Assembly (NCBI RefSeq): GCF_900167975.1
Contig: NZ_FUZU01000001.1
Location: 778,580-842,579 of the forward strand
Source of the DNA: Ohtaekwangia koreensis
Lineage (GTDB): Bacteria; Bacteroidota; Bacteroidia; Cytophagales; Cyclobacteriaceae
Direction: 5' to 3'
DNA length: 64,000 bases
Of this stretch, positions 1 through 64,000 are shown one piece after another (the stretch's first letter is position 1; each line of letters opens with the position of its first letter). The notes beneath the pieces were generated by a model. It did not search any database. It worked only from the letters and a program-made list of their open reading frames with translations, and was not told the origin of the DNA. The position numbers and the translations under genes were made by a program.

Positions 1-420
1 TTTCTAAGCCTTTGGGAGAAAAGGAAGGAGAGCACGATTCTCAATCTGCAGCCTTGGCTCTTTGGTGCCATAAAGTATAGCATTATCAATTACTATAAAT
101 CGCAGATCGTACACGAGAAGTATATAAAGCACCTGCACGTTACTGCGCAGGCATCTGTTTCATCTACCGAGCAGATGACGATGCAGGCTGATCTGTCGGA
201 CGCCATTGACAAAGGTGTCTCCCTGCTTCCTCAAAAAACACAACAGGTATTCAAGCTCAGCCGCTTTGAAAATCGCTCTGTAAAAGAGATTTCACGTGAT
301 TTGAATATATCCGAGAAAGCTGTTGAATATCACATTACACAATCATTGAAGTGGATGAAGGTTTATCTGAAAGATTACCTGATCACAATGATCCTCACTA
401 CACAGTTTCTTTCCCTATAG
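1..420 (+). CDS. ECF-type RNA polymerase sigma-70 factor, 5' truncated by window edge
   Basis: The frame is open from base 1, so the start lies upstream of the window. The first residues (FLSLWEKRKE, then a segment ending FGAIKYSIINYYKSQ) are the end of sigma region 2 as found in Bacteroidota ECF factors. The C-terminal part (LPQKTQQVFKLSRFENRSVKEISRDLNISEKAVEYHI) is the sigma region 4 helix-turn-helix that contacts the -35 element. A FecR anti-sigma gene and a SusC receptor with an STN domain follow on the same strand. In this family the sigma factor is held by FecR and released when the receptor binds substrate, and it then transcribes the downstream import genes. The family call is secure; the regulated genes are inferred from position. 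Confidence 0.9.
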   Translation, partial: FLSLWEKRKESTILNLQPWLFGAIKYSIINYYKSQIVHEKYIKHLHVTAQASVSSTEQMTMQADLSDAIDKGVSLLPQKTQQVFKLSRFENRSVKEISRDLNISEKAVEYHITQSLKWMKVYLKDYLITMILTTQFLSL

Positions 421-561
421 AGGTTTCTCTTAACAGTGTCCACACTTTCTATTCGGGCACATTTCTTCCACTTGTTAAAAAAATGTTAATTTTTTTGATT
501 GTCTCATTAGGGGTTGATGTCCGCTCCTTTACATATAGGGTACACCAACTTAAACCGTTGC

Positions 562-1599
562 ATGAGTAAAGAAGCGTTTTATCGTTTGCTGGAGCGCTAC
601 CAGCAGGGTACCTGTACCGAAGAAGAAAAGCGTATAGTAGAACAATGGTACGGCATCCTGGATGATCATGAGTTGCCTGCCATCACGGAAGGCGAATTAT
701 CAGCGATCGATGCGCGGCAATGGGCTGCTATCGAAGAGCAGGTACGTCAACGTAAAGAAGTACAACAAAAAAAATCGCGCAAGCTGTGGACGGCATTGGC
801 ATGTGCTGCATCATTTATAGGTATAGCGGTGATAGCAGGGTATATCATTACACTGCCGTCTGAAGCTCCATCTTTCTTAACCGAACAAGCTCCATCCATT
901 GTCCGAAAGGAAAACACCGGCACAACACCGCTTACAGTGGTATTGCCGGATAGCAGTACCGTTGTATTGCAACCTCAGGCAACCCTTACCTATCCTGCTC
1001 AGTTTGCCACTGGTACACGTGAAGTTGTATTAACTGGAGAAGCGTTTTTTGACGTAACAAAAGATAAGACACGACCCTTTCTGGTTTTCAGCAATAACAT
1101 TGTAACACGTGTAGTGGGAACAAGCTTTATTATAAAATCAGGTGCTGGTAATGAAAGTGAAGTATCGGTGCTAACCGGAAAAGTAATCGTAACGCAGAAC
1201 AAAGATAACAAGCCATTAATCTCCGGTATGTTTTCCGGATCACAATCTGTAACATTAACACCCAACCACCGCGCTATATATCAGCTTGAGACAGGTAAAC
1301 TTCGGGTAGCCCTTGTGCAAAATCCAGTGGTAGTAAAATCCGAAGAAGTTACAGCCGAGCGCTATATCCTCAATCTTAAGGAAGCATCCATGGCGGATGT
1401 GCTGCAGGCTATAGAATATACCTATGCCATTAAAATACAAGTGAAGAATTCAGCAGTTGCAGCGACTTGTAAATTTACCGGAGACTTGCAAGGGCAGGAC
1501 CTTTACGGAATGCTGGAGTTAGTCTGTCGCTCGGTTGGAGCAAATTATACTATACAAGATACCACTATTGCAATCTCTGGCGGAGATTGTATACCCTGA
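562..1599 (+). CDS. FecR family anti-sigma factor
   Basis: This 346-residue inner-membrane anti-sigma protein has a cytoplasmic N-terminal part (1-70) with the usual FYRLLERYQQG and VEQWY motifs. A single membrane segment follows at about 75-97. The periplasmic FecR domain is at about 110-210 (TPLTVVLPDSSTVVLQP, GEAFFDV), and a DUF4974-type end at about 265-345 (LKEASMADVLQAIEYTY). I chose the ATG at 562 because the protein family begins at this point; an in-frame ATG at 514 would add 16 atypical residues. It probably holds the upstream sigma factor and senses the STN domain of the next gene product. About 140 bases separate it from the sigma gene, enough for its own promoter. Confidence 0.92.
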   Translation: MSKEAFYRLLERYQQGTCTEEEKRIVEQWYGILDDHELPAITEGELSAIDARQWAAIEEQVRQRKEVQQKKSRKLWTALACAASFIGIAVIAGYIITLPSEAPSFLTEQAPSIVRKENTGTTPLTVVLPDSSTVVLQPQATLTYPAQFATGTREVVLTGEAFFDVTKDKTRPFLVFSNNIVTRVVGTSFIIKSGAGNESEVSVLTGKVIVTQNKDNKPLISGMFSGSQSVTLTPNHRAIYQLETGKLRVALVQNPVVVKSEEVTAERYILNLKEASMADVLQAIEYTYAIKIQVKNSAVAATCKFTGDLQGQDLYGMLELVCRSVGANYTIQDTTIAISGGDCIP

Positions 1600-1767
1600 C
1601 TGTGACCACCTAGATCCTAAACCCCATATACTATGCAGAAGAATTTTTACCACGATACTTGATTTAAAAGTGAAAGCTGATGATGTAAGAGCATTGCCAG
1701 TTTCGCCTACCATACGGTAGTGTTTTGTTCCAGAAATAGGAGTTCTCAATACAAAACTTTTAAAGGT

Positions 1768-4700
1768 ATGAAAAAACAGCGACTTGTTGTTTCACTGAAA
1801 ACAGCAGTGCGGACCCTTATTGTGCAGCCGGTAACAGCCGTCTTGATACTATATATAGCATGTGTAAATCCGGTGGCAGCCCAGATACTCGATCAGCGAA
1901 TTTCGGTTTCAACAGATGAGACAGAGATCCGGGAGATTCTTGATATCATTCATGAAAAGGCTGGTATTAAATTCGTATATAGTTCTACCGCTGTGCCAGT
2001 CGAGCAGAAAGCATCTCTGCATGTAGAAAATGAAACCGTTGAAAACATACTGGAAGATTTATTTCGTCAGGCTGAAATCAAATTCAAAGAGATCAGCGGA
2101 CAGATCTTACTATACGATAATAGCAAGGAAGAGAAAACAAAAGAGAAGCGGGCTCCTTCGGGTGGCAATGCGGAGCGTTGGGTAGCCTTCACGTTGCAAG
2201 GTAAAGTTACCGATCAGCGTGGTGAAGGTATGCCTGGTGTCAATATCCTGCTAAAGGGTACAACCATTGGTACAACCTCTGACCGGGATGGTGCTTTTGT
2301 GCTGTCGTTACCGGATGAACACAAAGAAGGATCCCTTATATTTTCATTTGTAGGATATCAGCCGCAGGAAGTTCCGATCAGTAGCAAGACCGATATACAA
2401 GTGAAGCTGCTCGAAGATGTTACTGCGCTTGGCGAAGTTGTTGTCAACGGTTATCAGGAAATACGTAAGGAAAGTTTTACTGGTACGGCCATTACTGTAA
2501 GCGGTGAAGACTTGAAGAAAGTAAATCCCATGAACCTCTTCAAAAGTATACAGGCTTACGATCCTTCTTTCCGCGTAGAGGTAGACAATCAATTTGGTTC
2601 GGACCCGAATAAGTTACCCGATATAACAGTGCGAGGTGAAACAGGTTTACCTTCTACAGGAGCAACCACGAACGACAACCTGGTAAGTCGCAGAAATCTG
2701 AACAATCCGAACAACCCTACCTTTATACTCAATGGCTTTGAAGTAGGTATTCAGAATATATATGACCTCGATATTAATCGTGTCGCCTCCATTACCATTT
2801 TAAAAGATGCAGCAGCCACCGCTATATATGGATCACGTGCAGCAAATGGTGTGGTAATTATTACACTGAAGAAACCGGAAGAAGGTAAACTGCAATTCTC
2901 ATTTAACTACGAGTTAACCACCAACAATCCGGATCTCTCGGTATATGATGTACTCAATGCGGAGCAAAAACTGGATTATGAATTATTGGCTGGTGTATAC
3001 GATGCAACCCGCGACTATAACAATACCTATACACAGGATCAACACGATCAACGCTATTACGACCGGAGGAAAAGTGTAGTCAGTGGTGTAAATTCATATT
3101 GGTTGTCAGAACCGGTTGAGACTTCTATAGGACACAACGCTTCTGTGGGTGTAGAAGGTGGATCGGATGTATTGCTCTACAACGTTACGGCACGTTATCA
3201 AACTATGAAAGGTGTTATGATCGGATCAGAAAGAGAACGTGCCGGTCTCGATGTAACACTGGGTTATCACCTTCGTAAGTTTCATTTTAACAATACACTT
3301 TCTATCGCGCAGGTAAATGCGCAGGAGTCACGCTTTGGAAGTTTTTCAAACTTTGTGCGAATGAATCCATACTATGCTAAACGCGATGCGAATGGTAACA
3401 TCAGTCAGGAGATAGATCAATGGCAAAAGCGTGAGACAGAACCCGGTGAAGAAGGAAACAGCAAGGTTGTTTCAGAAATTGTGCTCAACCCATCATACAA
3501 TGCTACACTCAACAGCTTTAACAAGAGCGCTTATACACAGATCATCAACTCGTTTTCAGTTTCATGGAATATACTGACCGGACTTGACCTGCGTGGACAA
3601 CTCAGTCTTAACAAAACGCTGAACAGTGAAGATATGTTCAACTCGCCTTTCAGCAATCAATACTATACCTGGACCAGTGGTGACGACTTGAAAAAGCGTG
3701 GTGAGTATCAGTATAAAACGAATAACGAGTTGACCTACGATGGTAACATGGTGTTGTCCCTTCATAAAACATTGCGTAAACATTTTGTGAATGCTTCACT
3801 CGGCACAAACATCCGCGATTACTCTTCTGATTTTAAAGGCTTCCGCGCAATCGGTTTTGCAAATGACCGCTTTGATAATGTAGGATTCGCCAATGCCTAT
3901 AGAGATGATGATTATCCCGTAGGTTGGTATTCGCAGGAGAAATTACTCGGCTTCTTCTTTAGCGGTAATTACTCCATGGCAGATAAATATCTCGCAGATA
4001 TATCGGTACGACTTGATGGTTCGTCAAAGTTTGGACCCGATAATAAATATGCACCGTTCTGGTCAGTAGGTATAGGATGGAATTTGCATAAGGAGAAATT
4101 TCTTGCCAGATCAAAAGTAATTAACCAGCTAAAGATCCGAGCCAGTACAGGGCTTACCGGTGAAGTATCATTTGATTCGTACCTCGCTAGTACAACGTAT
4201 GAATATTACCAGGACTGGTACTCCAGTGGTGTAGGGGCTGTTGTGAAAGCGTATGGTAACGAAGATCTGCGCTGGCAGCGCACGCAAAACTATGATATCG
4301 GTATAGAGACAAATTTATTTCAGAACCGTGTATACTTCTCACCACGGTACTACTACCGGTTAACAGACGACCTGGTGGCCGATATCGTTGTGCCACCTTC
4401 ACTCGGCTTTGTGTCCTATAAATCGAACCTCGGACAAATGGAGAATCGCGGTTTTGAATTTAACATGCGCGCCAATATACTTCGTGGTAAAAAATGGTTC
4501 GTGGACATTTTTGGAAACGGATCACGTAACATCAATACGATTAAAAAAATATCCGAGTCGCTGAAGAAGTATAATGATGAGATTGATAAACAGCAGGAGG
4601 AAGGTGATAATAAATCTGTACCGTTACTTCGTTACCGCGAAGGTGAATCGTTGAGTACTATTTATGCTGTACAATCGTTGGGCATCGATCCTGAAAATGG

Positions 4701-5232
4701 TAAAGAGATCTTCCAGCGAAAAGATGGGACACTTACCTATGGTTATAACGTTCGCGACATTGTGCCGGTAGGAAGCACTGCGCCTGACCTTGAAGGAAAT
4801 TTTGGCGCAGATATAGGCTACGGTAATTTTATTATCAGCTTTTACTTCTATACCAAATTCGGTGGCGATTTATTCAATCAAACGTTGATCGACCGAGTAG
4901 AGAATGCAGATCCTCATTACAACGTTGATGTACGCGTACTCAATGATCGCTGGAGACAACCCGGTGACCATGCGATGTATAAAGATATTATGGACTGGGA
5001 GCAGACACGTGCATCGTCGCGTTTTGTACAACAGGAAAATACAGTAGAGCTGCGATCGGTCAACCTCTCGTATGAAGTGCCAGGTGCTATAACAAACAAA
5101 TGGCACATGCGGACATTACGCTTTTCACTCACCGCGAATGATGTGTGGCGTAAGTCAAGTATAAAGATGGAACGCGGTATAGATTACCCGTTTGCACGGA
5201 CCGTAACTTTTGCCATTCAATCACGATTCTGA
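1768..5232 (+). CDS. SusC/RagA-type TonB-dependent outer-membrane receptor with STN domain
   Basis: The product is an outer-membrane transporter of about 1,154 residues that pairs with the SusD lipoprotein encoded next. Domains in order: a signal peptide ending near VAAQ; an STN signalling domain at about 39-115 (ISVSTDETEIREILDIIHEK); a carboxypeptidase-regulatory-like beta domain at about 146-225 (LQGKVTDQRGEGMPGVNILL); a TonB plug starting with LGEVVVNGY and containing ILKDAAATAIYGSRAANGV, the SusC hallmark; and a long beta barrel. The ATG at 1768 gives the signal peptide directly; the frame is open to 1720. The STN domain and the upstream sigma/FecR genes imply trans-envelope signalling. 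The substrate is unknown; the downstream proteases and thioredoxin point towards peptide or protein rather than a defined glycan, but that is inference. Confidence 0.95.
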   Translation: MKKQRLVVSLKTAVRTLIVQPVTAVLILYIACVNPVAAQILDQRISVSTDETEIREILDIIHEKAGIKFVYSSTAVPVEQKASLHVENETVENILEDLFRQAEIKFKEISGQILLYDNSKEEKTKEKRAPSGGNAERWVAFTLQGKVTDQRGEGMPGVNILLKGTTIGTTSDRDGAFVLSLPDEHKEGSLIFSFVGYQPQEVPISSKTDIQVKLLEDVTALGEVVVNGYQEIRKESFTGTAITVSGEDLKKVNPMNLFKSIQAYDPSFRVEVDNQFGSDPNKLPDITVRGETGLPSTGATTNDNLVSRRNLNNPNNPTFILNGFEVGIQNIYDLDINRVASITILKDAAATAIYGSRAANGVVIITLKKPEEGKLQFSFNYELTTNNPDLSVYDVLNAEQKLDYELLAGVYDATRDYNNTYTQDQHDQRYYDRRKSVVSGVNSYWLSEPVETSIGHNASVGVEGGSDVLLYNVTARYQTMKGVMIGSERERAGLDVTLGYHLRKFHFNNTLSIAQVNAQESRFGSFSNFVRMNPYYAKRDANGNISQEIDQWQKRETEPGEEGNSKVVSEIVLNPSYNATLNSFNKSAYTQIINSFSVSWNILTGLDLRGQLSLNKTLNSEDMFNSPFSNQYYTWTSGDDLKKRGEYQYKTNNELTYDGNMVLSLHKTLRKHFVNASLGTNIRDYSSDFKGFRAIGFANDRFDNVGFANAYRDDDYPVGWYSQEKLLGFFFSGNYSMADKYLADISVRLDGSSKFGPDNKYAPFWSVGIGWNLHKEKFLARSKVINQLKIRASTGLTGEVSFDSYLASTTYEYYQDWYSSGVGAVVKAYGNEDLRWQRTQNYDIGIETNLFQNRVYFSPRYYYRLTDDLVADIVVPPSLGFVSYKSNLGQMENRGFEFNMRANILRGKKWFVDIFGNGSRNINTIKKISESLKKYNDEIDKQQEEGDNKSVPLLRYREGESLSTIYAVQSLGIDPENGKEIFQRKDGTLTYGYNVRDIVPVGSTAPDLEGNFGADIGYGNFIISFYFYTKFGGDLFNQTLIDRVENADPHYNVDVRVLNDRWRQPGDHAMYKDIMDWEQTRASSRFVQQENTVELRSVNLSYEVPGAITNKWHMRTLRFSLTANDVWRKSSIKMERGIDYPFARTVTFAIQSRF

Positions 5233-5238
5233 TTTACC

Positions 5239-6726
5239 ATGATGAAGAAAATTATACTATGGACAGTAGTGGCTGTAATGATAACATCCTGCGCGGATTA
5301 CCTCGATGTGCAGCCCCAGTCACAGGTGGATAGAGATGTACTTTTCAGTACACAGGAAGGTTTTATGGAAGCGCTCGTCGGTATATATGTGCGCGGTACA
5401 CAAAACGATAGCTATGGAAATGAAGTGACATTCGGTTTCCTGGATGTGCTCGCGCAGAATTATGATGCTGTCGATTACAATGACACGTATGATCCTGCGA
5501 AGTATCAATATGAACAGACCATGAATTTTAACTATGGTGATCAGTACTTTATAAACCGCAAGGATGGAACGTGGCTGGCGCTATACAATGCCATTGCCAA
5601 TTGCAACCTGTTGCTGGAGAATATAGATGAAAAGAAGAGCCTGTTTCATTATGAAAGCGATTACAAGTTGATAAAAGGTGAAGCACTGGCATTGCGGGCT
5701 TATTTACACTTTGATATATACCGCATGTTTGCTCCTGCGTATAGCGTGGATCCGGAAGCAAAAGTTATTCCGTATGTAACAACCTATAGCAATGCGGTAA
5801 CGGTTCAATCCTCAGGCACCGAAGTGTTGAACAATGCTATTGCCGATCTGTTGGCTGCAAAAGAACTAATGCGTGATGTGGATCCTATCAATACGGAAAG
5901 CTATATCGTAGGTTATCCGGGTGATAATACGGATACTGAAGAGGAAGGACGAATCTTTCTGCATAATCGCAGGCATCGTATGAATTATTATGCCGTGTGC
6001 GGAACGCTGGCACGGGTATATCTTGCAAAGAATGATAAACCCAAAGCACTCGAACAGGCTTTGGAAGTTATTAACTCCAATAAATTCCCCTGGACGAAGA
6101 AGGAAGATTTTAATGCAGATCGAGAAGAAGATAAAGATCGTGTGATGTATAAAGAGTTGTTGTTCGCGTGGGATATAGCCAAACGCAAGGACGATCTGAG
6201 GGATCGCTTCCGTGAGGATAGAACCCGGCTGAACTGCACAGTATCGGAAGGCGGAGCAATCTTCGAAACCGGAAGTGTAGGGAGTGTTGATTACCGGTAT
6301 AAGCAATGGTTGCGTGAGACGTCCTCAGGAGGATCATCTGTTTTCTACATATACAAGTATAAACGTGCTGACAACAACCGCCATCCACTTGTAGCCCCTG
6401 CGTTGCGCCTCAGTGAAATGTACTATATCGCGGCTGAAGCAGCCTTTGATACGGATCCGGAAGCAGCCTGGAATTATTTTAACAAGGTGCGTTACAACCG
6501 TGGTATAGGTCAGGAGATACACGGTGAAACTTCGCGAGACATCTTCCTAAATGAATTGCTGAAGGAATGCCGGAAGGAATTTTTTGCTGAAGGACAGATC
6601 TTCTACATGTATAAACGGCTTAACCGGAATATCGTGGGGCAGGGTGGTATATCTATACCCGCCAGCAACCAGATCTTTATGTTACCCATGCCGAATGATG
6701 AAATTGCATTTGGTCAGCGTGAATAA
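5239..6726 (+). CDS. SusD/RagB-type nutrient-binding outer-membrane lipoprotein
   Basis: This 495-residue lipoprotein has a signal peptide with its lipidated cysteine near residue 18 (MITSC). It shows the SusD start CADYLDVQPQSQ, TPR-like helical repeats (GEALALRAYLHFDIYRMFAP is the classical SusD motif), and the C-terminal RLSEMYYIAAEAAF and KECRKEFFAEGQIFYMYKR motifs. It lies 6 bases after the SusC gene and acts as the extracellular lid of that channel. Start ATG 5239 or 5242 cannot be told apart. No catalytic residues are expected in this family. Confidence 0.95.
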   Translation: MMKKIILWTVVAVMITSCADYLDVQPQSQVDRDVLFSTQEGFMEALVGIYVRGTQNDSYGNEVTFGFLDVLAQNYDAVDYNDTYDPAKYQYEQTMNFNYGDQYFINRKDGTWLALYNAIANCNLLLENIDEKKSLFHYESDYKLIKGEALALRAYLHFDIYRMFAPAYSVDPEAKVIPYVTTYSNAVTVQSSGTEVLNNAIADLLAAKELMRDVDPINTESYIVGYPGDNTDTEEEGRIFLHNRRHRMNYYAVCGTLARVYLAKNDKPKALEQALEVINSNKFPWTKKEDFNADREEDKDRVMYKELLFAWDIAKRKDDLRDRFREDRTRLNCTVSEGGAIFETGSVGSVDYRYKQWLRETSSGGSSVFYIYKYKRADNNRHPLVAPALRLSEMYYIAAEAAFDTDPEAAWNYFNKVRYNRGIGQEIHGETSRDIFLNELLKECRKEFFAEGQIFYMYKRLNRNIVGQGGISIPASNQIFMLPMPNDEIAFGQRE

Positions 6727-6752
6727 TTATAGCCTGTAAACTGCATACGATC

Positions 6753-7583
6753 ATGAAACGAACAATACTCTTTGCATGGATAGCAGCCGCCATGTGCGCG
6801 GGCTGTGCCGAAGACCATGCCAATGTATATACATCTTCCGATAATGTATACTTTGATTTTGATCCTGAAACAAAAGAGCGCGACAGCGTAATCTATACCT
6901 TTGCATTTACACCGGGTGTCAAGGTAGATACAGTATATCTGCCGGTGCGTATCTCGGGAAGACGTATCAATCAGGAGCGTCACTTTACGATGGCGATTGT
7001 TGGCGATCGCACTACCGCACAGCCTGGCGTTCACTTCGAACCCTTGCAACCGTCCTATACAATAGCGGCTGATTCAGGATCAACACTGGTTCCATTCATT
7101 CTATACAACGAGGATCCTGAACTTGAGAATCGCAGTGTCGCAGCGACCATGGTGCTTACTCCCACAGAAGAACTGGGTGTAGAGTTCCCGCACCTCATTA
7201 CAGCAAAAGTCGTTTTTTCAAACCGCCTCGAAATGCCTGTGTGGTGGCCCATGTGGTCAAGTGAACTGCGTGACTATACGCGAGCAAAACATGCGTTGTA
7301 TCTTATCTCCGTAGGAAATATAGACCTTATTTCTTCCTATGAAGGTAACAATGCGCTCATACCCTACAACCTCTTCCTCATCGATAAGCTACGGAGATTT
7401 TTACGCGACCCATTCGTCTGGGTAGCCCAGAATCCGGCTTACGTACTTGAAGAAAAGGGTGAGGGTATATATGATTTTTATAGATCTGATATACCGGATG
7501 TACGCTATACGCTTGAAAAGTATGATGCTGATGGCAAGTATTATTTTATTGATGAGTATGACGATCGCGTCATCATAAATTAA
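6753..7583 (+). CDS. DUF4843 domain lipoprotein of the Sus-like locus
   Basis: This 276-residue lipoprotein has a signal peptide with the lipobox CAGC (Cys18). The segment beginning SDNVYFDFDPETKERDSVIYTF, followed by the pairs LPVRISGR and GVHFEPLQPSYTI, is typical of DUF4843, a family that sits directly after SusD genes in Bacteroidota. It has predicted beta-sandwich character and no enzyme motif. The gap to SusD is 26 bases, so it is probably cotranscribed. Its likely role is an accessory surface binding protein for the same substrate as SusC/SusD, inferred from context. Confidence 0.85.
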   Translation: MKRTILFAWIAAAMCAGCAEDHANVYTSSDNVYFDFDPETKERDSVIYTFAFTPGVKVDTVYLPVRISGRRINQERHFTMAIVGDRTTAQPGVHFEPLQPSYTIAADSGSTLVPFILYNEDPELENRSVAATMVLTPTEELGVEFPHLITAKVVFSNRLEMPVWWPMWSSELRDYTRAKHALYLISVGNIDLISSYEGNNALIPYNLFLIDKLRRFLRDPFVWVAQNPAYVLEEKGEGIYDFYRSDIPDVRYTLEKYDADGKYYFIDEYDDRVIIN

Positions 7584-7596
7584 CCTCTCGCGAAAA

Positions 7597-9018
7597 ATGA
7601 AAACAAGGATATCAATTATATGCAGTGTGCTGGCGTGTTTGTTGTTGGCAACCGCGTGTTATAAAGATCTGGGTAACTATAATTATACTCCGCCCGAGGA
7701 GCCGGTGGTTACGGGGCTTGAGGATACGATCTATACCGCATTCGTAGGTGATACACTTCGTATTAGACCCACTGTGAAGCATAGTCTGTTGAACACTGAC
7801 GAGCTCACGTATCAATGGAAAATTTCCTTTCCATACCCGCCCTTTGAGATTATCTACCAAGGGCCGGTGTTAAACGAAGTATTTACACTGAGCCCGGGTA
7901 TATATAATGGCCTGTTTACGATTGTTGATCATACCAATGGAATGAAGTATTATTATTCATTTCAGGTGGAAGGTAAAACGGAGTTCACCAAGGGTACCGT
8001 TATACTCAGTGAAGAAGGTGGCGTCTCTGAGATATCCTTTATCAAACCGGATAACACTTTGCTTACGCGCTTATATGAGGCAATCAACAGCGAAAAACTC
8101 CCCGGTAAGCCGCTACAAATATTAGCCGTGAATCGCGGATGGCAGCCAGGGAATGCAAACCTGAAAAATTTTTGGTTGTTGTTCGGTGAAGGTCAGGAGT
8201 CGGGTGTGATTGTAGATGTAAATACATTTATTCGTTCATCCTATATCAGCGAGAATTTTTATGATAAGCCCGCTTCCATTGCTATGGGCAGTCTTCGTAC
8301 CGGTATATCCGGAGTTACTTCTGGTGTAATCAACGGTAAATTTTACAGAGGCTCAACCAACAGCGACCCTTCTGGAAGCGCTTATGGTAAATATGGGAAT
8401 GAAGCCGCCGGGGATTATACTCTTGCACCGAGTTTTATCTTTGTTGAATTCCAATACTATATTGGATATGATACCACCAAGAAGCGTTTTGTTAGGTTTA
8501 GCAATGATGGTGCTTACTTTGGAACGGATTATGTTGTTATACCCATCGGTTCCGGATTCGATCCTGCCAATGTAGGGTTGGAGCTTGTACATATGCTATA
8601 CCTCAACAGTGCTTCGAGTATGGCGTATTTGAAAGACAATACAGGGAAGATATATGAGTATAATTTCTTTAACTCTCCCAATACATTTTTTGCGAATTAC
8701 AGGCGCGTGTTCAAAGGAAGCGACCTCATTACTGCCAATACCAAATGGGCTGGCTCAATGCTGCAGCTGATATACTTTTCGTCTGGCGACAAAGTATATC
8801 GCTATAATCCGGTGAACGAAGAGCTTTTACCGATGGAAGCGGATTTCGAAGGTAAAGACGTATCGATGGTGAAACTTACTACGTCAGGTGATACATTGGT
8901 TACCGGTACACAAGGCAACTTGTATTACCTGGATGTTAGTACAGGAAAAAATGGAAATGTAATTACACGCTATCAAGGTATCCCCGGTAACCCGGTAGAT
9001 GTTGTGATCAGACGGTGA
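7597..9018 (+). CDS. PKD-like family surface lipoprotein
   Basis: The product has 473 residues with a lipoprotein signal (Cys21, LLATAC). The mature start YKDLGNYNY, an early immunoglobulin/PKD-like segment (GDTLRIRPTV, LTYQWKI), and a long region with beta-propeller-like repeats near the end (GDKVYRYNPV, GTQGNLYYLDVSTGK) match the PKD-like family lipoproteins found after DUF4843 genes. The gene starts 13 bases after the previous stop. No catalytic motif is visible. It is probably a surface-exposed binding protein of this import locus. A strong hairpin at 9033-9070 suggests the five-gene Sus-like unit ends here. Confidence 0.8.
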   Translation: MKTRISIICSVLACLLLATACYKDLGNYNYTPPEEPVVTGLEDTIYTAFVGDTLRIRPTVKHSLLNTDELTYQWKISFPYPPFEIIYQGPVLNEVFTLSPGIYNGLFTIVDHTNGMKYYYSFQVEGKTEFTKGTVILSEEGGVSEISFIKPDNTLLTRLYEAINSEKLPGKPLQILAVNRGWQPGNANLKNFWLLFGEGQESGVIVDVNTFIRSSYISENFYDKPASIAMGSLRTGISGVTSGVINGKFYRGSTNSDPSGSAYGKYGNEAAGDYTLAPSFIFVEFQYYIGYDTTKKRFVRFSNDGAYFGTDYVVIPIGSGFDPANVGLELVHMLYLNSASSMAYLKDNTGKIYEYNFFNSPNTFFANYRRVFKGSDLITANTKWAGSMLQLIYFSSGDKVYRYNPVNEELLPMEADFEGKDVSMVKLTTSGDTLVTGTQGNLYYLDVSTGKNGNVITRYQGIPGNPVDVVIRR

Positions 9019-9032
9019 TGTTTAGGTTAACT

Positions 9033-9070
9033 CCTGCGTGTTGCGGCCGACTGCGCACGCAGGATGTTTT
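9033..9070 (+). terminator. Rho-independent terminator after the Sus-like operon
   Basis: Perfect 8-bp arms CCTGCGTG (9033-9040) and CACGCAGG (9056-9063) with a 15-base loop are followed by ATGTTTT. It lies 15 bases after the stop codon of the PKD-like lipoprotein. Confidence 0.75.
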
Positions 9071-9162
9071 AATAGTATAGCATCAGAAAAAATAATCCCC
9101 ATTTCCTTTAGGGATGTACAACGGTTAGGCTACATAGTAAACGTTGATCAAAATTAGCGCAC

Positions 9163-10035
9163 GTGAGAAAAGAGATAAGAGGATTTGTAAGTATAGTGGT
9201 GATGGCCCTGGTGGCGTATTGCCCGACTACGTGGGCACAAACCACCACCTATGCATTTACTGCAGGTACAATTGAAGACGAGGCAATCTATAGCCGTCTG
9301 GAAACGGAAGGCCGAAAGCTTATTGATAGCCAGCAAATTGTTTCCATGCAGCAACTTGGTTCACAGCTTTCGCGAACAGAATGTAAGGCAAAACTCGTAA
9401 AGCCTTCCAGGAAAGTGTTGGCGGATGCTGCGATCTATAGTCGGTGTAAAAAGGCCGTGCTGGTAGTGGGTACGTTGTATAAATGTTCACATTGTCCCAA
9501 TGATCACTTGCGTGCTGCCACGGGTTTCGTAATTGATGAAAGTGGATTGGCTGTAACCAGCTATCATATATTCCGAGGACAGGCTACAGATGAAAATACT
9601 GACATTACTGTTGTTGTAATGGACACGGAAGGAAATGTATATCCAATCACTGAAGTATTAGCAGCAAATCTTCAGGATGACGTAGCAATATTTAAAATCA
9701 ACACACAGGGTAAGAAGCTATATGCATTACCGCTGGGTGATATGCCACAACCTGGTGATGATGTGAATATAATCGCACATCCGCATAATATGTATTATTC
9801 TTTTACTACCGGAAGCGTATCGCGACTTTATAAACGTGATGGTGGTGACAAGATTTCGGTTACAGCCGATTTTTCGCAAGGCTCCAGTGGGGGACCTGTG
9901 CTGGATAATAAAGGCAACGTGATCGGTATTGTATCGGCAACGCGATCACTCTATAACACTGCGCAGCATTTGCAAATGGTGTCGCGTGAAGCTATACCCG
10001 TAAAAGCTATACGCACGTTGCTTACTAGTAAATAA
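9163..10035 (+). CDS. secreted trypsin-like serine protease (S1 fold, Do/HtrA-like)
   Basis: The 290-residue product begins with a signal peptide (about 1-26, cleavage near TWAQ). The trypsin triad is visible: His135 in TSYHIFRG, Asp173 in QDDVAIFK, and Ser242 in FSQGSSGGPV. GFVIDESGLAVTSYHIF is the usual beta-strand context of HtrA-type proteases, but no PDZ domain follows. Two Cys-rich positions (Cys108, Cys111 in YKCSHC) precede the His loop. The best start is GTG 9163, since the signal peptide begins directly there. It lies 144 bases after the Sus-like operon and 28 before a TlpA-like gene. A role in processing imported or surface peptides is inference. Confidence 0.85.
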   Translation: MRKEIRGFVSIVVMALVAYCPTTWAQTTTYAFTAGTIEDEAIYSRLETEGRKLIDSQQIVSMQQLGSQLSRTECKAKLVKPSRKVLADAAIYSRCKKAVLVVGTLYKCSHCPNDHLRAATGFVIDESGLAVTSYHIFRGQATDENTDITVVVMDTEGNVYPITEVLAANLQDDVAIFKINTQGKKLYALPLGDMPQPGDDVNIIAHPHNMYYSFTTGSVSRLYKRDGGDKISVTADFSQGSSGGPVLDNKGNVIGIVSATRSLYNTAQHLQMVSREAIPVKAIRTLLTSK

Positions 10036-10063
10036 AATCATTTTCAACGTAATTCTGATAAAG

Positions 10064-11164
10064 ATGAAATCAATTATTCTTGCATTTGTCACATCCCTGT
10101 TCTTCTTCAATGATCCGCTCGTTGATGTACAGGAGCGTGGCTTCGTGATCCATGGTAAACTGGAAGGACTCAAGCCTTCATATCTATATATGTATCACTC
10201 CTATAAAGGTGTTGAGCATCGCGACTCGTTGCTCTTGAAAGATGGTACATTTCAGTTCAGTGGGAAAGTAGCAGAACCGTCTATGTGCATTATCTTCTCC
10301 AAAGAAGTACGCTTCCAGAAAGTGTTCTACGTGGAGAATTCAGACATGAAGTTTACAGGAAATGTTGAGGCACCGGATAAAATTGTAATCACGGGGTCAC
10401 CTGTGCAAAGCGATTATAGTATACTTGATAAACGTATTGCTGAGCACCGCGTTAAAACGATGGCTATATATGATCAGGCTGAAGCCGCAAAGAAAGCGAA
10501 CAAAACGCAGGAAGCCGAGAAACTCACAGCCGAGGCTGATAAATTGTATCGCAGTGAAAGTGCAATCCGCAAGCAGTTTATCGCTGAGTATAGCAAAAGC
10601 TATGCTGCGTTGAGCGAACTTCTATACTGGACCAACGAGTCTAATTATCGCGAAGCATCAACACTATATGCGGCACTTTCCGATGAGCTTAAGGCAACGG
10701 ATAAGGCGAAAGAAATTGTAGCGCACATCGCCAACCTTGAGGTAACACAGGTGGGTAAGCCTTATGTTGACTTTACCATGAATGACATAAAAGGTAATCC
10801 GGTAAAGCTGTCCTCCTATGCAGGTAAATATGTACTGTTGGAATTCTGGGCAAGCTGGTGTGGTCCCTGTCGTGCAGAAAATCCAAACCTGCGGGAGCAA
10901 TATGCGAAATTCAAGGATAAAGGTTTTAATATACTTGGTGTGTCCCTCGATGATAAGGAAGATCGTTGGAGCAAGGCGCTTGAAAAAGATAATTTACCCT
11001 GGACACAAGTATCTGATCTGAAGGGCTGGCACAATGCAGCGGCGATACAATATGGCGTGCGTGCTATACCTGCTAATTTTTTGATTAGTCCCGAAGGAAA
11101 AATTATAGCACGTGACCTTCGTGGCGAAGCATTAAACGCCAAACTCTCTGAGATATTTCCATAG
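10064..11164 (+). CDS. TlpA-like thioredoxin-fold protein with DUF4369 N-terminal domain
   Basis: This 366-residue exported thiol-disulfide oxidoreductase has a short signal peptide and a DUF4369-type beta domain at about 26-115 (GKLEGLKPSYLYMYHSYKG). A Lys/Ala-rich helical linker at about 125-225 precedes a TlpA/AhpC-TSA thioredoxin domain with active site WCGPC (Cys266, Cys269) and cis-Pro336 in RAIPANFL. This architecture is common beside SusC/SusD loci in Bacteroidota. It may reduce disulfides of substrate proteins or maintain periplasmic proteins. It follows the trypsin-like gene by 28 bases and is probably cotranscribed with it. Confidence 0.9.
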   Translation: MKSIILAFVTSLFFFNDPLVDVQERGFVIHGKLEGLKPSYLYMYHSYKGVEHRDSLLLKDGTFQFSGKVAEPSMCIIFSKEVRFQKVFYVENSDMKFTGNVEAPDKIVITGSPVQSDYSILDKRIAEHRVKTMAIYDQAEAAKKANKTQEAEKLTAEADKLYRSESAIRKQFIAEYSKSYAALSELLYWTNESNYREASTLYAALSDELKATDKAKEIVAHIANLEVTQVGKPYVDFTMNDIKGNPVKLSSYAGKYVLLEFWASWCGPCRAENPNLREQYAKFKDKGFNILGVSLDDKEDRWSKALEKDNLPWTQVSDLKGWHNAAAIQYGVRAIPANFLISPEGKIIARDLRGEALNAKLSEIFP

Positions 11165-11183
11165 TGTATATATCGTAACGTTT

Positions 11184-11732
11184 ATGGATCTGGACTGGGC
11201 CTACCCGGAAGTATCGCCTGCTATAATTAATTCCGAGAAACTGAATTGCGATCGATGGGTTAAAACGCTAAAGACGGATGACGTGTCGTACGGTTATATC
11301 ACAACCAAACACCATAGCGGTTTTGCCTTGTGGGATACAAAGACCACGGAGTATAATGTGATGAATAGTCCGCTGAAGCGTGATGTGGTAAAAGAGTATT
11401 CCGATGTCTTTCATGCGAGTGGATTGAAAGTAATGCTATACTTCTCTATACTCGATACACATTACAGACTTCGGTCGGGGCAGATTATTGACGGACACAT
11501 TGAAATGATCAAAGAGCAGCTTACCGAGTTGCTTACCCATTACGGTGATATTACTGCCGTTGTCATTGACGGATGGGACGCTCCGTGGTCGCGTATATCA
11601 TACGATGATGTTCCGTTTGATGAAATATACTCATTGGTAAAATCGATTCAACCGAATTGTTTGGTAATGGATAAATTCAGCGAGGCACCTGCCATTACTG
11701 AGATCGGTGTGTGTAACAAGAAGCGACCGTAA
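11184..11732 (+). pseudogene. alpha-L-fucosidase (GH29-like) fragment, truncated at both ends
   Basis: The 182-residue frame contains the conserved GH29 core: ITTKHHSGFALWDTKTTEYNV and AVVIDGWDAPWS, where the Asp of IDGW sits at the nucleophile position. Full GH29 enzymes have 400 or more residues. Here the N-terminal FxxFIHWG region and signal peptide are missing, and the frame departs from the family after NCLVMD, ending in an unrelated tail. It begins only 20 bases after the TlpA-like stop, so the 5' part was probably lost by deletion. I read it as a non-functional remnant, although the frame itself is open. Confidence 0.7.
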
Positions 11733-11827
11733 AGCCTTATCATATTTAAATGAAACGTATAGCAGGCTCTTTTACAAGCCTGTACCTGCAAGTAATTTGT
11801 ATTTTAAAATTTTAACAGATTGTGTAA

Positions 11828-12514
11828 ATGAAAGTTAGAACATTAGTATATCTTCTGCTGGCTGTAGTCAGTGTGGCACCGCATAACGTGTTGTCTCAAC
11901 AAAAGGAAACTGTAAAGAAACGTGGCTATACATTAATTTTTGTTAATTACGATAAGGCGTTCGATGTGAAAGTAAAAGAGCGGATGATCAAAACGTTTTT
12001 TGATGTATATCCGGTATTGGTGAAGGGGTATAATGCACACGCTGTAAAGGAAATTACATTTGAGATTGATACAGCGTATACTGGAGTAGCCGAAGCCTCG
12101 GGTGCGCATGTGCGCTATAATCCACAGTGGTTCCGCAGTCATCCGGGAGATATAGATGTGGTGACGCACGAGATCATGCACATCGTGCAGAATTATCCTG
12201 GTGATGCAGGACCCTGGTGGATTACCGAGGGTATTGCTGATTACGTACGGTATGTAAACGGCGTTGATAATGCGGGTGGGGGATGGGCATTACCACCCTA
12301 TATGGAAGGACAGCACTATAGCAATGGTTATCGAGTAACGGCACGCTTCCTGGTATGGATGGAAAAACAGGTGAAGCCTGGTATAGTAAAGATTCTCGAC
12401 CGCGCTATGCGCACAGCAACTTACACGGATGCTATCTGGCAACAACAAACCGGAAGAAGTATAGATCAACTATGGAGTTCTTACACAGAAAATCCTATTG
12501 TTGCCAGAAATTAG
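11828..12514 (+). CDS. basic secretory protein family zinc metalloprotease
   Basis: This secreted protein of 228 residues has a signal peptide (cleavage near VLSQQ). The zinc motif is HEIMH (His114, Glu115, His118) inside VVTHEIMHIVQNYPG, and WITEGIADYVR nearby supplies a conserved acidic residue (Glu134). This pattern is that of the plant and bacterial basic secretory protein (BSP) peptidases. The C-terminal part with FLVWMEKQVKPG and the TGRSIDQLWSSY motif also fits. The gene stands alone, with a small hairpin (CAGGCT/AGCCTG) at 11,763-11,782 upstream. It probably degrades extracellular proteins; the substrate is unknown. Confidence 0.85.
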   Translation: MKVRTLVYLLLAVVSVAPHNVLSQQKETVKKRGYTLIFVNYDKAFDVKVKERMIKTFFDVYPVLVKGYNAHAVKEITFEIDTAYTGVAEASGAHVRYNPQWFRSHPGDIDVVTHEIMHIVQNYPGDAGPWWITEGIADYVRYVNGVDNAGGGWALPPYMEGQHYSNGYRVTARFLVWMEKQVKPGIVKILDRAMRTATYTDAIWQQQTGRSIDQLWSSYTENPIVARN

Positions 12515-12669
12515 TTTGGATTATAGCCAGTACAGTATATCACGGTGAGGTCGATTAAAACATGTGGGCTGTACATAAAACTTGATTTTGAACTGATTAT
12601 CCAAATGAAAAAATCAAATGTTATATAGTTGGTGTAACGAATCACTAATTGGTGCGAAAGATGGTGAGC

Positions 12670-13155
12670 CTACTTGCTGAGTGTAACCTTTTCAATGACG
12701 ATGCTTACTAAAAAGAATATAGCCAGGAGGGTAAATGTGGCGATATTACCAAAGTCGAAGATGAGCAATAAAAAGACTATAGTTAAAAATGAAATAAAGC
12801 CGGCTATACGAAAGAACTTACTTTGACGCAACTTTCTGCTGTAACCATCCTCACTATAGTTCAAATTAATGGCTATGGTGATAAATCCTGGCATGAACCA
12901 ACGCCATAGAGAACAATATCTTTTCCCACAGTGTAAGAGGAGTGTCGACATTCTTATAAAGTATATCTTGCTTCGCCTTTCTTTTGCCAATGAATCGATT
13001 TACCTCCTGAACAGATATTTGGCGTTTGTTTATCTCGGCCTCAACCGCCAATAGAGCATCTGGTGTATAGTCTTTTTTATTGCAAGCAATCTCTATCAAT
13101 TCTCATTAGAAAGCTTTGCATGACGCAGAGCAAGTTCTTGTCTTCCAGGCAGCAT
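12670..13155 (-). pseudogene. small two-TM membrane protein gene with two frameshifts
   Basis: On the minus strand three frames join into one plausible protein. ATG 13,155 gives MLPGRQELALRHAKLSNEN. A one-base loss near 13,090 leads to LIEIACNKKDYTPDALLAVEAEINKR and LTLWEKILF. A second shift near 12,910-12,920 leads to the membrane part WRWFMPGFITIAINLN and two hydrophobic segments (FRIAGFISFLTIVFLLLIF, IATFTLLAIFFLVSIVI). The N-terminal YTPDAL..VEAEINKR motif is common in uncharacterised Bacteroidota membrane proteins. Both breaks are single-base events, so sequencing error is possible. Function unknown. Confidence 0.6.
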
Positions 13156-13352
13156 CTATCAGAATATTTATTGTCTAAATGTAAATATTTTGATAGTAAC
13201 TTAGTCTATATCTGATAAATGACGGAATTTTTTTAGGGTATATATCTTTGAAAATATCGTCATCATCTTATCTTCGTAGCCCAGTTAATTAGTTATACTC
13301 ACCGAATAGCAGACATTCTTTTAAACTTAATATACACTTAACCCCTCGATGT

Positions 13353-16079
13353 ATGAATCAAAAAATGATCGCCCTCATTTTACTTTTCACTTGTATTATC
13401 ACAGTTCGTCTGGTTGCGCAGCCCTCCAGCCGGCAAGTTCCAAAGCAATGGACAAATGGTGGCTACCTGGAGTATCTCCCGGCTGGTTATGACTCTACCT
13501 CCCCACAACTTTACCCTGCTATTATATTTCTGCATGGGTCTGGAGAAAGGGGAACGGGTACATCTGCCGACTTGCAAAAGCTTGTAGGAAATGGTCCTCC
13601 AAAGATGATCAAGAACGGTCATGACATGTGCTTTACAGTTGGCGGAGTAAACGAATGTTTTATTGTTCTTTCACCTCAAACCAATCAATGGGATTTTGTA
13701 GGTGTAGGTGCACCCTTTGCACGCTGGGCGAAGTCGCACTATAAGATTGATCCGAACAGACTATATGTTACCGGCTTAAGTATGGGCGGTCGCGGAAGCT
13801 GGACGGCGGGATATGAAACGACTGCAGGAGAAACGTTGTTCAGTGCCATGGTACCGGTGGCTGCCAATGGAAGCTCATCCTATGGTACGGCAGCGGAAGC
13901 CAACAACATTCGCGTATGGGCTATACATGGCGATCAGGACACCGCGATTCCTTTGTCTGATGGTAAGATACCGGTGGATGCTATGGTGAAGCTCAAAGCC
14001 GACCCGGCCCCTATATTTACAATCGACCCTGGGTCTGACCACAATAAAACATATGAGCGCGCTTATCGCACGGACCACTCGGTATATAATCCAAACCTAT
14101 ATGAATGGTTTCTGTCGCTGAACACGCCAACCGTAAACAATCCGCCTACTGTTAGTGGTTCGGATCAGATTATAACCTGGCCGTTAAATTATACTACATT
14201 AACCGCCACTGCGTCTGATCCCGATGCAGGAGATGTCATTACATCCTATTACTGGTATAAGAAAAACGGAGGTACACTTACCCTTGTGGACTTCAAAGAT
14301 TTCACAACGGCCAATTTAAAACTATCGAATTTGCAGCCGGGTACGCACGCGTTCATTCTGTTGGCCGTAAATGACAAAGGACAACATGCGTATGATGATG
14401 TTACATTGGTAGTGAATCAACTGCCGGTAGTGAATGCAGGAGCAGACCAGGTTGTTAGTCTTCCTGCTAACACTACTACGTTAACGGCTACTGCTTCTGA
14501 TCCGAATCCAGGTGGTTCTATAAAATCATATCTCTGGAGTAAGGTTAGCGGACCTTCTGTAACGATTTCAAATTCTACGAAGGCTATAGCTAATCTCTCA
14601 CAACTCGTGCTCGGTACCTATATATTTGAAGTGAAGGTAACCGACAATAACAATGCTGTCGCTACTGATCAGGTGCAGGTAACCGTAACAGCCACGAATG
14701 CATTGCCCACCGTTAATGCAGGCGCAGATGTAAACATCCATTTGCCGGCTAACTCAACAACCCTAACGGCAAACGCTACCGACGGTGATGGCACCATAAC
14801 GGAATATCTCTGGGAAAAAGTAAGTGGGCCTTCTGTTACCATGTCAGGAGGAACCACAGCATCGTTGACTGTATCGAATCTGGTGGCTGGTAACTATATA
14901 TTCCGCATCACGGTAAAAGATAATTTGAATGCAACAGCGTCAGACGATGTACAAGTACTTGTTAACGAACCTCCGGTTGTCAATGCAGGAGCAGATCAAT
15001 TCATCACACTTCCGACAAACTCAACAATATTAAATGGTACAGCTACTGATGCAGATGATGCTATAGGCGCCTATATATGGACGCAGGTAAGTGGGCCAGC
15101 GGGAGCAACCCTAAGTGACGTTACTACTGCAACGCTATCCGCCAGTGGGCTTTTGCAAGGTATATATACTTTCCGGTTGACCGTAACGGATACACGTGGC
15201 GGTTTATCTTACGATGACGCTGTTGTAACCGTAACTGCGCAGCAGCAACCTGTTGTAGTATTCCGTGTCAACAATGGAGGTTTAGAAATTACTGATCCGG
15301 AATTAAACTGGGGTCTGGATAAAGAGGGAACGGATCCAACCAGACGTTCTCCTTATCTGGATATAACCCGCGCTACTTATACTACTGGCAGCAATACCTG
15401 GACAGGTACAAATACAACAGGAGCACCCAACAATATATTTGGTGGAAACCGGTATGCTACAACGGTAGGGCCAATGATCTGGCATTTCCCTACGGGCAAC
15501 GGATCGTTCAAAGTAAAACTATTCTTTGCTGAGAAGGGCGGCACCGGTGCAGTAAATGGAGCAGGACAACGTATATTCGATGTAAACGCAGAAGGTATGC
15601 TTGCCTTTGACAATGTAGATATATATGCAGAAGCCGGCATGGCTGCGTTGAAGCGTGAAGCCGATGTTACAGTAACCGATGGTACACTTGATCTTGAATT
15701 TGTGCGCAACGTCAATAATCCACAGGTAAATGGTATAGAGATCGTAAGATTATCAGGAGCAGGTGCACGTATAGCTGGTGGTAATCACAATGAGAAAATA
15801 GCTTCTGAGATCGAATTATATAGTAACAGCTCGGTATATGCTTATCCGAATCCGATTGCCAGCACTACCTTTATTCATTTCAGGAATCCACAAAGTGGTT
15901 CCATTGTATTAAAAGTATCAGGCAGCACAGGAAAGACCGTTAAGGAAATACAGTTACAGGCAGATGACACCTCTGTTATACCTCTTGATCTTCCGGTAGA
16001 GAGTATGTCCAGTGGATTATACCTACTGGAAGTAAAAACAAGATCCGGTCGTAAAGTGATCAAGTTGTTTAATAAATAG
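13353..16079 (+). CDS. secreted multidomain esterase with PKD-like repeats, malectin domain and T9SS sorting signal
   Basis: The product has 908 residues. A signal peptide (1-22) is followed by an alpha/beta-hydrolase esterase of the CE1/PHB-depolymerase type: Ser143 in GLSMGG, Asp194/196 in HGDQD, His230 in GSDHN, and the HGSGERG oxyanion loop at 61-67. From about 265 to 640 four PKD/REJ-like repeats recur with the signature VNAGADQ...LPANTTTLTATASD. A malectin-like carbohydrate-binding domain lies at about 645-790 (FRVNNGGLEITD, FKVKLFFAEKG, NGIEIVRL). The last 80 residues (YAYPNPIASTTFIHF, GLYLLEVKTRSGRKVIKLF) are a type A C-terminal domain for type IX secretion. It probably de-esterifies plant or microbial polysaccharide at the cell surface. 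A terminator follows at 16,097-16,128. Confidence 0.92.
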   Translation: MNQKMIALILLFTCIITVRLVAQPSSRQVPKQWTNGGYLEYLPAGYDSTSPQLYPAIIFLHGSGERGTGTSADLQKLVGNGPPKMIKNGHDMCFTVGGVNECFIVLSPQTNQWDFVGVGAPFARWAKSHYKIDPNRLYVTGLSMGGRGSWTAGYETTAGETLFSAMVPVAANGSSSYGTAAEANNIRVWAIHGDQDTAIPLSDGKIPVDAMVKLKADPAPIFTIDPGSDHNKTYERAYRTDHSVYNPNLYEWFLSLNTPTVNNPPTVSGSDQIITWPLNYTTLTATASDPDAGDVITSYYWYKKNGGTLTLVDFKDFTTANLKLSNLQPGTHAFILLAVNDKGQHAYDDVTLVVNQLPVVNAGADQVVSLPANTTTLTATASDPNPGGSIKSYLWSKVSGPSVTISNSTKAIANLSQLVLGTYIFEVKVTDNNNAVATDQVQVTVTATNALPTVNAGADVNIHLPANSTTLTANATDGDGTITEYLWEKVSGPSVTMSGGTTASLTVSNLVAGNYIFRITVKDNLNATASDDVQVLVNEPPVVNAGADQFITLPTNSTILNGTATDADDAIGAYIWTQVSGPAGATLSDVTTATLSASGLLQGIYTFRLTVTDTRGGLSYDDAVVTVTAQQQPVVVFRVNNGGLEITDPELNWGLDKEGTDPTRRSPYLDITRATYTTGSNTWTGTNTTGAPNNIFGGNRYATTVGPMIWHFPTGNGSFKVKLFFAEKGGTGAVNGAGQRIFDVNAEGMLAFDNVDIYAEAGMAALKREADVTVTDGTLDLEFVRNVNNPQVNGIEIVRLSGAGARIAGGNHNEKIASEIELYSNSSVYAYPNPIASTTFIHFRNPQSGSIVLKVSGSTGKTVKEIQLQADDTSVIPLDLPVESMSSGLYLLEVKTRSGRKVIKLFNK

Positions 16080-16096
16080 GGCTATATATTCATAGA

Positions 16097-16128
16097 GGGG
16101 GCTGCGGTAATCTGCAGCCCTTTATTTG
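16097..16128 (+). terminator. Rho-independent terminator after the esterase gene
   Basis: Perfect arms GGGCTGC (16,099-16,105) and GCAGCCC (16,114-16,120) with an 8-base loop are followed by TTTATTTG, 18 bases after the esterase stop. Confidence 0.8.
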
Positions 16129-16154
16129 TATTTCATGTAAACAATTTAATTATT

Positions 16155-16796
16155 ATGAAAGACCGCATTCTCCATCTGATTACAGAATCCACTATGGTAT
16201 TTCTTAGTGTTTTGTCAGCATTCTTTATAAGCAGTTGGGCGGAGCAAAAGAAGGAAGAAAAATATCAGGCAACAATATTAGATCACCTACGCAATGATGT
16301 TAAAAAAGACAGTGCAAATATTATTGATGCCATCGAGGTCGTAGGAGTTCAGCATGATAGCTTAACAATATTACTCAATGATCTATATGTCATGAACCAT
16401 AAAAAAGCAAATGCTAACATTTATTGCACTTACTTCTGCTATAATGTATTCGAGCCAACGACTTCCACATATCAATCTATGTTATTTAGTGGAGATATGA
16501 AATTGATCGATATGAGAAAACTGAAATCAATCAAGGATGTTGAAGAGGTAAATCAGAAACTTCGTGACTTGCATGCGCGGTATCAATCTAATATTGAATT
16601 ATTCAGAAATACATTCATTTCTCAATATAATGTTGAACGTTTTGATTTTGCTGCTGTTCCTTCCGATAAAGGAATTGAGTTTTGGAATCGGCTAAACTTT
16701 CTTAGCGCGAACGTTAAGTATTATTATGAGGCGCTTCTCATAGCACAGATGAAGTATAATAATTTGCTAGCGGATTTGAAGGTTCGAAAATCCTAA
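16155..16796 (+). CDS. small membrane-anchored protein, DUF6090-like
   Basis: This 213-residue protein has one N-terminal hydrophobic segment at about 10-27 (STMVFLSVLSAFFISSWAEQ) followed by charged helices. The pattern of an N-terminal anchor, AEQKKEEKYQATILDHLRNDVKKD and later STYQSMLFSGDMKLI resembles the DUF6090-type proteins that are frequent in Bacteroidota; their function is not known. The rest is helical, without enzyme motifs. It is the last chromosomal gene before the integrated element. No partner gene is adjacent. Confidence 0.6.
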   Translation: MKDRILHLITESTMVFLSVLSAFFISSWAEQKKEEKYQATILDHLRNDVKKDSANIIDAIEVVGVQHDSLTILLNDLYVMNHKKANANIYCTYFCYNVFEPTTSTYQSMLFSGDMKLIDMRKLKSIKDVEEVNQKLRDLHARYQSNIELFRNTFISQYNVERFDFAAVPSDKGIEFWNRLNFLSANVKYYYEALLIAQMKYNNLLADLKVRKS

Positions 16797-16921
16797 ATGC
16801 GCATAGTGTTCAATTGAGCATCGCCGACTTCTAAGATTGCGATCCTGTATTGAGATAGTATTTCAATGGGGATTTATCGGTATACCTGGATGATATACTT
16901 TCCGATAGAGTAGCTGAAAAC

Positions 16922-16953
16922 AAAAAGCCCGAACCATCCAGATTCGGGCTTTC
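16922..16953 (-). terminator. former ssrA terminator, now at the left end of the element
   Basis: The hairpin AAAGCCCGAA / TTCGGGCTTT reads on the minus strand into a T run. It closely matches the hairpin that follows the intact ssrA gene at 59,665-59,700, and the bases between it and the 16-bp repeat also align imperfectly (TTCGGGCTTT.ATATT..CTTTG). It most likely served ssrA before the element inserted. Confidence 0.7.
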
Positions 16954-16971
16954 ATATTTTCTTTGTATCGT

Positions 16972-16987
16972 GTGGAGCCGCAGAGAA
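16972..16987. repeat. attL: 16-bp direct repeat of the ssrA 3' end
   Basis: The sequence gtggagccgcagagaa is identical to 59,724-59,739, which covers the 3' acceptor-stem end and part of the T arm of ssrA. It is not followed here by the rest of the tmRNA. It marks the left junction of the integrated element. Confidence 0.85.
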
Positions 16988-17301
16988 CAAAACTTACTAT
17001 ATATCATTCTCGCTCTCAGGGATATTCGTTATACTATATCTATAGGTATCGAATTTCCGCCTGTTCAAATCGGATCAAATCGATCCAAACCGTATGACGG
17101 TAAATATATAGGTTGTTTTTGAATCGTTCAAGTGCTTTTAAGACTATATAGCAAGCATTAAGGATATTTTGGATTTGGTCAACGAGTAACTATACTAAGC
17201 CATCTTTCAGCAATCATGGTAAGCAAGCGTGGATTGTATTTGTCGCCTAAAAGCGCGAAATTTGAAAAACTATTGAGCTAAATGGCTCGTTTGATTGTCT
17301 G
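16988..17301. other. non-coding left end of the integrated element
   Basis: No convincing gene lies in these 314 bases. They contain closely spaced related words (TCAAATCG, GATCAAATCGATCCAAA near 17,065-17,090) that could be recombinase arm-binding sites. A 21-codon frame (17,216-17,281) is too short to call. Confidence 0.4.
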
Positions 17302-17472
17302 ATGATTAAAGCAATTGTATACCATAGAATCGAGGAAAAGGAGGCGCTAGAGAGAGAGCTAATGGCCGCTGTTCCGAAAAAAAAACGTGAGGCTGCTTCA
17401 AAAGCTTTGATGAACATTTTTTCTCATTCCGAAAAAAAAGGTTCAGCGAAGAAATCTCTAAATACACAATAA
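17302..17472 (+). CDS. 56-residue basic protein upstream of nucleotidyltransferase gene
   Basis: The ATG at 17,302 opens a 56-residue frame that ends 3 bases before the nucleotidyltransferase start. The predicted protein is helical and charged: an acidic/basic helix (HRIEEKEALERELMA), then a Lys-rich tail (KKKREAASKA, SEKKGSAKKS). I recognise no family. The tight spacing suggests cotranslation. A role as antitoxin or partner of the nucleotidyltransferase is plausible but only inferred from position. Confidence 0.5.
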   Translation: MIKAIVYHRIEEKEALERELMAAVPKKKREAASKALMNIFSHSEKKGSAKKSLNTQ

Positions 17473-17475
17473 ACA

Positions 17476-17988
17476 ATGATCGGTGAGGAGTTAAAGCAAT
17501 ATCTTATCAAGGTATGCAGCGTTCTCAACTCACACCACGTAGAGTATCTTGTGGTCGGTGGAGCAGCAGTTAGTCACTACGGCTTTAATCGCCCTTCTGG
17601 AATAGGTCAGGTGAACCCGAACCTGAAAGCAGATCTTGATTTTTGGTATAACCCAACGGCTGAGAATTACCATAACCTTGTTCAAGCGCTTGACGAATTG
17701 CAAGTTGATACGACGGATCTAAAGGAGTTAATTTTTGACAAGAAGCGAACGTTCTTAAAAATTCCTCATGAAGATTTTCATACAGATTTTCTTCCCATAA
17801 TGGAAGGCTTAGATTCATTTTTAAGTTGTAATTCGAAGGCTGAAATCATTGACATCGGAGGCGTTACTCTTCGCATACTTTCTTACGATGATTTGATAGC
17901 AAATAAGCGTACTGTCAATCGTAAAACCGATCAGTCGGATATTACAGAGCTTAGCAAAGTGCGCAGGAGAAGGGGTAAAGGTATTTAA
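17476..17988 (+). CDS. nucleotidyltransferase-fold protein (AbiEii/DUF6036-like)
   Basis: The 170-residue protein has the minimal nucleotidyltransferase signature: VEYLVVGGAAVSHYGF (the G-G/S loop at about 24-35) and an acidic pair in KADLDFWYNP that would bind metal. A third acidic position may be Asp in FHTDFLP. The end SYDDLIANKRTVNRKTDQSDI is the conserved helix of AbiEii-like and MNT-type toxins. Such proteins modify tRNA or partner proteins and commonly form toxin-antitoxin pairs. A 56-residue ORF precedes it by 3 bases. It is the first gene inside the left end of the ssrA element. Confidence 0.75.
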   Translation: MIGEELKQYLIKVCSVLNSHHVEYLVVGGAAVSHYGFNRPSGIGQVNPNLKADLDFWYNPTAENYHNLVQALDELQVDTTDLKELIFDKKRTFLKIPHEDFHTDFLPIMEGLDSFLSCNSKAEIIDIGGVTLRILSYDDLIANKRTVNRKTDQSDITELSKVRRRRGKGI

Positions 17989-18161
17989 TCAATGAATTGA
18001 GGAGGGAGTCTGAACTCTTCGCCTACTCGTTGGATGTCAATTTTTTGTAACCGATAGGTATTCTCTTTCCCGAATTCCCACCTTTACAAATAGATTCACT
18101 TAGTTCAATTCGTAATGTGGGGGTGAAGATAGGGAGAATTGCTTGAATTTGAAACGTACTC

Positions 18162-18982
18162 TCAATTCCTTCGAGTAAAGGCAATAGTACGAAGGCAATG
18201 ATCAAGTAACTCCTGATCATTGATTAGCTCAGTAGCATAGGCTGGATTAGTATCATGATGGAATTTGTTGGAATAATCCTTTAGACGAGCTAGCTCAGTC
18301 AAGTCGGCCTGAGTTAATATAGTCGAGCCATTTGACAACGCGGTAACACACCTGCCGTGAAATGGGCCTAGTAGTGTGCCTGGAGGAAATACTTCTGAAT
18401 ATGCAACCCTAAAGTATGCTTCAAGGACTGGTCGTAATGCAACTGCCACTTCACGTTGCTTTGTCACATCAGCTGTCGAGATGTAATATCCAGAATTGGT
18501 TGTAACGCACAGAAAGCATCTATTGAATAATTTCCACGCGCGGAGGCCGGGATGGCCGCTTCCTTTTCCCTCAATGAGCGATTGTGCTCTTCTATTCTTG
18601 CCACATGAGTTTGTAACTGACTATTTAGGGCAATACCGCTTGCACCCAAAATGAGTTCGTGAAGCTTCTGCTTGTTCTGCTTCGAAATCTCAAGTCCTAA
18701 GCAAACATTTTCAGTAACAAAACTATCATCAAACACCGCGACATCTTGAAAACTAGCTGACCAGGAATTGTTTTGAAAGTTATAAGATCGATTGCCAATC
18801 TGAAGTACAACGTGAGGAGGATTATTTGAGCCAAGCCTTTGACGTTTTATTACTAGCGTGGGGTTATTCTGAGCTAGCGACCGGAGTATGGCAGAAAATG
18901 TAGTTTTTCCGCGTCCATTTTCCGCATTGAATAATGTGAGTTTAGTCAAAGGAATTCTTGGACCTGGAGATATTGAAATCAA
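18162..18982 (-). pseudogene. AAA_13-type (RloC-like) ATPase remnant with internal deletion
   Basis: Two minus-strand frames remain. The N-terminal part (18,464-18,982) has the Walker A region LFNAENGRGKTTFSAILRSL and the following FQDVAVFDDSFVTENV, typical of AAA_13 ATPases related to the anticodon nuclease RloC. The second frame (18,162-18,467) carries a C-terminal-like segment (REVAVALRPVLEAYFRVAYS, then LKDYSNKFHHDTNP). Intact members have about 700 or more residues, so the long coiled-coil middle has been lost, near 18,470-18,490. It is probably a dead defence gene. Nothing clear is left of the first beta strand before LTLFNAENG. Confidence 0.75.
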
Positions 18983-19060
18983 ACTGTCCGATGTTTCTCA
19001 ACAAGCTGATTTCCGAAATCATAATTTTTGCTTTACCACTGACTAATTAAACATTAACAA

Positions 19061-19269
19061 CTACATACCGTGCGCTAGTAAATTCTTGAGATCAAACCAG
19101 TATGACTCATTCCAATATTTTCTTGCACTTCCTGAAGTTGATGGCAAAACAAAAATCTTGGTTATACCAAAGGTTTGATTCTGCCGGCCATAGTTTACTA
19201 AACTGGCCGAAGCCTCGCCCTTCCACAGAACACTACGTCAAGGTCTGCACACAAAACATCCTTTAACAT
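19061..19269 (-). pseudogene. Mug-type mismatch-specific DNA glycosylase remnant
   Basis: From ATG 19,269 the minus strand reads MLKDVLCADLDVVFCG, the start of Mug/TDG-family uracil-DNA glycosylases. After a frame change it reads YGRQNQTFGITKIFVLPSTSG and then ARKYWNESYWFDLKNLLAHG, the C-terminal motif of the same family, ending at 19,061. The catalytic middle, about 80-100 residues, is missing. The two ends in correct order show an internal deletion. Such glycosylases remove U or T from mismatches and often sit in restriction or defence islands. This copy cannot be active. Confidence 0.7.
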
Positions 19270-19327
19270 ACCTTTCCTAATTCTTGATATTTGAAATCAA
19301 ATGCGCCGTCACAAACGCAATTATTAA

Positions 19328-20350
19328 TTACAAATTTTTTAAAAGATCAAATAAACCCAACTGTTTCGCAATGTCCTTGGTCAGTTTTGCTAATACTCGA
19401 TCACCTAATTTGTCTTGACGGATGTAGTTACCTATGACAAACTCAAGCACTTCTTCATTTGAACTAAAAAGAGGATTTCCTGCTTTTGTTCCAAACTCCT
19501 TAAGCTGTCTCAACTTCTCTTCATTATAGTAATATGACTTTCTGATTAATTCAACAACGTAATCTTTGTGCATATTACTTAAATCAATAATTCGAAATGT
19601 TTCCGCATTCTTTTGGGCTCTACCATAAAGCACCGTGTCAACAGTTGAGTCTTCCTCTTCTAAAAGAATATTGAAACTCTTCTTTTTTCCGTGTATGAAA
19701 TCAACAGCCGTAACATCAATTCTGAAACTCATTACATCATCACAATTATCAATATAAGGATGGAAGTTATCAGCTATATTAAAAACATCTGATCCTTTAA
19801 GGTTCGAATTGCAAATTGAACAGCTGGGAACTAGGTTATAGAAAGAAACAGCGAAGTAAGGGTTAGTACCTTTATCATAAAAATGATCGAATTGTGGTCT
19901 TGTCTTGTCCGTTTTCCCTTTGAGCGTGAATGTGTACTGCCTATTACAATATAAGCATACATTTGCACCTAACTTTTCTGCTAAATCGTAGGCATGCTTA
20001 CTTCTGGAAAATTTATCATAATCAAATATTCTCATTATCTCACTATTAAGAATCTTTCGAACAGCCTTCACTTGCTTTGGCGGTATACCTACTGTTCTTG
20101 CCGTAAGAATTGCCTCATAAAGGGGTGAAAGAATAGTTCGATGATTCTCTAATTCACTGGGCTTTTTTGTGATAATATCTCTGAGTCTAATGTGGACTTC
20201 ATTGTAGAAGGCCATCTCCGTTGGGGGCAGTCCAGAAGCTAACTTTGCTGCGAGAGCATTCTCGATACTAAATGGATTACCCTTCAATAGCCTGAAGTGC
20301 TGCTTAGCAAGTTTATCCAGTTCAGTTAGGCTCTTTCCAATTGTTATCAT
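19328..20350 (-). CDS. HNH endonuclease of a Septu-like system (PtuB-like)
   Basis: This 340-residue nuclease pairs with the ATPase encoded directly upstream; their genes overlap by 4 bases (ATGA). The HNH fold is marked by a zinc ribbon: Cys132-X2-Cys135 (CLYC) and Cys177-X2-Cys180 (CSIC). Between them are Asp155-His156 (RPQFDHFYDK) and Asn172 (NLVPS), and His197 lies in NFHPY. These are the ordered residues of PtuB-type HNH proteins. In Septu and related retron systems the ATPase binds the nuclease and licenses it during phage infection. The C-terminal third is helical without a known motif. No reverse transcriptase is nearby. Confidence 0.82.
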   Translation of the reverse strand: MITIGKSLTELDKLAKQHFRLLKGNPFSIENALAAKLASGLPPTEMAFYNEVHIRLRDIITKKPSELENHRTILSPLYEAILTARTVGIPPKQVKAVRKILNSEIMRIFDYDKFSRSKHAYDLAEKLGANVCLYCNRQYTFTLKGKTDKTRPQFDHFYDKGTNPYFAVSFYNLVPSCSICNSNLKGSDVFNIADNFHPYIDNCDDVMSFRIDVTAVDFIHGKKKSFNILLEEEDSTVDTVLYGRAQKNAETFRIIDLSNMHKDYVVELIRKSYYYNEEKLRQLKEFGTKAGNPLFSSNEEVLEFVIGNYIRQDKLGDRVLAKLTKDIAKQLGLFDLLKNL

Positions 20351-22236
20351 TTACTCGGCCTTTTTTTCTTCATAAGCTTCAATTCATTAATCTTCTTCTC
20401 TAACTCTTCAATTTCCTCATCAACACCAAACTCTCTTATCCATAGCTCTTTCAAACGATTTTTGATGACTGGTTCTCCGATTATTTCAATTATGTTTTTC
20501 ATTGACTGCAACTTGGAGATGTCCCGATTTTTATTCTTAATGAAACCGATCACTTCATTGATCTTTTTCTCTGCAAAGCTACCAACGAGGCCATTTTCTA
20601 GATAAAAGCTATTTGAAAGTAACGTGTGAATGTTTGATGCAAATGTTTCTTTTCTATCGTTATCTGGGTTCTGGGCAATTTGATACTGAACTCCGTCTTC
20701 TTGATTGAGCTTGTCCTTTCTAAGAAATAAAATGTTTGACTTTGGTAGATCAGAAGCTAGATATGGTGTGTTTGATGTTAAGATTAATTGAATCTTCCTC
20801 TTGCCAAAGTTCTTTGGTAGAAACGAAATCAAAAGCTCCAAATACTTCCTTTGCCACTCCGGATGAAAATAGACATCTCCTTCATCGATTAATATGAGCA
20901 AGTGATCCTTAAGTCTTAAGTTATGCGGGGCCTGACTGTCGGAGAGCGAGTGAAATCGGGAAAAAAGGGTGAGCATGGATTGCTCACCCGAACTTAATCC
21001 TCTCCAGTAGAATGTTAAAAAATCAGAAAAAGGACGTGCGTTTATGTATAGATTCAGGAATTTACCGATGTCGTCTTTGCCCTCAAAGGTAACATTAAGA
21101 ACTAAGGCTCCTCCATCGTCTGTTGGATGGAATGCGGTGTGTCTCCGAACAAGGTACTTAAACAAGAAGTCAACGAGATCAATGGAACTCTGTATAAAAG
21201 TATAGGCTTTGTCGCCTTCACGATCCTTCAAAATCTCCCTGAAGAAATTGAAGAAGAATTCCATAAAGCTATTCCCAGCGATTGATCTTAAGTACTCGCC
21301 CTCGGATTGAAAGCGAGGAAAATCTAAATTATTCTTAAAATAATTGAACAAAATGGCACGACAAATTCGGTTGATAAAAACTTGCCCTGATTCGTTGGAA
21401 ATCGAAAACTCACTTGCCTGACTATCTAAGAATTCCAGTAAGCGCTGTGCGCTCGATTCGACACGCTTCATTACATTTTTATCTTCCTCTAAGATCGTCA
21501 CCACTAATTCATTCGGAAGTTTAAAGTCTAGTTGTGATCGATTCTCGGTCGTAATGAATTGGATATTCCTACCGAGTTCCCTTACCTTATATGCATCGGT
21601 CTTGTCAATGGTGGCTTTGAATTCAGAAGCATAATTTTCATGGTCCTTATCTAAAATTGCAAGTGTAGATATATTATTGAATCTGTTTTCAGTGTCCTCC
21701 GTCACGGCTTCTTCGAGTGGAGGTTGTAGCTTTGATGAATACCTTAGATCAAAAATATTTGAGTAATAAATCACGGAACAATTATAGAAGGCTCGGATGT
21801 CCGGGTAAAAACTTAATGTACCAAGCTTTGACTCCTCTGAATTATGATCAATTTCAAACGTCTTGAAAACATTAGTTCGATCAATCAGTGGCAATTTCAA
21901 TCCGTTTACAAAATATATTTTTAGTGGATTTTTGTTGTCATCATGGTCTTTGATTGCAACAATACATCGACTCTTTATCCCCTGGCCAAACGCAAGCTCA
22001 TCTCTAATAAATTCCAGTATGTTAGATTTTCCAGTTCCATTTTGGCCAATTATGGCCGTGACATTTAAGATGTGCTTATTAACAAAGAAATTCTGAAGAG
22101 CAAATTTCTTTTGGTCTACCGAGATGCTTACTTCTTGATCTTCAATCGAAGTTGTGAATAGAAATTCATTACTGAAGTTAAAGCCTTCGCTTTTAAAATT
22201 TCGATACGCATCAACATATAAGTACAAGAGTTCCAT
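20347..22236 (-). CDS. AAA/ABC-type ATPase of a Septu-like system (PtuA-like)
   Basis: This SMC/RecF-like ATPase has about 629 residues. I prefer ATG 22,236 because the family starts MELLYLYVDAYRNF; the frame is open to 22,296. In residues counted from 22,296, Walker A GQNGTGKS is at 84-91, the ABC signature LSSGEQS at 434-440, and Walker B LLILIDEGD at 466-474, followed by the H-loop region IQLILTSNTPYL. The middle is helical insertion. The C-terminus is a Lys/Glu-rich helix. It overlaps the HNH gene by 4 bases. In Septu the ATPase forms a complex with the HNH nuclease and controls it by nucleotide level. A frameshifted small ORF lies just upstream. Confidence 0.85.
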   Translation of the reverse strand: MELLYLYVDAYRNFKSEGFNFSNEFLFTTSIEDQEVSISVDQKKFALQNFFVNKHILNVTAIIGQNGTGKSNILEFIRDELAFGQGIKSRCIVAIKDHDDNKNPLKIYFVNGLKLPLIDRTNVFKTFEIDHNSEESKLGTLSFYPDIRAFYNCSVIYYSNIFDLRYSSKLQPPLEEAVTEDTENRFNNISTLAILDKDHENYASEFKATIDKTDAYKVRELGRNIQFITTENRSQLDFKLPNELVVTILEEDKNVMKRVESSAQRLLEFLDSQASEFSISNESGQVFINRICRAILFNYFKNNLDFPRFQSEGEYLRSIAGNSFMEFFFNFFREILKDREGDKAYTFIQSSIDLVDFLFKYLVRRHTAFHPTDDGGALVLNVTFEGKDDIGKFLNLYINARPFSDFLTFYWRGLSSGEQSMLTLFSRFHSLSDSQAPHNLRLKDHLLILIDEGDVYFHPEWQRKYLELLISFLPKNFGKRKIQLILTSNTPYLASDLPKSNILFLRKDKLNQEDGVQYQIAQNPDNDRKETFASNIHTLLSNSFYLENGLVGSFAEKKINEVIGFIKNKNRDISKLQSMKNIIEIIGEPVIKNRLKELWIREFGVDEEIEELEKKINELKLMKKKRPSK

Positions 22237-22298
22237 ACTGATGAAAGTGGTGTAGTAGGTTCTAAAACTTGAAACTTCGAAAAACCCTGCCGACAATT

Positions 22299-22650
22299 CT
22301 ACCGTCTCAACAATTGAGTGAAGAAAACTTTATACCTTCCCAACTTAGGCGACTTGTTCTCAATTGATAAAGTGTTCGTGACTGGATCAAAAACAAAATC
22401 TCCAAATTCGTTTTTGAATTCAGTGTGAAACCTATTAATCGTTATCACATTTCCCTCTTCCTCAATTGAGACAGTCCCCACCATCATAACCTTGCATGAC
22501 AAGCTTACATTTGAGATCCTCTTCATATTCCTTATTTCCAAGAACAAATTTGACGCGGCAATCAAATAGTAAATCACCATTTGAAAGCTCTCTTGGATTG
22601 TTTAGTCCTGATTTGAATGCACCAAACGCTTCGATATTTTTCAAGCTCAT
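22299..22650 (-). pseudogene. small unknown gene upstream of the Septu-like pair, frameshifted
   Basis: ATG 22,650 opens MSLKNIEAFGAFKSGLNNP and runs as a beta-rich protein (DLLFDCRVKFVLGNKEYEED) to a stop at 22,462. A second frame continues the same style (SIEEEGNVITINRFHTEFK, GDFVFDPVTNTLSIENKSP) to 22,299. The frames join near 22,474-22,484, in the run GTCCCCACC, by a one-base change. Joined, it would have about 117 residues. It ends just before the ATPase open frame begins, so it is probably the first gene of the same operon. I do not recognise the family. Sequencing error, decay and programmed shift are all possible. Confidence 0.55.
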
Positions 22651-22668
22651 ATAAGAATTGTAAAATCT

Positions 22669-23030
22669 CTATTCAAACTTAACCTTCGGCAATCCCGCCA
22701 CAATATCAACCGTCTGCACACTTACATTGATGATGCTTAACAACAAATCCAGAATGTAAGTCGGCTTCTCTACTTCACGCAACCAGTCATTTGGGTCGTT
22801 TTTATGCCGCTTTCCTTGTGTATCCGTTACTTGGTAACGCTCCATAATCCACTCGATAGCGCTCTTACCGTTTACTATATACTCGCAAGCTTTTACCGGG
22901 ATGTTCTCTATTCGAATTCTGCTGTTATAAAGGATAGTATCCTTCTGATCTTTTTGGAAAGCGCATTTTTTCTACCGAATAGAATTTATACGCATCCGGC
23001 AGGGATTGTAAATCTTTTGTAAAAGATTGA
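22669..23030 (-). pseudogene. C-terminal remnant of a type ISP-like restriction/helicase enzyme
   Basis: The minus strand reads YKFYSVEKMRF, then after a one-base shift near 22,960 ILYNSRIRIENIP, EYIVNGKSAIEWIMERYQVT, NDPNDWLREVE and finally a segment ending IVAGLPKVKFE with its stop at 22,669. This is the conserved C-terminus of very large DEAD-helicase/methylase restriction enzymes of the type ISP class. Only about the last 115 residues are left; the helicase and methylase parts are absent. Related-looking but scrambled codons continue to about 23,100. It is a dead remnant in the defence cluster. Confidence 0.75.
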
Positions 23031-23391
23031 TTATCAGTTAAAACAGAAGCGATAAAAATCAACGCACCTAATTGCGCACCTTTAATTTCAAGCGTAGTAA
23101 CAACTTGAATTCTGCGATGAAATTAGTTTTTAGATACTTAAATAACAAGAGGTAATTCTTATCCTTTCAGCTTTAGTGGAGTCACGAGACTAGAGAAGAG
23201 GGCTATTTTACTTACAGCGCATTTGAAAGTATAGGTTACAAAAGTGAACTATCTTTCTAAAGGTATATATATACTCCTATCTTGATGAACATTTAGAAGG
23301 GAAAGGCAGTGATCCGAAATGAGCTGTGTACATACGAATTCTCTCTTAGTAGAGAGAGCTCTAAATATATGAAACCGCACTAAGAGGTAAA
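23031..23391. other. intergenic stretch without recognisable gene
   Basis: The first 70 bases may still belong to the restriction-enzyme remnant. The remainder, to the small HTH gene, shows no frame of note and no strong hairpin. Confidence 0.4.
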
Positions 23392-23595
23392 TCATTTAAG
23401 CCACTTTTTTCTAAATCCATAAGCGACCAAATGGGCTGCATTTCTTACTTGAAATCTGTTCAGCATTTCAATACGAATTGCGTCAATTGTCTTCTTACTA
23501 TTTCCAAGACTTTTAGCAATCTCTTCGCTACTATGACCCTCCGAAATCAATCGGAGCACTTGAAGCTGCTTTTCTGTGATATCAACTTTTTTCAC
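23392..23595 (-). CDS. stand-alone LuxR/GerE-type helix-turn-helix regulator
   Basis: The 67-residue protein consists only of a GerE-type DNA-binding domain: ITEKQLQVLRLISEGHSSEEIAKSLGNSKKTIDAIRIEML contains the scaffold helix, the turn and the recognition helix. A receiver or sensor domain is absent. It is divergent from the gene at 23,669, with 73 bases between them that must hold both promoters. It probably regulates itself and the divergent three-gene unit. Confidence 0.8.
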   Translation of the reverse strand: MKKVDITEKQLQVLRLISEGHSSEEIAKSLGNSKKTIDAIRIEMLNRFQVRNAAHLVAYGFRKKWLK

Positions 23596-23668
23596 ATACC
23601 AATATTAATAGATAGAAATATTTAGGTATTTTTACCCCCATATTTATACGGGTACATTTTTAACATAA

Positions 23669-24037
23669 ATGCTTGATAGTATGAAATTTATAAACTCACC
23701 TTATCCGCTTGTAAAGTTGCCGAATGATCTGCAACTGACATTATTTCTCATCAAAGAAGAGCTCAAAAGCCGCAAGTTCTTCAACACCCTTCAGCAGATG
23801 GGCCTAGATGACTGCTACTTCCAGCCGCACCTCGATACGCTCATTCTGCGAAGCCTGGATATGGATGATGAATTGGATTCCACCTTTGATGCCTATTATG
23901 AAATTATCGAACGCAGGAGCAAGAAGATTGATGCTGATAATGACTCCATCATGAAGCAAGCTTTGAAAGCGTACTACGAACTACTTGAGCAAAGGAAAAA
24001 ACTCAACGCTGTTAAGAAGGAAGCCAAGGTTTCATAG
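23669..24037 (+). CDS. hypothetical protein, first copy of a tandem paralogous pair
   Basis: The 122-residue (or 118 from ATG 23,681) helical protein contains DLQLTLFLIKEELKSRKFFNTLQQMGLDDCYFQPHLDTLIL. The next gene product has the same pattern (EQVTIYLIEQQLKCRRFFDDL, GLGPYDFEPNLDHLIL), so the two arose by tandem duplication. No enzyme motif, signal peptide or membrane segment is visible. I recognise no named family. The gene is first in a unit with the second copy (17-base gap) and a HEPN gene, and divergent from the HTH gene. Confidence 0.65.
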   Translation: MLDSMKFINSPYPLVKLPNDLQLTLFLIKEELKSRKFFNTLQQMGLDDCYFQPHLDTLILRSLDMDDELDSTFDAYYEIIERRSKKIDADNDSIMKQALKAYYELLEQRKKLNAVKKEAKVS

Positions 24038-24054
24038 AATCAAATCCTGTAGCC

Positions 24055-24390
24055 ATGTCAAAAAGTATTATATCCCTGATGAGGTTAGCCAGTCATGAAC
24101 AGGTAACGATCTACCTCATTGAACAGCAGCTAAAGTGCAGGAGGTTCTTTGATGACCTGGAGCATATCGGTTTAGGCCCCTATGATTTTGAACCCAACCT
24201 CGATCACCTCATCCTGAAAAATGTTGAGCTTGATGATGGCACCGATAAGACCTACAACCAGTATTCAAAAATTCTCGACAAACACAGCAAGCAAATGCAA
24301 CCCGAATTTCGGGCCATCGAAAGGCAGGCTGTAAAGATGTACAACGAGCTTATCGCATTGAATAAACCGAAGGCCACAAAAAGAAAATAG
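24055..24390 (+). CDS. hypothetical protein, second copy of the tandem pair
   Basis: This 111-residue helical protein is paralogous to the preceding gene product; the shared core is an IEQQLKxRRFFxxLxxxGLxxxxFxPxLDxLIL-like pattern. The C-terminus is Lys-rich (NKPKATKRK). It ends 2 bases before the HEPN gene start, which implies translational coupling. A role as partner or antitoxin of the HEPN protein is inference. Confidence 0.65.
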   Translation: MSKSIISLMRLASHEQVTIYLIEQQLKCRRFFDDLEHIGLGPYDFEPNLDHLILKNVELDDGTDKTYNQYSKILDKHSKQMQPEFRAIERQAVKMYNELIALNKPKATKRK

Positions 24391-24392
24391 GT

Positions 24393-25229
24393 ATGCGCCT
24401 GGCCGACATCACCACACCGGAATTCCGTTCTATCATTGATGGAATCGTAAGGGAAATATCTCCCGTTGCTGTAGTGTGTTTCGGGCATACTCTTTCGATA
24501 GTGAATTATACCAGTTGCTTCCAGGCAACAACATCAGAACATCATCACTATGACCTGCTGATAGTACAGTCCAACTCTAATCACTACAAAGATCACGAGA
24601 TCATCGATCTTGTTAAGAATGAATTCCCAGATGGTTTGTCGGTAAATGTATTGTCACATAGTGAACGATCTGTTCTTACTGCAATACAGCAACTTCATCC
24701 TTTCTTTTGTCGGGTGTTCCGCGAAGGTCATGTTTTGTACCTAGCAGTGAATAGCCCTATTAAGATGGATAAAATCAAAACAGTTGATGCAGATGTAGAT
24801 CAAAGCAAACTTGCCCAGGAATGTAAGCGTTCATTTGATCTCTCAGGAAATTTTCTGGCGATGGCCTCCGATGCGCTGGGCAGTCACCTTCACGATGTAG
24901 CAGTTTTTCTTCTTCACCAGTCAATGGAGCAAATGTGTATCGCTTCAATCAAAGCACATTTGAAATACCGCCCGACTACCCACAATCTTTCCAAACTGAT
25001 TGACCTAATAGGCTGCTATCTTCCCCAAGTAAAAAGCATATTTCCGTGCAACACGAATGACGAACAGCTAATGTTTGACTTTTTACGAAGGGCATACTCT
25101 GATGTGAGGTACAAGCTTAACTACCGGCTACCTCCACACATAGCATTTTCATTGTTGGAGCGCGTGAACGAATTCCAAAATCTTGTTGAGGATAAGTATA
25201 ATCTGGAATTTGTATGGCCGAAGGTTTAG
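24393..25229 (+). CDS. protein with degenerate nucleotidyltransferase-like N-terminus and C-terminal HEPN domain
   Basis: The product has 278 residues. The N-terminal 100 residues (VVCFGHTL, then HHYDLLIVQS, LSVNVLSHSE) follow the strand order of a minimal nucleotidyltransferase but lack its clear GS and DxD motifs. Residues from about 145 to 270 form a HEPN four-helix bundle: FLAMASDALGSHLHDVAVFLLHQSMEQM, PTTHNLSKLIDLI, FLRRAYSDVRYKLNY. HEPN proteins are often RNases in toxin-antitoxin and phage-defence units; an exact RxxxxH motif is not obvious here. It is the last gene of the unit starting at 23,669. Confidence 0.75.
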   Translation: MRLADITTPEFRSIIDGIVREISPVAVVCFGHTLSIVNYTSCFQATTSEHHHYDLLIVQSNSNHYKDHEIIDLVKNEFPDGLSVNVLSHSERSVLTAIQQLHPFFCRVFREGHVLYLAVNSPIKMDKIKTVDADVDQSKLAQECKRSFDLSGNFLAMASDALGSHLHDVAVFLLHQSMEQMCIASIKAHLKYRPTTHNLSKLIDLIGCYLPQVKSIFPCNTNDEQLMFDFLRRAYSDVRYKLNYRLPPHIAFSLLERVNEFQNLVEDKYNLEFVWPKV

Positions 25230-25355
25230 ATCAAACCCTCGTCAGTGAATGAGTAATAGCTTTCGCTTGTGAGGATGATATGATCAAGAAGTTATATTTC
25301 GAGCAGGTTGCTCCGGATTTTCCGCCAACGAGCTGGTGATGTCTCTTGCGTTAAT
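25226..25355 (-). pseudogene. RadC C-terminal (JAB/MPN) remnant
   Basis: On the minus strand NLTLTQ, KIRSNLLEI, a stop codon, then LLDHIILTSESYYSFTDEGLI ending at 25,226 match the last third of RadC proteins. The metal-binding HxHP part is gone. RadC genes are common cargo of mobile elements. Its stop overlaps the end of the convergent HEPN gene. Confidence 0.7.
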
Positions 25356-25356
25356 G

Positions 25357-26220
25357 TTAGATTGTTCGTTTCGAATTCGTGCGATATTTAGTCCCCGTAA
25401 TTAATCCAACGTAAAACTGCTCGTTTAGAAAAACGAGTACTTCCTTGCAGTGCTTAATATCTTTTGGAAAAATAATTTTCTTATTCTTGTCAAGCTCAAT
25501 CATCAAGTTGAATTCTTTTGCGTCCTTTTTTATTGTTTTAGTGTTGGCACCATCTAGTATCTTACTTTTTTGTAACAAGGTCACCTGCTTTCGAATGACA
25601 GAATTCGAGTGATCTAGAAACCATTGTTGATCGATAATCGAAATATTATCATGCGTTGAAAACTTTGTCAAATCCCTATTCGTCGCTTCAACATAAAATT
25701 CTGACAGACTGAATATCTTATTTGCATTTGCATAGGATAGAAATTTGAATTTTCCATCCGCATATATCGCATGGACGGCATTGTCCACAATAAATGCATC
25801 TTCTTTCAGTGCGTCATATGTTTGATTGTTATACACGATAATGTTACGGTTTATTAATAATTTTCTGCTATCAAAATTTTGGAAGTAGAAAATTTTGTCC
25901 TCGACCCAGAAAAGAGTTTTTATTGTCTCAGTCTTCAATTTCAAGACAGGAATTCCGATACCATTACTTAGTACTTCAAGCACTGCGGCATTCAAGTCCA
26001 TTTTTACATAAAGTATTTCGCCTTCATCAATTACGTAGTTACCATCAAACTTCACCTCGTCTAACTCACTATTAGTTAATCGCACACCGGCCGAGACAAA
26101 CACTTCTTTGATCGACGCTGATACGTCTTGAGTCAGGTTTATCCTTCTTACAGCGCCGGTATCAATAATTGCGTAGAAATTATTAACTGTCTTTTGGGTT
26201 GTTGTTTTCTTAGGTGACAT
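25357..26220 (-). CDS. kwaB: Kiwa defence effector KwaB (DUF4868)
   Basis: The 287-residue protein ends with the DUF4868 pattern: an aromatic/acidic strand region (VYNNQTYDALKEDAFIVDN), then HSNSVIRKQVTLLQKSKIL, NLMIELDKNKKIIFPKDI, CKEVLVFLNEQFYVGLITG and TKYRTNSKR. Its start overlaps the preceding four-helix membrane gene by 11 bases. That pairing is exactly the Kiwa arrangement, in which the membrane protein KwaA senses phage attack and KwaB acts on DNA and arrests the phage late transcription and replication. The adjacent RadC remnant is downstream. Confidence 0.85.
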   Translation of the reverse strand: MSPKKTTTQKTVNNFYAIIDTGAVRRINLTQDVSASIKEVFVSAGVRLTNSELDEVKFDGNYVIDEGEILYVKMDLNAAVLEVLSNGIGIPVLKLKTETIKTLFWVEDKIFYFQNFDSRKLLINRNIIVYNNQTYDALKEDAFIVDNAVHAIYADGKFKFLSYANANKIFSLSEFYVEATNRDLTKFSTHDNISIIDQQWFLDHSNSVIRKQVTLLQKSKILDGANTKTIKKDAKEFNLMIELDKNKKIIFPKDIKHCKEVLVFLNEQFYVGLITGTKYRTNSKRTI

Positions 26221-26797
26221 TTATTAGCATATGATTTGTTAAAGCTACATATCGAGTAAACTGGTTTTGGTTGATTAGAATAGTTTTTGATAGAACAAGG
26301 TAGGTCACCTCCTTTTTACTCTGCACTTCATAATTTCTATACCCGAGGATGACTCGAAAAACTAAATTGAAATGGTAAGAGTCGTTTACGATCAACGCAT
26401 ATATGAGTGAAATAATAAAGAACCCTGTTAAGAAAATCATGTCGTTTAATCCTTTGAACGGAATTTTGAAAAGTGGGAGAAGGATGCTAAAAAGAAGTGT
26501 AAGGAAGTTACTGTCAGCAGGTTTAATTTGTTTAACATCAAATGCACCAACGCTTAGCGTCGATGTCGCATTTTTAATAAGACTTCGAGAAACAATGACC
26601 ATTATAATGAAAACAAGAATAAGGTAATGATTCTTAATAATCTCTTTAAGCCCTTCAAGCGTAGCAGCAAGTGAATTAAGGTGGAAGTAAATGTCAAAAA
26701 AATTCCAGTTATGAATAACATTAATAAGCCACGCCGTGAATAGGATCGGGGAAAAGCCTAAAAGGATTAAAGTTATTCGTATAAAATTTGAATACAT
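26210..26797 (-). CDS. kwaA: Kiwa membrane sensor KwaA
   Basis: The 195-residue protein has four hydrophobic segments: about 5-28 (FIRITLILLGFSPILFTAW), 56-73 (YLILVFIIMVIVSRSLI), 100-117 (LTLLFSILLPLFKIPF) and 120-140 (IFLTGFFIISLIYALIV), followed by a cytosolic tail (YRNYEVQSKKEVTYLVLSKT). Length, topology and the 11-base overlap with a DUF4868 gene fit KwaA. KwaA proteins diverge strongly in sequence, so the call rests on topology and partner. Confidence 0.82.
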   Translation of the reverse strand: MYSNFIRITLILLGFSPILFTAWLINVIHNWNFFDIYFHLNSLAATLEGLKEIIKNHYLILVFIIMVIVSRSLIKNATSTLSVGAFDVKQIKPADSNFLTLLFSILLPLFKIPFKGLNDMIFLTGFFIISLIYALIVNDSYHFNLVFRVILGYRNYEVQSKKEVTYLVLSKTILINQNQFTRYVALTNHMLINVT

Positions 26798-26834
26798 CTA
26801 ATGTGTAGTTTACGCGTGCGGTACGAATATTTAT

Positions 26835-26882
26835 GAAAAAAGCCCATCTCAGAATTCCTTATCAAGAATGCTGGGATGGGCT
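26835..26882 (-). terminator. Rho-independent terminator (GCCCATC hairpin)
   Basis: Arms AGCCCATCTCAG (26,841-26,852) and CTGGGATGGGCT (26,871-26,882), with one G-U pair, are followed on the minus strand by six T. It lies about 100 bases downstream of the cREC remnant at 26,983 and probably terminated that gene. A similar hairpin lies at 37,788-37,833. Confidence 0.7.
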
Positions 26883-26982
26883 CTATACAAATATAGAAAA
26901 ATATTAATGCTATCAAAATGCAGCCTAAGGAGATCGATATCGCTTTAATTAGATAATGAGTCGTAACTATTGTGTGAGATGG

Positions 26983-27262
26983 TTAATATAATTGGTCAAC
27001 AAATCTAGTATTTGTTCTTGCGGCGATCGGATTCGCTGAATGAACCCAAAACTGAAGATTTGTCAGATCTAAACCAGACTCATGCACGAGCCACTTTGCG
27101 CATGTATAGCCATCGGGAGCAACTTCCTCGTTTGCATCAAGCCAAGATCGTTGTCAAAGCTTATAAAGTCGGGAAGGCCATTTGACTTTATATAGAGAAC
27201 AAAGTCATCATGGCTTCTTACAACATCAAATGAATCTTGTTCGCTAAAAAATATAGGATTCG
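26983..27262 (-). pseudogene. cyclic-phosphate processing receiver (cREC) domain protein, frameshifted and 5' truncated
   Basis: The minus strand reads DSFDVVRSHDDFVLYIKSNG and LPDFISFDNDLG in one frame. After a one-base loss it reads DANEEVAPDGYTCAKWLVHE and LQFWVHSANPIA, ending at 26,983. The motif order (FISFDxDL, GYxCAKWLV, VHSANP) is that of the cREC family, receiver-like domains linked to cyclic-phosphate or RNA-repair processes and common in phage and mobile elements. The N-terminal FLDD motif is missing; stop codons occur directly upstream. Confidence 0.72.
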
Positions 27263-27296
27263 TTAGGACAAGCAGCCAATGGTTGGATTATGAGAC

Positions 27297-27594
27297 TTAT
27301 CCTTCCGATAAGTTCATAATCATCTGCTTCAGTTCGAAGTACGTTTCACATCCGTTTCGATTACCGAAAGTTTCCCACGCAACACTAATTGGCAAAAATG
27401 TATGGCTTGAGAAGAATCCCACTCCAGCGATAGCATTCATTGGACTTTTGAGTTTAAAAAGGAAAGGCGCTCCTGGAGTTAGTACTTTAAAACTTACAGA
27501 TCCACTAAGGCTGCCAAAAGTTGATATCCTCTGGATTGATTTGGCTCAGGTATCTAAACCAATTGTTATCAGTGACGCCCATGTAAAATTTCAT
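27297..27594 (-). pseudogene. N-terminal fragment of an HNH restriction endonuclease-like protein
   Basis: From ATG 27,594 the minus strand reads MKFYMGVTDNNWFRYL and EDINFWQP. After a one-base shift it continues SGSVSFKVLTPGAPFLFKL, GVGFFSSHTFLP and SVAWETFGNRNGC up to a stop at 27,297. This is the conserved N-terminal domain (specificity or wing domain) of HNH endonucleases that begin MKFYVGITD. The HNH catalytic domain, normally about 150 residues further on, is absent; the cREC remnant follows instead. A plus-strand frame over the same bases is its shadow. Confidence 0.68.
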
Positions 27595-27788
27595 TCAATC
27601 TAAATGAGTAAGAAACGTATAAGCCACTAAAATTATAACCATGATTCATCAGAAAGCAAGAAAGTACCCCGAGTTTGCAATCATTTAGAGTAAAAAAGAT
27701 AGGGCGAGCTGATAACAGACGCGCCTGTCACAAACATCGTGTATTTAAACAATATTGATGATGTTGAATCTGGAGAATACTGTGAGGA

Positions 27789-28433
27789 TTAGAATTGAGG
27801 TTTGGTTAGATAATAGTCCGTTATTGCCCCTAGATCTTTATAAAACAACTCAAGCTCTAAGAGAGTTATTGTACCAGGATTTCGCTCGGGCCATGGGTCT
27901 TGCACGTCGATCGTTCCATTATCGTGAAACCCATGAATGACAACGAAATGCCCATCGCCAGACCTCCATTCTATTCTTACACATACTAACCGTCCATTTG
28001 TTATCTGCTGCTTTATCAAATCAAACGAAGGTGCCCCTCCATGCATGCTTACAAAATTCCCGGTATATTTTAGGGGTTCATCTAAAGAAAATGGAGCGTC
28101 ACATTTTGTTAGGTCCGTACAACAGTCATCCCTTTTGAATGCTTGGTTTGCAAGTTTGCACTGTGTGAAGGTAGAGGAAGGATCGTAAAATTTTGAAACA
28201 CTGGAAGCGACAGCAGCCCAGCACAAATTGAGTGCTGCTTGCTTTTGAATCGTGAATGTCAACGTTTTAAAAAGAGAGCTGGAGGTTGTCGTATTGTTAT
28301 CAATGGCGACGTCTGTCACATCGGCTATCTCAACTTTTTCGTTGATGTGATACGATGTCTTTGAAAACTGCACATTTTGACCTTGAGCCAAATGGCATGC
28401 AAAAATGCATACTAGTAAAATTAGGTTTTTCAT
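27789..28433 (-). CDS. secreted papain-like cysteine protease, last gene of the giant-protein operon
   Basis: The 214-residue product has a signal peptide (cleavage near AQGQN). A papain-like catalytic set follows: Gln65 and Cys71 in KQAALNLCWAAVASSV, His162 in SGDGHFVVIHGF and Asp179 in DVQDPWP. This resembles the C39-like/AvrRpt2-type (C70) proteases that share a Q-x5-CW start. Cys92, 104, 105 and 111 may form disulfides. The gene lies 18 bases after the 1,384-residue gene, on the same strand and with the same spacing as between the two giant genes. It might mature or release the giant proteins; that is inference from position. Confidence 0.78.
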   Translation of the reverse strand: MKNLILLVCIFACHLAQGQNVQFSKTSYHINEKVEIADVTDVAIDNNTTTSSSLFKTLTFTIQKQAALNLCWAAVASSVSKFYDPSSTFTQCKLANQAFKRDDCCTDLTKCDAPFSLDEPLKYTGNFVSMHGGAPSFDLIKQQITNGRLVCVRIEWRSGDGHFVVIHGFHDNGTIDVQDPWPERNPGTITLLELELFYKDLGAITDYYLTKPQF

Positions 28434-28451
28434 ATTGGTTAGTGTTTTATT

Positions 28452-31400
28452 TTAGATCATTTCAAGGAGATTGCATGTAAGTACCAGACGCTTTCTAATA
28501 TCATTCACTGGATCACTTTCGTTGGTGGTGAATTCCTCTCCATCTTTGTTGAGTGCATGGTAGGTTTCGTACTCTTCGAGATAAATAGCATCTTCTCCAT
28601 CAGGAACGATGGTTACCATTGCTTCATTGATCAAATCTACCGGCCGGACATTTTGTTCGGTACTTTGGGCAACAAAGTTCAGGATCAAGGGAGTAACGGA
28701 ATCTTTGTTTCGTCGCACAGTTCTAACATAGAATTGATTCGCCGGAATGTTTTTAGACTTACCGCTTACAGTAAGTGCTCCATCCTTCGTGTTCCAAATG
28801 ATACTGCGGTCTGGGAATATCTGAACTTGTGGAGCCATGGCCACCTTGGAAAATCTAAAATCGTAACGATCTTTTAGCGTTATAGAATGTTCCTGGTATT
28901 TACATAGCGCGAGTTTCAAAAATGGCATGTACATGTCATCGGTTTGATTAGCTTTGATTTCTAGATCCGCGAAGAACAGTTTCTTGGTTGAGTCGAAGTG
29001 GACATCGAAGAGTGCCGCTGTTACTTTTACACCAGGACGTGTGTCAATATCTGATTCTTTCCTAGGATCAAAATTTAGCAGGGGTGCGTCAACTTGCGTG
29101 AAAACCGATTGCGTGAAAAACGTTTTCTTCAAACCTACAGATGGCTTGGATTCAAATGCAGGGTCCCTTCCAATTGATGAAACGAATCCTTCGAGGTCTT
29201 CACCTATGGTAAGGGCATCAGGAATAAACATCACTGCTAGTTTTTCTTCGGCACCAGATTCATACCAAGAGCCTTCAAGATATATCCTAAAATTTTGGTT
29301 GGTACGGGTTAGTCTACTTGGGCTTCCCTTTTCAAGGTTCCAATGGAGCAACGGAACAATGGAATGGACGACAGGTGCTTTAAGTTTTTTGGAGTTCTTC
29401 ACAATCTGTTTTTGCTCCAATTCCCTTCGATAAATGAAATGTTCTGCATCTTCTTTTTCAGGGAAGAATTGCCTGAATCTGGAATGACCCTCTAGTTTGT
29501 AGGTGACTTCTCGAAACTTTGTGTCGTTAAATGAATGAGATAACCAACGGTCTTGGCCGAGCAGCGGGCTCTCCATAAATGATTTCACTCGCTCCCCACC
29601 ATACTTCAGAGGCGATAGCGGCGGTGGCGGCGTGACTATGCGACTTTGAACGGGCTCATTTCTGGCAATTTCGAAATTTGCTTCCCTGAGATTTTTGAAA
29701 GTTTTGACTTTGATAATTTCAACTGGGTCATAACCTTTTTCACTATTAAGATTGATCACGAAGTCTGTGTACTTCATGGTTAGAACAATTTCTGAAGAGG
29801 AAGAGAAAGGAAATACTACGCTTTCATCGGGTACTTTAAAAAGAACGTCGACGTTAAGGTCGCCTTCATATTTTCTATCGCCCCGTGTCGAAATGTCTAT
29901 TCCAGGATACGCATGTGGATTAACGACTTTGGTTAAGGGTAACCGGTCAAGAACTTGTAGTTTAAGTTTCCTTAGATCGGGGCAATATAAAATCGGCCTT
30001 TTTACTGCATGTATAGCAAATATTTTTTTGATAGTCTTCAGCGCGTTTGTAGTGTCGCAAAAAATGTCCTTGTAGGCATCCTTAAGGTGATCGACAGAAA
30101 CTGTTATTGATACTTCACCGATCGTACCTGGCCTGAGGTTTACGTTGACGGTATGCGCATCGTATTCTGGGTGAGTTGTTGGATGTCGATGAATTGAATT
30201 CAAATATTTGTCCTTGCATTCGAGCACTATACGTTTGAAAGTTTGATCAAGGTAATTGGGTTCAAATTCAAGCGTGGCACTAGCGGTTCCAAGGTCGGCC
30301 CCGTCTCCATAACATTCCGGCTCCCAAACGAGCTCACCATCTTCCAGCCTGTTCAATATTTTCATCGTCATTCGAACTTTGCTGTACACGGGATCTGTTA
30401 TAAATGGAATCTTGTCGCCCATCTGAAAATGTTCGATTTTATAATTCTTTGGCGCTTCGTATGCAGCGCGTGTATATATTTCGCGGCGTAAATGCTTGTT
30501 GTGTAATAGCGAATCGAACTCACCATGGATTTCAGCAAAATGAACCGATATTCGGGGCGGTGAAATACTGCGTTCAGATGTCGCACGTGTATAGCGGGTC
30601 GTTCGTGTATCAATAATTTTGGTATCCATCATTTCACCACTGGACCGGATGATCATCACGTCTGCACTTTCTCCTAAATACCGATCCTTGATACAATAAA
30701 CTTCTGATATGTGCTCGCGGGGATTCTCAGAATCAAATTTTATTGCTTTATGGTATGCCCTATCACAGAAATAGAATTGTACCGGACCTACGCGTTCAAT
30801 ACGTCTATATGGTTTCTTCGTATTAATGTCCAGTTCAGGATGACTACCCTCCGTTTTCATTTTAACAGTGTTACCACAGATGTCGACCACCCGAATTCGA
30901 AATGTGTAACCTCGACCAAAGCGTAGCGGCAATAGTGAACCTACTGGGGGCCTGTTATCGATTAGCTCAAGGTCGTTATATTCCCAAAAGCCTTCTTTTA
31001 TTTTTTCATCTTGAACATGATTGCCGATTTGCGGGCAAACAAGGCTCCAGTTATTCCATCGACATATTTCTTCATTGATATATAACTTTCCTGATTTACC
31101 AGCAACGGCAACTTCGCTAATCCAGCCTTCATCTTTATAGTCCTTGAGAATAGTTTCGCGTTTATCGGATGAGGTTTTTTTACTTCTGTCTACCGTATAT
31201 GTGGCAATGCGCTCTGACAGCGATTTGAAATTATTCTTCCCTAGGTTACTCACTTCGATCACATAACCACTGTCAAGGTGATGGCCAAAAATTACGTAGT
31301 CATCTATGTTGGACGAAGCATTGTCGTAGGTATTGATTTTAATAGGTTTATTATTTTGTTCATCAATTGTGACTTGACCAGGAGGATCGTTTGGCGCTAG

Positions 31401-32606
31401 GAGATTCTTAAGTCGAAGGGTGAGTCCTTCTGAGGTTCCGTTATCGTCAGCGATTGCAGGCGCCGGATTCAACAAGTCACTGAGTGCAGCATAATTGCGC
31501 GTAGTCACTTCGGGGTTGTCTGGCAAACGGTTAGCCATTTTCTTTAGGCTTTTTGCGCGATTAAATTGCTCCGATACGATTTCATAAAAGGGTTTACCAT
31601 TAACCATGGGTCCAGCGGCGTGTATGTATCCATTTTCAACTATGAAATAGTTCTGACTAAGCATCTCGGAATATTTAATCGAGAATTGTTTTGAGCCTTT
31701 ATTGAAATGAAAATATGTCCATGGGGTTTTGAAGTCGATCTCATCGATAAAGTTCTTCCATTTATCGGTTTCTAGATTTTTGGGTAGGTTATCTATTCCT
31801 GTAATTTTGATTAGGTTATTTTTACAAAGCGCTGGACCTTCGTTGTCGCACTTGTTATCTTCCTTACAGTAGCCATCTGGGCCGAGCGCTATTTTGAAGT
31901 CCAAGATCCATCCAGTTGCCCGGAGAAGATGAGGATAGGTTGCTAAAATTGACATCCTCTTATGAAATTCTTGATTCTCTTTGTTACGCAGGATAATCTC
32001 ATCTTCCTCCATTCGATTCTCACTAATATCCTCTTCCGCAGTAGCGTGGCTTACTTCCGGAATAATTTGAATTGGAGGTGCCTCTGGAAGACATTGTTCT
32101 TGCGTGAATGTTGTACCTGCTCCATGAGTCTTGGAATTATACACTCGGAGTGATTTTTCTTTTAGCGCGCCCTCATCGAACTCCCAACCACGCACGGGTG
32201 TATTGTCGTTAAATAAACACGTCCACAGCTCTTTCGTGTCGTCGATGATCGGGTAGGATTTTGGCAGATCATCCATACAGTCGCCACGGGTAGCACCCGT
32301 CGGCTGTGCTTTTTTTAAACTTTCGAGAATAGATCCGTCAAATTCAATATCAAGGTAATCTTTGTCTTTGACCACCGTTCGATATTCCCTGGTTCCTTGA
32401 TTGTAGGAAATGCAACAGAAGGATGCTTTGAGGTTTGCATGGGATTTAAAAAATTCAATGAAATCGTACCAACGCGCGATTTCAAAATAGTCTTTCAGGA
32501 TACCATTTTGTGGTAGTCGTGGGGAAAGGAAAACCGAAAAATATGCGTGGGTTTCGTCGACACGCTTCGGGGTAATCGTGCAGATGATGGTCGTGTTTTT
32601 GGCCAT
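28452..32606 (-). CDS. giant 1,384-residue protein of unknown function
   Basis: No signal peptide or membrane segment is visible. The start contains YFSVFLSPRLPQNGILKDYF (about 22-41). The middle is mostly beta-rich, with a GRGYTFRIRVVDICGN motif and charged linkers (ATAEEDISENRMEEDE), and a proline run PPPPLSP near 992. The last 280 residues hold LEGSWYESGAEEKLAVMFIP at about 1,110 and MYMPFLKLALCKYQEHS at about 1,230. These N- and C-terminal patterns give me an unaided impression of giant uncharacterised proteins in other phyla that occur next to a second giant protein, as here; I know no function for them. It starts 18 bases after the 1,675-residue gene. No enzymatic motif was found. Confidence 0.7.
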   Translation of the reverse strand: MAKNTTIICTITPKRVDETHAYFSVFLSPRLPQNGILKDYFEIARWYDFIEFFKSHANLKASFCCISYNQGTREYRTVVKDKDYLDIEFDGSILESLKKAQPTGATRGDCMDDLPKSYPIIDDTKELWTCLFNDNTPVRGWEFDEGALKEKSLRVYNSKTHGAGTTFTQEQCLPEAPPIQIIPEVSHATAEEDISENRMEEDEIILRNKENQEFHKRMSILATYPHLLRATGWILDFKIALGPDGYCKEDNKCDNEGPALCKNNLIKITGIDNLPKNLETDKWKNFIDEIDFKTPWTYFHFNKGSKQFSIKYSEMLSQNYFIVENGYIHAAGPMVNGKPFYEIVSEQFNRAKSLKKMANRLPDNPEVTTRNYAALSDLLNPAPAIADDNGTSEGLTLRLKNLLAPNDPPGQVTIDEQNNKPIKINTYDNASSNIDDYVIFGHHLDSGYVIEVSNLGKNNFKSLSERIATYTVDRSKKTSSDKRETILKDYKDEGWISEVAVAGKSGKLYINEEICRWNNWSLVCPQIGNHVQDEKIKEGFWEYNDLELIDNRPPVGSLLPLRFGRGYTFRIRVVDICGNTVKMKTEGSHPELDINTKKPYRRIERVGPVQFYFCDRAYHKAIKFDSENPREHISEVYCIKDRYLGESADVMIIRSSGEMMDTKIIDTRTTRYTRATSERSISPPRISVHFAEIHGEFDSLLHNKHLRREIYTRAAYEAPKNYKIEHFQMGDKIPFITDPVYSKVRMTMKILNRLEDGELVWEPECYGDGADLGTASATLEFEPNYLDQTFKRIVLECKDKYLNSIHRHPTTHPEYDAHTVNVNLRPGTIGEVSITVSVDHLKDAYKDIFCDTTNALKTIKKIFAIHAVKRPILYCPDLRKLKLQVLDRLPLTKVVNPHAYPGIDISTRGDRKYEGDLNVDVLFKVPDESVVFPFSSSSEIVLTMKYTDFVINLNSEKGYDPVEIIKVKTFKNLREANFEIARNEPVQSRIVTPPPPLSPLKYGGERVKSFMESPLLGQDRWLSHSFNDTKFREVTYKLEGHSRFRQFFPEKEDAEHFIYRRELEQKQIVKNSKKLKAPVVHSIVPLLHWNLEKGSPSRLTRTNQNFRIYLEGSWYESGAEEKLAVMFIPDALTIGEDLEGFVSSIGRDPAFESKPSVGLKKTFFTQSVFTQVDAPLLNFDPRKESDIDTRPGVKVTAALFDVHFDSTKKLFFADLEIKANQTDDMYMPFLKLALCKYQEHSITLKDRYDFRFSKVAMAPQVQIFPDRSIIWNTKDGALTVSGKSKNIPANQFYVRTVRRNKDSVTPLILNFVAQSTEQNVRPVDLINEAMVTIVPDGEDAIYLEEYETYHALNKDGEEFTTNESDPVNDIRKRLVLTCNLLEMI

Positions 32607-32624
32607 GATGTGGGTTGTTGAGGT

Positions 32625-35600
32625 TTATTGGTGGAGGTCAAAGGTGCAGCAATATTCTTCCCATAGCTTGGGCGAGAAGGTTGTAGCAAATGAATTGCTC
32701 TTTTCTTGTTCTACTTCTGTCGTTGATTTGACTGGATCATCGTCTTCGATGATTAAATACTCAGCGGGTTCGTCCTTGGTCGATGCATAAGGGCTTTCTG
32801 AATTGATCTGCAAGATTGAAGCTTGGCTGTCTTGCGGTGGCGCCACACCTTTTGCGCCCATGATTTGCTTACTGAAACTAATGCCGAAAGATGTTCTGAA
32901 GAAACCGATCTTGATAGAGTACGTAAGTGAAGCAGACCCGTACAAAGCAGCCTGACCATCTACACGGCGATAGGTCATCGCTAACTCGACAGTCAGGTAA
33001 ATTGAGATGAAACCGAAAACAGTTACGCCCCCCTGGCAGATAACATAACCGACTAGCGTAAGATCACCCGAGCGTTCATAGATCAAGCGAATACCTGCGA
33101 AGAGAAATACATATCCCGAAGCTATACCTAAGTTTATCCCGATGTAGCCACCGAATTCGATGGCAGCATCTATTTTCTCTAAGCTATGCGGAGAAGCCGT
33201 CATCGTGAAATGCCCGCGTCCGCCGAATATGCCAGCGGAAATTAGAAACTTATTATTAGCACGATTTATTCCGACGTCGAACAGCATTGCTTTGACTGAC
33301 GTCGCATTGGCATACGGGATTCTAACAGCGACATCAAACGACATATTTGTAAAATTGAAAGCGGGCGAGGATATTCCGGGAATTGGAAAAGCATACCCTA
33401 CTTCGAGCTGATTGAATGACGGAAGAATTCTAAGCCCACTCCCTGGCATTTTGATTTTTTCGGCTAGCGCTGCAAAAAAATCTAAGGGTCCCCCGAAGGA
33501 GACGCTATCGATCTTAACATTTACCTTTTTAGGATTGGACGGATTCGACTTGATCTCAAATTCTTTAAACTTTATTGACAGGATGGGCTCCGACGCCAGT
33601 TTTATTGCCAAGCGAAAAGCAGTCAGTTTTACGAACGACTCATACGATCGGTCTTTAATGTTTTTATTCAAATAAACCTGGAGTTGGGTTGCTGTGTCGG
33701 TGGTGAAAGCGAATAATCCAAAGTCCTTACTTTTAAGCTTCTTTGTTATAAAATTATAGGTGATGGCATCTTTGGAGGGTGAGAGTCTTGGTAATTCGAA
33801 ATCCAATCCGAGAATGTCTTTGAGGGTTATGCTTCCGAAAAGTTTTGCCTCAAGCGATTTAAAATATGTTTCTGGACTAAATGAACGGATGTCGTTCCAT
33901 TGCTCCTTAGCCTGCTGCCCAATTAGTACCAAGTCGTCAACTAATGGCAGGGATCGTACCTTATCTTTGTATGTTTTAAGTTTGTCACGATATTCCTTCT
34001 CCAGTTCTTCCGCTTTTTCTCTGGCCAAATGTTCGACATTCTTCAATGCGTCGCGAGCCTGCTTAACATCATTTTTAATTTGTTCGAGTCCACGCATAGC
34101 ATCTTTCAGAGCATCCTTTGCGTCCGGGGGGATGAGTTCGTCGGCAATTTTCTTGGGATCGCGTAAGTAGGATAGCAACTCAGTAGGCAACTCCGGGTTT
34201 ATTATCCCACCCAGCTCTTCGGAGATGTTTCTTATTTTGCCCTCGATTTTCGCTCTCGATGAATCTTTGATTTCAGCGAATACTCGAGATACATTCTTTT
34301 TAGTTTCGAGCTTGTAAAGATCGACCTGGTTAGTCACATAATCCTTTGCATAGTTAATTCCTACCGCTACTTCTTCGTTGACAAGTTTGCAGACAGCCGG
34401 AATGTATACGGAGGCTTGCTTAAGTTCTGGGATACTTGCATACTGATGAAAAAAATCAATAACCTTCTTTTGCAATTCGATGCCACCTACTATAATGGGA
34501 ATCGATTTTTCTTTTAAGACGCCACTCAAGACTATGAAATCGGTTTCCAAGGCCGACAATTCCTCGTTAATGAAGTCGTCGACCTCGTCATCAATTTGAT
34601 TGATCGCATAACCGATCTTGGATCGATAAGTAAGGATTGCATTCTTGATGTTGAGTGCATTTTCATTGATGGCAGTGTCGACGGAGGTGACAAAGTTTAA
34701 CACATTATCATAAGCTTCACGGAGATTGGGCGGCATTTCAACTGTGACGAATGGTCTCACGAATCCAAAGGATGCGTCTAAAAAACTGTTTACAATTTTT
34801 GCGCGGAGCAGTTCAAGTTCGTCGACAAAAATTTTGGCCATTGGATTTTGGAAATAGGGATTGAACTTTTGAACGATTTCGTCCAGTTCAATTTTGATTT
34901 CATTGTATCCAATGCTAAGTGACGTTCCTTCCTCCAGAAAAGATTTCAATTTTACTATGAATGCGGGATCCATTAGTTCTTTTTTTGGATCAGCAATCTT
35001 GGCGCGTAGGATTCTGCATTTGCTCAATATACACTCGCTAGTTTCCTGAAATTCTTCTAGCAACTTATAGTAAAGGGCGAGGGAGGCCTGAGCACCTTGG
35101 GCAATTTGACCGCGCAGATCGCGAAGTGAAATCTCTATTTTTGAAAGATCCGACCGGATTTGGGTTTCAGCCGCTAAAAAATTGTCGTATTTGGATTTTA
35201 TTTCTGACTGCCACTGCGTTGGCAGAGCAGCTCGCGAGGAGATTGAATTAAGACTTTCGGTGAATTTCTTAAGCTCTGTTGGAGTCAAAAGTAATTCAAG
35301 CGCACTTTTTTGAGTTTCTAATTCAGCTGCTGTTTCAGTTTTATATATGTTATCGATTTCCGTTAGCAGTAGTTGCGCTCCTCCTTGCATATAATTGTTT
35401 ATGGCTTCAGCGGTTGCCGCCGTCGAAATGCGTCGCGAAATAGCTGTCAAGCGAGTTAGAATTGGCTCGAGATTGGTCAACGCCTGATTGATTGCTTTCT
35501 TTACAACAACTGGAACGTTCCTGGGGAACTTAGACACTTCTGTTCGGACATCTGAAATGTCGGTCGTCAGTTTTTCTTTTGCCTGCTTGTACTCTAGATT

Positions 35601-37652
35601 GAATCGTAGTAAATCATTGAAGGTTCCCTTAATGGTTGTATTCAGCTTTGTTTCAAGATCCGCTTTCTGCGACTCAAGGTTCCGAATTCCATCGTCGGCG
35701 TTTCCACTTTCTTGTGTGACATATTTTTTGAATTCGTCCTTATGCTGTTCGAGCAGCTTCAAAAATTTATCCTGCGCTGATGTGAAGATGTTTTCGAATT
35801 CGACCAAGTTGCTGAAAAGTTTTTCCTGGAGTTGACTTACCCCTCGCAAGCAAACGTCTTTCAAGCTCTTGAGCTGTTCGCTCATGGTGTATTTGAATTT
35901 GTCTGCCTCCGACAAATTGGTTACTAACACAAGTGTCTCGTTGAAGCTCGAGTTGATCTTACCGATTACTTTTTCATAGTCATCGGTTCCGCTGTCAAAG
36001 AATTTATTAATGATTTCTATATCCAGCTCGCCTGGGGCCAGAGCAACATTAGGGTTGGGAAATCTTTGTTCAATACCGCAGGTAATGGCTTGAATTGATT
36101 TTCTGACTTTGTGCTTCTGTTCGTGCCAATCGGTTACCTCGAACTGGAAGGTAAGTGGTGTTTCATTGTTGGTTTGTCGGTCCAAAAAGTGCGGATAGAA
36201 AACGCCCTCCCACTCGCAGTCTATCTTGACGATATTAGCATTTGCATTTGTGCCACCCGGTGGCGTTTCATAGAAGCAATTGTCTAGTGGGATAATCCGC
36301 TTGGGGTCGGTTTCTAGAAAACGGACCTTTCGAAATGGCCCATTGAACTTCGAAGTTTCTAAGGAGTCGACGTGATGTTGATAGTCCTTTTCAATCTCAA
36401 GTGGCATAACGTATTCTCTATAATCGAGAAAAGACAATCCGTCGGTTGTTCTACGTTTCGTCGTCTTGATTAAAAGCATTTTTAATCCTGTCTCTTTTTC
36501 AAGGATTACCCTGCTTACTTCGACTTCTTCATCGCGGCCAAAAGAGATAAGGTGTTTATATGTATAAAGGTCTATCTTTTGACTATCTGGTAGCTGACTA
36601 GTGCCATTGACTTTTGTATTCTTGAAATCTAGAAATGTCGATATACCTAAAGAAGAGAATGCTAATTTGTCTGCGCGTGCCAACAATTTATGTGTGATGT
36701 AGAGGGATACAAGATGCTGCCTGTTCTTGGCTGTGGGCAAAAAATGAGAAAGGGCACCGACTTCTGGAGAATAATGCGGGTGATCAGGTGAGCCAATAAA
36801 CATCACGTCCATTTTCTGAAAGACTTCGTCCAAGTCGGTTTCGGCTTGGTTTTCCCCGCTAACTGGCGGCGATTTCTTTTTTGTTTTTATTTCAGGTAGA
36901 GGAACAATTGTAAGGGTAGCTAACCATAGTTCGGTGTGATTATTTTTTGCAAGAGTATTGGAGAATTCCCAATTGAAACGAAATCTATTTTGGTCGGGCA
37001 GTCGCGGGCTAATCACAAGGCGCCAGGGCGCTTCGATGGCAGTGATTGGATCGCCATCCATTTTTGGAACGTAGTCAGGATTGTAGCCATGTTCGTAGGT
37101 TGGGATGTAGCCCATGGGATACGAATTCTCTAGGAAGTGTTCGCCTTCCTTAGGTTGAATTCGGTTGGCGAAAATTGACTCGTCGAATTTGGGTTTGATC
37201 ACCAGTTGGAATTTGGAGCTGTTCCAGTTCAATAGCTCTTTTTCATTCAGATCAATCGTTACTTCGTTCTTCTCGTAGAACATGACGCGAAAGACCAGAT
37301 AACTATAACCCGCTATAAATGTTTGCGCTGTCCATGTTGGTATTGGCTGAACATCACTCGTATTGACGCTTTGTTCCGCGATATGTTGTTGGGGAAGTTT
37401 TACAATCATGTAAGGCTCCGGTTGGTCGTAGGTTGCAACCAAAGAATTTCCTGCCTTTTTAAAATTGACAAAGTAGAAGTCAAGGTTCAAAAGACTTCGC
37501 CAAAGCGTCAGTCTATACCCGTACTTGACAAAAACATGAGTCAGGGGCGGAGGAACATTAAGGATTTGGGATAGTGCATTAATCACGGGTGCAAGGCCGA
37601 GGGTTGTTAGCGAAGATTTTTTGATAAAATCTCTCCTTGAAAGGGGCTTCAT
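32625..37652 (-). CDS. giant 1,675-residue Tat-signal coiled-coil protein of unknown function
   Basis: This is the first gene of the three-gene operon. The N-terminus SRRDFIKKSSLTTLGLAPV (5-23) is a twin-arginine (Tat) export signal. Residues about 30-550 are beta-rich (FRFNWEFSNTLAKN, TDWHEQKHKVRKS). About 560-1,250 is almost entirely helical, with long Lys/Glu/Leu-rich coiled coils. From about 1,297 a beta domain follows, including SFGGPLDFFAALAEKIKMPG, a Gly-rich stretch EFGGYIGINLGIASGYVF near 1,497 and LTYSIKIGFFRTSFGISFSKQ close to the end. The plan (exported, coiled-coil stalk, beta ends) suggests a large structural or delivery protein. No known domain could be named. Confidence 0.72.
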   Translation of the reverse strand: MKPLSRRDFIKKSSLTTLGLAPVINALSQILNVPPPLTHVFVKYGYRLTLWRSLLNLDFYFVNFKKAGNSLVATYDQPEPYMIVKLPQQHIAEQSVNTSDVQPIPTWTAQTFIAGYSYLVFRVMFYEKNEVTIDLNEKELLNWNSSKFQLVIKPKFDESIFANRIQPKEGEHFLENSYPMGYIPTYEHGYNPDYVPKMDGDPITAIEAPWRLVISPRLPDQNRFRFNWEFSNTLAKNNHTELWLATLTIVPLPEIKTKKKSPPVSGENQAETDLDEVFQKMDVMFIGSPDHPHYSPEVGALSHFLPTAKNRQHLVSLYITHKLLARADKLAFSSLGISTFLDFKNTKVNGTSQLPDSQKIDLYTYKHLISFGRDEEVEVSRVILEKETGLKMLLIKTTKRRTTDGLSFLDYREYVMPLEIEKDYQHHVDSLETSKFNGPFRKVRFLETDPKRIIPLDNCFYETPPGGTNANANIVKIDCEWEGVFYPHFLDRQTNNETPLTFQFEVTDWHEQKHKVRKSIQAITCGIEQRFPNPNVALAPGELDIEIINKFFDSGTDDYEKVIGKINSSFNETLVLVTNLSEADKFKYTMSEQLKSLKDVCLRGVSQLQEKLFSNLVEFENIFTSAQDKFLKLLEQHKDEFKKYVTQESGNADDGIRNLESQKADLETKLNTTIKGTFNDLLRFNLEYKQAKEKLTTDISDVRTEVSKFPRNVPVVVKKAINQALTNLEPILTRLTAISRRISTAATAEAINNYMQGGAQLLLTEIDNIYKTETAAELETQKSALELLLTPTELKKFTESLNSISSRAALPTQWQSEIKSKYDNFLAAETQIRSDLSKIEISLRDLRGQIAQGAQASLALYYKLLEEFQETSECILSKCRILRAKIADPKKELMDPAFIVKLKSFLEEGTSLSIGYNEIKIELDEIVQKFNPYFQNPMAKIFVDELELLRAKIVNSFLDASFGFVRPFVTVEMPPNLREAYDNVLNFVTSVDTAINENALNIKNAILTYRSKIGYAINQIDDEVDDFINEELSALETDFIVLSGVLKEKSIPIIVGGIELQKKVIDFFHQYASIPELKQASVYIPAVCKLVNEEVAVGINYAKDYVTNQVDLYKLETKKNVSRVFAEIKDSSRAKIEGKIRNISEELGGIINPELPTELLSYLRDPKKIADELIPPDAKDALKDAMRGLEQIKNDVKQARDALKNVEHLAREKAEELEKEYRDKLKTYKDKVRSLPLVDDLVLIGQQAKEQWNDIRSFSPETYFKSLEAKLFGSITLKDILGLDFELPRLSPSKDAITYNFITKKLKSKDFGLFAFTTDTATQLQVYLNKNIKDRSYESFVKLTAFRLAIKLASEPILSIKFKEFEIKSNPSNPKKVNVKIDSVSFGGPLDFFAALAEKIKMPGSGLRILPSFNQLEVGYAFPIPGISSPAFNFTNMSFDVAVRIPYANATSVKAMLFDVGINRANNKFLISAGIFGGRGHFTMTASPHSLEKIDAAIEFGGYIGINLGIASGYVFLFAGIRLIYERSGDLTLVGYVICQGGVTVFGFISIYLTVELAMTYRRVDGQAALYGSASLTYSIKIGFFRTSFGISFSKQIMGAKGVAPPQDSQASILQINSESPYASTKDEPAEYLIIEDDDPVKSTTEVEQEKSNSFATTFSPKLWEEYCCTFDLHQ

Positions 37653-37961
37653 TATAAAGGGGAAGTTGATAACAGTTTAGATAGGCCTTGCTAATTCGAT
37701 CCCACATTAAACACATCCTCGTATTGCGCGAGCAGAGACCACGGAAGCAATTCTAGTTGCTTCGGTTCATACCATTAAACACAGCAAAGCCCATCTACTC
37801 GTTGCGTTTGACCGCAAAAAGAATAGATGGGCTCTATGAAATAAATATAAAAATCTATTTGGTATTTTCCAACAGGGAGGAGCGATTTCAATGCTTCCTT
37901 CCTCTTGCAACCTGTTTGACTTGAGCGGGTAATTAGTTTCGTTGGACAATATCCATTTTTG
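37653..37961. other. intergenic stretch between giant-protein and Argonaute operons
   Basis: These 309 bases hold no gene. They must contain the promoter of the giant-protein operon (reading left from 37,652) and contain the hairpin at 37,788-37,833. Confidence 0.5.
37788..37833 (-). terminator. GCCCATC hairpin downstream of the Argonaute gene
   Basis: Perfect 10-bp arms AGCCCATCTA (37,788-37,797) and TAGATGGGCT (37,824-37,833) enclose a 26-base loop. It lies about 130 bases after the Argonaute stop and, on the minus strand, is followed by a short T run only (TTTGCTG). Arms and right flank (CTCTAT then A-rich) resemble the hairpin at 26,835-26,882. Confidence 0.5.
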
Positions 37962-39542
37962 TTACATATAAAAATAGTATTTTGAGGGTGGCTCGAAATC
38001 ATCGGGGAGATATTGAATGATTTCGCCGACTTTCTGAGAAAAGCGCAACGTGATCGGTAGGCTGTCGTAATAATTGCAGTTATTGAAATTCATTTTAGTC
38101 AACGCAAGAATTTCTTTACATACATTACGCAACGTAGATTCACCTTCGAAAATTTGGATCGATTTTCCAAGCGGCATATGGACACCAGGAAATGTTTCAA
38201 AATGAGGTATATACCCAGTGGTAAACAAGACACCCTCTGTAGCATCAATTTCAAACAATGTTCCGCGCGCAACAGGGTATTTTCCAGTTGTTCTGAATAG
38301 CTTGATCTCAGAATTTTTAATGGTGACCAAATCGATCTCAACTTCTTCACCTAAGGCAGACCTGATACCATCTTTAATACCCTCTACTTCCGCATAATCC
38401 TTGTTGATCGTTGAGTTCCAAAAGTCAGTAGTCTTGTGAACAACCACCCGTCTTGGTTTAAGCCCTCGATTTTGTTTGACATATGTCTCAATAACGGATT
38501 TTATTAAATCACGCGCATAGTCATGATTCAAATGGGGTGCCCGCACCTTCATTTGATTGGTATCCCAGACAAATTGTTTCCCAACGAAAATCAGGCCTTT
38601 TCCTTCTCTGTTAAAAGCTTGTGTGATACTTGATCGTTTTAAATTTTCGGTATCGGATAGCACACTATGAAAACTAATGCCAACAAAACAAGTATCCTTA
38701 TCAATGTCGGTTAAAGCCCATGGAATAGAATCAGTTTTATAATATTGTGCAGTCGTGAAATTCCAGGCGATCATGGACATATCCTGGAGTTTTTTTTTCT
38801 GCGTTAAAGTGTCCTCTAAGATTAACTGCACCGGAATATCACCGCCAAGAGTGAGTAGCGTTGCCTTTAGCTTTCTTCGAAAATTGATACTGTATTTGCC
38901 TGCGCTGACCGAATGAATTTTCTTAAGGTTTGAGGGAATAATAATTAGGCAAATATCGGGCTTCGTATTTAGGTTTTCCAAATGCTTTGAAAACATCATA
39001 GAGTACAGATTGATTACCTCGTTGGACTTCTCGAGAAGGGTTAATGTTTTTGACGCTAAGATTCCGTCAATCAGCTCTTGTTTGATTTCAACATTATTTA
39101 ACTGGTCATTTAAAAATTCGGATTGGAATCGTGATTGCTTGTTGAATCCAATGAAGTCAGGGTTCAACCTTTTATTAATGGTGAACTCAGCTGCAATGGC
39201 CTCTTGGGCTGGGTAATCTTCAAATAAATCGGCAATTTTTGCCAGGTCAGCGTCATTATCTGACCCATCGAGACTTACCACTTCGCCGTCTTCAATCGTT
39301 GCTTCATTGGCATCGGTGCTTGATTCACCTGACGCCTCAATAAACTCAGACAACTTACCAAGCCAGTCTTGCAGGGATTCAATATTTCGTTTACTTCCAA
39401 TAATGGAGACTCGAACTTCGGACCGATGAGTTTGATTTGTCGTGGAATAGAACCCGCCGATTGAAATACCTTTCTTGGGGTCATCGCATATGAAATTATC
39501 ACCAAACTCAAGTTTTGGTTCGGGTAGAAGCTCAAATTTCAT
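37962..39542 (-). CDS. short prokaryotic Argonaute (MID-PIWI) of a SPARDA-type system
   Basis: The 526-residue protein has the size of short Argonautes, without PAZ. MID: FRRKLKATLLTLGGDIPVQL (221-240) with basic residues and Gln239 fits the guide 5'-phosphate pocket, with Lys250-251 further on. PIWI: CFVGISFHSVLSD (285-297), where Ser290 replaces the first catalytic Asp; LNHDYARDLIKSVIETY; and PRRVVVHKTTDFW (363-375), the usual pAgo strand and helix. The catalytic tetrad is therefore incomplete and target cleavage is unlikely. An acidic insertion (70-105) is unusual. Its start overlaps the partner nuclease gene by 4 bases. In such pairs the Argonaute detects invader nucleic acid with a guide and activates the partner. 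Confidence 0.85.
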   Translation of the reverse strand: MKFELLPEPKLEFGDNFICDDPKKGISIGGFYSTTNQTHRSEVRVSIIGSKRNIESLQDWLGKLSEFIEASGESSTDANEATIEDGEVVSLDGSDNDADLAKIADLFEDYPAQEAIAAEFTINKRLNPDFIGFNKQSRFQSEFLNDQLNNVEIKQELIDGILASKTLTLLEKSNEVINLYSMMFSKHLENLNTKPDICLIIIPSNLKKIHSVSAGKYSINFRRKLKATLLTLGGDIPVQLILEDTLTQKKKLQDMSMIAWNFTTAQYYKTDSIPWALTDIDKDTCFVGISFHSVLSDTENLKRSSITQAFNREGKGLIFVGKQFVWDTNQMKVRAPHLNHDYARDLIKSVIETYVKQNRGLKPRRVVVHKTTDFWNSTINKDYAEVEGIKDGIRSALGEEVEIDLVTIKNSEIKLFRTTGKYPVARGTLFEIDATEGVLFTTGYIPHFETFPGVHMPLGKSIQIFEGESTLRNVCKEILALTKMNFNNCNYYDSLPITLRFSQKVGEIIQYLPDDFEPPSKYYFYM

Positions 39543-40882
39543 GGAAATAAGTTTTGTTGGTTGCTCCCATCATAGTTGCTTTCAGGTTCATCGAGCTTTT
39601 TATTGTCTAATGGGATTCCAAAGTTAACCGTGAATGATTCATACTTCATCAACTCAATTTCTGAACCAGTGTAGATGCTAAGGACAATTTTGTTTGTTCC
39701 TCCAGACAAAAAGGAGAAAATAAAATGCACATGGTTATACACTTGCTGAGTCATTTCGCGAATTGTGAGGTAATTAGTCAACTTTGTGATTGCCTCCTTA
39801 TCTTCAAGAGGGTTTTTCGCATCGGAAGTAAAAAGATACTGTGGATTAATAATTAGGTAGACGGCATCATCTGTAAAAAGCGGTTTTGTCTCAAATGCAA
39901 AGTGTCGGTAAAATTTGTATGGTCCATATTCACGGTACGCAACTACTGTACGATGAGTGTCCCGACGTCTTGCGCGTCCGTCATAATACTCTGTTCGCTC
40001 TTTGAAGCTAGTATTGGCTAAGCCGAAATAGTAACGTTGATACTGACGATTGAAGAATATCTTCTTTTCGAAACATAATTGCCTAAATTCCAAATTAAGC
40101 AGTTCACTAACGAGACGCCTTTCGTCAACATCTTTAATCAATGATTTAACAGCCAATGGTCTCTTTGACTCATAATGTACAGCCTGGTCTTTAAAATTTG
40201 GATACATAGCTGATACGTCATAAAAAGTGTAAACCTTATTTCCTTTTAACAATAATACTGGGCGTTCTCGTGGAGGGATTGTATCAAATATCTCCTTCAC
40301 TGATTTCAATTTTGGTTCGTATTGATATACGTATTTAGGCAGCTTGCCGAACTTAAATAAGTTACTGCTAAGGGTCTCTTTTATATCGAATCGAAGACGT
40401 TGTTTAAATCCGGCCGAAAACCGTTCTAAAAACTTGTATTCGCCTTTGACCAATAAATTATCCTTCTTGCTTATTTCTATTGGAATACTCTTTATATAAT
40501 ACCCTTCATCGATGGGTTCAATTTTTTTGGCATAAAGCAACTCATTGCGGTCATCGTAAATTACTAAAATCACATCGAGTCGATGCTTTCTCCAATACTC
40601 TACGTCTTCGTTCCTCGCCCGAAATTCAAATGAATCTTCAGTTTCCTTATGGATGTAACTTCCTTTTAGCGTGGACTTTATTTGAATCTTCAATATCTCT
40701 CCCGTTGCTTCTAATTTCCCATCGCTTCTTATGCTGGTTAGCTCAACTTCTCCGTCTACTCCGAAATCATTAACCGTCTCAGGTTTCCAAAGAATATGCG
40801 GGTTGTGGTGAGCGCAGTAAGTATGAAATGCCGCGACTCCTTTATCGCCGGTGGTGTGAGTTTGATTTACGATTTTAGACAT
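39539..40882 (-). CDS. DUF4365/DREN nuclease fused to APAZ-like region, partner of the short Argonaute
   Basis: The 447-residue protein begins with a PD-(D/E)XK-type domain of the DUF4365 class (1-150): KGVAAFHTYCAHHN, Asp39 and Asp43 in NDFGVDGEVEL, and Gln67-X-Lys69 in ILKIQIKST. From about 160 on it has beta-rich segments (LPKYVYQYEPKLKSVKEIF, YFGLANTSFKERTEYYDG) consistent with an APAZ domain, the N/L1/L2-like part that short Argonautes lack. In SPARDA systems this subunit degrades DNA and RNA non-specifically once the Argonaute has bound target. The gene is first in the two-gene operon; a 12-bp inverted repeat lies about 97 bases upstream. Confidence 0.83.
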   Translation of the reverse strand: MSKIVNQTHTTGDKGVAAFHTYCAHHNPHILWKPETVNDFGVDGEVELTSIRSDGKLEATGEILKIQIKSTLKGSYIHKETEDSFEFRARNEDVEYWRKHRLDVILVIYDDRNELLYAKKIEPIDEGYYIKSIPIEISKKDNLLVKGEYKFLERFSAGFKQRLRFDIKETLSSNLFKFGKLPKYVYQYEPKLKSVKEIFDTIPPRERPVLLLKGNKVYTFYDVSAMYPNFKDQAVHYESKRPLAVKSLIKDVDERRLVSELLNLEFRQLCFEKKIFFNRQYQRYYFGLANTSFKERTEYYDGRARRRDTHRTVVAYREYGPYKFYRHFAFETKPLFTDDAVYLIINPQYLFTSDAKNPLEDKEAITKLTNYLTIREMTQQVYNHVHFIFSFLSGGTNKIVLSIYTGSEIELMKYESFTVNFGIPLDNKKLDEPESNYDGSNQQNLFP

Positions 40883-40978
40883 CAGATTTGGTTAACGGTC
40901 AAAAATTCGGGCGGAACGTTATCCCACGACTTGTACGAAGTTAAGGGTTTTCGATCGCTTTTCCTCTCCAAAGGAAAC

Positions 40979-41015
40979 CAGTATACATTTGGAAAGCACC
41001 TCAAAATGTATACTG
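40979..41015. promoter_or_regulatory. operator-like inverted repeat upstream of the Argonaute operon
   Basis: Perfect 12-bp arms CAGTATACATTT (40,979-40,990) and AAATGTATACTG (41,004-41,015) enclose a 13-base spacer. It is not followed by a T run, which speaks against a terminator. Its position 97 bases before the start of the nuclease gene fits a repressor or activator site. Confidence 0.5.
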
Positions 41016-41132
41016 TAATGGCGTATTTTGTAATCATTCCCGGGTGACGTCACAAGCGCATTAGCCTGATCGACAGTAAAGGGCGAGAGGACTAATTTAA
41101 ATAGGGAGAAGAAATGACTAACATTTAAGAAA

Positions 41133-41567
41133 ATGAAAAAGACAATTGGATCATTGGAGCCGGTAACATTGGCAAAGCGGTAGCAAGTCATCTTTTGAAG
41201 AGCGGCTTCCCGGTAAAGCTTAGTAACAGTAAAGACCCTAGTTCATTGAAGGAAACGATCGGGCAATTAGGAGACGGGGTGAAAGCAGCCAGCAAAGAAA
41301 GAAATTGTAAAAGCTGACATAATATTGTTGGCATTGCCCTTCAGCCAAGTTAGTGCGCTTTCAAAAATCACAAACTGGAATGTCAAGGTGGTCATCGATG
41401 CTACTAACCATTTTACCGCTGATTTCAATCTCATAGATACAGGTGGCAAGGCGTCAAGCGAGATTGTTCAAGATCACCTTCTTGGGGCACGTCTGTTCAA
41501 GGCGTTCAATACGCTTTATTCTAAAATACTTGCCGAAGATCCAAATGCCCATCCGGATTTTGATTAG
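41133..41567 (+). pseudogene. NADP oxidoreductase (coenzyme F420-dependent type) remnant
   Basis: Three frames join: MKKTI from 41,133, then WIIGAGNIGKAVASHLLKSG (Rossmann GxGxxG) to about 41,290, then KEIVKADIILLALPFSQV and DATNHFTADFNL, to a stop at 41,565-41,567. Two one-base shifts separate them. Intact members have about 190-220 residues; here the C-terminus stops at the left arm of an inverted repeat (41,558-41,640). It is probably a dead cargo gene cut by that rearrangement. Confidence 0.72.
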
Positions 41568-41640
41568 GTTCTGTCAAGGCAGCAGCGCGAGGCATCGGCG
41601 CCTGCGCTGTTTATATACCCTTGACGGGTTCTAATCAAAA
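41558..41640. repeat. large imperfect inverted repeat at the end of the oxidoreductase remnant
   Basis: The outer arms are TTTTGATTAG (41,558-41,567) and CTAATCAAAA (41,631-41,640). Further in, GTCAAGG pairs with CCTTGAC, and CAGCGCGAGGC roughly with GCCTGCGCTG. It overlaps the stop codon of the broken oxidoreductase gene and lies about 60 bases beyond the relaxase stop. It may be a transposon-type or attachment junction or a bidirectional terminator. Confidence 0.5.
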
Positions 41641-41698
41641 TTTATCTTGCATGGTGAGGGTAACAGGTACAGGATTAGATGTAGCTTATAGTGGAGGT

Positions 41699-42874
41699 CT
41701 AATACCCGCGCTTGCGCTTCTTACGTCTTCGTCTTCCGTGATAGCTATCCGTAGATATTCCAGCGTTGCCATTATTGCTATGCTCTGAGCTAATGTTTGT
41801 AGAATTGATCAATCCGTTCCAGATCGTTTCTTTTAATCCTTCTGCTATGTCATTTGATTTGTGATCGTTTGCATGTGTGATTTTATATACTTGCCCGAGT
41901 GTGAGCTGTCTATTTGTAGATTTTGTTGTAGCAGACAATGGTGGTGCATTAATTGAAGGTGGTACTGCCAATTGCCCGGTTAGATTAATTTCAGTAGTGC
42001 TCTTTGAAGTTGCCTCCCCCGAAGTATATTCTGATTTTCGTTGTGTGTCGTTATTCTTAAAAGGAAGACTCCTTGTCCGAGCATTTGCTTGCATTATACT
42101 TTCACGATCTCTTTCCAAATCGTAATTGATACTATTTTTTAAACTTGACCATTTATAGTCATTACCTAAACTTCCGCCTTTGAATAGCATGCCTTGATAG
42201 CCAAAAGATATACCACTGATATAACCCGTGGTAGCCTGGTTAAACAGAACGTTAATTCCGCGTTTTTCGAGAGCTACTATAAATTGATCGGTCGTAAGTT
42301 TCTGCTTGAGGATGTCTTTTAATTGAACCTGTAATTTTGCTTTTACGGAAGGCACTTTCGTACGTTTCATCATTTCTAATTCATCATGAGTGACTGCTCG
42401 CTCCTTGGTATATTTACTGGAAGGCACTTGGCGAAGTCCATGCTTCACCTCGAGCTGGCGAAGGATCTGCTCTGCTTTTGCATAATCATTGCTATCCGAT
42501 ACTACACTTCCGTCAAAGCCAATTCGATTGACTAACAGATGTATATGCGGGTGCTCCGCATCATGATGTCGAAAAAGTATATACTGATGTTGGGTGAATC
42601 CGCTTTCATGCAAAAAGTCTTTTGCAATCGCTGTTAATTTCTGGTCTGAAAGATTCTCGTCAGGAGGGAAGTTTAGCGAAGTGTGATAAAAGTATCTACT
42701 TAAACCGGGGCGTAGCATACGCACCAGGAATATTTCTTTCATTATGGCATTTTCCTCGACACTACTAAAATTCGTATCGAGCACTTTAGCTCCCTTCGTC
42801 CGCACTTTCTCCAGGTTATACAGGAGCGCTCCCCGAAAGCTTTTACCCTTCACCAGATCCGCGGTCATGGACAA
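41699..42874 (-). CDS. MobB/BtgB-type relaxase (MOBP-like)
   Basis: The 391-residue protein nicks oriT and leads DNA transfer. Its N-terminal relaxase domain has a likely catalytic Tyr19 (GALLYNLEK), the RHHDAEHPHIHLLVNRI motif at 102-118 with the metal-binding His108, His110 and His112, and the following LRQLEVKHGL. The C-terminus is basic (GRRRRKKRKRGY). The start overlaps mobC by 32 bases. No type IV secretion genes or coupling protein are seen in the window, so transfer would need a helper element. Confidence 0.88.
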   Translation of the reverse strand: MSMTADLVKGKSFRGALLYNLEKVRTKGAKVLDTNFSSVEENAIMKEIFLVRMLRPGLSRYFYHTSLNFPPDENLSDQKLTAIAKDFLHESGFTQHQYILFRHHDAEHPHIHLLVNRIGFDGSVVSDSNDYAKAEQILRQLEVKHGLRQVPSSKYTKERAVTHDELEMMKRTKVPSVKAKLQVQLKDILKQKLTTDQFIVALEKRGINVLFNQATTGYISGISFGYQGMLFKGGSLGNDYKWSSLKNSINYDLERDRESIMQANARTRSLPFKNNDTQRKSEYTSGEATSKSTTEINLTGQLAVPPSINAPPLSATTKSTNRQLTLGQVYKITHANDHKSNDIAEGLKETIWNGLINSTNISSEHSNNGNAGISTDSYHGRRRRKKRKRGY

Positions 42875-43199
42875 GAATTTTAATGGTATACTTTAGCAGA
42901 TCTGAAAGCTCTTGGACTACCGGCCGGAGCTCAGACGGGAATTCATTACTATTGAATTTATGGGCAACCTGGTTAACGTTTATACCGATGCGTTGTAACT
43001 CCCTGAATATAGCGGCATCGAGTGGCGATGCTTTGGCTTGCGGAAATTTACCGGTGAATATTTTATAGCGTATCCAGTTGGCAGGTGAAAGCCCGGCACT
43101 CTGGGCAAATGTATTCACCTGATCATACTCATTTTGCGTGAGCCGGATGTTTACCTGAACAACACGTTTCTTATCTTCACTTAATGCTGGTCGTGCCAT
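42843..43199 (-). CDS. mobC: MobC-type relaxosome accessory protein
   Basis: The 118-residue ribbon-helix-helix-like protein contains VVQVNIRLTQNEYDQVNTFA and AGLSPANWIRYKIF, then the MobC helix FRELQRIGINVNQVAHKFN. It binds oriT and helps the relaxase to nick. Its gene precedes and overlaps the relaxase gene; the candidate oriT lies 55-103 bases upstream. Confidence 0.88.
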   Translation of the reverse strand: MARPALSEDKKRVVQVNIRLTQNEYDQVNTFAQSAGLSPANWIRYKIFTGKFPQAKASPLDAAIFRELQRIGINVNQVAHKFNSNEFPSELRPVVQELSDLLKYTIKILVHDRGSGEG

Positions 43200-43253
43200 A
43201 GAACTATATATTTATACTATAAAGAAGCAAACGAAGTGATCACGGTTTTACTT

Positions 43254-43302
43254 CCCCAAAGGGGCAAGCCGTTTTCAGCGTAGCGAAAACATTGCTTGCT
43301 CC
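43254..43302. other. candidate origin of transfer (oriT) upstream of mobC
   Basis: The palindrome CCCCAAAGGGG (43,254-43,264) overlaps a nested hairpin. Its outer arms are GGGGCAAGC (43,261-43,269) and GCTTGCTCC (43,294-43,302); its inner arms are GTTTTC (43,271-43,276) and GAAAAC (43,285-43,290). The location directly upstream of mobC and the relaxase gene and the hairpin-plus-nick-region layout fit oriT of Bacteroidota mobilizable elements. A 62-codon minus-strand frame that covers it (43,217-43,405) is probably not a gene. Confidence 0.6.
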
Positions 43303-43401
43303 GTACAGGCAAGCTCGTAGGGAACTGTTGACGTAAGCTGTACTTACTGGTGTTTTGTTTTACCACACTTGAACGTGGTTGACGATCCTTTACAATGTTG
43401 T

Positions 43402-43722
43402 TCATTTCTTTGGCGGAAGGTTGATCATGATTGGACTTGATTGACCTTCTTTTAACTCATGCGCGTCCTTGAATGCTGAGGCCGGGTTTGTGCCACTCAT
43501 TGAAAGTTTTGGGTGCTTCTTTTTATATCTTGACATCGCCCGTGCGAGGCTGAAGTAACTCAGCTTTATAGGTGAGCCCTCCTTTTCCAAGTCCTCCTCA
43601 ATTAGGGTCAATGCCATCGTTTTGCTTAAGTAGAAAATCTGGGAAGCGTAAAATTCTACCAGTACGTTGTAGGCACCGCGTCTCTTCTCATTCAAAAATC
43701 GTATGATGAGTTTCTTTTCCAT
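43402..43722 (-). CDS. hypothetical protein of the mobilization module
   Basis: The 106-residue protein starts KKLIIRFLNEKRRGAYNVLV and contains two predicted helices and a Lys/Pro-rich tail. I recognise no named family. It lies 2 bases after the next upstream gene on the same strand, between the membrane protein gene and the oriT region, so it belongs to the replication/mobilization operon. Confidence 0.6.
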   Translation of the reverse strand: MEKKLIIRFLNEKRRGAYNVLVEFYASQIFYLSKTMALTLIEEDLEKEGSPIKLSYFSLARAMSRYKKKHPKLSMSGTNPASAFKDAHELKEGQSSPIMINLPPKK

Positions 43723-43724
43723 CG

Positions 43725-44246
43725 TTAATCTCGCCCCAGAAATATCCGAATGGTCTTTTTGTCGATTCTCACATACTCACGAAAATGCTGGACTGAATCA
43801 CCGCGCGCCTCAGATAAATCGATGAAGTAAGAACCGTCACGATTCCTTTTAGCATGAGCTGCCATTTGACTGAGATTGTCATGTGTGTTGATTATGGTTT
43901 GAGCCCGGTCAACATCACTGAAAATTGACCAGTACCATATCCCAATGGAAATTGCTACCATGATCAACCCACCACATAGTATCCACTTCATTGCAATCGC
44001 CAGTTGAAACTTCCAGGCTTCGCCTTCACGATTGAAGTGAAATACTTTCGGTCTTATCCGCGATGTAGCTTCGTCAATTCGCTGCGCGATCATTCTATTG
44101 GTTTCATTGCACTGCTGCATCTCTCTGTGGATGATGTAAATCGCTGGCAGCACCGGATCGGTGGTGTTAAACTGGAAGCCGTACTGTTTTAACAGCGATG
44201 CACAGTACGTTCTTAACTCAAGCCTTTCCTTATCGGTCATCGTCAT
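43725..44246 (-). CDS. single-pass membrane protein of the mobilization module
   Basis: The 173-residue protein has a helical N-terminus (IIHREMQQCNETNRMIAQRI), one membrane segment at about 87-107 (WILCGGLIMVAISIGIWYW) and a C-terminal domain (GSYFIDLSEARGDSVQHF). The gene lies 4 bases after the ParA-like gene. No named family is recognised; similar proteins accompany mob genes in Bacteroidota elements as far as I recall. Confidence 0.6.
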   Translation of the reverse strand: MTMTDKERLELRTYCASLLKQYGFQFNTTDPVLPAIYIIHREMQQCNETNRMIAQRIDEATSRIRPKVFHFNREGEAWKFQLAIAMKWILCGGLIMVAISIGIWYWSIFSDVDRAQTIINTHDNLSQMAAHAKRNRDGSYFIDLSEARGDSVQHFREYVRIDKKTIRIFLGRD

Positions 44247-44250
44247 AGTC

Positions 44251-44937
44251 TTACAGCTTTAATTCTCTGATGGACTCATTGAAATACACCGATATGAATG
44301 GACTGACGTTTGACAAGCCTTGTCCATCCTTCAATACATTCTCGATATTTCGCATTGCTCTTTCACTTTTGTCCTCTGCCAGATCAAAAGGAATAAGTGT
44401 GAGTTTATTCCTTTCGACATATTGTATTAGCGATTCTTGCTGGGTGGGAGAACACGGATACATACCATTATGAGCAACTGTTATTTCGATTGTCGCGTGA
44501 GTTGATTCGACCAGTTCAACCAGGTAAGACATGGTGGCGTTGAAAATATTAGCGCCTCCGATCACGCAGACAAGCTGAATGTGGATGTAATTATCATGCA
44601 GCAATTTCAGGGTTGCCTCCAGGCGATTAAGGACAAAGAACTTGGGTAACTGCTCGGATACACTTGCTCCCAGATCCGCTATGAATAGTTCGCGATCTGC
44701 TGTGGCAATACTTTGAAATAACTCCATGAATATGCCCCGGTCAATCCGTTTTGTTGTGGGATCAAGAAATGGGACCATGGTAGGATTTCGATAAGCAAGT
44801 TGCTTGGAACTTGTAGTAGTGGCGTCATCCAGGTCAAGGACGATTGCTTCTGGATATTTTTCAGCAAGCATGAACGCAAGCAAGGATTTACCAGAGCCTC
44901 CTTTAGCTTGAGTGATAAAATAAACTTTCTTTTTCAT
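44251..44937 (-). CDS. ParA/MinD-like P-loop ATPase
   Basis: The 228-residue protein starts with a deviant Walker A motif AKGGSGKS (11-18) typical of ParA ATPases. IVLDLDDATTTSSKQL supplies a switch-like acidic segment, and ELFIADLGASVSEQL corresponds to the Walker B region. It may serve element maintenance or relaxosome positioning. No parB gene is adjacent; the next gene encodes a membrane protein. It sits 36 bases downstream of the primase gene. Confidence 0.82.
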   Translation of the reverse strand: MKKKVYFITQAKGGSGKSLLAFMLAEKYPEAIVLDLDDATTTSSKQLAYRNPTMVPFLDPTTKRIDRGIFMELFQSIATADRELFIADLGASVSEQLPKFFVLNRLEATLKLLHDNYIHIQLVCVIGGANIFNATMSYLVELVESTHATIEITVAHNGMYPCSPTQQESLIQYVERNKLTLIPFDLAEDKSERAMRNIENVLKDGQGLSNVSPFISVYFNESIRELKL

Positions 44938-44973
44938 AAGATTTGATTTTTTGTGAGTTTTCGATTTTGCGTT

Positions 44974-45882
44974 CTACCTTCTCATTCTCTTGGACTTCAT
45001 CTGGGGTATTTGATCTTCCTTTAATTTCTGCATGGCAATCAGGTACTCGTTCAAATCCTTGAAGTCGTTGTACAATAGTGAGGCATCATAAAAGTGAATA
45101 CCGCTCAGGTGGTGCTTTGCCTCTTTCGCGGCAAGGTCATTGTCCAAAAAGATATTGACGGTCTTATAAGATTGAAGGAGCGGTATGCTGCGACCCAGAA
45201 GACTTAGAGAGTTCAGGATTAAGAAGTCATTCCCGTGAATCAAGTCCCGTGTTTCCTTATGGTCAAGTTGCATCAGGGATAGAAAATCAATGAAACCTTC
45301 CAGTACGGAAATGCTACAAGAGTTATTATTAATGAGGGAAATGTCTTTTGGTGATGACGAGCCTTTGAACCAACTATTACGGAGTTCATAAGCGTTGGAT
45401 TGATTGGGAAATCCTATTGCCTTATACCCACGTTCGCCAATCCGGAAATCTACTTCCTTGCAATACGTTCTTACCAGGTTTTTTGAAATTCCCCGAGTTC
45501 GCAGATAGTAAAGTAGATCGGGACTGCTAATTTCATTCACTGCTAAAACTTCCAATCTGTTTTCCGGCTTATGTGTATTGGGTTGGCGATGAAAGGAGAA
45601 ATCATAGTTCTCGGCTGATAGCTTTTCAAGAAATTCAGATAGTGTGCATTGATTGAGTTTTGCTCCGAGATCGAGGATAGTTCCTCCTTCACCGGTGCCG
45701 TGATCGTACCACACATTTCGTTTCCTATTGACTTTAAAGGAAGGCGTACGCTCATCACGAAATGGTGAATGATACCAATGGTCATCACCTCGTACTTTGG
45801 CAGCATCAAATCCCAACCCTGCCAGGTAGTCAACGATAGCAATTTGCTTTGCCTGCGTGAATGATAATTTATGGTTCATCAT
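44974..45882 (-). CDS. Toprim-domain primase-like protein (DnaG/CHC2-type)
   Basis: The 302-residue protein has an N-terminal CHC2-like domain (HWYHSPFRDERTPSFKVN, NVWYDHGTGEGGTILDLG) lacking the zinc cysteines. A Toprim domain follows, with the catalytic Glu in SVLEGFIDFLSL and the DxD motif in VNIFLDNDLAAKEA. Such short primases are usual in Bacteroidota mobilizable elements and prime replication of transferred single strands. It overlaps the next upstream gene by 14 bases. Confidence 0.85.
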   Translation of the reverse strand: MMNHKLSFTQAKQIAIVDYLAGLGFDAAKVRGDDHWYHSPFRDERTPSFKVNRKRNVWYDHGTGEGGTILDLGAKLNQCTLSEFLEKLSAENYDFSFHRQPNTHKPENRLEVLAVNEISSPDLLYYLRTRGISKNLVRTYCKEVDFRIGERGYKAIGFPNQSNAYELRNSWFKGSSSPKDISLINNNSCSISVLEGFIDFLSLMQLDHKETRDLIHGNDFLILNSLSLLGRSIPLLQSYKTVNIFLDNDLAAKEAKHHLSGIHFYDASLLYNDFKDLNEYLIAMQKLKEDQIPQMKSKRMRR

Positions 45883-46183
45883 TAGTCGCGTTTAATCCGT
45901 CATCAAGAATCTCAACTTCACTTGCTTTAAAAGGATGATAGGAAGGGTTGTATTTCAGATAACCGAATGACTGCAATTCTTTCATGGTTTTATGATATGT
46001 GGCTCTTGATCGTATGCGCGATGCGTTCATGAGCAAGCGTCTCGTAATCCTATACGACCGTTGAAATTTGCTCGCAATCCAGCCGTGACACAACGCAATG
46101 AATAATGAAATATGAACCGGTTTAAGTCTTGTGTCCAAGACAATGCGTTCGATGAAGTGAGTAAGTTTTTCGTACCTGTCCAT
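45869..46183 (-). CDS. small helix-rich DNA-binding-like protein, first gene of the replication/mobilization operon
   Basis: The 104-residue protein (HISLFIALCHGWIASKFQRS, RRLLMNASRIRSRATYHKTM, LQSFGYLKYNPSYHPFKAS) looks like a winged-helix domain, as found in replication-associated proteins of such elements. It begins the unit primase, ParA, membrane protein, hypothetical, mobC, relaxase. Its stop overlaps the primase start by 14 bases. Confidence 0.65.
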   Translation of the reverse strand: MDRYEKLTHFIERIVLDTRLKPVHISLFIALCHGWIASKFQRSYRITRRLLMNASRIRSRATYHKTMKELQSFGYLKYNPSYHPFKASEVEILDDGLNATNDEP

Positions 46184-46529
46184 TTTTACTTTTTGAAATA
46201 TTTTGGCATAGCAATTTCATTCTGCCTGATCATGACAGACCGACAAAAGGATTTTCAATGTGCAACACCGTAAAATCAGATGTTCACAATTCTGTCAGAA
46301 TACTGATTACTTTTTTAGGCAAGGTTGAAAAGACAGAGATCAAAAATTCACAAGCGGTTACCCACTTGGTGAAGAAAAAAAATGGAACTGCCTTGAGAAG
46401 GATTGCCTAGATTTCTAAGCGTTGGATTAGTACGTTATACAGAGCGGAATTATTTGTGCTGAAATGATCAGAGAAATTTTCAGAGCCATTTATTTTGATT
46501 GCATTTTCCTGCTAGTGCAGTTAATGCAT
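46184..46529. other. intergenic stretch, promoter region of the mobilization operon
   Basis: These 346 bases lie between divergent units. No gene, repeat or strong hairpin was seen. They should contain the promoter of the leftward operon. Confidence 0.4.
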
Positions 46530-47047
46530 ATGGAACTGATGGCGCGTTTTGATCGAGGGCAGTGAGGCGGCTTTCCAGACCATCTATAGTCGATATGCTA
46601 CTAAGTTATATAGTTACGCCCGGAAGAATATACCACTGAAAGAAGACTGTGAACAAATCGTTCAGGAGGTTTTCGTTTCGATTTGGGCACGGCGTGAAAA
46701 ATTGACCAATGTTACCGCAGTGGAGTCATACCTTTTAGAATGATAAAGTATAAAGTCATTCGGTATTTCCAGCACTCTCTTGTAAAAAGAAAATACGAAG
46801 AGCACTATAAGTTATTTGAAGATATATACGATAGTATAGAGGGCTTTGAAAACGAACCAAGCCTGTTTCAAAAAATCATTGATAAAGGCCTCGCAGGTTT
46901 GCCAGAGAGAATTGGCATGGCTATGAAACTTCGAATCTTTCCAACGAGGACATTGCCCAAAAAATGAACATCAAGAAAATCGTGGTTGATAAATATATAG
47001 GTATAGCGAAGAAGCACCTGCGAACATCTTATGACGACTTTATTTAG
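46530..47047 (+). pseudogene. ECF sigma-70 factor gene with several frameshifts
   Basis: MELMARF from 46,530 shifts to IEGSEAAFQTIYSRYATKLY and EDCEQIVQEVFVSIWARREK (sigma region 2). The next frame gives VIRYFQHSLVKRKYEEHY and KGLAGLPERI, and the last EDIAQKMNIKKIVVDKYIGIAKKHLR (region 4) to a stop at 47,047. At least three breaks are needed. The order of sigma domains is intact, so it is a decayed gene. No FecR gene follows. Confidence 0.78.
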
Positions 47048-47145
47048 TAACGACCTGGCCTCTCGTTATCAAAACAAAGGTCGGGCACTTCCCTTTTGGA
47101 TTGCAACCTTTAACCTTACCTAGCCTGTGCCGGCATAGATGAGAG

Positions 47146-47862
47146 CTACTCACAATCGACATTTTCTAGATTCGGATAATGTGTATAACACCAACTGAAA
47201 GGCAGATTTCCTACATAGAAGCATTGCTTTTGAATGGATTCCAATTCGAGTTGATCTTTCTTTCTAGACAATTGCTCTGCTTCGATTGTCAACACACCTT
47301 TGCTCACATTAAACTTCTCGGTTCTTACTCGAGTAGCGCGTTTCAAAGGAATCTGTTCAACCTTATTAGTAATCGGTAAATGGATATTTGCATTCATTGA
47401 AAATACATAATGATTCAATGTTGATCCCCGTAATATAGAACAGCTTTGTAATACAGGATCGGTTCCTTCAATTCCCAGCGCAGGATCAGCACCGGATGCT
47501 GGATTCTTGACATACCCGAGAGACAGCACTATACCATTCCCCGAAACAATCTCGTATCGTAAATTATCCACCAAGCCATCATTGAACGAAATTAGCTTAA
47601 CCCATCCCAGTTCATTCTGAGTGTATAAATCTTCTCGTCTTAAATCTTTATTATAAAAATAAGTAATCTTCTTTTTCTGTTCGTTGATGGAGTCGATTTG
47701 GATATAGGGATATTTCAGGTCGTTATACAAAATTTCATCTTTTCCCTTGAGTGTAAAAAGATTAATGTCCCTAAAAAACGTGGGCATATTGCTTTGTGAT
47801 TGGCAGCTCGTTTCCGCCAACAAAGGAAGTATAAAAAACACTAGGAAAATCCTATTAAACAT
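47146..47862 (-). CDS. secreted protein downstream of the RHS toxin, candidate immunity protein
   Basis: From ATG 47,862 the 238-residue product has a signal peptide (MFNRIFLVFFILPLLAETSC) with a non-canonical lipobox. The mature part is beta-rich (ITYFYNKDLRREDLY, LGWVKLISFNDGLV, HYVFSMNANIHLP). I recognise no family. It begins one base after the stop of the RHS gene, the place where polymorphic-toxin immunity genes lie. The frame is open to 47,901, but the later start gives a proper signal peptide. Confidence 0.6.
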   Translation of the reverse strand: MFNRIFLVFFILPLLAETSCQSQSNMPTFFRDINLFTLKGKDEILYNDLKYPYIQIDSINEQKKKITYFYNKDLRREDLYTQNELGWVKLISFNDGLVDNLRYEIVSGNGIVLSLGYVKNPASGADPALGIEGTDPVLQSCSILRGSTLNHYVFSMNANIHLPITNKVEQIPLKRATRVRTEKFNVSKGVLTIEAEQLSRKKDQLELESIQKQCFYVGNLPFSWCYTHYPNLENVDCE

Positions 47863-47863
47863 T

Positions 47864-50800
47864 TTATGGAGTTTTAGATGGAGTAGCAGAGTATTCGACA
47901 CCGCCAGACTTTGTATACCTAAGATCGTAGACAGTTGTTATTTTAGACACGCCATTTTTCACCGTTACCTTCGTAAACTTACCATTGCCTTCCACGGCAT
48001 TCGGATGTCGCCCGCAATTTGCTCTATCATCCGGATGTATCAACGGATTACCTGAATATTTTTGATAAGCCCCCTCAAACATAGTAGGTGTTGCCCATCC
48101 CCAACTTTGATTTCCAATCACTGTTGTCTTCATCTTAAGCGCCATTTCCTTACACAGTTCAACACCGCCATTACCTATCCCACCTGCATGACAGTTAAAC
48201 AAAATCACTTGACTATCCTTGCCTAGCAATGCACCAATCCTAGCCAAGTTCGCATCATTTTTTACTTTGGTCAATCCCGTGTCATCACCTGAGTATGCTG
48301 TGTTGCCAAGGAACGTCATAGCTAAGTCTTCATTCCCATGACCGGCAAAAGTCAAGGTGTTTATTTTCTTTCCTGTTCGTGAAACTAATCCTTCAAGTTT
48401 GTCTGCTGCTTCCTTGGAGTTATTGGCTGTAATGATCGACGCTTCTGTCTCCAAAGCAGCTTCAAGCATATCATCCATAGCCTTATCTCCTCCTTTATTT
48501 TGGTCCCATTGTCTAAATATAATGACGTTGTTTCCCTTATCTCTGTTAACCGACTTTAAAGCCTGATCTGCAGTAATTTTCTTCTTTTTCCCGTTTTTCC
48601 CAACATCCTCATATTCACCAGTATCCCAGTTATAAACAGGGGCTAGTCCCATTATATCGACGAGAGTTACAGGATTATTGTATGCAAATCCGAACGGGCT
48701 AAAGCTTTCCATAGTTTCAGCTACGGGGTCAACCGCACCCCATCTGCCCAAATCTGGCATGTACATACGTGCACCATAGTCCAGCCACCCTAATCCAAGC
48801 TCATCTTGTTGCTCTTTACCACTAAAATTATAAGCATTTATTAGACCATTTTCTCGGTTCATCGAATTAAAAGCAAGGCCAAATGGGTAATAGTCATCTG
48901 ATTGAATTACAGAAGACTTAGTATGTGTTAATTTAAAATCATCGAAGTAAATTTCCTGACCAATGCTACCCTCATTTGATATGTAAACGTAGACATATCC
49001 AGGCTCGCTGATGACTACCTCTTTACTCAAAAGCTGATGCGGGGCTTTGGCAGCCGAACCCACCTCTTGGACATACGCGGAAGAAAGTTGCTCAAACGCC
49101 AAGTCAATTAAGTTATGATTGCGGTCGAACACTAAAACATTCAGCCATCCTTTCGGCCAATTCTCATTACCAGGATTGCCATTACCACCGATGAAAGTAC
49201 CATAATCTTGTAAGGCTGCTCTTGCGGTTCCTGTTTCACCTGCTAAAGGAGCTGATAAATTAAATGCTGATAACAATGCTGCACCAAATGTGGTGAGATC
49301 AACTGGTCCACCTTCAGCTCCTAAATATTTTGCATATACCTCTGCTTTAATAATATCACCTGGCATTACAGACAATGTCTTCGCAAGACCAACCTGTGAA
49401 CCTGAACCACCATTAAGCATCTGTGCCTTGGAGTATACAGTTCCTGCATCTGTATGATCAAACATATCGGATGAGACTCTGCTGTAATTTTCAAAATTAT
49501 TAGTCTCAGTGTTTTGAGTATCATCTTCGAACGTTGCAGTGTATATATCTGCTTCGACTTTTGTTGTGAAAGTTAAACGAACATTACCAAGATGATCCTT
49601 CAAATTGTATTGATATTCAGGGGCTACATTTTCGCCTAACTTCGTTATCTCAAAATCATTCACTAAAAAATAGTCAGTTGAAGCAGCAACACTCCAGTAT
49701 AAACCGGCTTCAAGTTGGGTCGCACCTACAGGTATAGTGATAGTTTCTTCAACCCATGACTCAGTGGACGATGTACTTGACAATTGAGAACCCATCCAAT
49801 AAGCACCCCAAAGGATGTTACCAAGATTTGTTCGCGCAAGCAGGTAAACATTGTTGCTACCAACACGATAGCCTTTTGCCCGTATGCGATATCGCTCACC
49901 AGGCTGTACAGGTAGTATACCTCCTAATGTAGCACCACGGGTAGTCGTACCGTTACTTGCTACTTTAATATAATTCTGGTTGCTTGCTTGCGTAACGGGC
50001 GAAAGTGTAGTCCCATTCGCCGTTGTCACACTATTTAAATCCGCACCATCGTTCGTGTATATATTTTTTTCAGTCGCAAGTACAATTCGTCCTTCCTCAT
50101 GCTGAACAAATTGCAATACATCATTTACATACTGAAATTCACCAGCATAGTCCGTTTGCTTAGTCGAATTAAGGAAATAGGTTACTTCCGCCAACTTGCG
50201 ACCCGTTGCATCATAGATATAGTTAGCAGTATTTACTCCTCTTGTTACAGTTGTTGGAAGGTTTAACACGTTATACGCTATGGCTATGACACCTTTGTTT
50301 TTATCGACCGTCATGTTACCGTTGGCGTCATAGGTATAGTCATTGTCGGTATTCGTACCATCTATAAAACCTTTATACTTATCCCCTATATCTACAACTT
50401 TCAATAACTGATTACTACTGTTTGCGCCAGATGTATAGGTGTACGAAAGTATATCCATAGCGTTCTTTTCATTGTAACGGGTAAGTGTTTTTATGTTTCC
50501 GTTCAAGTCGTATGTAAGCTCTCCTTCATGAAACTTACCCGGGTTCCACACACCTAAAGATGCAGATTGAAGGTTTGTTGCAGACTCTAAGCGGTTAAGT
50601 GGATCATACTTAAAATTATAGGCCATTTCTTTTGTTTCACTCAGCCCTTGATTCACACTCCACTTCATGGCTGAAATATTACCGTTATACTGTCTGCCAT
50701 CTTGTATAGTATTTAGTTCTACGCGACTGGCAAACGTATATATTTCTGACTGTGTTGCAGGGGCACTTAATATTTTGACTTCATCAATAGAACCTACCAT

Positions 50801-53800
50801 ACTTAAAACACCACCTTGTATGCGTGTCCTACCGATCAAAGTAGTGGCCGAGGCAGCTCCGGTCGAAAATATAGTTATGGGGGTTGTTGCACCGTCTTGC
50901 ACACCATCCACATAGAATCGTATACTATGCCCATCCCCAACAACCGCTACATGATGCCAATTGTTGTCATTAATCGTACGCACTCCTCCCAACGCAGTAA
51001 AAGAAACAGAATTGGTACCTATGGTCGTAATAAAACGGAGTTGATGATCGCCATATCCTCCACCGTAAGTCTCATACATAAACGTAAAACCTTTTGATAC
51101 CGAAGTAGCAGTATTACCCACAATTACATTTCTTGCATTCAGATCGCCAATTTTTATAAAAGCAGATATAGTAAACTTACCAGTGTTCTGAATGAAAGAA
51201 TGTTTGGTGAGTGAGTTCGGCATTTCAATATAAGCACCGGCACCAAAACTATATGCCTCGTTGCTATTACCTTGTGAATCTGTTGTTAAAGTGGCTGCAG
51301 TCACCACACCATTAATTCCGTTCGGAGCATCATCATTCGCATTACCATTGAATGCATACGAAGAGACTAGTGAATTATCCAGACCTGATTTAATTTCTTC
51401 ATTCCCAGTACCCAGCGCTTCATTATAAGCAAGGTTCAGCCCGAAGTAATCGCTGCCGTCATCATTGGTTATACCATCATTATTCAGTTCAGCATTGTTA
51501 ATTGACGTCAGCCAACCACGAATGTTATAACGATAGTCTACAGATTGCTTCGCATCAGTAGCATCACGATTTGTACTATGCAGTTTTTTGTCGATCAGTT
51601 GTCCTAATTCATTATACTCATTTTTACTTACGAGTATCTGCTGCTGTGAACCGATCTGGTGCCACGTGTGCGTTAATCGCCCTGCATGGTCGTATTCAAA
51701 CCTGCGCGTTATTTCATAAGGTGTAAAGTTTCCGAATGATGATCGTAAATTACAGATAGCACCACGGTTATTGTAAATGGAAAAGTCAATCAGCAAAGCA
51801 TTAGTAGTAGCTGCACGCTCCGTAAGAGGGGCTCCATTACGATAAAATTTAATCTTACCATCTTTTCTTTCTATCCTAAACAAGTCGCCAGCAGCATACG
51901 TAGGCGAAATCGTAAGCAGGTTTGCCGAGCCACTTTCCCGAACTTCAACTTTGGCTGTGTTTGTCAGGTATAAAGCGTACTTAATGGTGCCCCAGTTTGC
52001 ATTTGCATTTGTTTCTGACAGCCCTATCATTAAAGCTTTGTTGGTAGCTGAAGTCGTGAATTCCATCCAACCATCCGTATTAGCAGGAAGTATTTCAACA
52101 GACGCACCGCCAGAAGTCCAACCATCTAAGTCCGTTTTATCAATACGGTTCCCCATTCTCCTGGCCGCCACCATGTCTTTCCAGGTTATGCGGGTATGAG
52201 TAAGCTTGCTCTTGAGTACTTTACCAGTAAAGTCGTAAACATTACTTATTCGATCACGGCCGCTTTTATAATTGTCGGATATAGCCTGTGTAAGCCTATA
52301 CCTATCGTCATAGTAGTTTACGGAATTCAACCATGTTATCGAACTGCTTGCTATATGACTGTCCAATACTCGCACGCGCGTCCCTGTAACCTGCCCAATC
52401 ACACCGCCAAAAGCAGCTTGAGGCTGCCGATAGATATATCCACTAGCCGTTTCTGTAAGTCCTTCGTCTATATAGTCATAGTTTGCGCCTATATACGACT
52501 TATATGTGTAGTCATCATAATAGGTTATTGTAAGATATTGATTGACGTCAGGTGATGTATTAGATGTAAATATAGGATATGACTTATTGCTGTAGCCATG
52601 AACATTGCCCGTTACATTACCGATATACGTCTCGTAATAGCGCGTCCATGCCTTTGCGTAGTGATTAATTACCCCTTGTTGCATAGCAGCCTGAGTAAGT
52701 ACAGTTGTAGTATCTTTTATGCCGGTAGCTATCGGGCGGTTTAATTCATCATATTTGGTAAATGTCCATTGTTTATTTATACGTTGGTTGCCGTCCTGTG
52801 TAAGCACAACACGATTTTTTTTGTCGTACACCAAATAAACCCATTCAGTAGATGGACATTTCTTTTCAACTAACCGTTGCTTCGAATCATATTTGTACTG
52901 AAAAGCATACGTACTGAGATCGTTTGAAGTAATGATATAATTATCATGGAGTTTACTACATAATTCCGGTTGCAATACTAAACGCAGATTTCCAAAGTCG
53001 TCATAAACATAGTACGTAAGCGCATACATTCTCGAAGTGCCAGTCCCCTGTATATATGATTTTTTAAGAACCGTGAGATCATTTGCATCTTTATATACTA
53101 TAACTTCGTGATTATTCTCATCATATGTGGTCGTGACGTTTAGCTTATTCTTTTGGTAATACTTATAGCTCTCATTTTCAATATATTTTAAAACATTATT
53201 ACCGAGATCAAACTGAAATAATATTACTTCTCGTTCAAGGTTCCCCGTAAAAGAATTTTTTGTAGTATGGTCATTTTCATTTGTTGGCTGCCAGTCGCTG
53301 CCCGGAAGTCCCACCTTCATTACGCGACTAAGAGGACTGGACTCAAACACTGTTTTGGAAAACGGATGATTGGTATTTGCGACGAGTGGATCTGTTGTGT
53401 AAAAATTATTCATCGCTTCTCCTGGCTGACCATTTGCATTGAGCACATCTGACTTTAACTGCCCATAGTCGGACGACGAGGTATAGGGAAGGTATATATA
53501 TACCTCTCTATTATACTCATCATAACTATATGGCTGTACCAAATCTTTACCGCTTGTAGAATGCTTGGTTTTTATCGTTTGATATGGCCTACCAAGACCA
53601 TCTACATATTGAACTGTTTGAATTAAATCAGATGTAACTGACAACGAATTCACTTCTGCTTTTGAAATCACTCCAGCGTGTTTAATGCTATTGCCTAATA
53701 CATAGTTAGCATCTACACTAATAAAACCTGACCATACATAGATTGAATTTGACATTCCGGTCCCCACGACTCCCGATTTGGAAACAACTACGCGGTAGTT

Positions 53801-54814
53801 CCCAACAATATTTGAATTGTATGTGGGATTTGTTCCAATAATATCACCTTCGTCGTTTTGCCACGCATAACTATCATATTGTCCTAAAACCACCAAAGTG
53901 ATTGACCCATTCGCCTCCAATTTCGCCGATTGGCTATTTTGTATTGCAATTACAGGGAGGGCAATGACATTCACCGAAACAGCTATTTTTGCGCTACTTT
54001 CACAAACGCCCTTCATGGCAGAAACATAAAAAAGCTTGTTCTCTGTAATATCTGTAACCGTTAATTGCCGACTCGTTTGTCCTGGCAAGATGATATTAGA
54101 CGACGTGTACCAGCGATAACTTGTTGCTCCAGGAACGTCGCCAACGGATATTGTCGCAGAGCCACCGGAGAAAACAGATGCGTTGTTGGCAATTGTTGGA
54201 TTCGTTGGGACTGACGAACCAACGTCAATCAATCCTATACGCTGATATCCTGTTCCCCACGTATACGGTGTCGTTTTAGAACGACTTCTTAGATAGAGAT
54301 CAACTGTACTGGTAAGTGTTATACTAGTACCATTGCCGTATGACAGACTGGTGCCTGTTGCAGAAGTTTGCCACCACCACTCGTAATTGGCACCGGCTGG
54401 CGGAGCGTTGGTTAGAGTAACGGTTGAGCTACCACAACTATTTACAATTTGATAATTGGCATTTGGGTCAGGCAACGCAGGCATAGCAATTTGAACGGCC
54501 ACCTCACCGGAGTAATAATTATCAGCGGTAATATATTCGAACCATATATACCCAGTGCCGCCAGTGGTCCATTGAATTTGACCAAATAAATCATTTTGCG
54601 AAACAAGATTGCCCTTGGAAACTCCCCAATAAACTGTGCCTCCCGATGGAGGATTAACTACATTTCCACTACTATTTTTGAACTGCGCCTGATAGGTCAA
54701 GGTTTGATTCACATTGGCGCTCGTTGGCCCATTAATAATAACAGTTAAATTTTGACTATACAGGCGGAAAGGAAGAATCCAAAACGCTATTAAAAGTAGT
54801 TTCATTCTCACCAT
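47864..54814 (-). CDS. RHS-repeat protein with LamG-like domain and C-terminal clan CD-like protease domain
   Basis: The 2,316-residue secreted protein begins with a signal peptide (MKLLLIAFWILPFRLYSQ) and immunoglobulin-like segments. Many RHS/YD repeats follow (YDELNRPIATG, YDHAGRLTHTW, YDANGNMTVDKNKG), with a LamG/concanavalin-like insertion at about 1,148-1,365 (FTISAFIKIG, WHHVAVVGDGHSIRFYVDG). The RHS core at about 1,970-2,050 has YYPFGLAF, NFSGKEQQDELGLGWLDYGAR and DLGRWGAVDP. The tip (about 2,058-2,316) has TLTFAGHGNEDLAM (His2159) and VILFNCHAGG (Cys2208), the His/Cys dyad pattern of clan CD (caspase-like, DUF4347-like) proteases. It probably is a polymorphic toxin. Confidence 0.85.
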   Translation of the reverse strand: MVRMKLLLIAFWILPFRLYSQNLTVIINGPTSANVNQTLTYQAQFKNSSGNVVNPPSGGTVYWGVSKGNLVSQNDLFGQIQWTTGGTGYIWFEYITADNYYSGEVAVQIAMPALPDPNANYQIVNSCGSSTVTLTNAPPAGANYEWWWQTSATGTSLSYGNGTSITLTSTVDLYLRSRSKTTPYTWGTGYQRIGLIDVGSSVPTNPTIANNASVFSGGSATISVGDVPGATSYRWYTSSNIILPGQTSRQLTVTDITENKLFYVSAMKGVCESSAKIAVSVNVIALPVIAIQNSQSAKLEANGSITLVVLGQYDSYAWQNDEGDIIGTNPTYNSNIVGNYRVVVSKSGVVGTGMSNSIYVWSGFISVDANYVLGNSIKHAGVISKAEVNSLSVTSDLIQTVQYVDGLGRPYQTIKTKHSTSGKDLVQPYSYDEYNREVYIYLPYTSSSDYGQLKSDVLNANGQPGEAMNNFYTTDPLVANTNHPFSKTVFESSPLSRVMKVGLPGSDWQPTNENDHTTKNSFTGNLEREVILFQFDLGNNVLKYIENESYKYYQKNKLNVTTTYDENNHEVIVYKDANDLTVLKKSYIQGTGTSRMYALTYYVYDDFGNLRLVLQPELCSKLHDNYIITSNDLSTYAFQYKYDSKQRLVEKKCPSTEWVYLVYDKKNRVVLTQDGNQRINKQWTFTKYDELNRPIATGIKDTTTVLTQAAMQQGVINHYAKAWTRYYETYIGNVTGNVHGYSNKSYPIFTSNTSPDVNQYLTITYYDDYTYKSYIGANYDYIDEGLTETASGYIYRQPQAAFGGVIGQVTGTRVRVLDSHIASSSITWLNSVNYYDDRYRLTQAISDNYKSGRDRISNVYDFTGKVLKSKLTHTRITWKDMVAARRMGNRIDKTDLDGWTSGGASVEILPANTDGWMEFTTSATNKALMIGLSETNANANWGTIKYALYLTNTAKVEVRESGSANLLTISPTYAAGDLFRIERKDGKIKFYRNGAPLTERAATTNALLIDFSIYNNRGAICNLRSSFGNFTPYEITRRFEYDHAGRLTHTWHQIGSQQQILVSKNEYNELGQLIDKKLHSTNRDATDAKQSVDYRYNIRGWLTSINNAELNNDGITNDDGSDYFGLNLAYNEALGTGNEEIKSGLDNSLVSSYAFNGNANDDAPNGINGVVTAATLTTDSQGNSNEAYSFGAGAYIEMPNSLTKHSFIQNTGKFTISAFIKIGDLNARNVIVGNTATSVSKGFTFMYETYGGGYGDHQLRFITTIGTNSVSFTALGGVRTINDNNWHHVAVVGDGHSIRFYVDGVQDGATTPITIFSTGAASATTLIGRTRIQGGVLSMVGSIDEVKILSAPATQSEIYTFASRVELNTIQDGRQYNGNISAMKWSVNQGLSETKEMAYNFKYDPLNRLESATNLQSASLGVWNPGKFHEGELTYDLNGNIKTLTRYNEKNAMDILSYTYTSGANSSNQLLKVVDIGDKYKGFIDGTNTDNDYTYDANGNMTVDKNKGVIAIAYNVLNLPTTVTRGVNTANYIYDATGRKLAEVTYFLNSTKQTDYAGEFQYVNDVLQFVQHEEGRIVLATEKNIYTNDGADLNSVTTANGTTLSPVTQASNQNYIKVASNGTTTRGATLGGILPVQPGERYRIRAKGYRVGSNNVYLLARTNLGNILWGAYWMGSQLSSTSSTESWVEETITIPVGATQLEAGLYWSVAASTDYFLVNDFEITKLGENVAPEYQYNLKDHLGNVRLTFTTKVEADIYTATFEDDTQNTETNNFENYSRVSSDMFDHTDAGTVYSKAQMLNGGSGSQVGLAKTLSVMPGDIIKAEVYAKYLGAEGGPVDLTTFGAALLSAFNLSAPLAGETGTARAALQDYGTFIGGNGNPGNENWPKGWLNVLVFDRNHNLIDLAFEQLSSAYVQEVGSAAKAPHQLLSKEVVISEPGYVYVYISNEGSIGQEIYFDDFKLTHTKSSVIQSDDYYPFGLAFNSMNRENGLINAYNFSGKEQQDELGLGWLDYGARMYMPDLGRWGAVDPVAETMESFSPFGFAYNNPVTLVDIMGLAPVYNWDTGEYEDVGKNGKKKKITADQALKSVNRDKGNNVIIFRQWDQNKGGDKAMDDMLEAALETEASIITANNSKEAADKLEGLVSRTGKKINTLTFAGHGNEDLAMTFLGNTAYSGDDTGLTKVKNDANLARIGALLGKDSQVILFNCHAGGIGNGGVELCKEMALKMKTTVIGNQSWGWATPTMFEGAYQKYSGNPLIHPDDRANCGRHPNAVEGNGKFTKVTVKNGVSKITTVYDLRYTKSGGVEYSATPSKTP

Positions 54815-54817
54815 AAC

Positions 54818-55240
54818 CTATTTACCTCTGCTTAAGAATAATTTCGTAAAAATTCCGGGTGAAGTTTTCATCGTCAAAATCAAAGAATCCTCCTCCATTG
54901 TCTGAATCGAATACACACTTTTATATCCCTTCGCATAGATAATTGACAATTCACTACCCTTTAATATCCAACTTCCGGCCACAGATCCCTTGTTACCACT
55001 AGCAATCCAACTTATCTCGACTGCTCCTGAGTCTTTAAATAAAAATGTTCTTGTTGAAAAATTTTCAAATAAACGATTTCTTTGTTCCTCTCGAAGTGAA
55101 TCATATTCCTTCCTATTGCCTTCCGACATCATATCGATGGTTTTCTGAAAGTCCACTAACCAAAAACCGGATAGTTCTGTCTGTGCATACAAGTTTTGCC
55201 AACAAAAAAATATGCATATAACATATATATACCTGTACAT
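54818..55240 (-). CDS. small secreted lipocalin-like protein between the RHS genes
   Basis: The 140-residue product has a signal peptide (cleavage near LYAQT). The mature start ELSGFWLVDFQKTIDMM and strands GSVAGSWILKGSELSII and LILTMKTSP resemble lipocalin-like beta-barrel proteins of Bacteroidota. It lies 3 bases before the RHS gene and 5 after the SpvB-like gene, so the three are one operon. It may be a chaperone or binding partner for the RHS protein; that is a guess from context. Confidence 0.6.
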   Translation of the reverse strand: MYRYIYVICIFFCWQNLYAQTELSGFWLVDFQKTIDMMSEGNRKEYDSLREEQRNRLFENFSTRTFLFKDSGAVEISWIASGNKGSVAGSWILKGSELSIIYAKGYKSVYSIQTMEEDSLILTMKTSPGIFTKLFLSRGK

Positions 55241-55245
55241 AAAAC

Positions 55246-58062
55246 TTATTTAAAATTGCTCTTGAAATTATAGTTATAAGTCTGAACGATATTATTATCG
55301 GCGTCAGTCAATACTTCCAATCGCCCAAGCTCATCATACGTATAAGAATTTGTTTTAAGATTGGGATCGGTAATTACAGAGATGCCAACAAGTGGTTTGT
55401 GTGTAAATGTGGTGATTGGAAATTTTGATACCGTAGGGTGATTCCGTAGCGCTGTGAGACTCTGCCCACTCTCAGAATATGCGTTATATAATATACTATA
55501 TGGAACACCTTTAACCTCCAAAATAGGAAGAGTATTGTTATAGCCCCATAAATAGGAGGTCACTTCGTGTGCGGTTTGCTTGGACAGTAAGTTACCAAGA
55601 GCGTCGTAGTCGTAACTTAATATTTTTGTGTAAGGTAAATTGCTAAATACAAACGTGTTTCCTGACGTGTAAGACTGGGATACGGGCTGTGGAACCGTCG
55701 ATTCCATACTATATACGTCCGCAACCTGAATATTTTGCGCCTCGATAAACTCCCGATATAACAACAGCTTAGCGGCAATAACTGATTCGAGTCCGGAATA
55801 CGTTTTTCTAATACTTTGATATTCTACTATGGATCTAACGTTATTCTGTAAGACCAGCCTTTTAAGTGCATTGTAGTATGAGTCGCTACCAAAATCTGAA
55901 GTAAGTACATAATCCAATGGGTACTTAAAAAACTCTATTAGCTTATCGCCGTCAGATTGAGTATGCTCAATTCGAGTATAGTAGCGGTGACTAGCACTGC
56001 CATAGGTATACTCGCTATAGTTTGTTGATATCTCTTCACCATTTAAATCATAATCTGTATTCGTTGTCCTCTTTAAATATACCCAACGGGAAAAAATGGC
56101 GTACATGGCATCAACGTTGTAATCATTTAAAATATAGTCATACAAAGGATCTCTAGGCGTTTCACCAAAAAATTCACATTGTACCTTTCTATGTGTCAGC
56201 TCTGGTCTAAACGCATATAATAACCGATCATTAACAACCTGATACTCGTTAACAGTTGATTTAACAATGTCGCCATCTTTGTTTTTCACCAAAGTCGCTT
56301 TCAACCGGATATCTCGATCTAAATAATATTGATCACTAGCCTCATATATATACTCTGTGCTGCCTACCTGATTCGATAAACCAGCTATCTCTACCACTTT
56401 GCGATAAGCCAATGCAAAACCAGAGAGTCCGGCAAACAGTGAGTTGTTGGCCCCGCTAATGACGTAATGGCTACATGACACCATATTCCACATGCAGCCC
56501 CCTTCTGGTATTGGCTGGCACACACAATTATTAAGTGTGTAATATTTGACATAAAATGGCTCCCCATAGAAAATTGGCTCATCGTATTGATATCTTCTAA
56601 ATGAAGATAACCTTCCATCAAAATCTTCAATTTGTGTTACTCTTAATCCGGGACCTGCCACTGATTGACTACCTGATAAATATTGATTTTGTTGGTAAGT
56701 AAAGACTGAGAAACCTTTGGTCGGGTAAATTATTTTTTTTAGCATTCCCGTTCTTGATGCGGTCTCATTCGGCTCTCTGATTGCATAACCATAATTTTGC
56801 CATTCGTAGATATGCGGTATCAGTGATTGGTTTCCACTTGCGTTATAATAGCCCCAATGATCTTGTTCAAAACCAATTTTACTAGGAAATGTACCTTCGT
56901 AGTAATCAAAGTAATGTGGCTTTTTTACTATACCATTAATGCCTGTTTGTATAAAACTTTTTAACTTTAGGCGGGCACTATTCTTGTCCGCCTGATTGCC
57001 AAAATAGTCGTAGTTAAACTTAAATTTTCGAATAATTTCGCTACTATATCTGTCAATGATATGTATTTCAGATAGAGCCTTAGAAGAGCCATATAGATCA
57101 AGTCGATCTTGTTGCTGCGGTATAAATAACACTTCTGTCGTCCTACTTCTTATTTTTTCCAAACGCCAGGAAGTTACCGTTGTTAAACCGCTGTTTGATA
57201 TATTATTGCTCTTATTTAAACATCCATCTGTATAGGGTGGGGGATTACCGTCAAAGGTATGCTGTATCGAAAAATTGGACGCAGATTGAATAATCTCGGG
57301 CTGTTCTCCATAAATATATTCAATGACTTCACTACCGTTGGCGGACGTAATAGAAGTTAAAAGCCAGGTAGAGACATATGGCGGATAATTATACGTCTCC
57401 GCGGCGTTGTTGAGAACTGTTATTTCGCGTTTTGCAAATTCGTATTTAACACCATCATCTGTGGTTATTACAAAATTATCTCCAACTCTTTTAATTGATA
57501 TATTTTGATATGATAGTTGAACTGCGTTTCCTTGGGACATTACAAACTTACCCGAGAAATTTCCAAGGTTAAACGAAAAAAGATCGGGTTCCCCATCATA
57601 AAATCCCTCAGTAATTCGATTGGCAGTCAAATTGTCAATGCCTTGCTGACTTCCAATTTGATCATACGTTTTTCCTCCATTGTTATTTTGCAATACCGAT
57701 CCTTCTAAATCTGGGTTTCCACGTATTATTCGAGAAATAGTAGCATTGGCAGTCAGCGACCATCCAAAACCAACCCAACTAGCTTCTTCAGCAACCCGTA
57801 ACCCGTTATTATTATAGTTAAGTGATATGTCTGCCTGAACACCCCGTTCTTGTATTGACCATACAGGCAATGAAATATTTACCGTACCGGAGGAAAAACT
57901 TATCGGTATAAATCCAAATTTACCCAAAGAAGCAGCTGTAGGAGATGGAAACGAAACACTACGGTCGTAATCAACTTGGCTAAAAGTTGCTTGGCAATAC
58001 AACATGTTTGAATAAAACGTAATCGCTAGAAAACAAAGGCAGGTTACTACTCTTTTAATCAT
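55246..58062 (-). CDS. RHS/SpvB-like secreted protein, first gene of the RHS operon
   Basis: The 938-residue product has a signal peptide (cleavage near YCQAT) and an N-terminal region (LGKFGFIPISFSSGTVNISL, DISLNYNNNGLRVAEEASWV, GFGWSLTANATISRIIRG) as found in Bacteroidota RHS-associated proteins. Scattered YD-type repeats follow (LSYDYDALGNLLSKQT, YTYDELGRLEVLTDADNN) near the C-terminus. No tip toxin is present; it ends shortly after the last repeat. It may form a shell or adaptor together with the large RHS protein. The region upstream (58,063-58,269) should hold the operon promoter. Confidence 0.8.
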   Translation of the reverse strand: MIKRVVTCLCFLAITFYSNMLYCQATFSQVDYDRSVSFPSPTAASLGKFGFIPISFSSGTVNISLPVWSIQERGVQADISLNYNNNGLRVAEEASWVGFGWSLTANATISRIIRGNPDLEGSVLQNNNGGKTYDQIGSQQGIDNLTANRITEGFYDGEPDLFSFNLGNFSGKFVMSQGNAVQLSYQNISIKRVGDNFVITTDDGVKYEFAKREITVLNNAAETYNYPPYVSTWLLTSITSANGSEVIEYIYGEQPEIIQSASNFSIQHTFDGNPPPYTDGCLNKSNNISNSGLTTVTSWRLEKIRSRTTEVLFIPQQQDRLDLYGSSKALSEIHIIDRYSSEIIRKFKFNYDYFGNQADKNSARLKLKSFIQTGINGIVKKPHYFDYYEGTFPSKIGFEQDHWGYYNASGNQSLIPHIYEWQNYGYAIREPNETASRTGMLKKIIYPTKGFSVFTYQQNQYLSGSQSVAGPGLRVTQIEDFDGRLSSFRRYQYDEPIFYGEPFYVKYYTLNNCVCQPIPEGGCMWNMVSCSHYVISGANNSLFAGLSGFALAYRKVVEIAGLSNQVGSTEYIYEASDQYYLDRDIRLKATLVKNKDGDIVKSTVNEYQVVNDRLLYAFRPELTHRKVQCEFFGETPRDPLYDYILNDYNVDAMYAIFSRWVYLKRTTNTDYDLNGEEISTNYSEYTYGSASHRYYTRIEHTQSDGDKLIEFFKYPLDYVLTSDFGSDSYYNALKRLVLQNNVRSIVEYQSIRKTYSGLESVIAAKLLLYREFIEAQNIQVADVYSMESTVPQPVSQSYTSGNTFVFSNLPYTKILSYDYDALGNLLSKQTAHEVTSYLWGYNNTLPILEVKGVPYSILYNAYSESGQSLTALRNHPTVSKFPITTFTHKPLVGISVITDPNLKTNSYTYDELGRLEVLTDADNNIVQTYNYNFKSNFK

Positions 58063-58269
58063 AGGTAGGTTAGGTATTGATTTAGTAACATGAAGTTACC
58101 ATACTTTGCCCAAATATCAGACAAATTAGAATTGATTCAAAATAATTTCTTTGTAACATAATCAATGACACCACTAAGTTTGTCACTTTTTTCAGGGTAA
58201 CTACTATGAGGTCATTGGCCATCTTCGATTTTTCCTTAGTTATTGTATGGCGTATCCTATATAAATCAT

Positions 58270-59487
58270 TTAAACCTCCCGCTGCATACGGTATTTAAGT
58301 GCTTTCATGTCTTCACTGATTTTAATATCTACAATTTTTGCATAGTGTTGTGTCGTCTTCAGATTTCGGTGACCAAGCATTTTACTAACAGTTTCAATCG
58401 GTACACCGTTCGTGAGTGTCACTGTAGTGGCAAACGTATGTCTCGCTGTGTGATAGGTCATTTTTTTATTTATACTGCATATTGTTGCAATCTCATGCAG
58501 ATACTCATTCATCTTTTGATTACTTAATATAGGGAGTGCTCTATTTTTGACTATACATGCGGGATGGCCTTTATACTTGGCTAAAATAGCCATGGCAGTT
58601 GGTAGTAGTGGTATACGTGATGCCGCCTCCGTTTTTTGTCGCGTAGTGATAATCCACTTTTCACCGTCTATGCCTGTAACAATTTCGTTATAGGTCAACT
58701 TTTGCGTGTCGATATATGCAAGGCCGGTATAGCAGCTGAATAGAAATATATCTCGTACCTGACGTAGTCTTTCACTTGAAAAATCTTTTGCATGTAGTAT
58801 ATCAAGCTCTGCGCTTGTCAGGTAGGGACGTTGAGTGTCCTCTTTTATCATCTTATGAGCAGCGAATGGATTGCGGAGAAGCCATCCATTTTTAGTACAT
58901 ATATGAATGATCTTTTTGAAGTTTGTAAGATACTTTACGGTGCTGTTTTGGTTGCACTTCTTTTTTGTTTTAAGCCAAAATTCAAAGTCTGTTATGAACT
59001 TATACTTGATATCTTCGATAGCTATATCTGTTTTGTTATATAGTTCACGAATAAAATTAGCAGTATGATCAAACGTTGTTAGATACTTTTTATAGGTGGC
59101 TAACGAATACTGTATGTTGATTAGTGCTTTTATCTGTTCGTTGTGTTCCTTAAATATACCCAGTAGCATTTTTGATGGCTCTTTGACACCGAACCATAGT
59201 TTGCCAAACACATCTTTTGTTATTTCTTGATTCGTTAGAAGCAGTGTCTTTTGGATATCATACACTTTGGCGCGTAACGCATCCAGTAAGTTGTTTAACT
59301 CTTTTGCCTCTTTGTTGTTGCTAATAACTCGACAGCTTTTTTGAGACCATTTAGCTGGGTCTACTGTATAGGAAGTAGCTGTTTCAAAACGATCTCCGCT
59401 GACTGTTACTCGCATATAGATCGGATCTGATCCGAAGCGATTAGTCTTTGACTTTCTTAAGTAGAATAGAACTTTAATGCTTGCCAT
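58270..59487 (-). CDS. tyrosine recombinase (integrase) of the ssrA element
   Basis: This 405-residue integrase has an arm-binding N-terminus (VLFYLRKSKTNRFGSDPIYM), a SAM-like core-binding domain (LATYKKYLTTFDHTANFIRE) and a catalytic domain. FLFSCYTGLAYIDTQKL is the family form around the first Arg position. TYHTARHTF gives His346 and Arg349, LGHRNLKTTQHYAKI gives His373 and Tyr382, the nucleophile. It lies 237 bases from the 3' end of ssrA, the typical place for an enzyme that uses this attachment site. An inverted repeat lies 41 bases upstream of the start. Confidence 0.92.
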   Translation of the reverse strand: MASIKVLFYLRKSKTNRFGSDPIYMRVTVSGDRFETATSYTVDPAKWSQKSCRVISNNKEAKELNNLLDALRAKVYDIQKTLLLTNQEITKDVFGKLWFGVKEPSKMLLGIFKEHNEQIKALINIQYSLATYKKYLTTFDHTANFIRELYNKTDIAIEDIKYKFITDFEFWLKTKKKCNQNSTVKYLTNFKKIIHICTKNGWLLRNPFAAHKMIKEDTQRPYLTSAELDILHAKDFSSERLRQVRDIFLFSCYTGLAYIDTQKLTYNEIVTGIDGEKWIITTRQKTEAASRIPLLPTAMAILAKYKGHPACIVKNRALPILSNQKMNEYLHEIATICSINKKMTYHTARHTFATTVTLTNGVPIETVSKMLGHRNLKTTQHYAKIVDIKISEDMKALKYRMQREV

Positions 59488-59527
59488 ATACCATCCGTTT
59501 AAGTTTTAAAATCCTTTTTTGTCTAGA

Positions 59528-59566
59528 GATAATCAAGATGTTCATATATCGAACTACTTGATTATC
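59528..59566. promoter_or_regulatory. inverted repeat upstream of the integrase gene
   Basis: Perfect 10-bp arms GATAATCAAG (59,528-59,537) and CTTGATTATC (59,557-59,566) are separated by 19 bases, between the integrase start and ssrA. It could be a recombinase or excisionase arm site or an operator. Confidence 0.5.
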
Positions 59567-59664
59567 AATTGATAAAGGTCAAATTCGGCAAACGCATTGG
59601 TGTACTTGAAAAGTGCACCGAATTTGCCACCTACGGATGGGTATGATTTGAGGGTGATCTAAAA

Positions 59665-59700
59665 CAAAAAAGCCCGAATTCATTACGGATTCGGGCTTTT
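59665..59700 (-). terminator. ssrA: terminator of ssrA
   Basis: Perfect arms AAAAGCCCGAAT and ATTCGGGCTTTT (59,668-59,679 and 59,689-59,700) are followed on the minus strand by a T run, 24 bases beyond the tmRNA 3' end. After integration this copy, carried by the element, replaces the original one at 16,922. Confidence 0.8.
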
Positions 59701-59723
59701 GTATTCCTTTGATTTGTGTACCA

Positions 59724-59739
59724 GTGGAGCCGCAGAGAA
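59724..59739. repeat. attR: 16-bp direct repeat inside the ssrA 3' end
   Basis: The sequence gtggagccgcagagaa is identical to 16,972-16,987. It covers the 3' acceptor strand and part of the T arm of tmRNA. Confidence 0.85.
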
Positions 59740-60113
59740 TCGAACTCTGGTCCAGAGAAGAAGAACTCATACCTTCTACATGCTTAGTTGACTTTAATTG
59801 TCGGGAGTAGCAAGGCAGGCAACAGCCAAACTACACCTTAGTTACTGTGTCTTAGCCGCGCTTAGCAACATCGCGCGGAGCAGTTCTGCATAACGACACC
59901 GCTAACCAGCACCTGCAAAACGACAGTGCTGAGCGATGATGGCTTTCCCGATCTTATCGGGACGAGGCGTAACTTAGCGAATCGCTAAATTAAGCAGCCA
60001 TGGCGTAGTTAGACTCGCCAAGTATGATTCAGGACTATCTTTCAAGGCTCTCATCCTATGAGCCTGCATGCTTCTATACGACCTCAAACATCCTGTCAAA
60101 ACCGGTCGGCCCC
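59725..60113 (-). ncRNA. ssrA: transfer-messenger RNA (tmRNA)
   Basis: The 5' end GGGGCCGACCGGTTTTGACAGG-type start is at 60,113, and the 3' strand CGGCTCCA at 59,725 pairs with it; CCA is not encoded. The T arm has the GTTCGATTC loop. The tag frame at 60,019-59,990 reads GGC GAG TCT AAC TAC GCC ATG GCT GCT TAA, that is GESNYAMAA followed by a stop, a Bacteroidota-type degradation tag. It frees stalled ribosomes together with SmpB. The gene stays complete although the element has inserted at its 3' end. Confidence 0.95.
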
Positions 60114-60244
60114 GATTTTTTTAAACAAGAACATGGATGACCAATGCACGTGTTTCAAAGAACAATGTCCAATTTTAGTTGGCAAAGAATTTACAAATAT
60201 AAAACGAAAAAAGTTCTGACTCTAAATTCATTTAATTGAGCGTT

Positions 60245-60258
60245 ACAATTGCAATTGT
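60245..60258. promoter_or_regulatory. palindrome upstream of dnaX
   Basis: The perfect palindrome ACAATTGCAATTGT lies 42 bases before the dnaX start, in the gap between the divergent ssrA and dnaX genes. Its role is unknown. Confidence 0.3.
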
Positions 60259-60299
60259 TCATTGCTAATTGTCATTTCAATTTTATCTTGCGCCCTCGC

Positions 60300-62056
60300 A
60301 TGGAAAACTTTGTTGTATCGGCACGTAAATATCGCCCTACTGGGTTTGACGAAGTGGTTGGGCAAGAGCACATTACCACTACGCTCAAAAATGCTATCGA
60401 TAACAATAAACTTGCTCAGGCCCTTTTGTTCTGCGGACCGCGTGGTGTGGGGAAAACAACCTGCGCGCGTATCGTTGCCCGCCTGATCAATGGTTTTGAA
60501 GAAAGAACTGAAAATAATTCACTCAATATTTTCGAGCTTGATGCCGCGTCTAACAACTCGGTTGAAGATATCCGAAACCTGATCGACCAGGTTCGCTATC
60601 CACCACAGTTCGGAAAATTCAAAGTCTATATTATAGATGAGGTGCACATGCTTTCGAATGCTGCCTTCAATGCTTTTCTGAAGACACTGGAAGAGCCTCC
60701 TTCATACGCTATTTTTATTCTGGCTACAACGGAAAAACATAAAGTTATTCCAACGATTCTTTCACGTTGCCAGATTTTTGATTTTAACCGGATCCAGATT
60801 AGTGACATTGCCAATCATTTAAAAAAGATTGCGCAGCACGAAGGTATACCGGCAGAAGATGAAGCACTCCACCTCATCAGTCAGAAAGCAGACGGTGCAC
60901 TTCGTGATGCCCTTTCAATTTTCGATTTGATGGTGACATACTCCTCGGGTAAAGGAGTGATGTTCAAAAATGTGTTGAGCAATCTTCATATCCTGGACTA
61001 TGATTATTACTTCCAGGTGATTGACGCATTGCTGTCTCAAAATCATACGCAGCCTTTGTTAGTGTTGGACGAAATTTTGCGCAAAGGTTTTGATGGACAT
61101 AATTTTATCGTAGGACTTAGTGAACACCTCCGGAACCTGCTCGTATCACAAGATGCGCGCACCGTACAGTTGATGGAAGTTCCGGATAGTGTTAAAAAGA
61201 AATATATACAACAGGCACAAACGTGCCCTCCTTCACTGCTGCTTACATGGCTTAACATCGCCAATCAGTGTGATATACATTATAAGGGAAGCAAGAATCA
61301 ACGCCTTTCAGTTGAGCTTGCGCTGATGAAGATGGCGCATGTAGGAAGCGTATTGAAATCCGACCAACTCAGTCTTGCCAATGGACTTGCCGATGCGGCA
61401 GGGTTAAAAAAAAAATTAGTGTAGAGACTGAAACAGACGCAGAGCCTGTTGCAGAAGAAGTAAAATCACCAACGCCAACCTCCGTTGCACCAGCAACATC
61501 CGCGGCATCAGCTCCGGAGAGTATACCTGCGGCAGAAGAAGCTCCCGGCCCGGCAACATTTTCAATGAAACCGGATTTCTCAGAAAAGTCCAGGTTTAAA
61601 ACCGCTCCCAAAACAACAGTAAAGCTCACCGATCTTTTAAAGGTAGAGCCGAAGAAAGAACAAACGGACGCTAACCAGGCAAAGGTAGATCCCGATGAGC
61701 CTTTTACACCAGAGCAACTTCAAGCGGTTTGGAATGAGTTCGCAGAGCTCCGTAAAAAATTCCAGGCAGAATATCATCTCCTTACACAACCTTACGATCT
61801 GAAAGACAATGTGGTGACGGTACATCTTCACAACAGCGTACAGGAAATGATGCTGAATGGTCTTCGGATCGAACTCTCAACCTTCGTCAGAGAGAAATTG
61901 AAGAATAACTCGATTCAGATTTACGGGGAGCTGAAAGAAGTGGAAGATGTGCGGAAAGTAATCTATACCAATCGCGAAAAATTCGACTATCTGATTGAGA
62001 AGAATCCAATTCTCAGGGAGTTGAAAGATCGTCTCGGATTGGATACTGATTATTGA
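60300..62056 (+). CDS. dnaX: DNA polymerase III subunits gamma/tau, with a -1 frameshift at a ten-A run
   Basis: This clamp-loader ATPase starts at ATG 60,300 (MENFVVSARKYRPTGFDEVVGQ). Walker A GPRGVGKT is at 46-53, Walker B VYIIDEVHML follows, and the SRC motif ILSRCQIFDF is present. The zero frame stops at 61,424 right after a run of ten A (61,406-61,415), which would give a gamma-like form. A -1 shift at the run continues as ISVETETDAEPVAEEVK, through a Pro/Ala-rich linker and a C-terminal tau domain (VWNEFAELRKKFQAEYHLL) to 62,056. The four-Cys zinc module normally found after the Walker A region is absent (RLINGFEERTENNSLNIFEL). The shift may be programmed; homopolymer error is the alternative. 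Confidence 0.9.
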
Positions 62057-62157
62057 TCTGTTTTCGGATTACGGACACGTTTGTGTTACGAGCAGTTATG
62101 TAGCATCTACAATGTATAGCCATAACGCTTGAGTGATAAGTATATAGATCTTGATTC

Positions 62158-62213
62158 AGAGCCCGACTTAGCATAAGAGAAAATTGTGCTTTAATTCTAA
62201 GTCAGGCTCTTTA
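62158..62213. terminator. bidirectional terminator between dnaX and the convergent receptor gene
   Basis: Arms AGAGCCCGACTTAG (62,158-62,171) and CTAAGTCAGGCTCT (62,197-62,210) pair with one mismatch around a 25-base loop; TTTACTATT follows on the plus strand. It lies between the two convergent stops at 62,056 and 62,253. Confidence 0.7.
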
Positions 62214-62252
62214 CTATTGTATCACCTGGTACTATATGTACGATATATATGT

Positions 62253-63503
62253 CTAAGGCTTCTTAAAGAAATCGTCATATGTGAGTACATCCGTTCTTTT
62301 AAGCTGACTTTTTAAAATGCCCAGATGGAATAGGAGCGCAATTGCCGTCAGTAAGAAGATTACCAGGTACCCCGTACTCAGAAAGATATAATTGTATCCA
62401 AACGTTGTGTTGTATGCGAGCATATCATATCCGAATATAATTACTCCCGTTAGTATACTTCCTGTTAGAAGCCATGAGCCTATATATTCCGCAAGCAGAG
62501 CCCGGATGATCAGGTAGCCACCGTATATAATAACAATTCCCGCCACCGCCAGGTAGAGCGACAGCCATTGTGAAAATATAATGACCGGTGCAAAAAGTGT
62601 ATAGATAACGAACAGGCTATTCAAAGCAACAATGGTATAGGTAATAAGTGGATTACTTAATTTATCCAACAGGTGATGTAGAAAAAGCATCGCCCAGATT
62701 ACGGCCAGGTATAACGTTAAGTACTCAGTCTTTACCAGGAATTGCCAATTGATGTCGGGGTAAAATACAACCACCGGATAAAGATTTGAGAAAACACAAC
62801 GTACTGCCCAGGTAAGGCTAAGCAATGAAAAGAAGAGTATAACTTTCTTCTTCCTAAAAATATATACTATGAGAAAAGCGCTTCCGGCAAGGAATAGTAT
62901 AATTGCTTCAATTACGTTGGTGGCCACTGCCCGTGAGAGGTGTTTAGATATACCTTCTGAAGACCCTAACTGAATAGGATCTTTACTGCCACCTTTATGG
63001 TGATGAAAATTTGAAATATGAAGAACCACGACCAGTGTATCCTTTGCGTGCGTTGAGAATGTTACGGTTTGATGAAACCATTTTGGTTTTGCTTCTTTTT
63101 CAGTTTTACCAACAGCTCCAGCGGAAGCTACTTTTATTCCATTTACCCAACATGTATAGCTATTATACATCTGCGGGATTTCAAGACCCATATTTATTAT
63201 AGAGTCAGGGAGAAGTATTTTGAGGGAATACGTACCATATTCGGTGCGCTGTTTGTTTTCGGAATCATCTTTCCAGATGGCTGGAAAAAAATGACTCGTT
63301 CCCCGAACGGAGTCAATCTGTTCAGGTAAAAGCAATTCGCCTTCGTGAAATGTCCAATAGCCCGTAAGTGGTAATCGTTTTTGAAAATTCCAGTGACGTG
63401 CATCGAGCACTCCGGATTCCGCACGAATATCCGATTGTGAAATGCAATCCTTGGCAAAGCAGATACAGAGTAACACCAAGGCAATACGATTAACCCACAC
63501 CAT
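62253..63503 (-). CDS. 7TMR-DISM receptor without output domain
   Basis: The 416-residue product has a signal peptide (near DCISQ) and an extracellular jelly-roll-like domain at about 25-185 (WNFQKRLPLTGYWTFHEGEL, YSLKILLPD, TLVVVLHISNF). Seven membrane segments follow from about 195 to 400, as in the DISM_7TM family. Most members continue into a histidine kinase, cyclase or LuxR domain. This one ends 16 residues after the last helix (KSQLKRTDVLTYDDFFKKP), so it must signal through a partner. None is adjacent. The ligand is probably a carbohydrate or other small molecule. Confidence 0.85.
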   Translation of the reverse strand: MVWVNRIALVLLCICFAKDCISQSDIRAESGVLDARHWNFQKRLPLTGYWTFHEGELLLPEQIDSVRGTSHFFPAIWKDDSENKQRTEYGTYSLKILLPDSIINMGLEIPQMYNSYTCWVNGIKVASAGAVGKTEKEAKPKWFHQTVTFSTHAKDTLVVVLHISNFHHHKGGSKDPIQLGSSEGISKHLSRAVATNVIEAIILFLAGSAFLIVYIFRKKKVILFFSLLSLTWAVRCVFSNLYPVVVFYPDINWQFLVKTEYLTLYLAVIWAMLFLHHLLDKLSNPLITYTIVALNSLFVIYTLFAPVIIFSQWLSLYLAVAGIVIIYGGYLIIRALLAEYIGSWLLTGSILTGVIIFGYDMLAYNTTFGYNYIFLSTGYLVIFLLTAIALLFHLGILKSQLKRTDVLTYDDFFKKP

Positions 63504-63788
63504 ATGTGTTTAAAACAATTTAAAATGTTGAAACAAAATAGCAGTGGGAGTAACAGAAGAATCAGGAGGGATCAAGCCTCTTCTGCATACATAGTTTTAA
63601 TCGTAACAAATGTATCAAAAAATGTTTCGGTTGGTTATGAAATCAACCAAATTATTAGATTTCACTCGTGTGATGTCTTACAAAGGCGATTTTTAGATCA
63701 GTTTAAGAATATTTCTATGTATAAGTTTGAACGCTTATTCGGCTTCCGATTAGGCATGCTTAATTATATAGGCATTCTGTGGATTCCT

Positions 63789-64000
63789 TTAAAGAACCAA
63801 TTCCTTATATAGCCGTCCGAGCGTTTCAGTAGCATCGCCACACAAGCCTGGGTGTACTTTAGAGGTTTGTATAACAGTGCTCCGCGTGGCGGTGAGCCAG
63901 CGAAAACGTTCCGCCATAGATAGTTTGCCGATTGGCCCTCCCTGTGCGCCACCTTCGCATATTCTGATAAAGGAATTTATATACTCTTGAAGCTCTGCTA
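63789..64000 (-). CDS. DUF3037 family protein, C-terminal part, continues beyond the window
   Basis: The open minus-strand frame from the window edge to a stop at 63,789 reads GPIGKLSMAERFRWLTATRS and TVIQTSKVHPGLCGDATETL, then GRLYKELVL. The RWLTA-RSTVIQTS-VHPGL pattern is the C-terminal motif of DUF3037 proteins, often encoded next to HipA-like kinases. Shorter frames on either strand here are shadows. The function of DUF3037 is unknown to me. Confidence 0.7.
   Translation of the reverse strand, partial: AELQEYINSFIRICEGGAQGGPIGKLSMAERFRWLTATRSTVIQTSKVHPGLCGDATETLGRLYKELVL

Follow-up and report, generated by a model that had tools for sequence, protein, structure and literature searches.

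The window, a stretch of 64,000 nucleotides from Ohtaekwangia koreensis, carries on its minus strand three genes, here called A, B and C, which follow each other with intergenic gaps of 18 bp, at the positions given in an earlier note on this DNA. Gene A (32625..37652) encodes a giant protein of 1,675 residues (189.8 kDa) with a Tat signal whose twin arginine occupies positions 6-7. Gene B (28452..32606) encodes a second giant of 1,384 residues (159.0 kDa) without a signal peptide, and gene C (27789..28433) a papain-like protease of 214 residues (23.9 kDa) of the Peptidase_C70 / C39_2 type. The A-B gap (32607..32624) and the B-C gap (28434..28451), both read on the minus strand, are equal in length but unlike in sequence. 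Chance is excluded as an explanation for this arrangement because relatives of A and B adjoin in dozens of genomes.

Sequence searches in Pfam, NCBIfam, PHROGs and PDB returned no convincing match for either giant protein. The earlier note had proposed an undescribed system and had named strong profile matches to a characterised system as a reason to abandon that view; these libraries yielded none. Likewise, no description of the pair was found in the literature searched, which covers few subscription papers. As far as these family libraries and this literature reach, the system is thus undescribed, and the searches run filed neither A nor B in a known family.

Protein A comprises a conserved N-terminal region (residues ~3-521), a variable insert (~522-984) and a conserved C-terminal region (~985-1673) ending in an amphipathic beta-meander. 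The long coiled coil that had been proposed for A finds support in the composition of the 463-residue insert 522-984, which is richer in leucine and glutamate and poorer in proline and glycine than the rest of the protein, but a rough coiled-coil score flags residues 645-675 and 1177-1235 only. A weak match of the insert to an apolipoprotein family (E 0.0011) stayed under the cut-off. An AlphaFold2 model of a complete A relative of 1,112 residues (64 rows; pLDDT 81.3, pTM 0.70) has a beta-rich N-terminal region and a run of long strands towards the C-terminus, and between residues 905 and 1087 nearly all strands present one hydrophobic and one polar face. This relative is without most of the insert 522-984, and its model agrees with the beta ends attributed to A earlier. 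Foldseek comparison of the model with the PDB gave weak matches to LptD, SlpA, microsomal triglyceride transfer protein, apolipoprotein B, porins and ushers, with TM-scores of 0.31 or less among the matches listed; comparison with BFVD gave one viral tail-fibre model, also a weak match (E 5.6e-4). Beyond a predicted beta-meander nothing is claimed about the fold of A. Residues 200-1384 of B were modelled with modest confidence (78 rows; pLDDT 71.1, pTM 0.59). Weak likeness of this model to the FN3 regions of insulin-receptor-family ectodomains and of cytokine subunits in the PDB tentatively suggests that B may be a chain of fibronectin-III-like domains.

The mobile element and its defence genes

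The operon rides on an integrated mobilisable element of ~42.8 kb that resides in a tmRNA gene. On the left, a 16-bp direct repeat of the tmRNA 3′ end (16972..16987, plus strand) marks the probable attachment site. The right copy (59724..59739, plus strand) coincides with the 3′ end of the tmRNA gene itself (59724-60113, minus strand), and beside it lies the tyrosine integrase gene of the element (58270..59487, minus strand). Relaxase and NikA/MobC-like mobilisation genes are located at 41699..43199 (minus strand), and the element also encodes a ParA-like ATPase and a Toprim/zinc-ribbon primase-like protein. Integrase, mobilisation genes and repeats thus confirm the mobile setting that had been described for the operon. 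The same is true of the defence neighbours reported with it: matches within the element identify Kiwa (KwaB, 3.6e-87; KwaA, 8.5e-22) and a short-Argonaute pair (pAgo_I, 1.7e-132; REase-PNTD, 1e-54), which we take to be of the SPARDA type. These systems share the mobile element with A-B but have no component in common with the pair, which elsewhere occurs without them.

Further genes of the element deserve mention. A PDC-M62A/B candidate defence pair is found on its left side (19328-22296; 4.9e-130 and 3.3e-85), and a small run of three genes, the last of which encodes a HEPN-domain protein, lies opposite to Kiwa (23669-25229). Near the integrase, a 2,316-residue protein with DUF6443, Ig-like and laminin-G domains (47864-54814) and a 938-residue protein with an RHS repeat match (55246-58062) are encoded, possibly the parts of one RHS-type gene, for a surface protein or a toxin, that has been split.

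Conservation of the pair and the changing third gene

What is conserved is the unit of A and B. In 81 of 87 loci the strand of B also encodes an A relative, in 78 of them within 200 bp of B or overlapping it, where some overlaps come from miscalled starts and contig ends truncate some of the A pieces. In three of the 81 loci the distance is about 2 kb, with an A-like open reading frame of 714-718 residues in between in L081 and L091. In the six loci without A, B begins no more than 276 bp from the contig start. Homologous pairs without any conserved context had been put forward as a second ground for rejection; here the A-B pair is itself the conserved context.

Relatives of B were found in one of seven genomes of the genus, in 6 of 295 genomes of the family (E up to 1e-3), in 18 of 395 genomes of the phylum (own genome counted; 1e-10), in 6 of 246 genomes of an Actinomycetota set (centre counted) and in 7 of 72,556 plasmid records. 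Of 324 candidate stretches in genome contigs, 285 proved to encode a B relative, and the best 80 were kept. The 78 B rows obtained from these best 80 (B longer than 1,000 residues, plus the window) spread over 14 phylum-level groups, six rows falling into none, which bears out the earlier impression of giant pairs in other phyla. Wide transfer of the pair was considered and dropped, because a B tree, made by a quick method that gave long-branch warnings, mostly follows the phyla (18 changes versus 48.1 in shuffles). A and B as phage or viral structural proteins were likewise rejected, with no relatives of either protein in 50,697 phage records and none of B in viral contigs.

A plasmid search with A returned 15 records, seven of which had already been found with B. 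Thirteen of the 15 were looked at; five further records (L142-L146) have a B-like next gene, and in one (L141) the large next gene has no match to B. Plasmid-borne A of Sinorhizobium, Agrobacterium, Rhizobium and Ruegeria reaches 3,043-3,311 residues. The 3,311-residue form, on a Ruegeria plasmid (L145), has a gene for a zinc-dependent phospholipase C upstream and one for an M35 metallo-endopeptidase downstream, and on an A. vitis plasmid (L144), where B is annotated as two open reading frames, the pair adjoins dpd genes. DNA photolyase accounts for 5 of 123 neighbouring proteins scanned.

Protein C scores above the cut-off of both Pfam models, Peptidase_C70 (31.8 bits, cut-off 19) and Peptidase_C39_2 (30.5 bits, cut-off 24), and its residues C71, H162 and D179, assigned by eye, presumably are the papain-like Cys-His-Asp/Asn active-site positions. 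In contrast to the C70 family member AvrRpt2, C has an N-terminus that by eye resembles a Sec signal and sits in a giant-pair operon, with no tested link to type III secretion. It matched no PADLOC model. A C70-type protease, with an N-terminus that looks lipoprotein-like by eye, also follows B in Mangrovivirga, and in the B tree the proteins of the window and of Mangrovivirga make up a clade of their own (SH-aLRT 100) that excludes the ten other Bacteroidota rows. Between these two proteases blastp gives no match, and a profile of the two sequences, limited in sensitivity, detected no third protease among 4,044 open reading frames of 107 loci. The three-gene system of the earlier note was therefore not upheld, as such a protease was found beside A-B in only 2 of the 107 loci, that of the window and the one most closely related to it. 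Judged by sequence, C is an accessory outside the conserved core of A and B.

At other loci the next gene is glycosidase-like or esterase-like (esterase-like in L068), a patatin-like gene lies near the R. ruizarguesonis TP23 pair, and many pairs are without a co-directional third gene within 200 bp. In loci of Balneolota, Rhodothermota and Chlorobiota-like genomes (L123-L125, L128-L132, L045, L070), two secreted-looking proteins are encoded next to the pair: X1, of ~620-710 residues and barrel-like by eye, and X2, which has a PPPNQL motif and, by eye, is sometimes fused to RCC1-like repeats. The X1 and X2 proteins scanned matched no Pfam or NCBIfam family. TANFOR polymorphic toxins are large secreted proteins of Bacteroidota-type bacteria (PMC7073777), in which they can be likened to A-B, and X2 of Chlorobiota-like genomes was considered as a candidate. 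The TANFOR model matched neither A nor B nor any X2 protein scanned, and X2 as a TANFOR toxin was rejected.

Twin-arginine signals and TatA neighbours

Protein A starts with MKPLSRRDFIKKSSLTTLGLAPVINAL, where SRRDFIKK precedes a hydrophobic stretch. The Tat signal ascribed to it earlier is canonical by eye and scores 15.8 bits against the NCBIfam Tat-signal model, just under the cut-off of 16.7. Of 70 A proteins with 850 residues or more, about 27 carry a twin-arginine signal by eye, a count for which the 26 hits of a strict script were reduced by two (a miscalled start and an internal match) and supplemented by three that it had missed. The signal is also present in each of the four giant A proteins (3,043-3,311 residues) from alphaproteobacterial plasmids. 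The remaining 43 of the 70 are without it by eye; some of their starts are miscalled, and many are clearly signal-less.

In 5 of 107 loci, a gene of the TatA/B/E family lies 10-297 bp from the pair, and all five products score above the cut-off of Pfam PF02416. These loci belong to S. meliloti pC, where the gene is annotated as tatA, to Lentzea fradiae and, in three cases, to the Armatimonadota clade. Each of the five TatA-flanked A proteins carries a twin-arginine signal. A profile built from the five TatA genes matches them by construction, so that the rest of the loci serve as control, and no other TatA-like match in the 107 loci was better than E 0.68. The probability of finding all five within 500 bp of the pair by chance is 3e-6 if they are independent; three of the loci are related, which weakens the figure to ~5e-4 for three events. 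The host genome encodes TatC and two TatA proteins elsewhere and has no TatA gene beside the pair in the window.

None of 87 B proteins has a strongly hydrophobic N-terminus, a check that is weaker for GC-rich loci, where N-termini may be miscalled. A peptidoglycan (PG)-binding-type segment is found within B in four Streptomyces loci. PG_binding_1 and PDZ_2 were each matched by a single one of 11 B proteins (by eye those of S. nigrescens and Mangrovivirga), and PG_binding_1 is also the commonest family among the neighbours (6 of 123 scanned). PG-binding and PDZ domains are usually extracytoplasmic, and their occurrence in B thus suits co-export with A.

By its RR motif and hydrophobic stretch A resembles a Tat substrate, whereas its mass of 189.8 kDa is above the maximum of 150 kDa that PMC6708511 gives for Tat cargo. 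The S. meliloti protein, at 331 kDa, surpasses it further. With A at 190 kDa and B at 159 kDa, passage through the Tat translocon either conflicts with or extends what is known of this route. As to B, a signal-less partner encoded beside a signal-bearing subunit is the arrangement of Tat hitchhiker complexes such as PaoABC, which likewise combine an RR-signal subunit with a signal-less partner from adjacent genes. However, PaoABC-type complexes are enzymes of ordinary size, whereas A and B are two giants without a family match, and five A-B loci bring their own TatA; co-export of A and B is inferred.

Proposed export of the pair and alternative readings

From the observed pairing, its breadth, the signals, the TatA neighbours and the domain insertions, we infer that A and B bind each other and leave the cytoplasm together, and also the place and task of their complex. 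Our best explanation, whose chance of being right we put somewhat below even, is that the two giants A and B form a complex which is exported by Tat, associates with the envelope and is joined by accessory enzymes that change. The firmer half of this reading is the export of those A forms that bear a signal. A would fold in the cytoplasm and then bind B, and its twin-arginine signal would carry both through the Tat translocon, with B as hitchhiker; some lineages would supply their own TatA for this purpose. Outside, in the periplasm, the wall or at the outer surface, the two proteins may build a beta-rich assembly, to which B would contribute a chain of FN3/Ig-like domains and A its beta-rich N-terminal part, a stalk that varies in length and the amphipathic C-terminal beta-meander. 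Exported accessory enzymes would be added lineage by lineage. The C70-type protease of the window might then act outside the cytoplasm, either on the complex during maturation or on a bound target. Against export by Tat it counts that A by itself is heavier than the quoted cargo limit, that all 15 A proteins of the main Pseudomonadota clade are among those without a signal, that TatA neighbours are rare and that three of the five occur in one clade. More far-reaching, and to our minds doubtful, is the view that A-B is a new export-and-assembly machine of at least 350 kDa that leaves the cell folded via Tat, with a dedicated TatA in some lineages, and forms an envelope structure with lineage-specific enzymes. 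If this were true, the known size ceiling of Tat would be broken.

The absence of an export signal from all 15 A proteins of the main Pseudomonadota clade of the tree and from several actinobacterial ones would also fit a giant cytoplasmic complex that is exported in some lineages only and has a core task unrelated to the envelope. This is unlikely, however, in view of the TatA neighbours in three lineages and the PG-binding and PDZ segments within some B proteins.

Somewhat less probable still, A-B-C could be an anti-phage defence operon carried along with the Kiwa, SPARDA-type and PDC-M62 genes, acting for instance as an envelope-level barrier or as a sensor that frees the protease. Location alone argues for this role, which the earlier note had raised: in the window the operon lies between Kiwa and the SPARDA-type pair on one mobile element, the A. 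vitis pair adjoins dpd genes, and restriction genes are near the pair on R. ruizarguesonis p3. Its patchy presence, as in one of seven genomes of the genus, would also suit defence. However, the protease lacks conservation, the loci looked at are for the most part ordinary stretches of chromosome, and only a handful of the 123 neighbours scanned (of 179 chosen, in locus order, without a background) matched PADLOC models at 1e-15.

A stable giant pair with shifting third genes, namely a protease in the window and Mangrovivirga, an esterase-like gene in L068 and a patatin-like gene near TP23, might likewise indicate a secreted carrier of toxins or effectors with the variable third gene as cargo. 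The Pfam name of C70 makes it the family of AvrRpt2, which is an injected effector. Yet such a carrier seems improbable, because neither the protease of the window, with its Sec-type signal, nor that of Mangrovivirga, with its lipoprotein-like one (both by eye), needs one, many pairs have no third gene in the same direction nearby, no immunity-like partner was recognised, and known delivery proteins were not matched. A lipid-handling machine, in which the amphipathic meander of A would hold lipid on a scaffold of B, is the least probable reading, as the two-faced strands 905-1087, the weak Foldseek matches to LptD, microsomal triglyceride transfer protein and apolipoprotein B and the sub-threshold apolipoprotein match in the insert are offset by TM-scores no higher than 0.31 among the matches listed, by porins, SlpA and ushers matching equally well, by the fact that such alternation is common to all beta-sheets with a hydrophobic core, and by the lack of a consistent lipid gene next to the pair.

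In summary, A-B marks a real annotation gap, a very large and widely conserved pair that goes without a family name in Pfam, NCBIfam and PHROGs, and in the window it travels on a mobilisable element together with defence genes. If the pair is indeed exported by Tat, it would represent a natural cargo well over the 150 kDa quoted as the limit, to which some genomes add a matching TatA, and it would become directly testable what sets the upper size of Tat cargo and what role extra TatA copies have.
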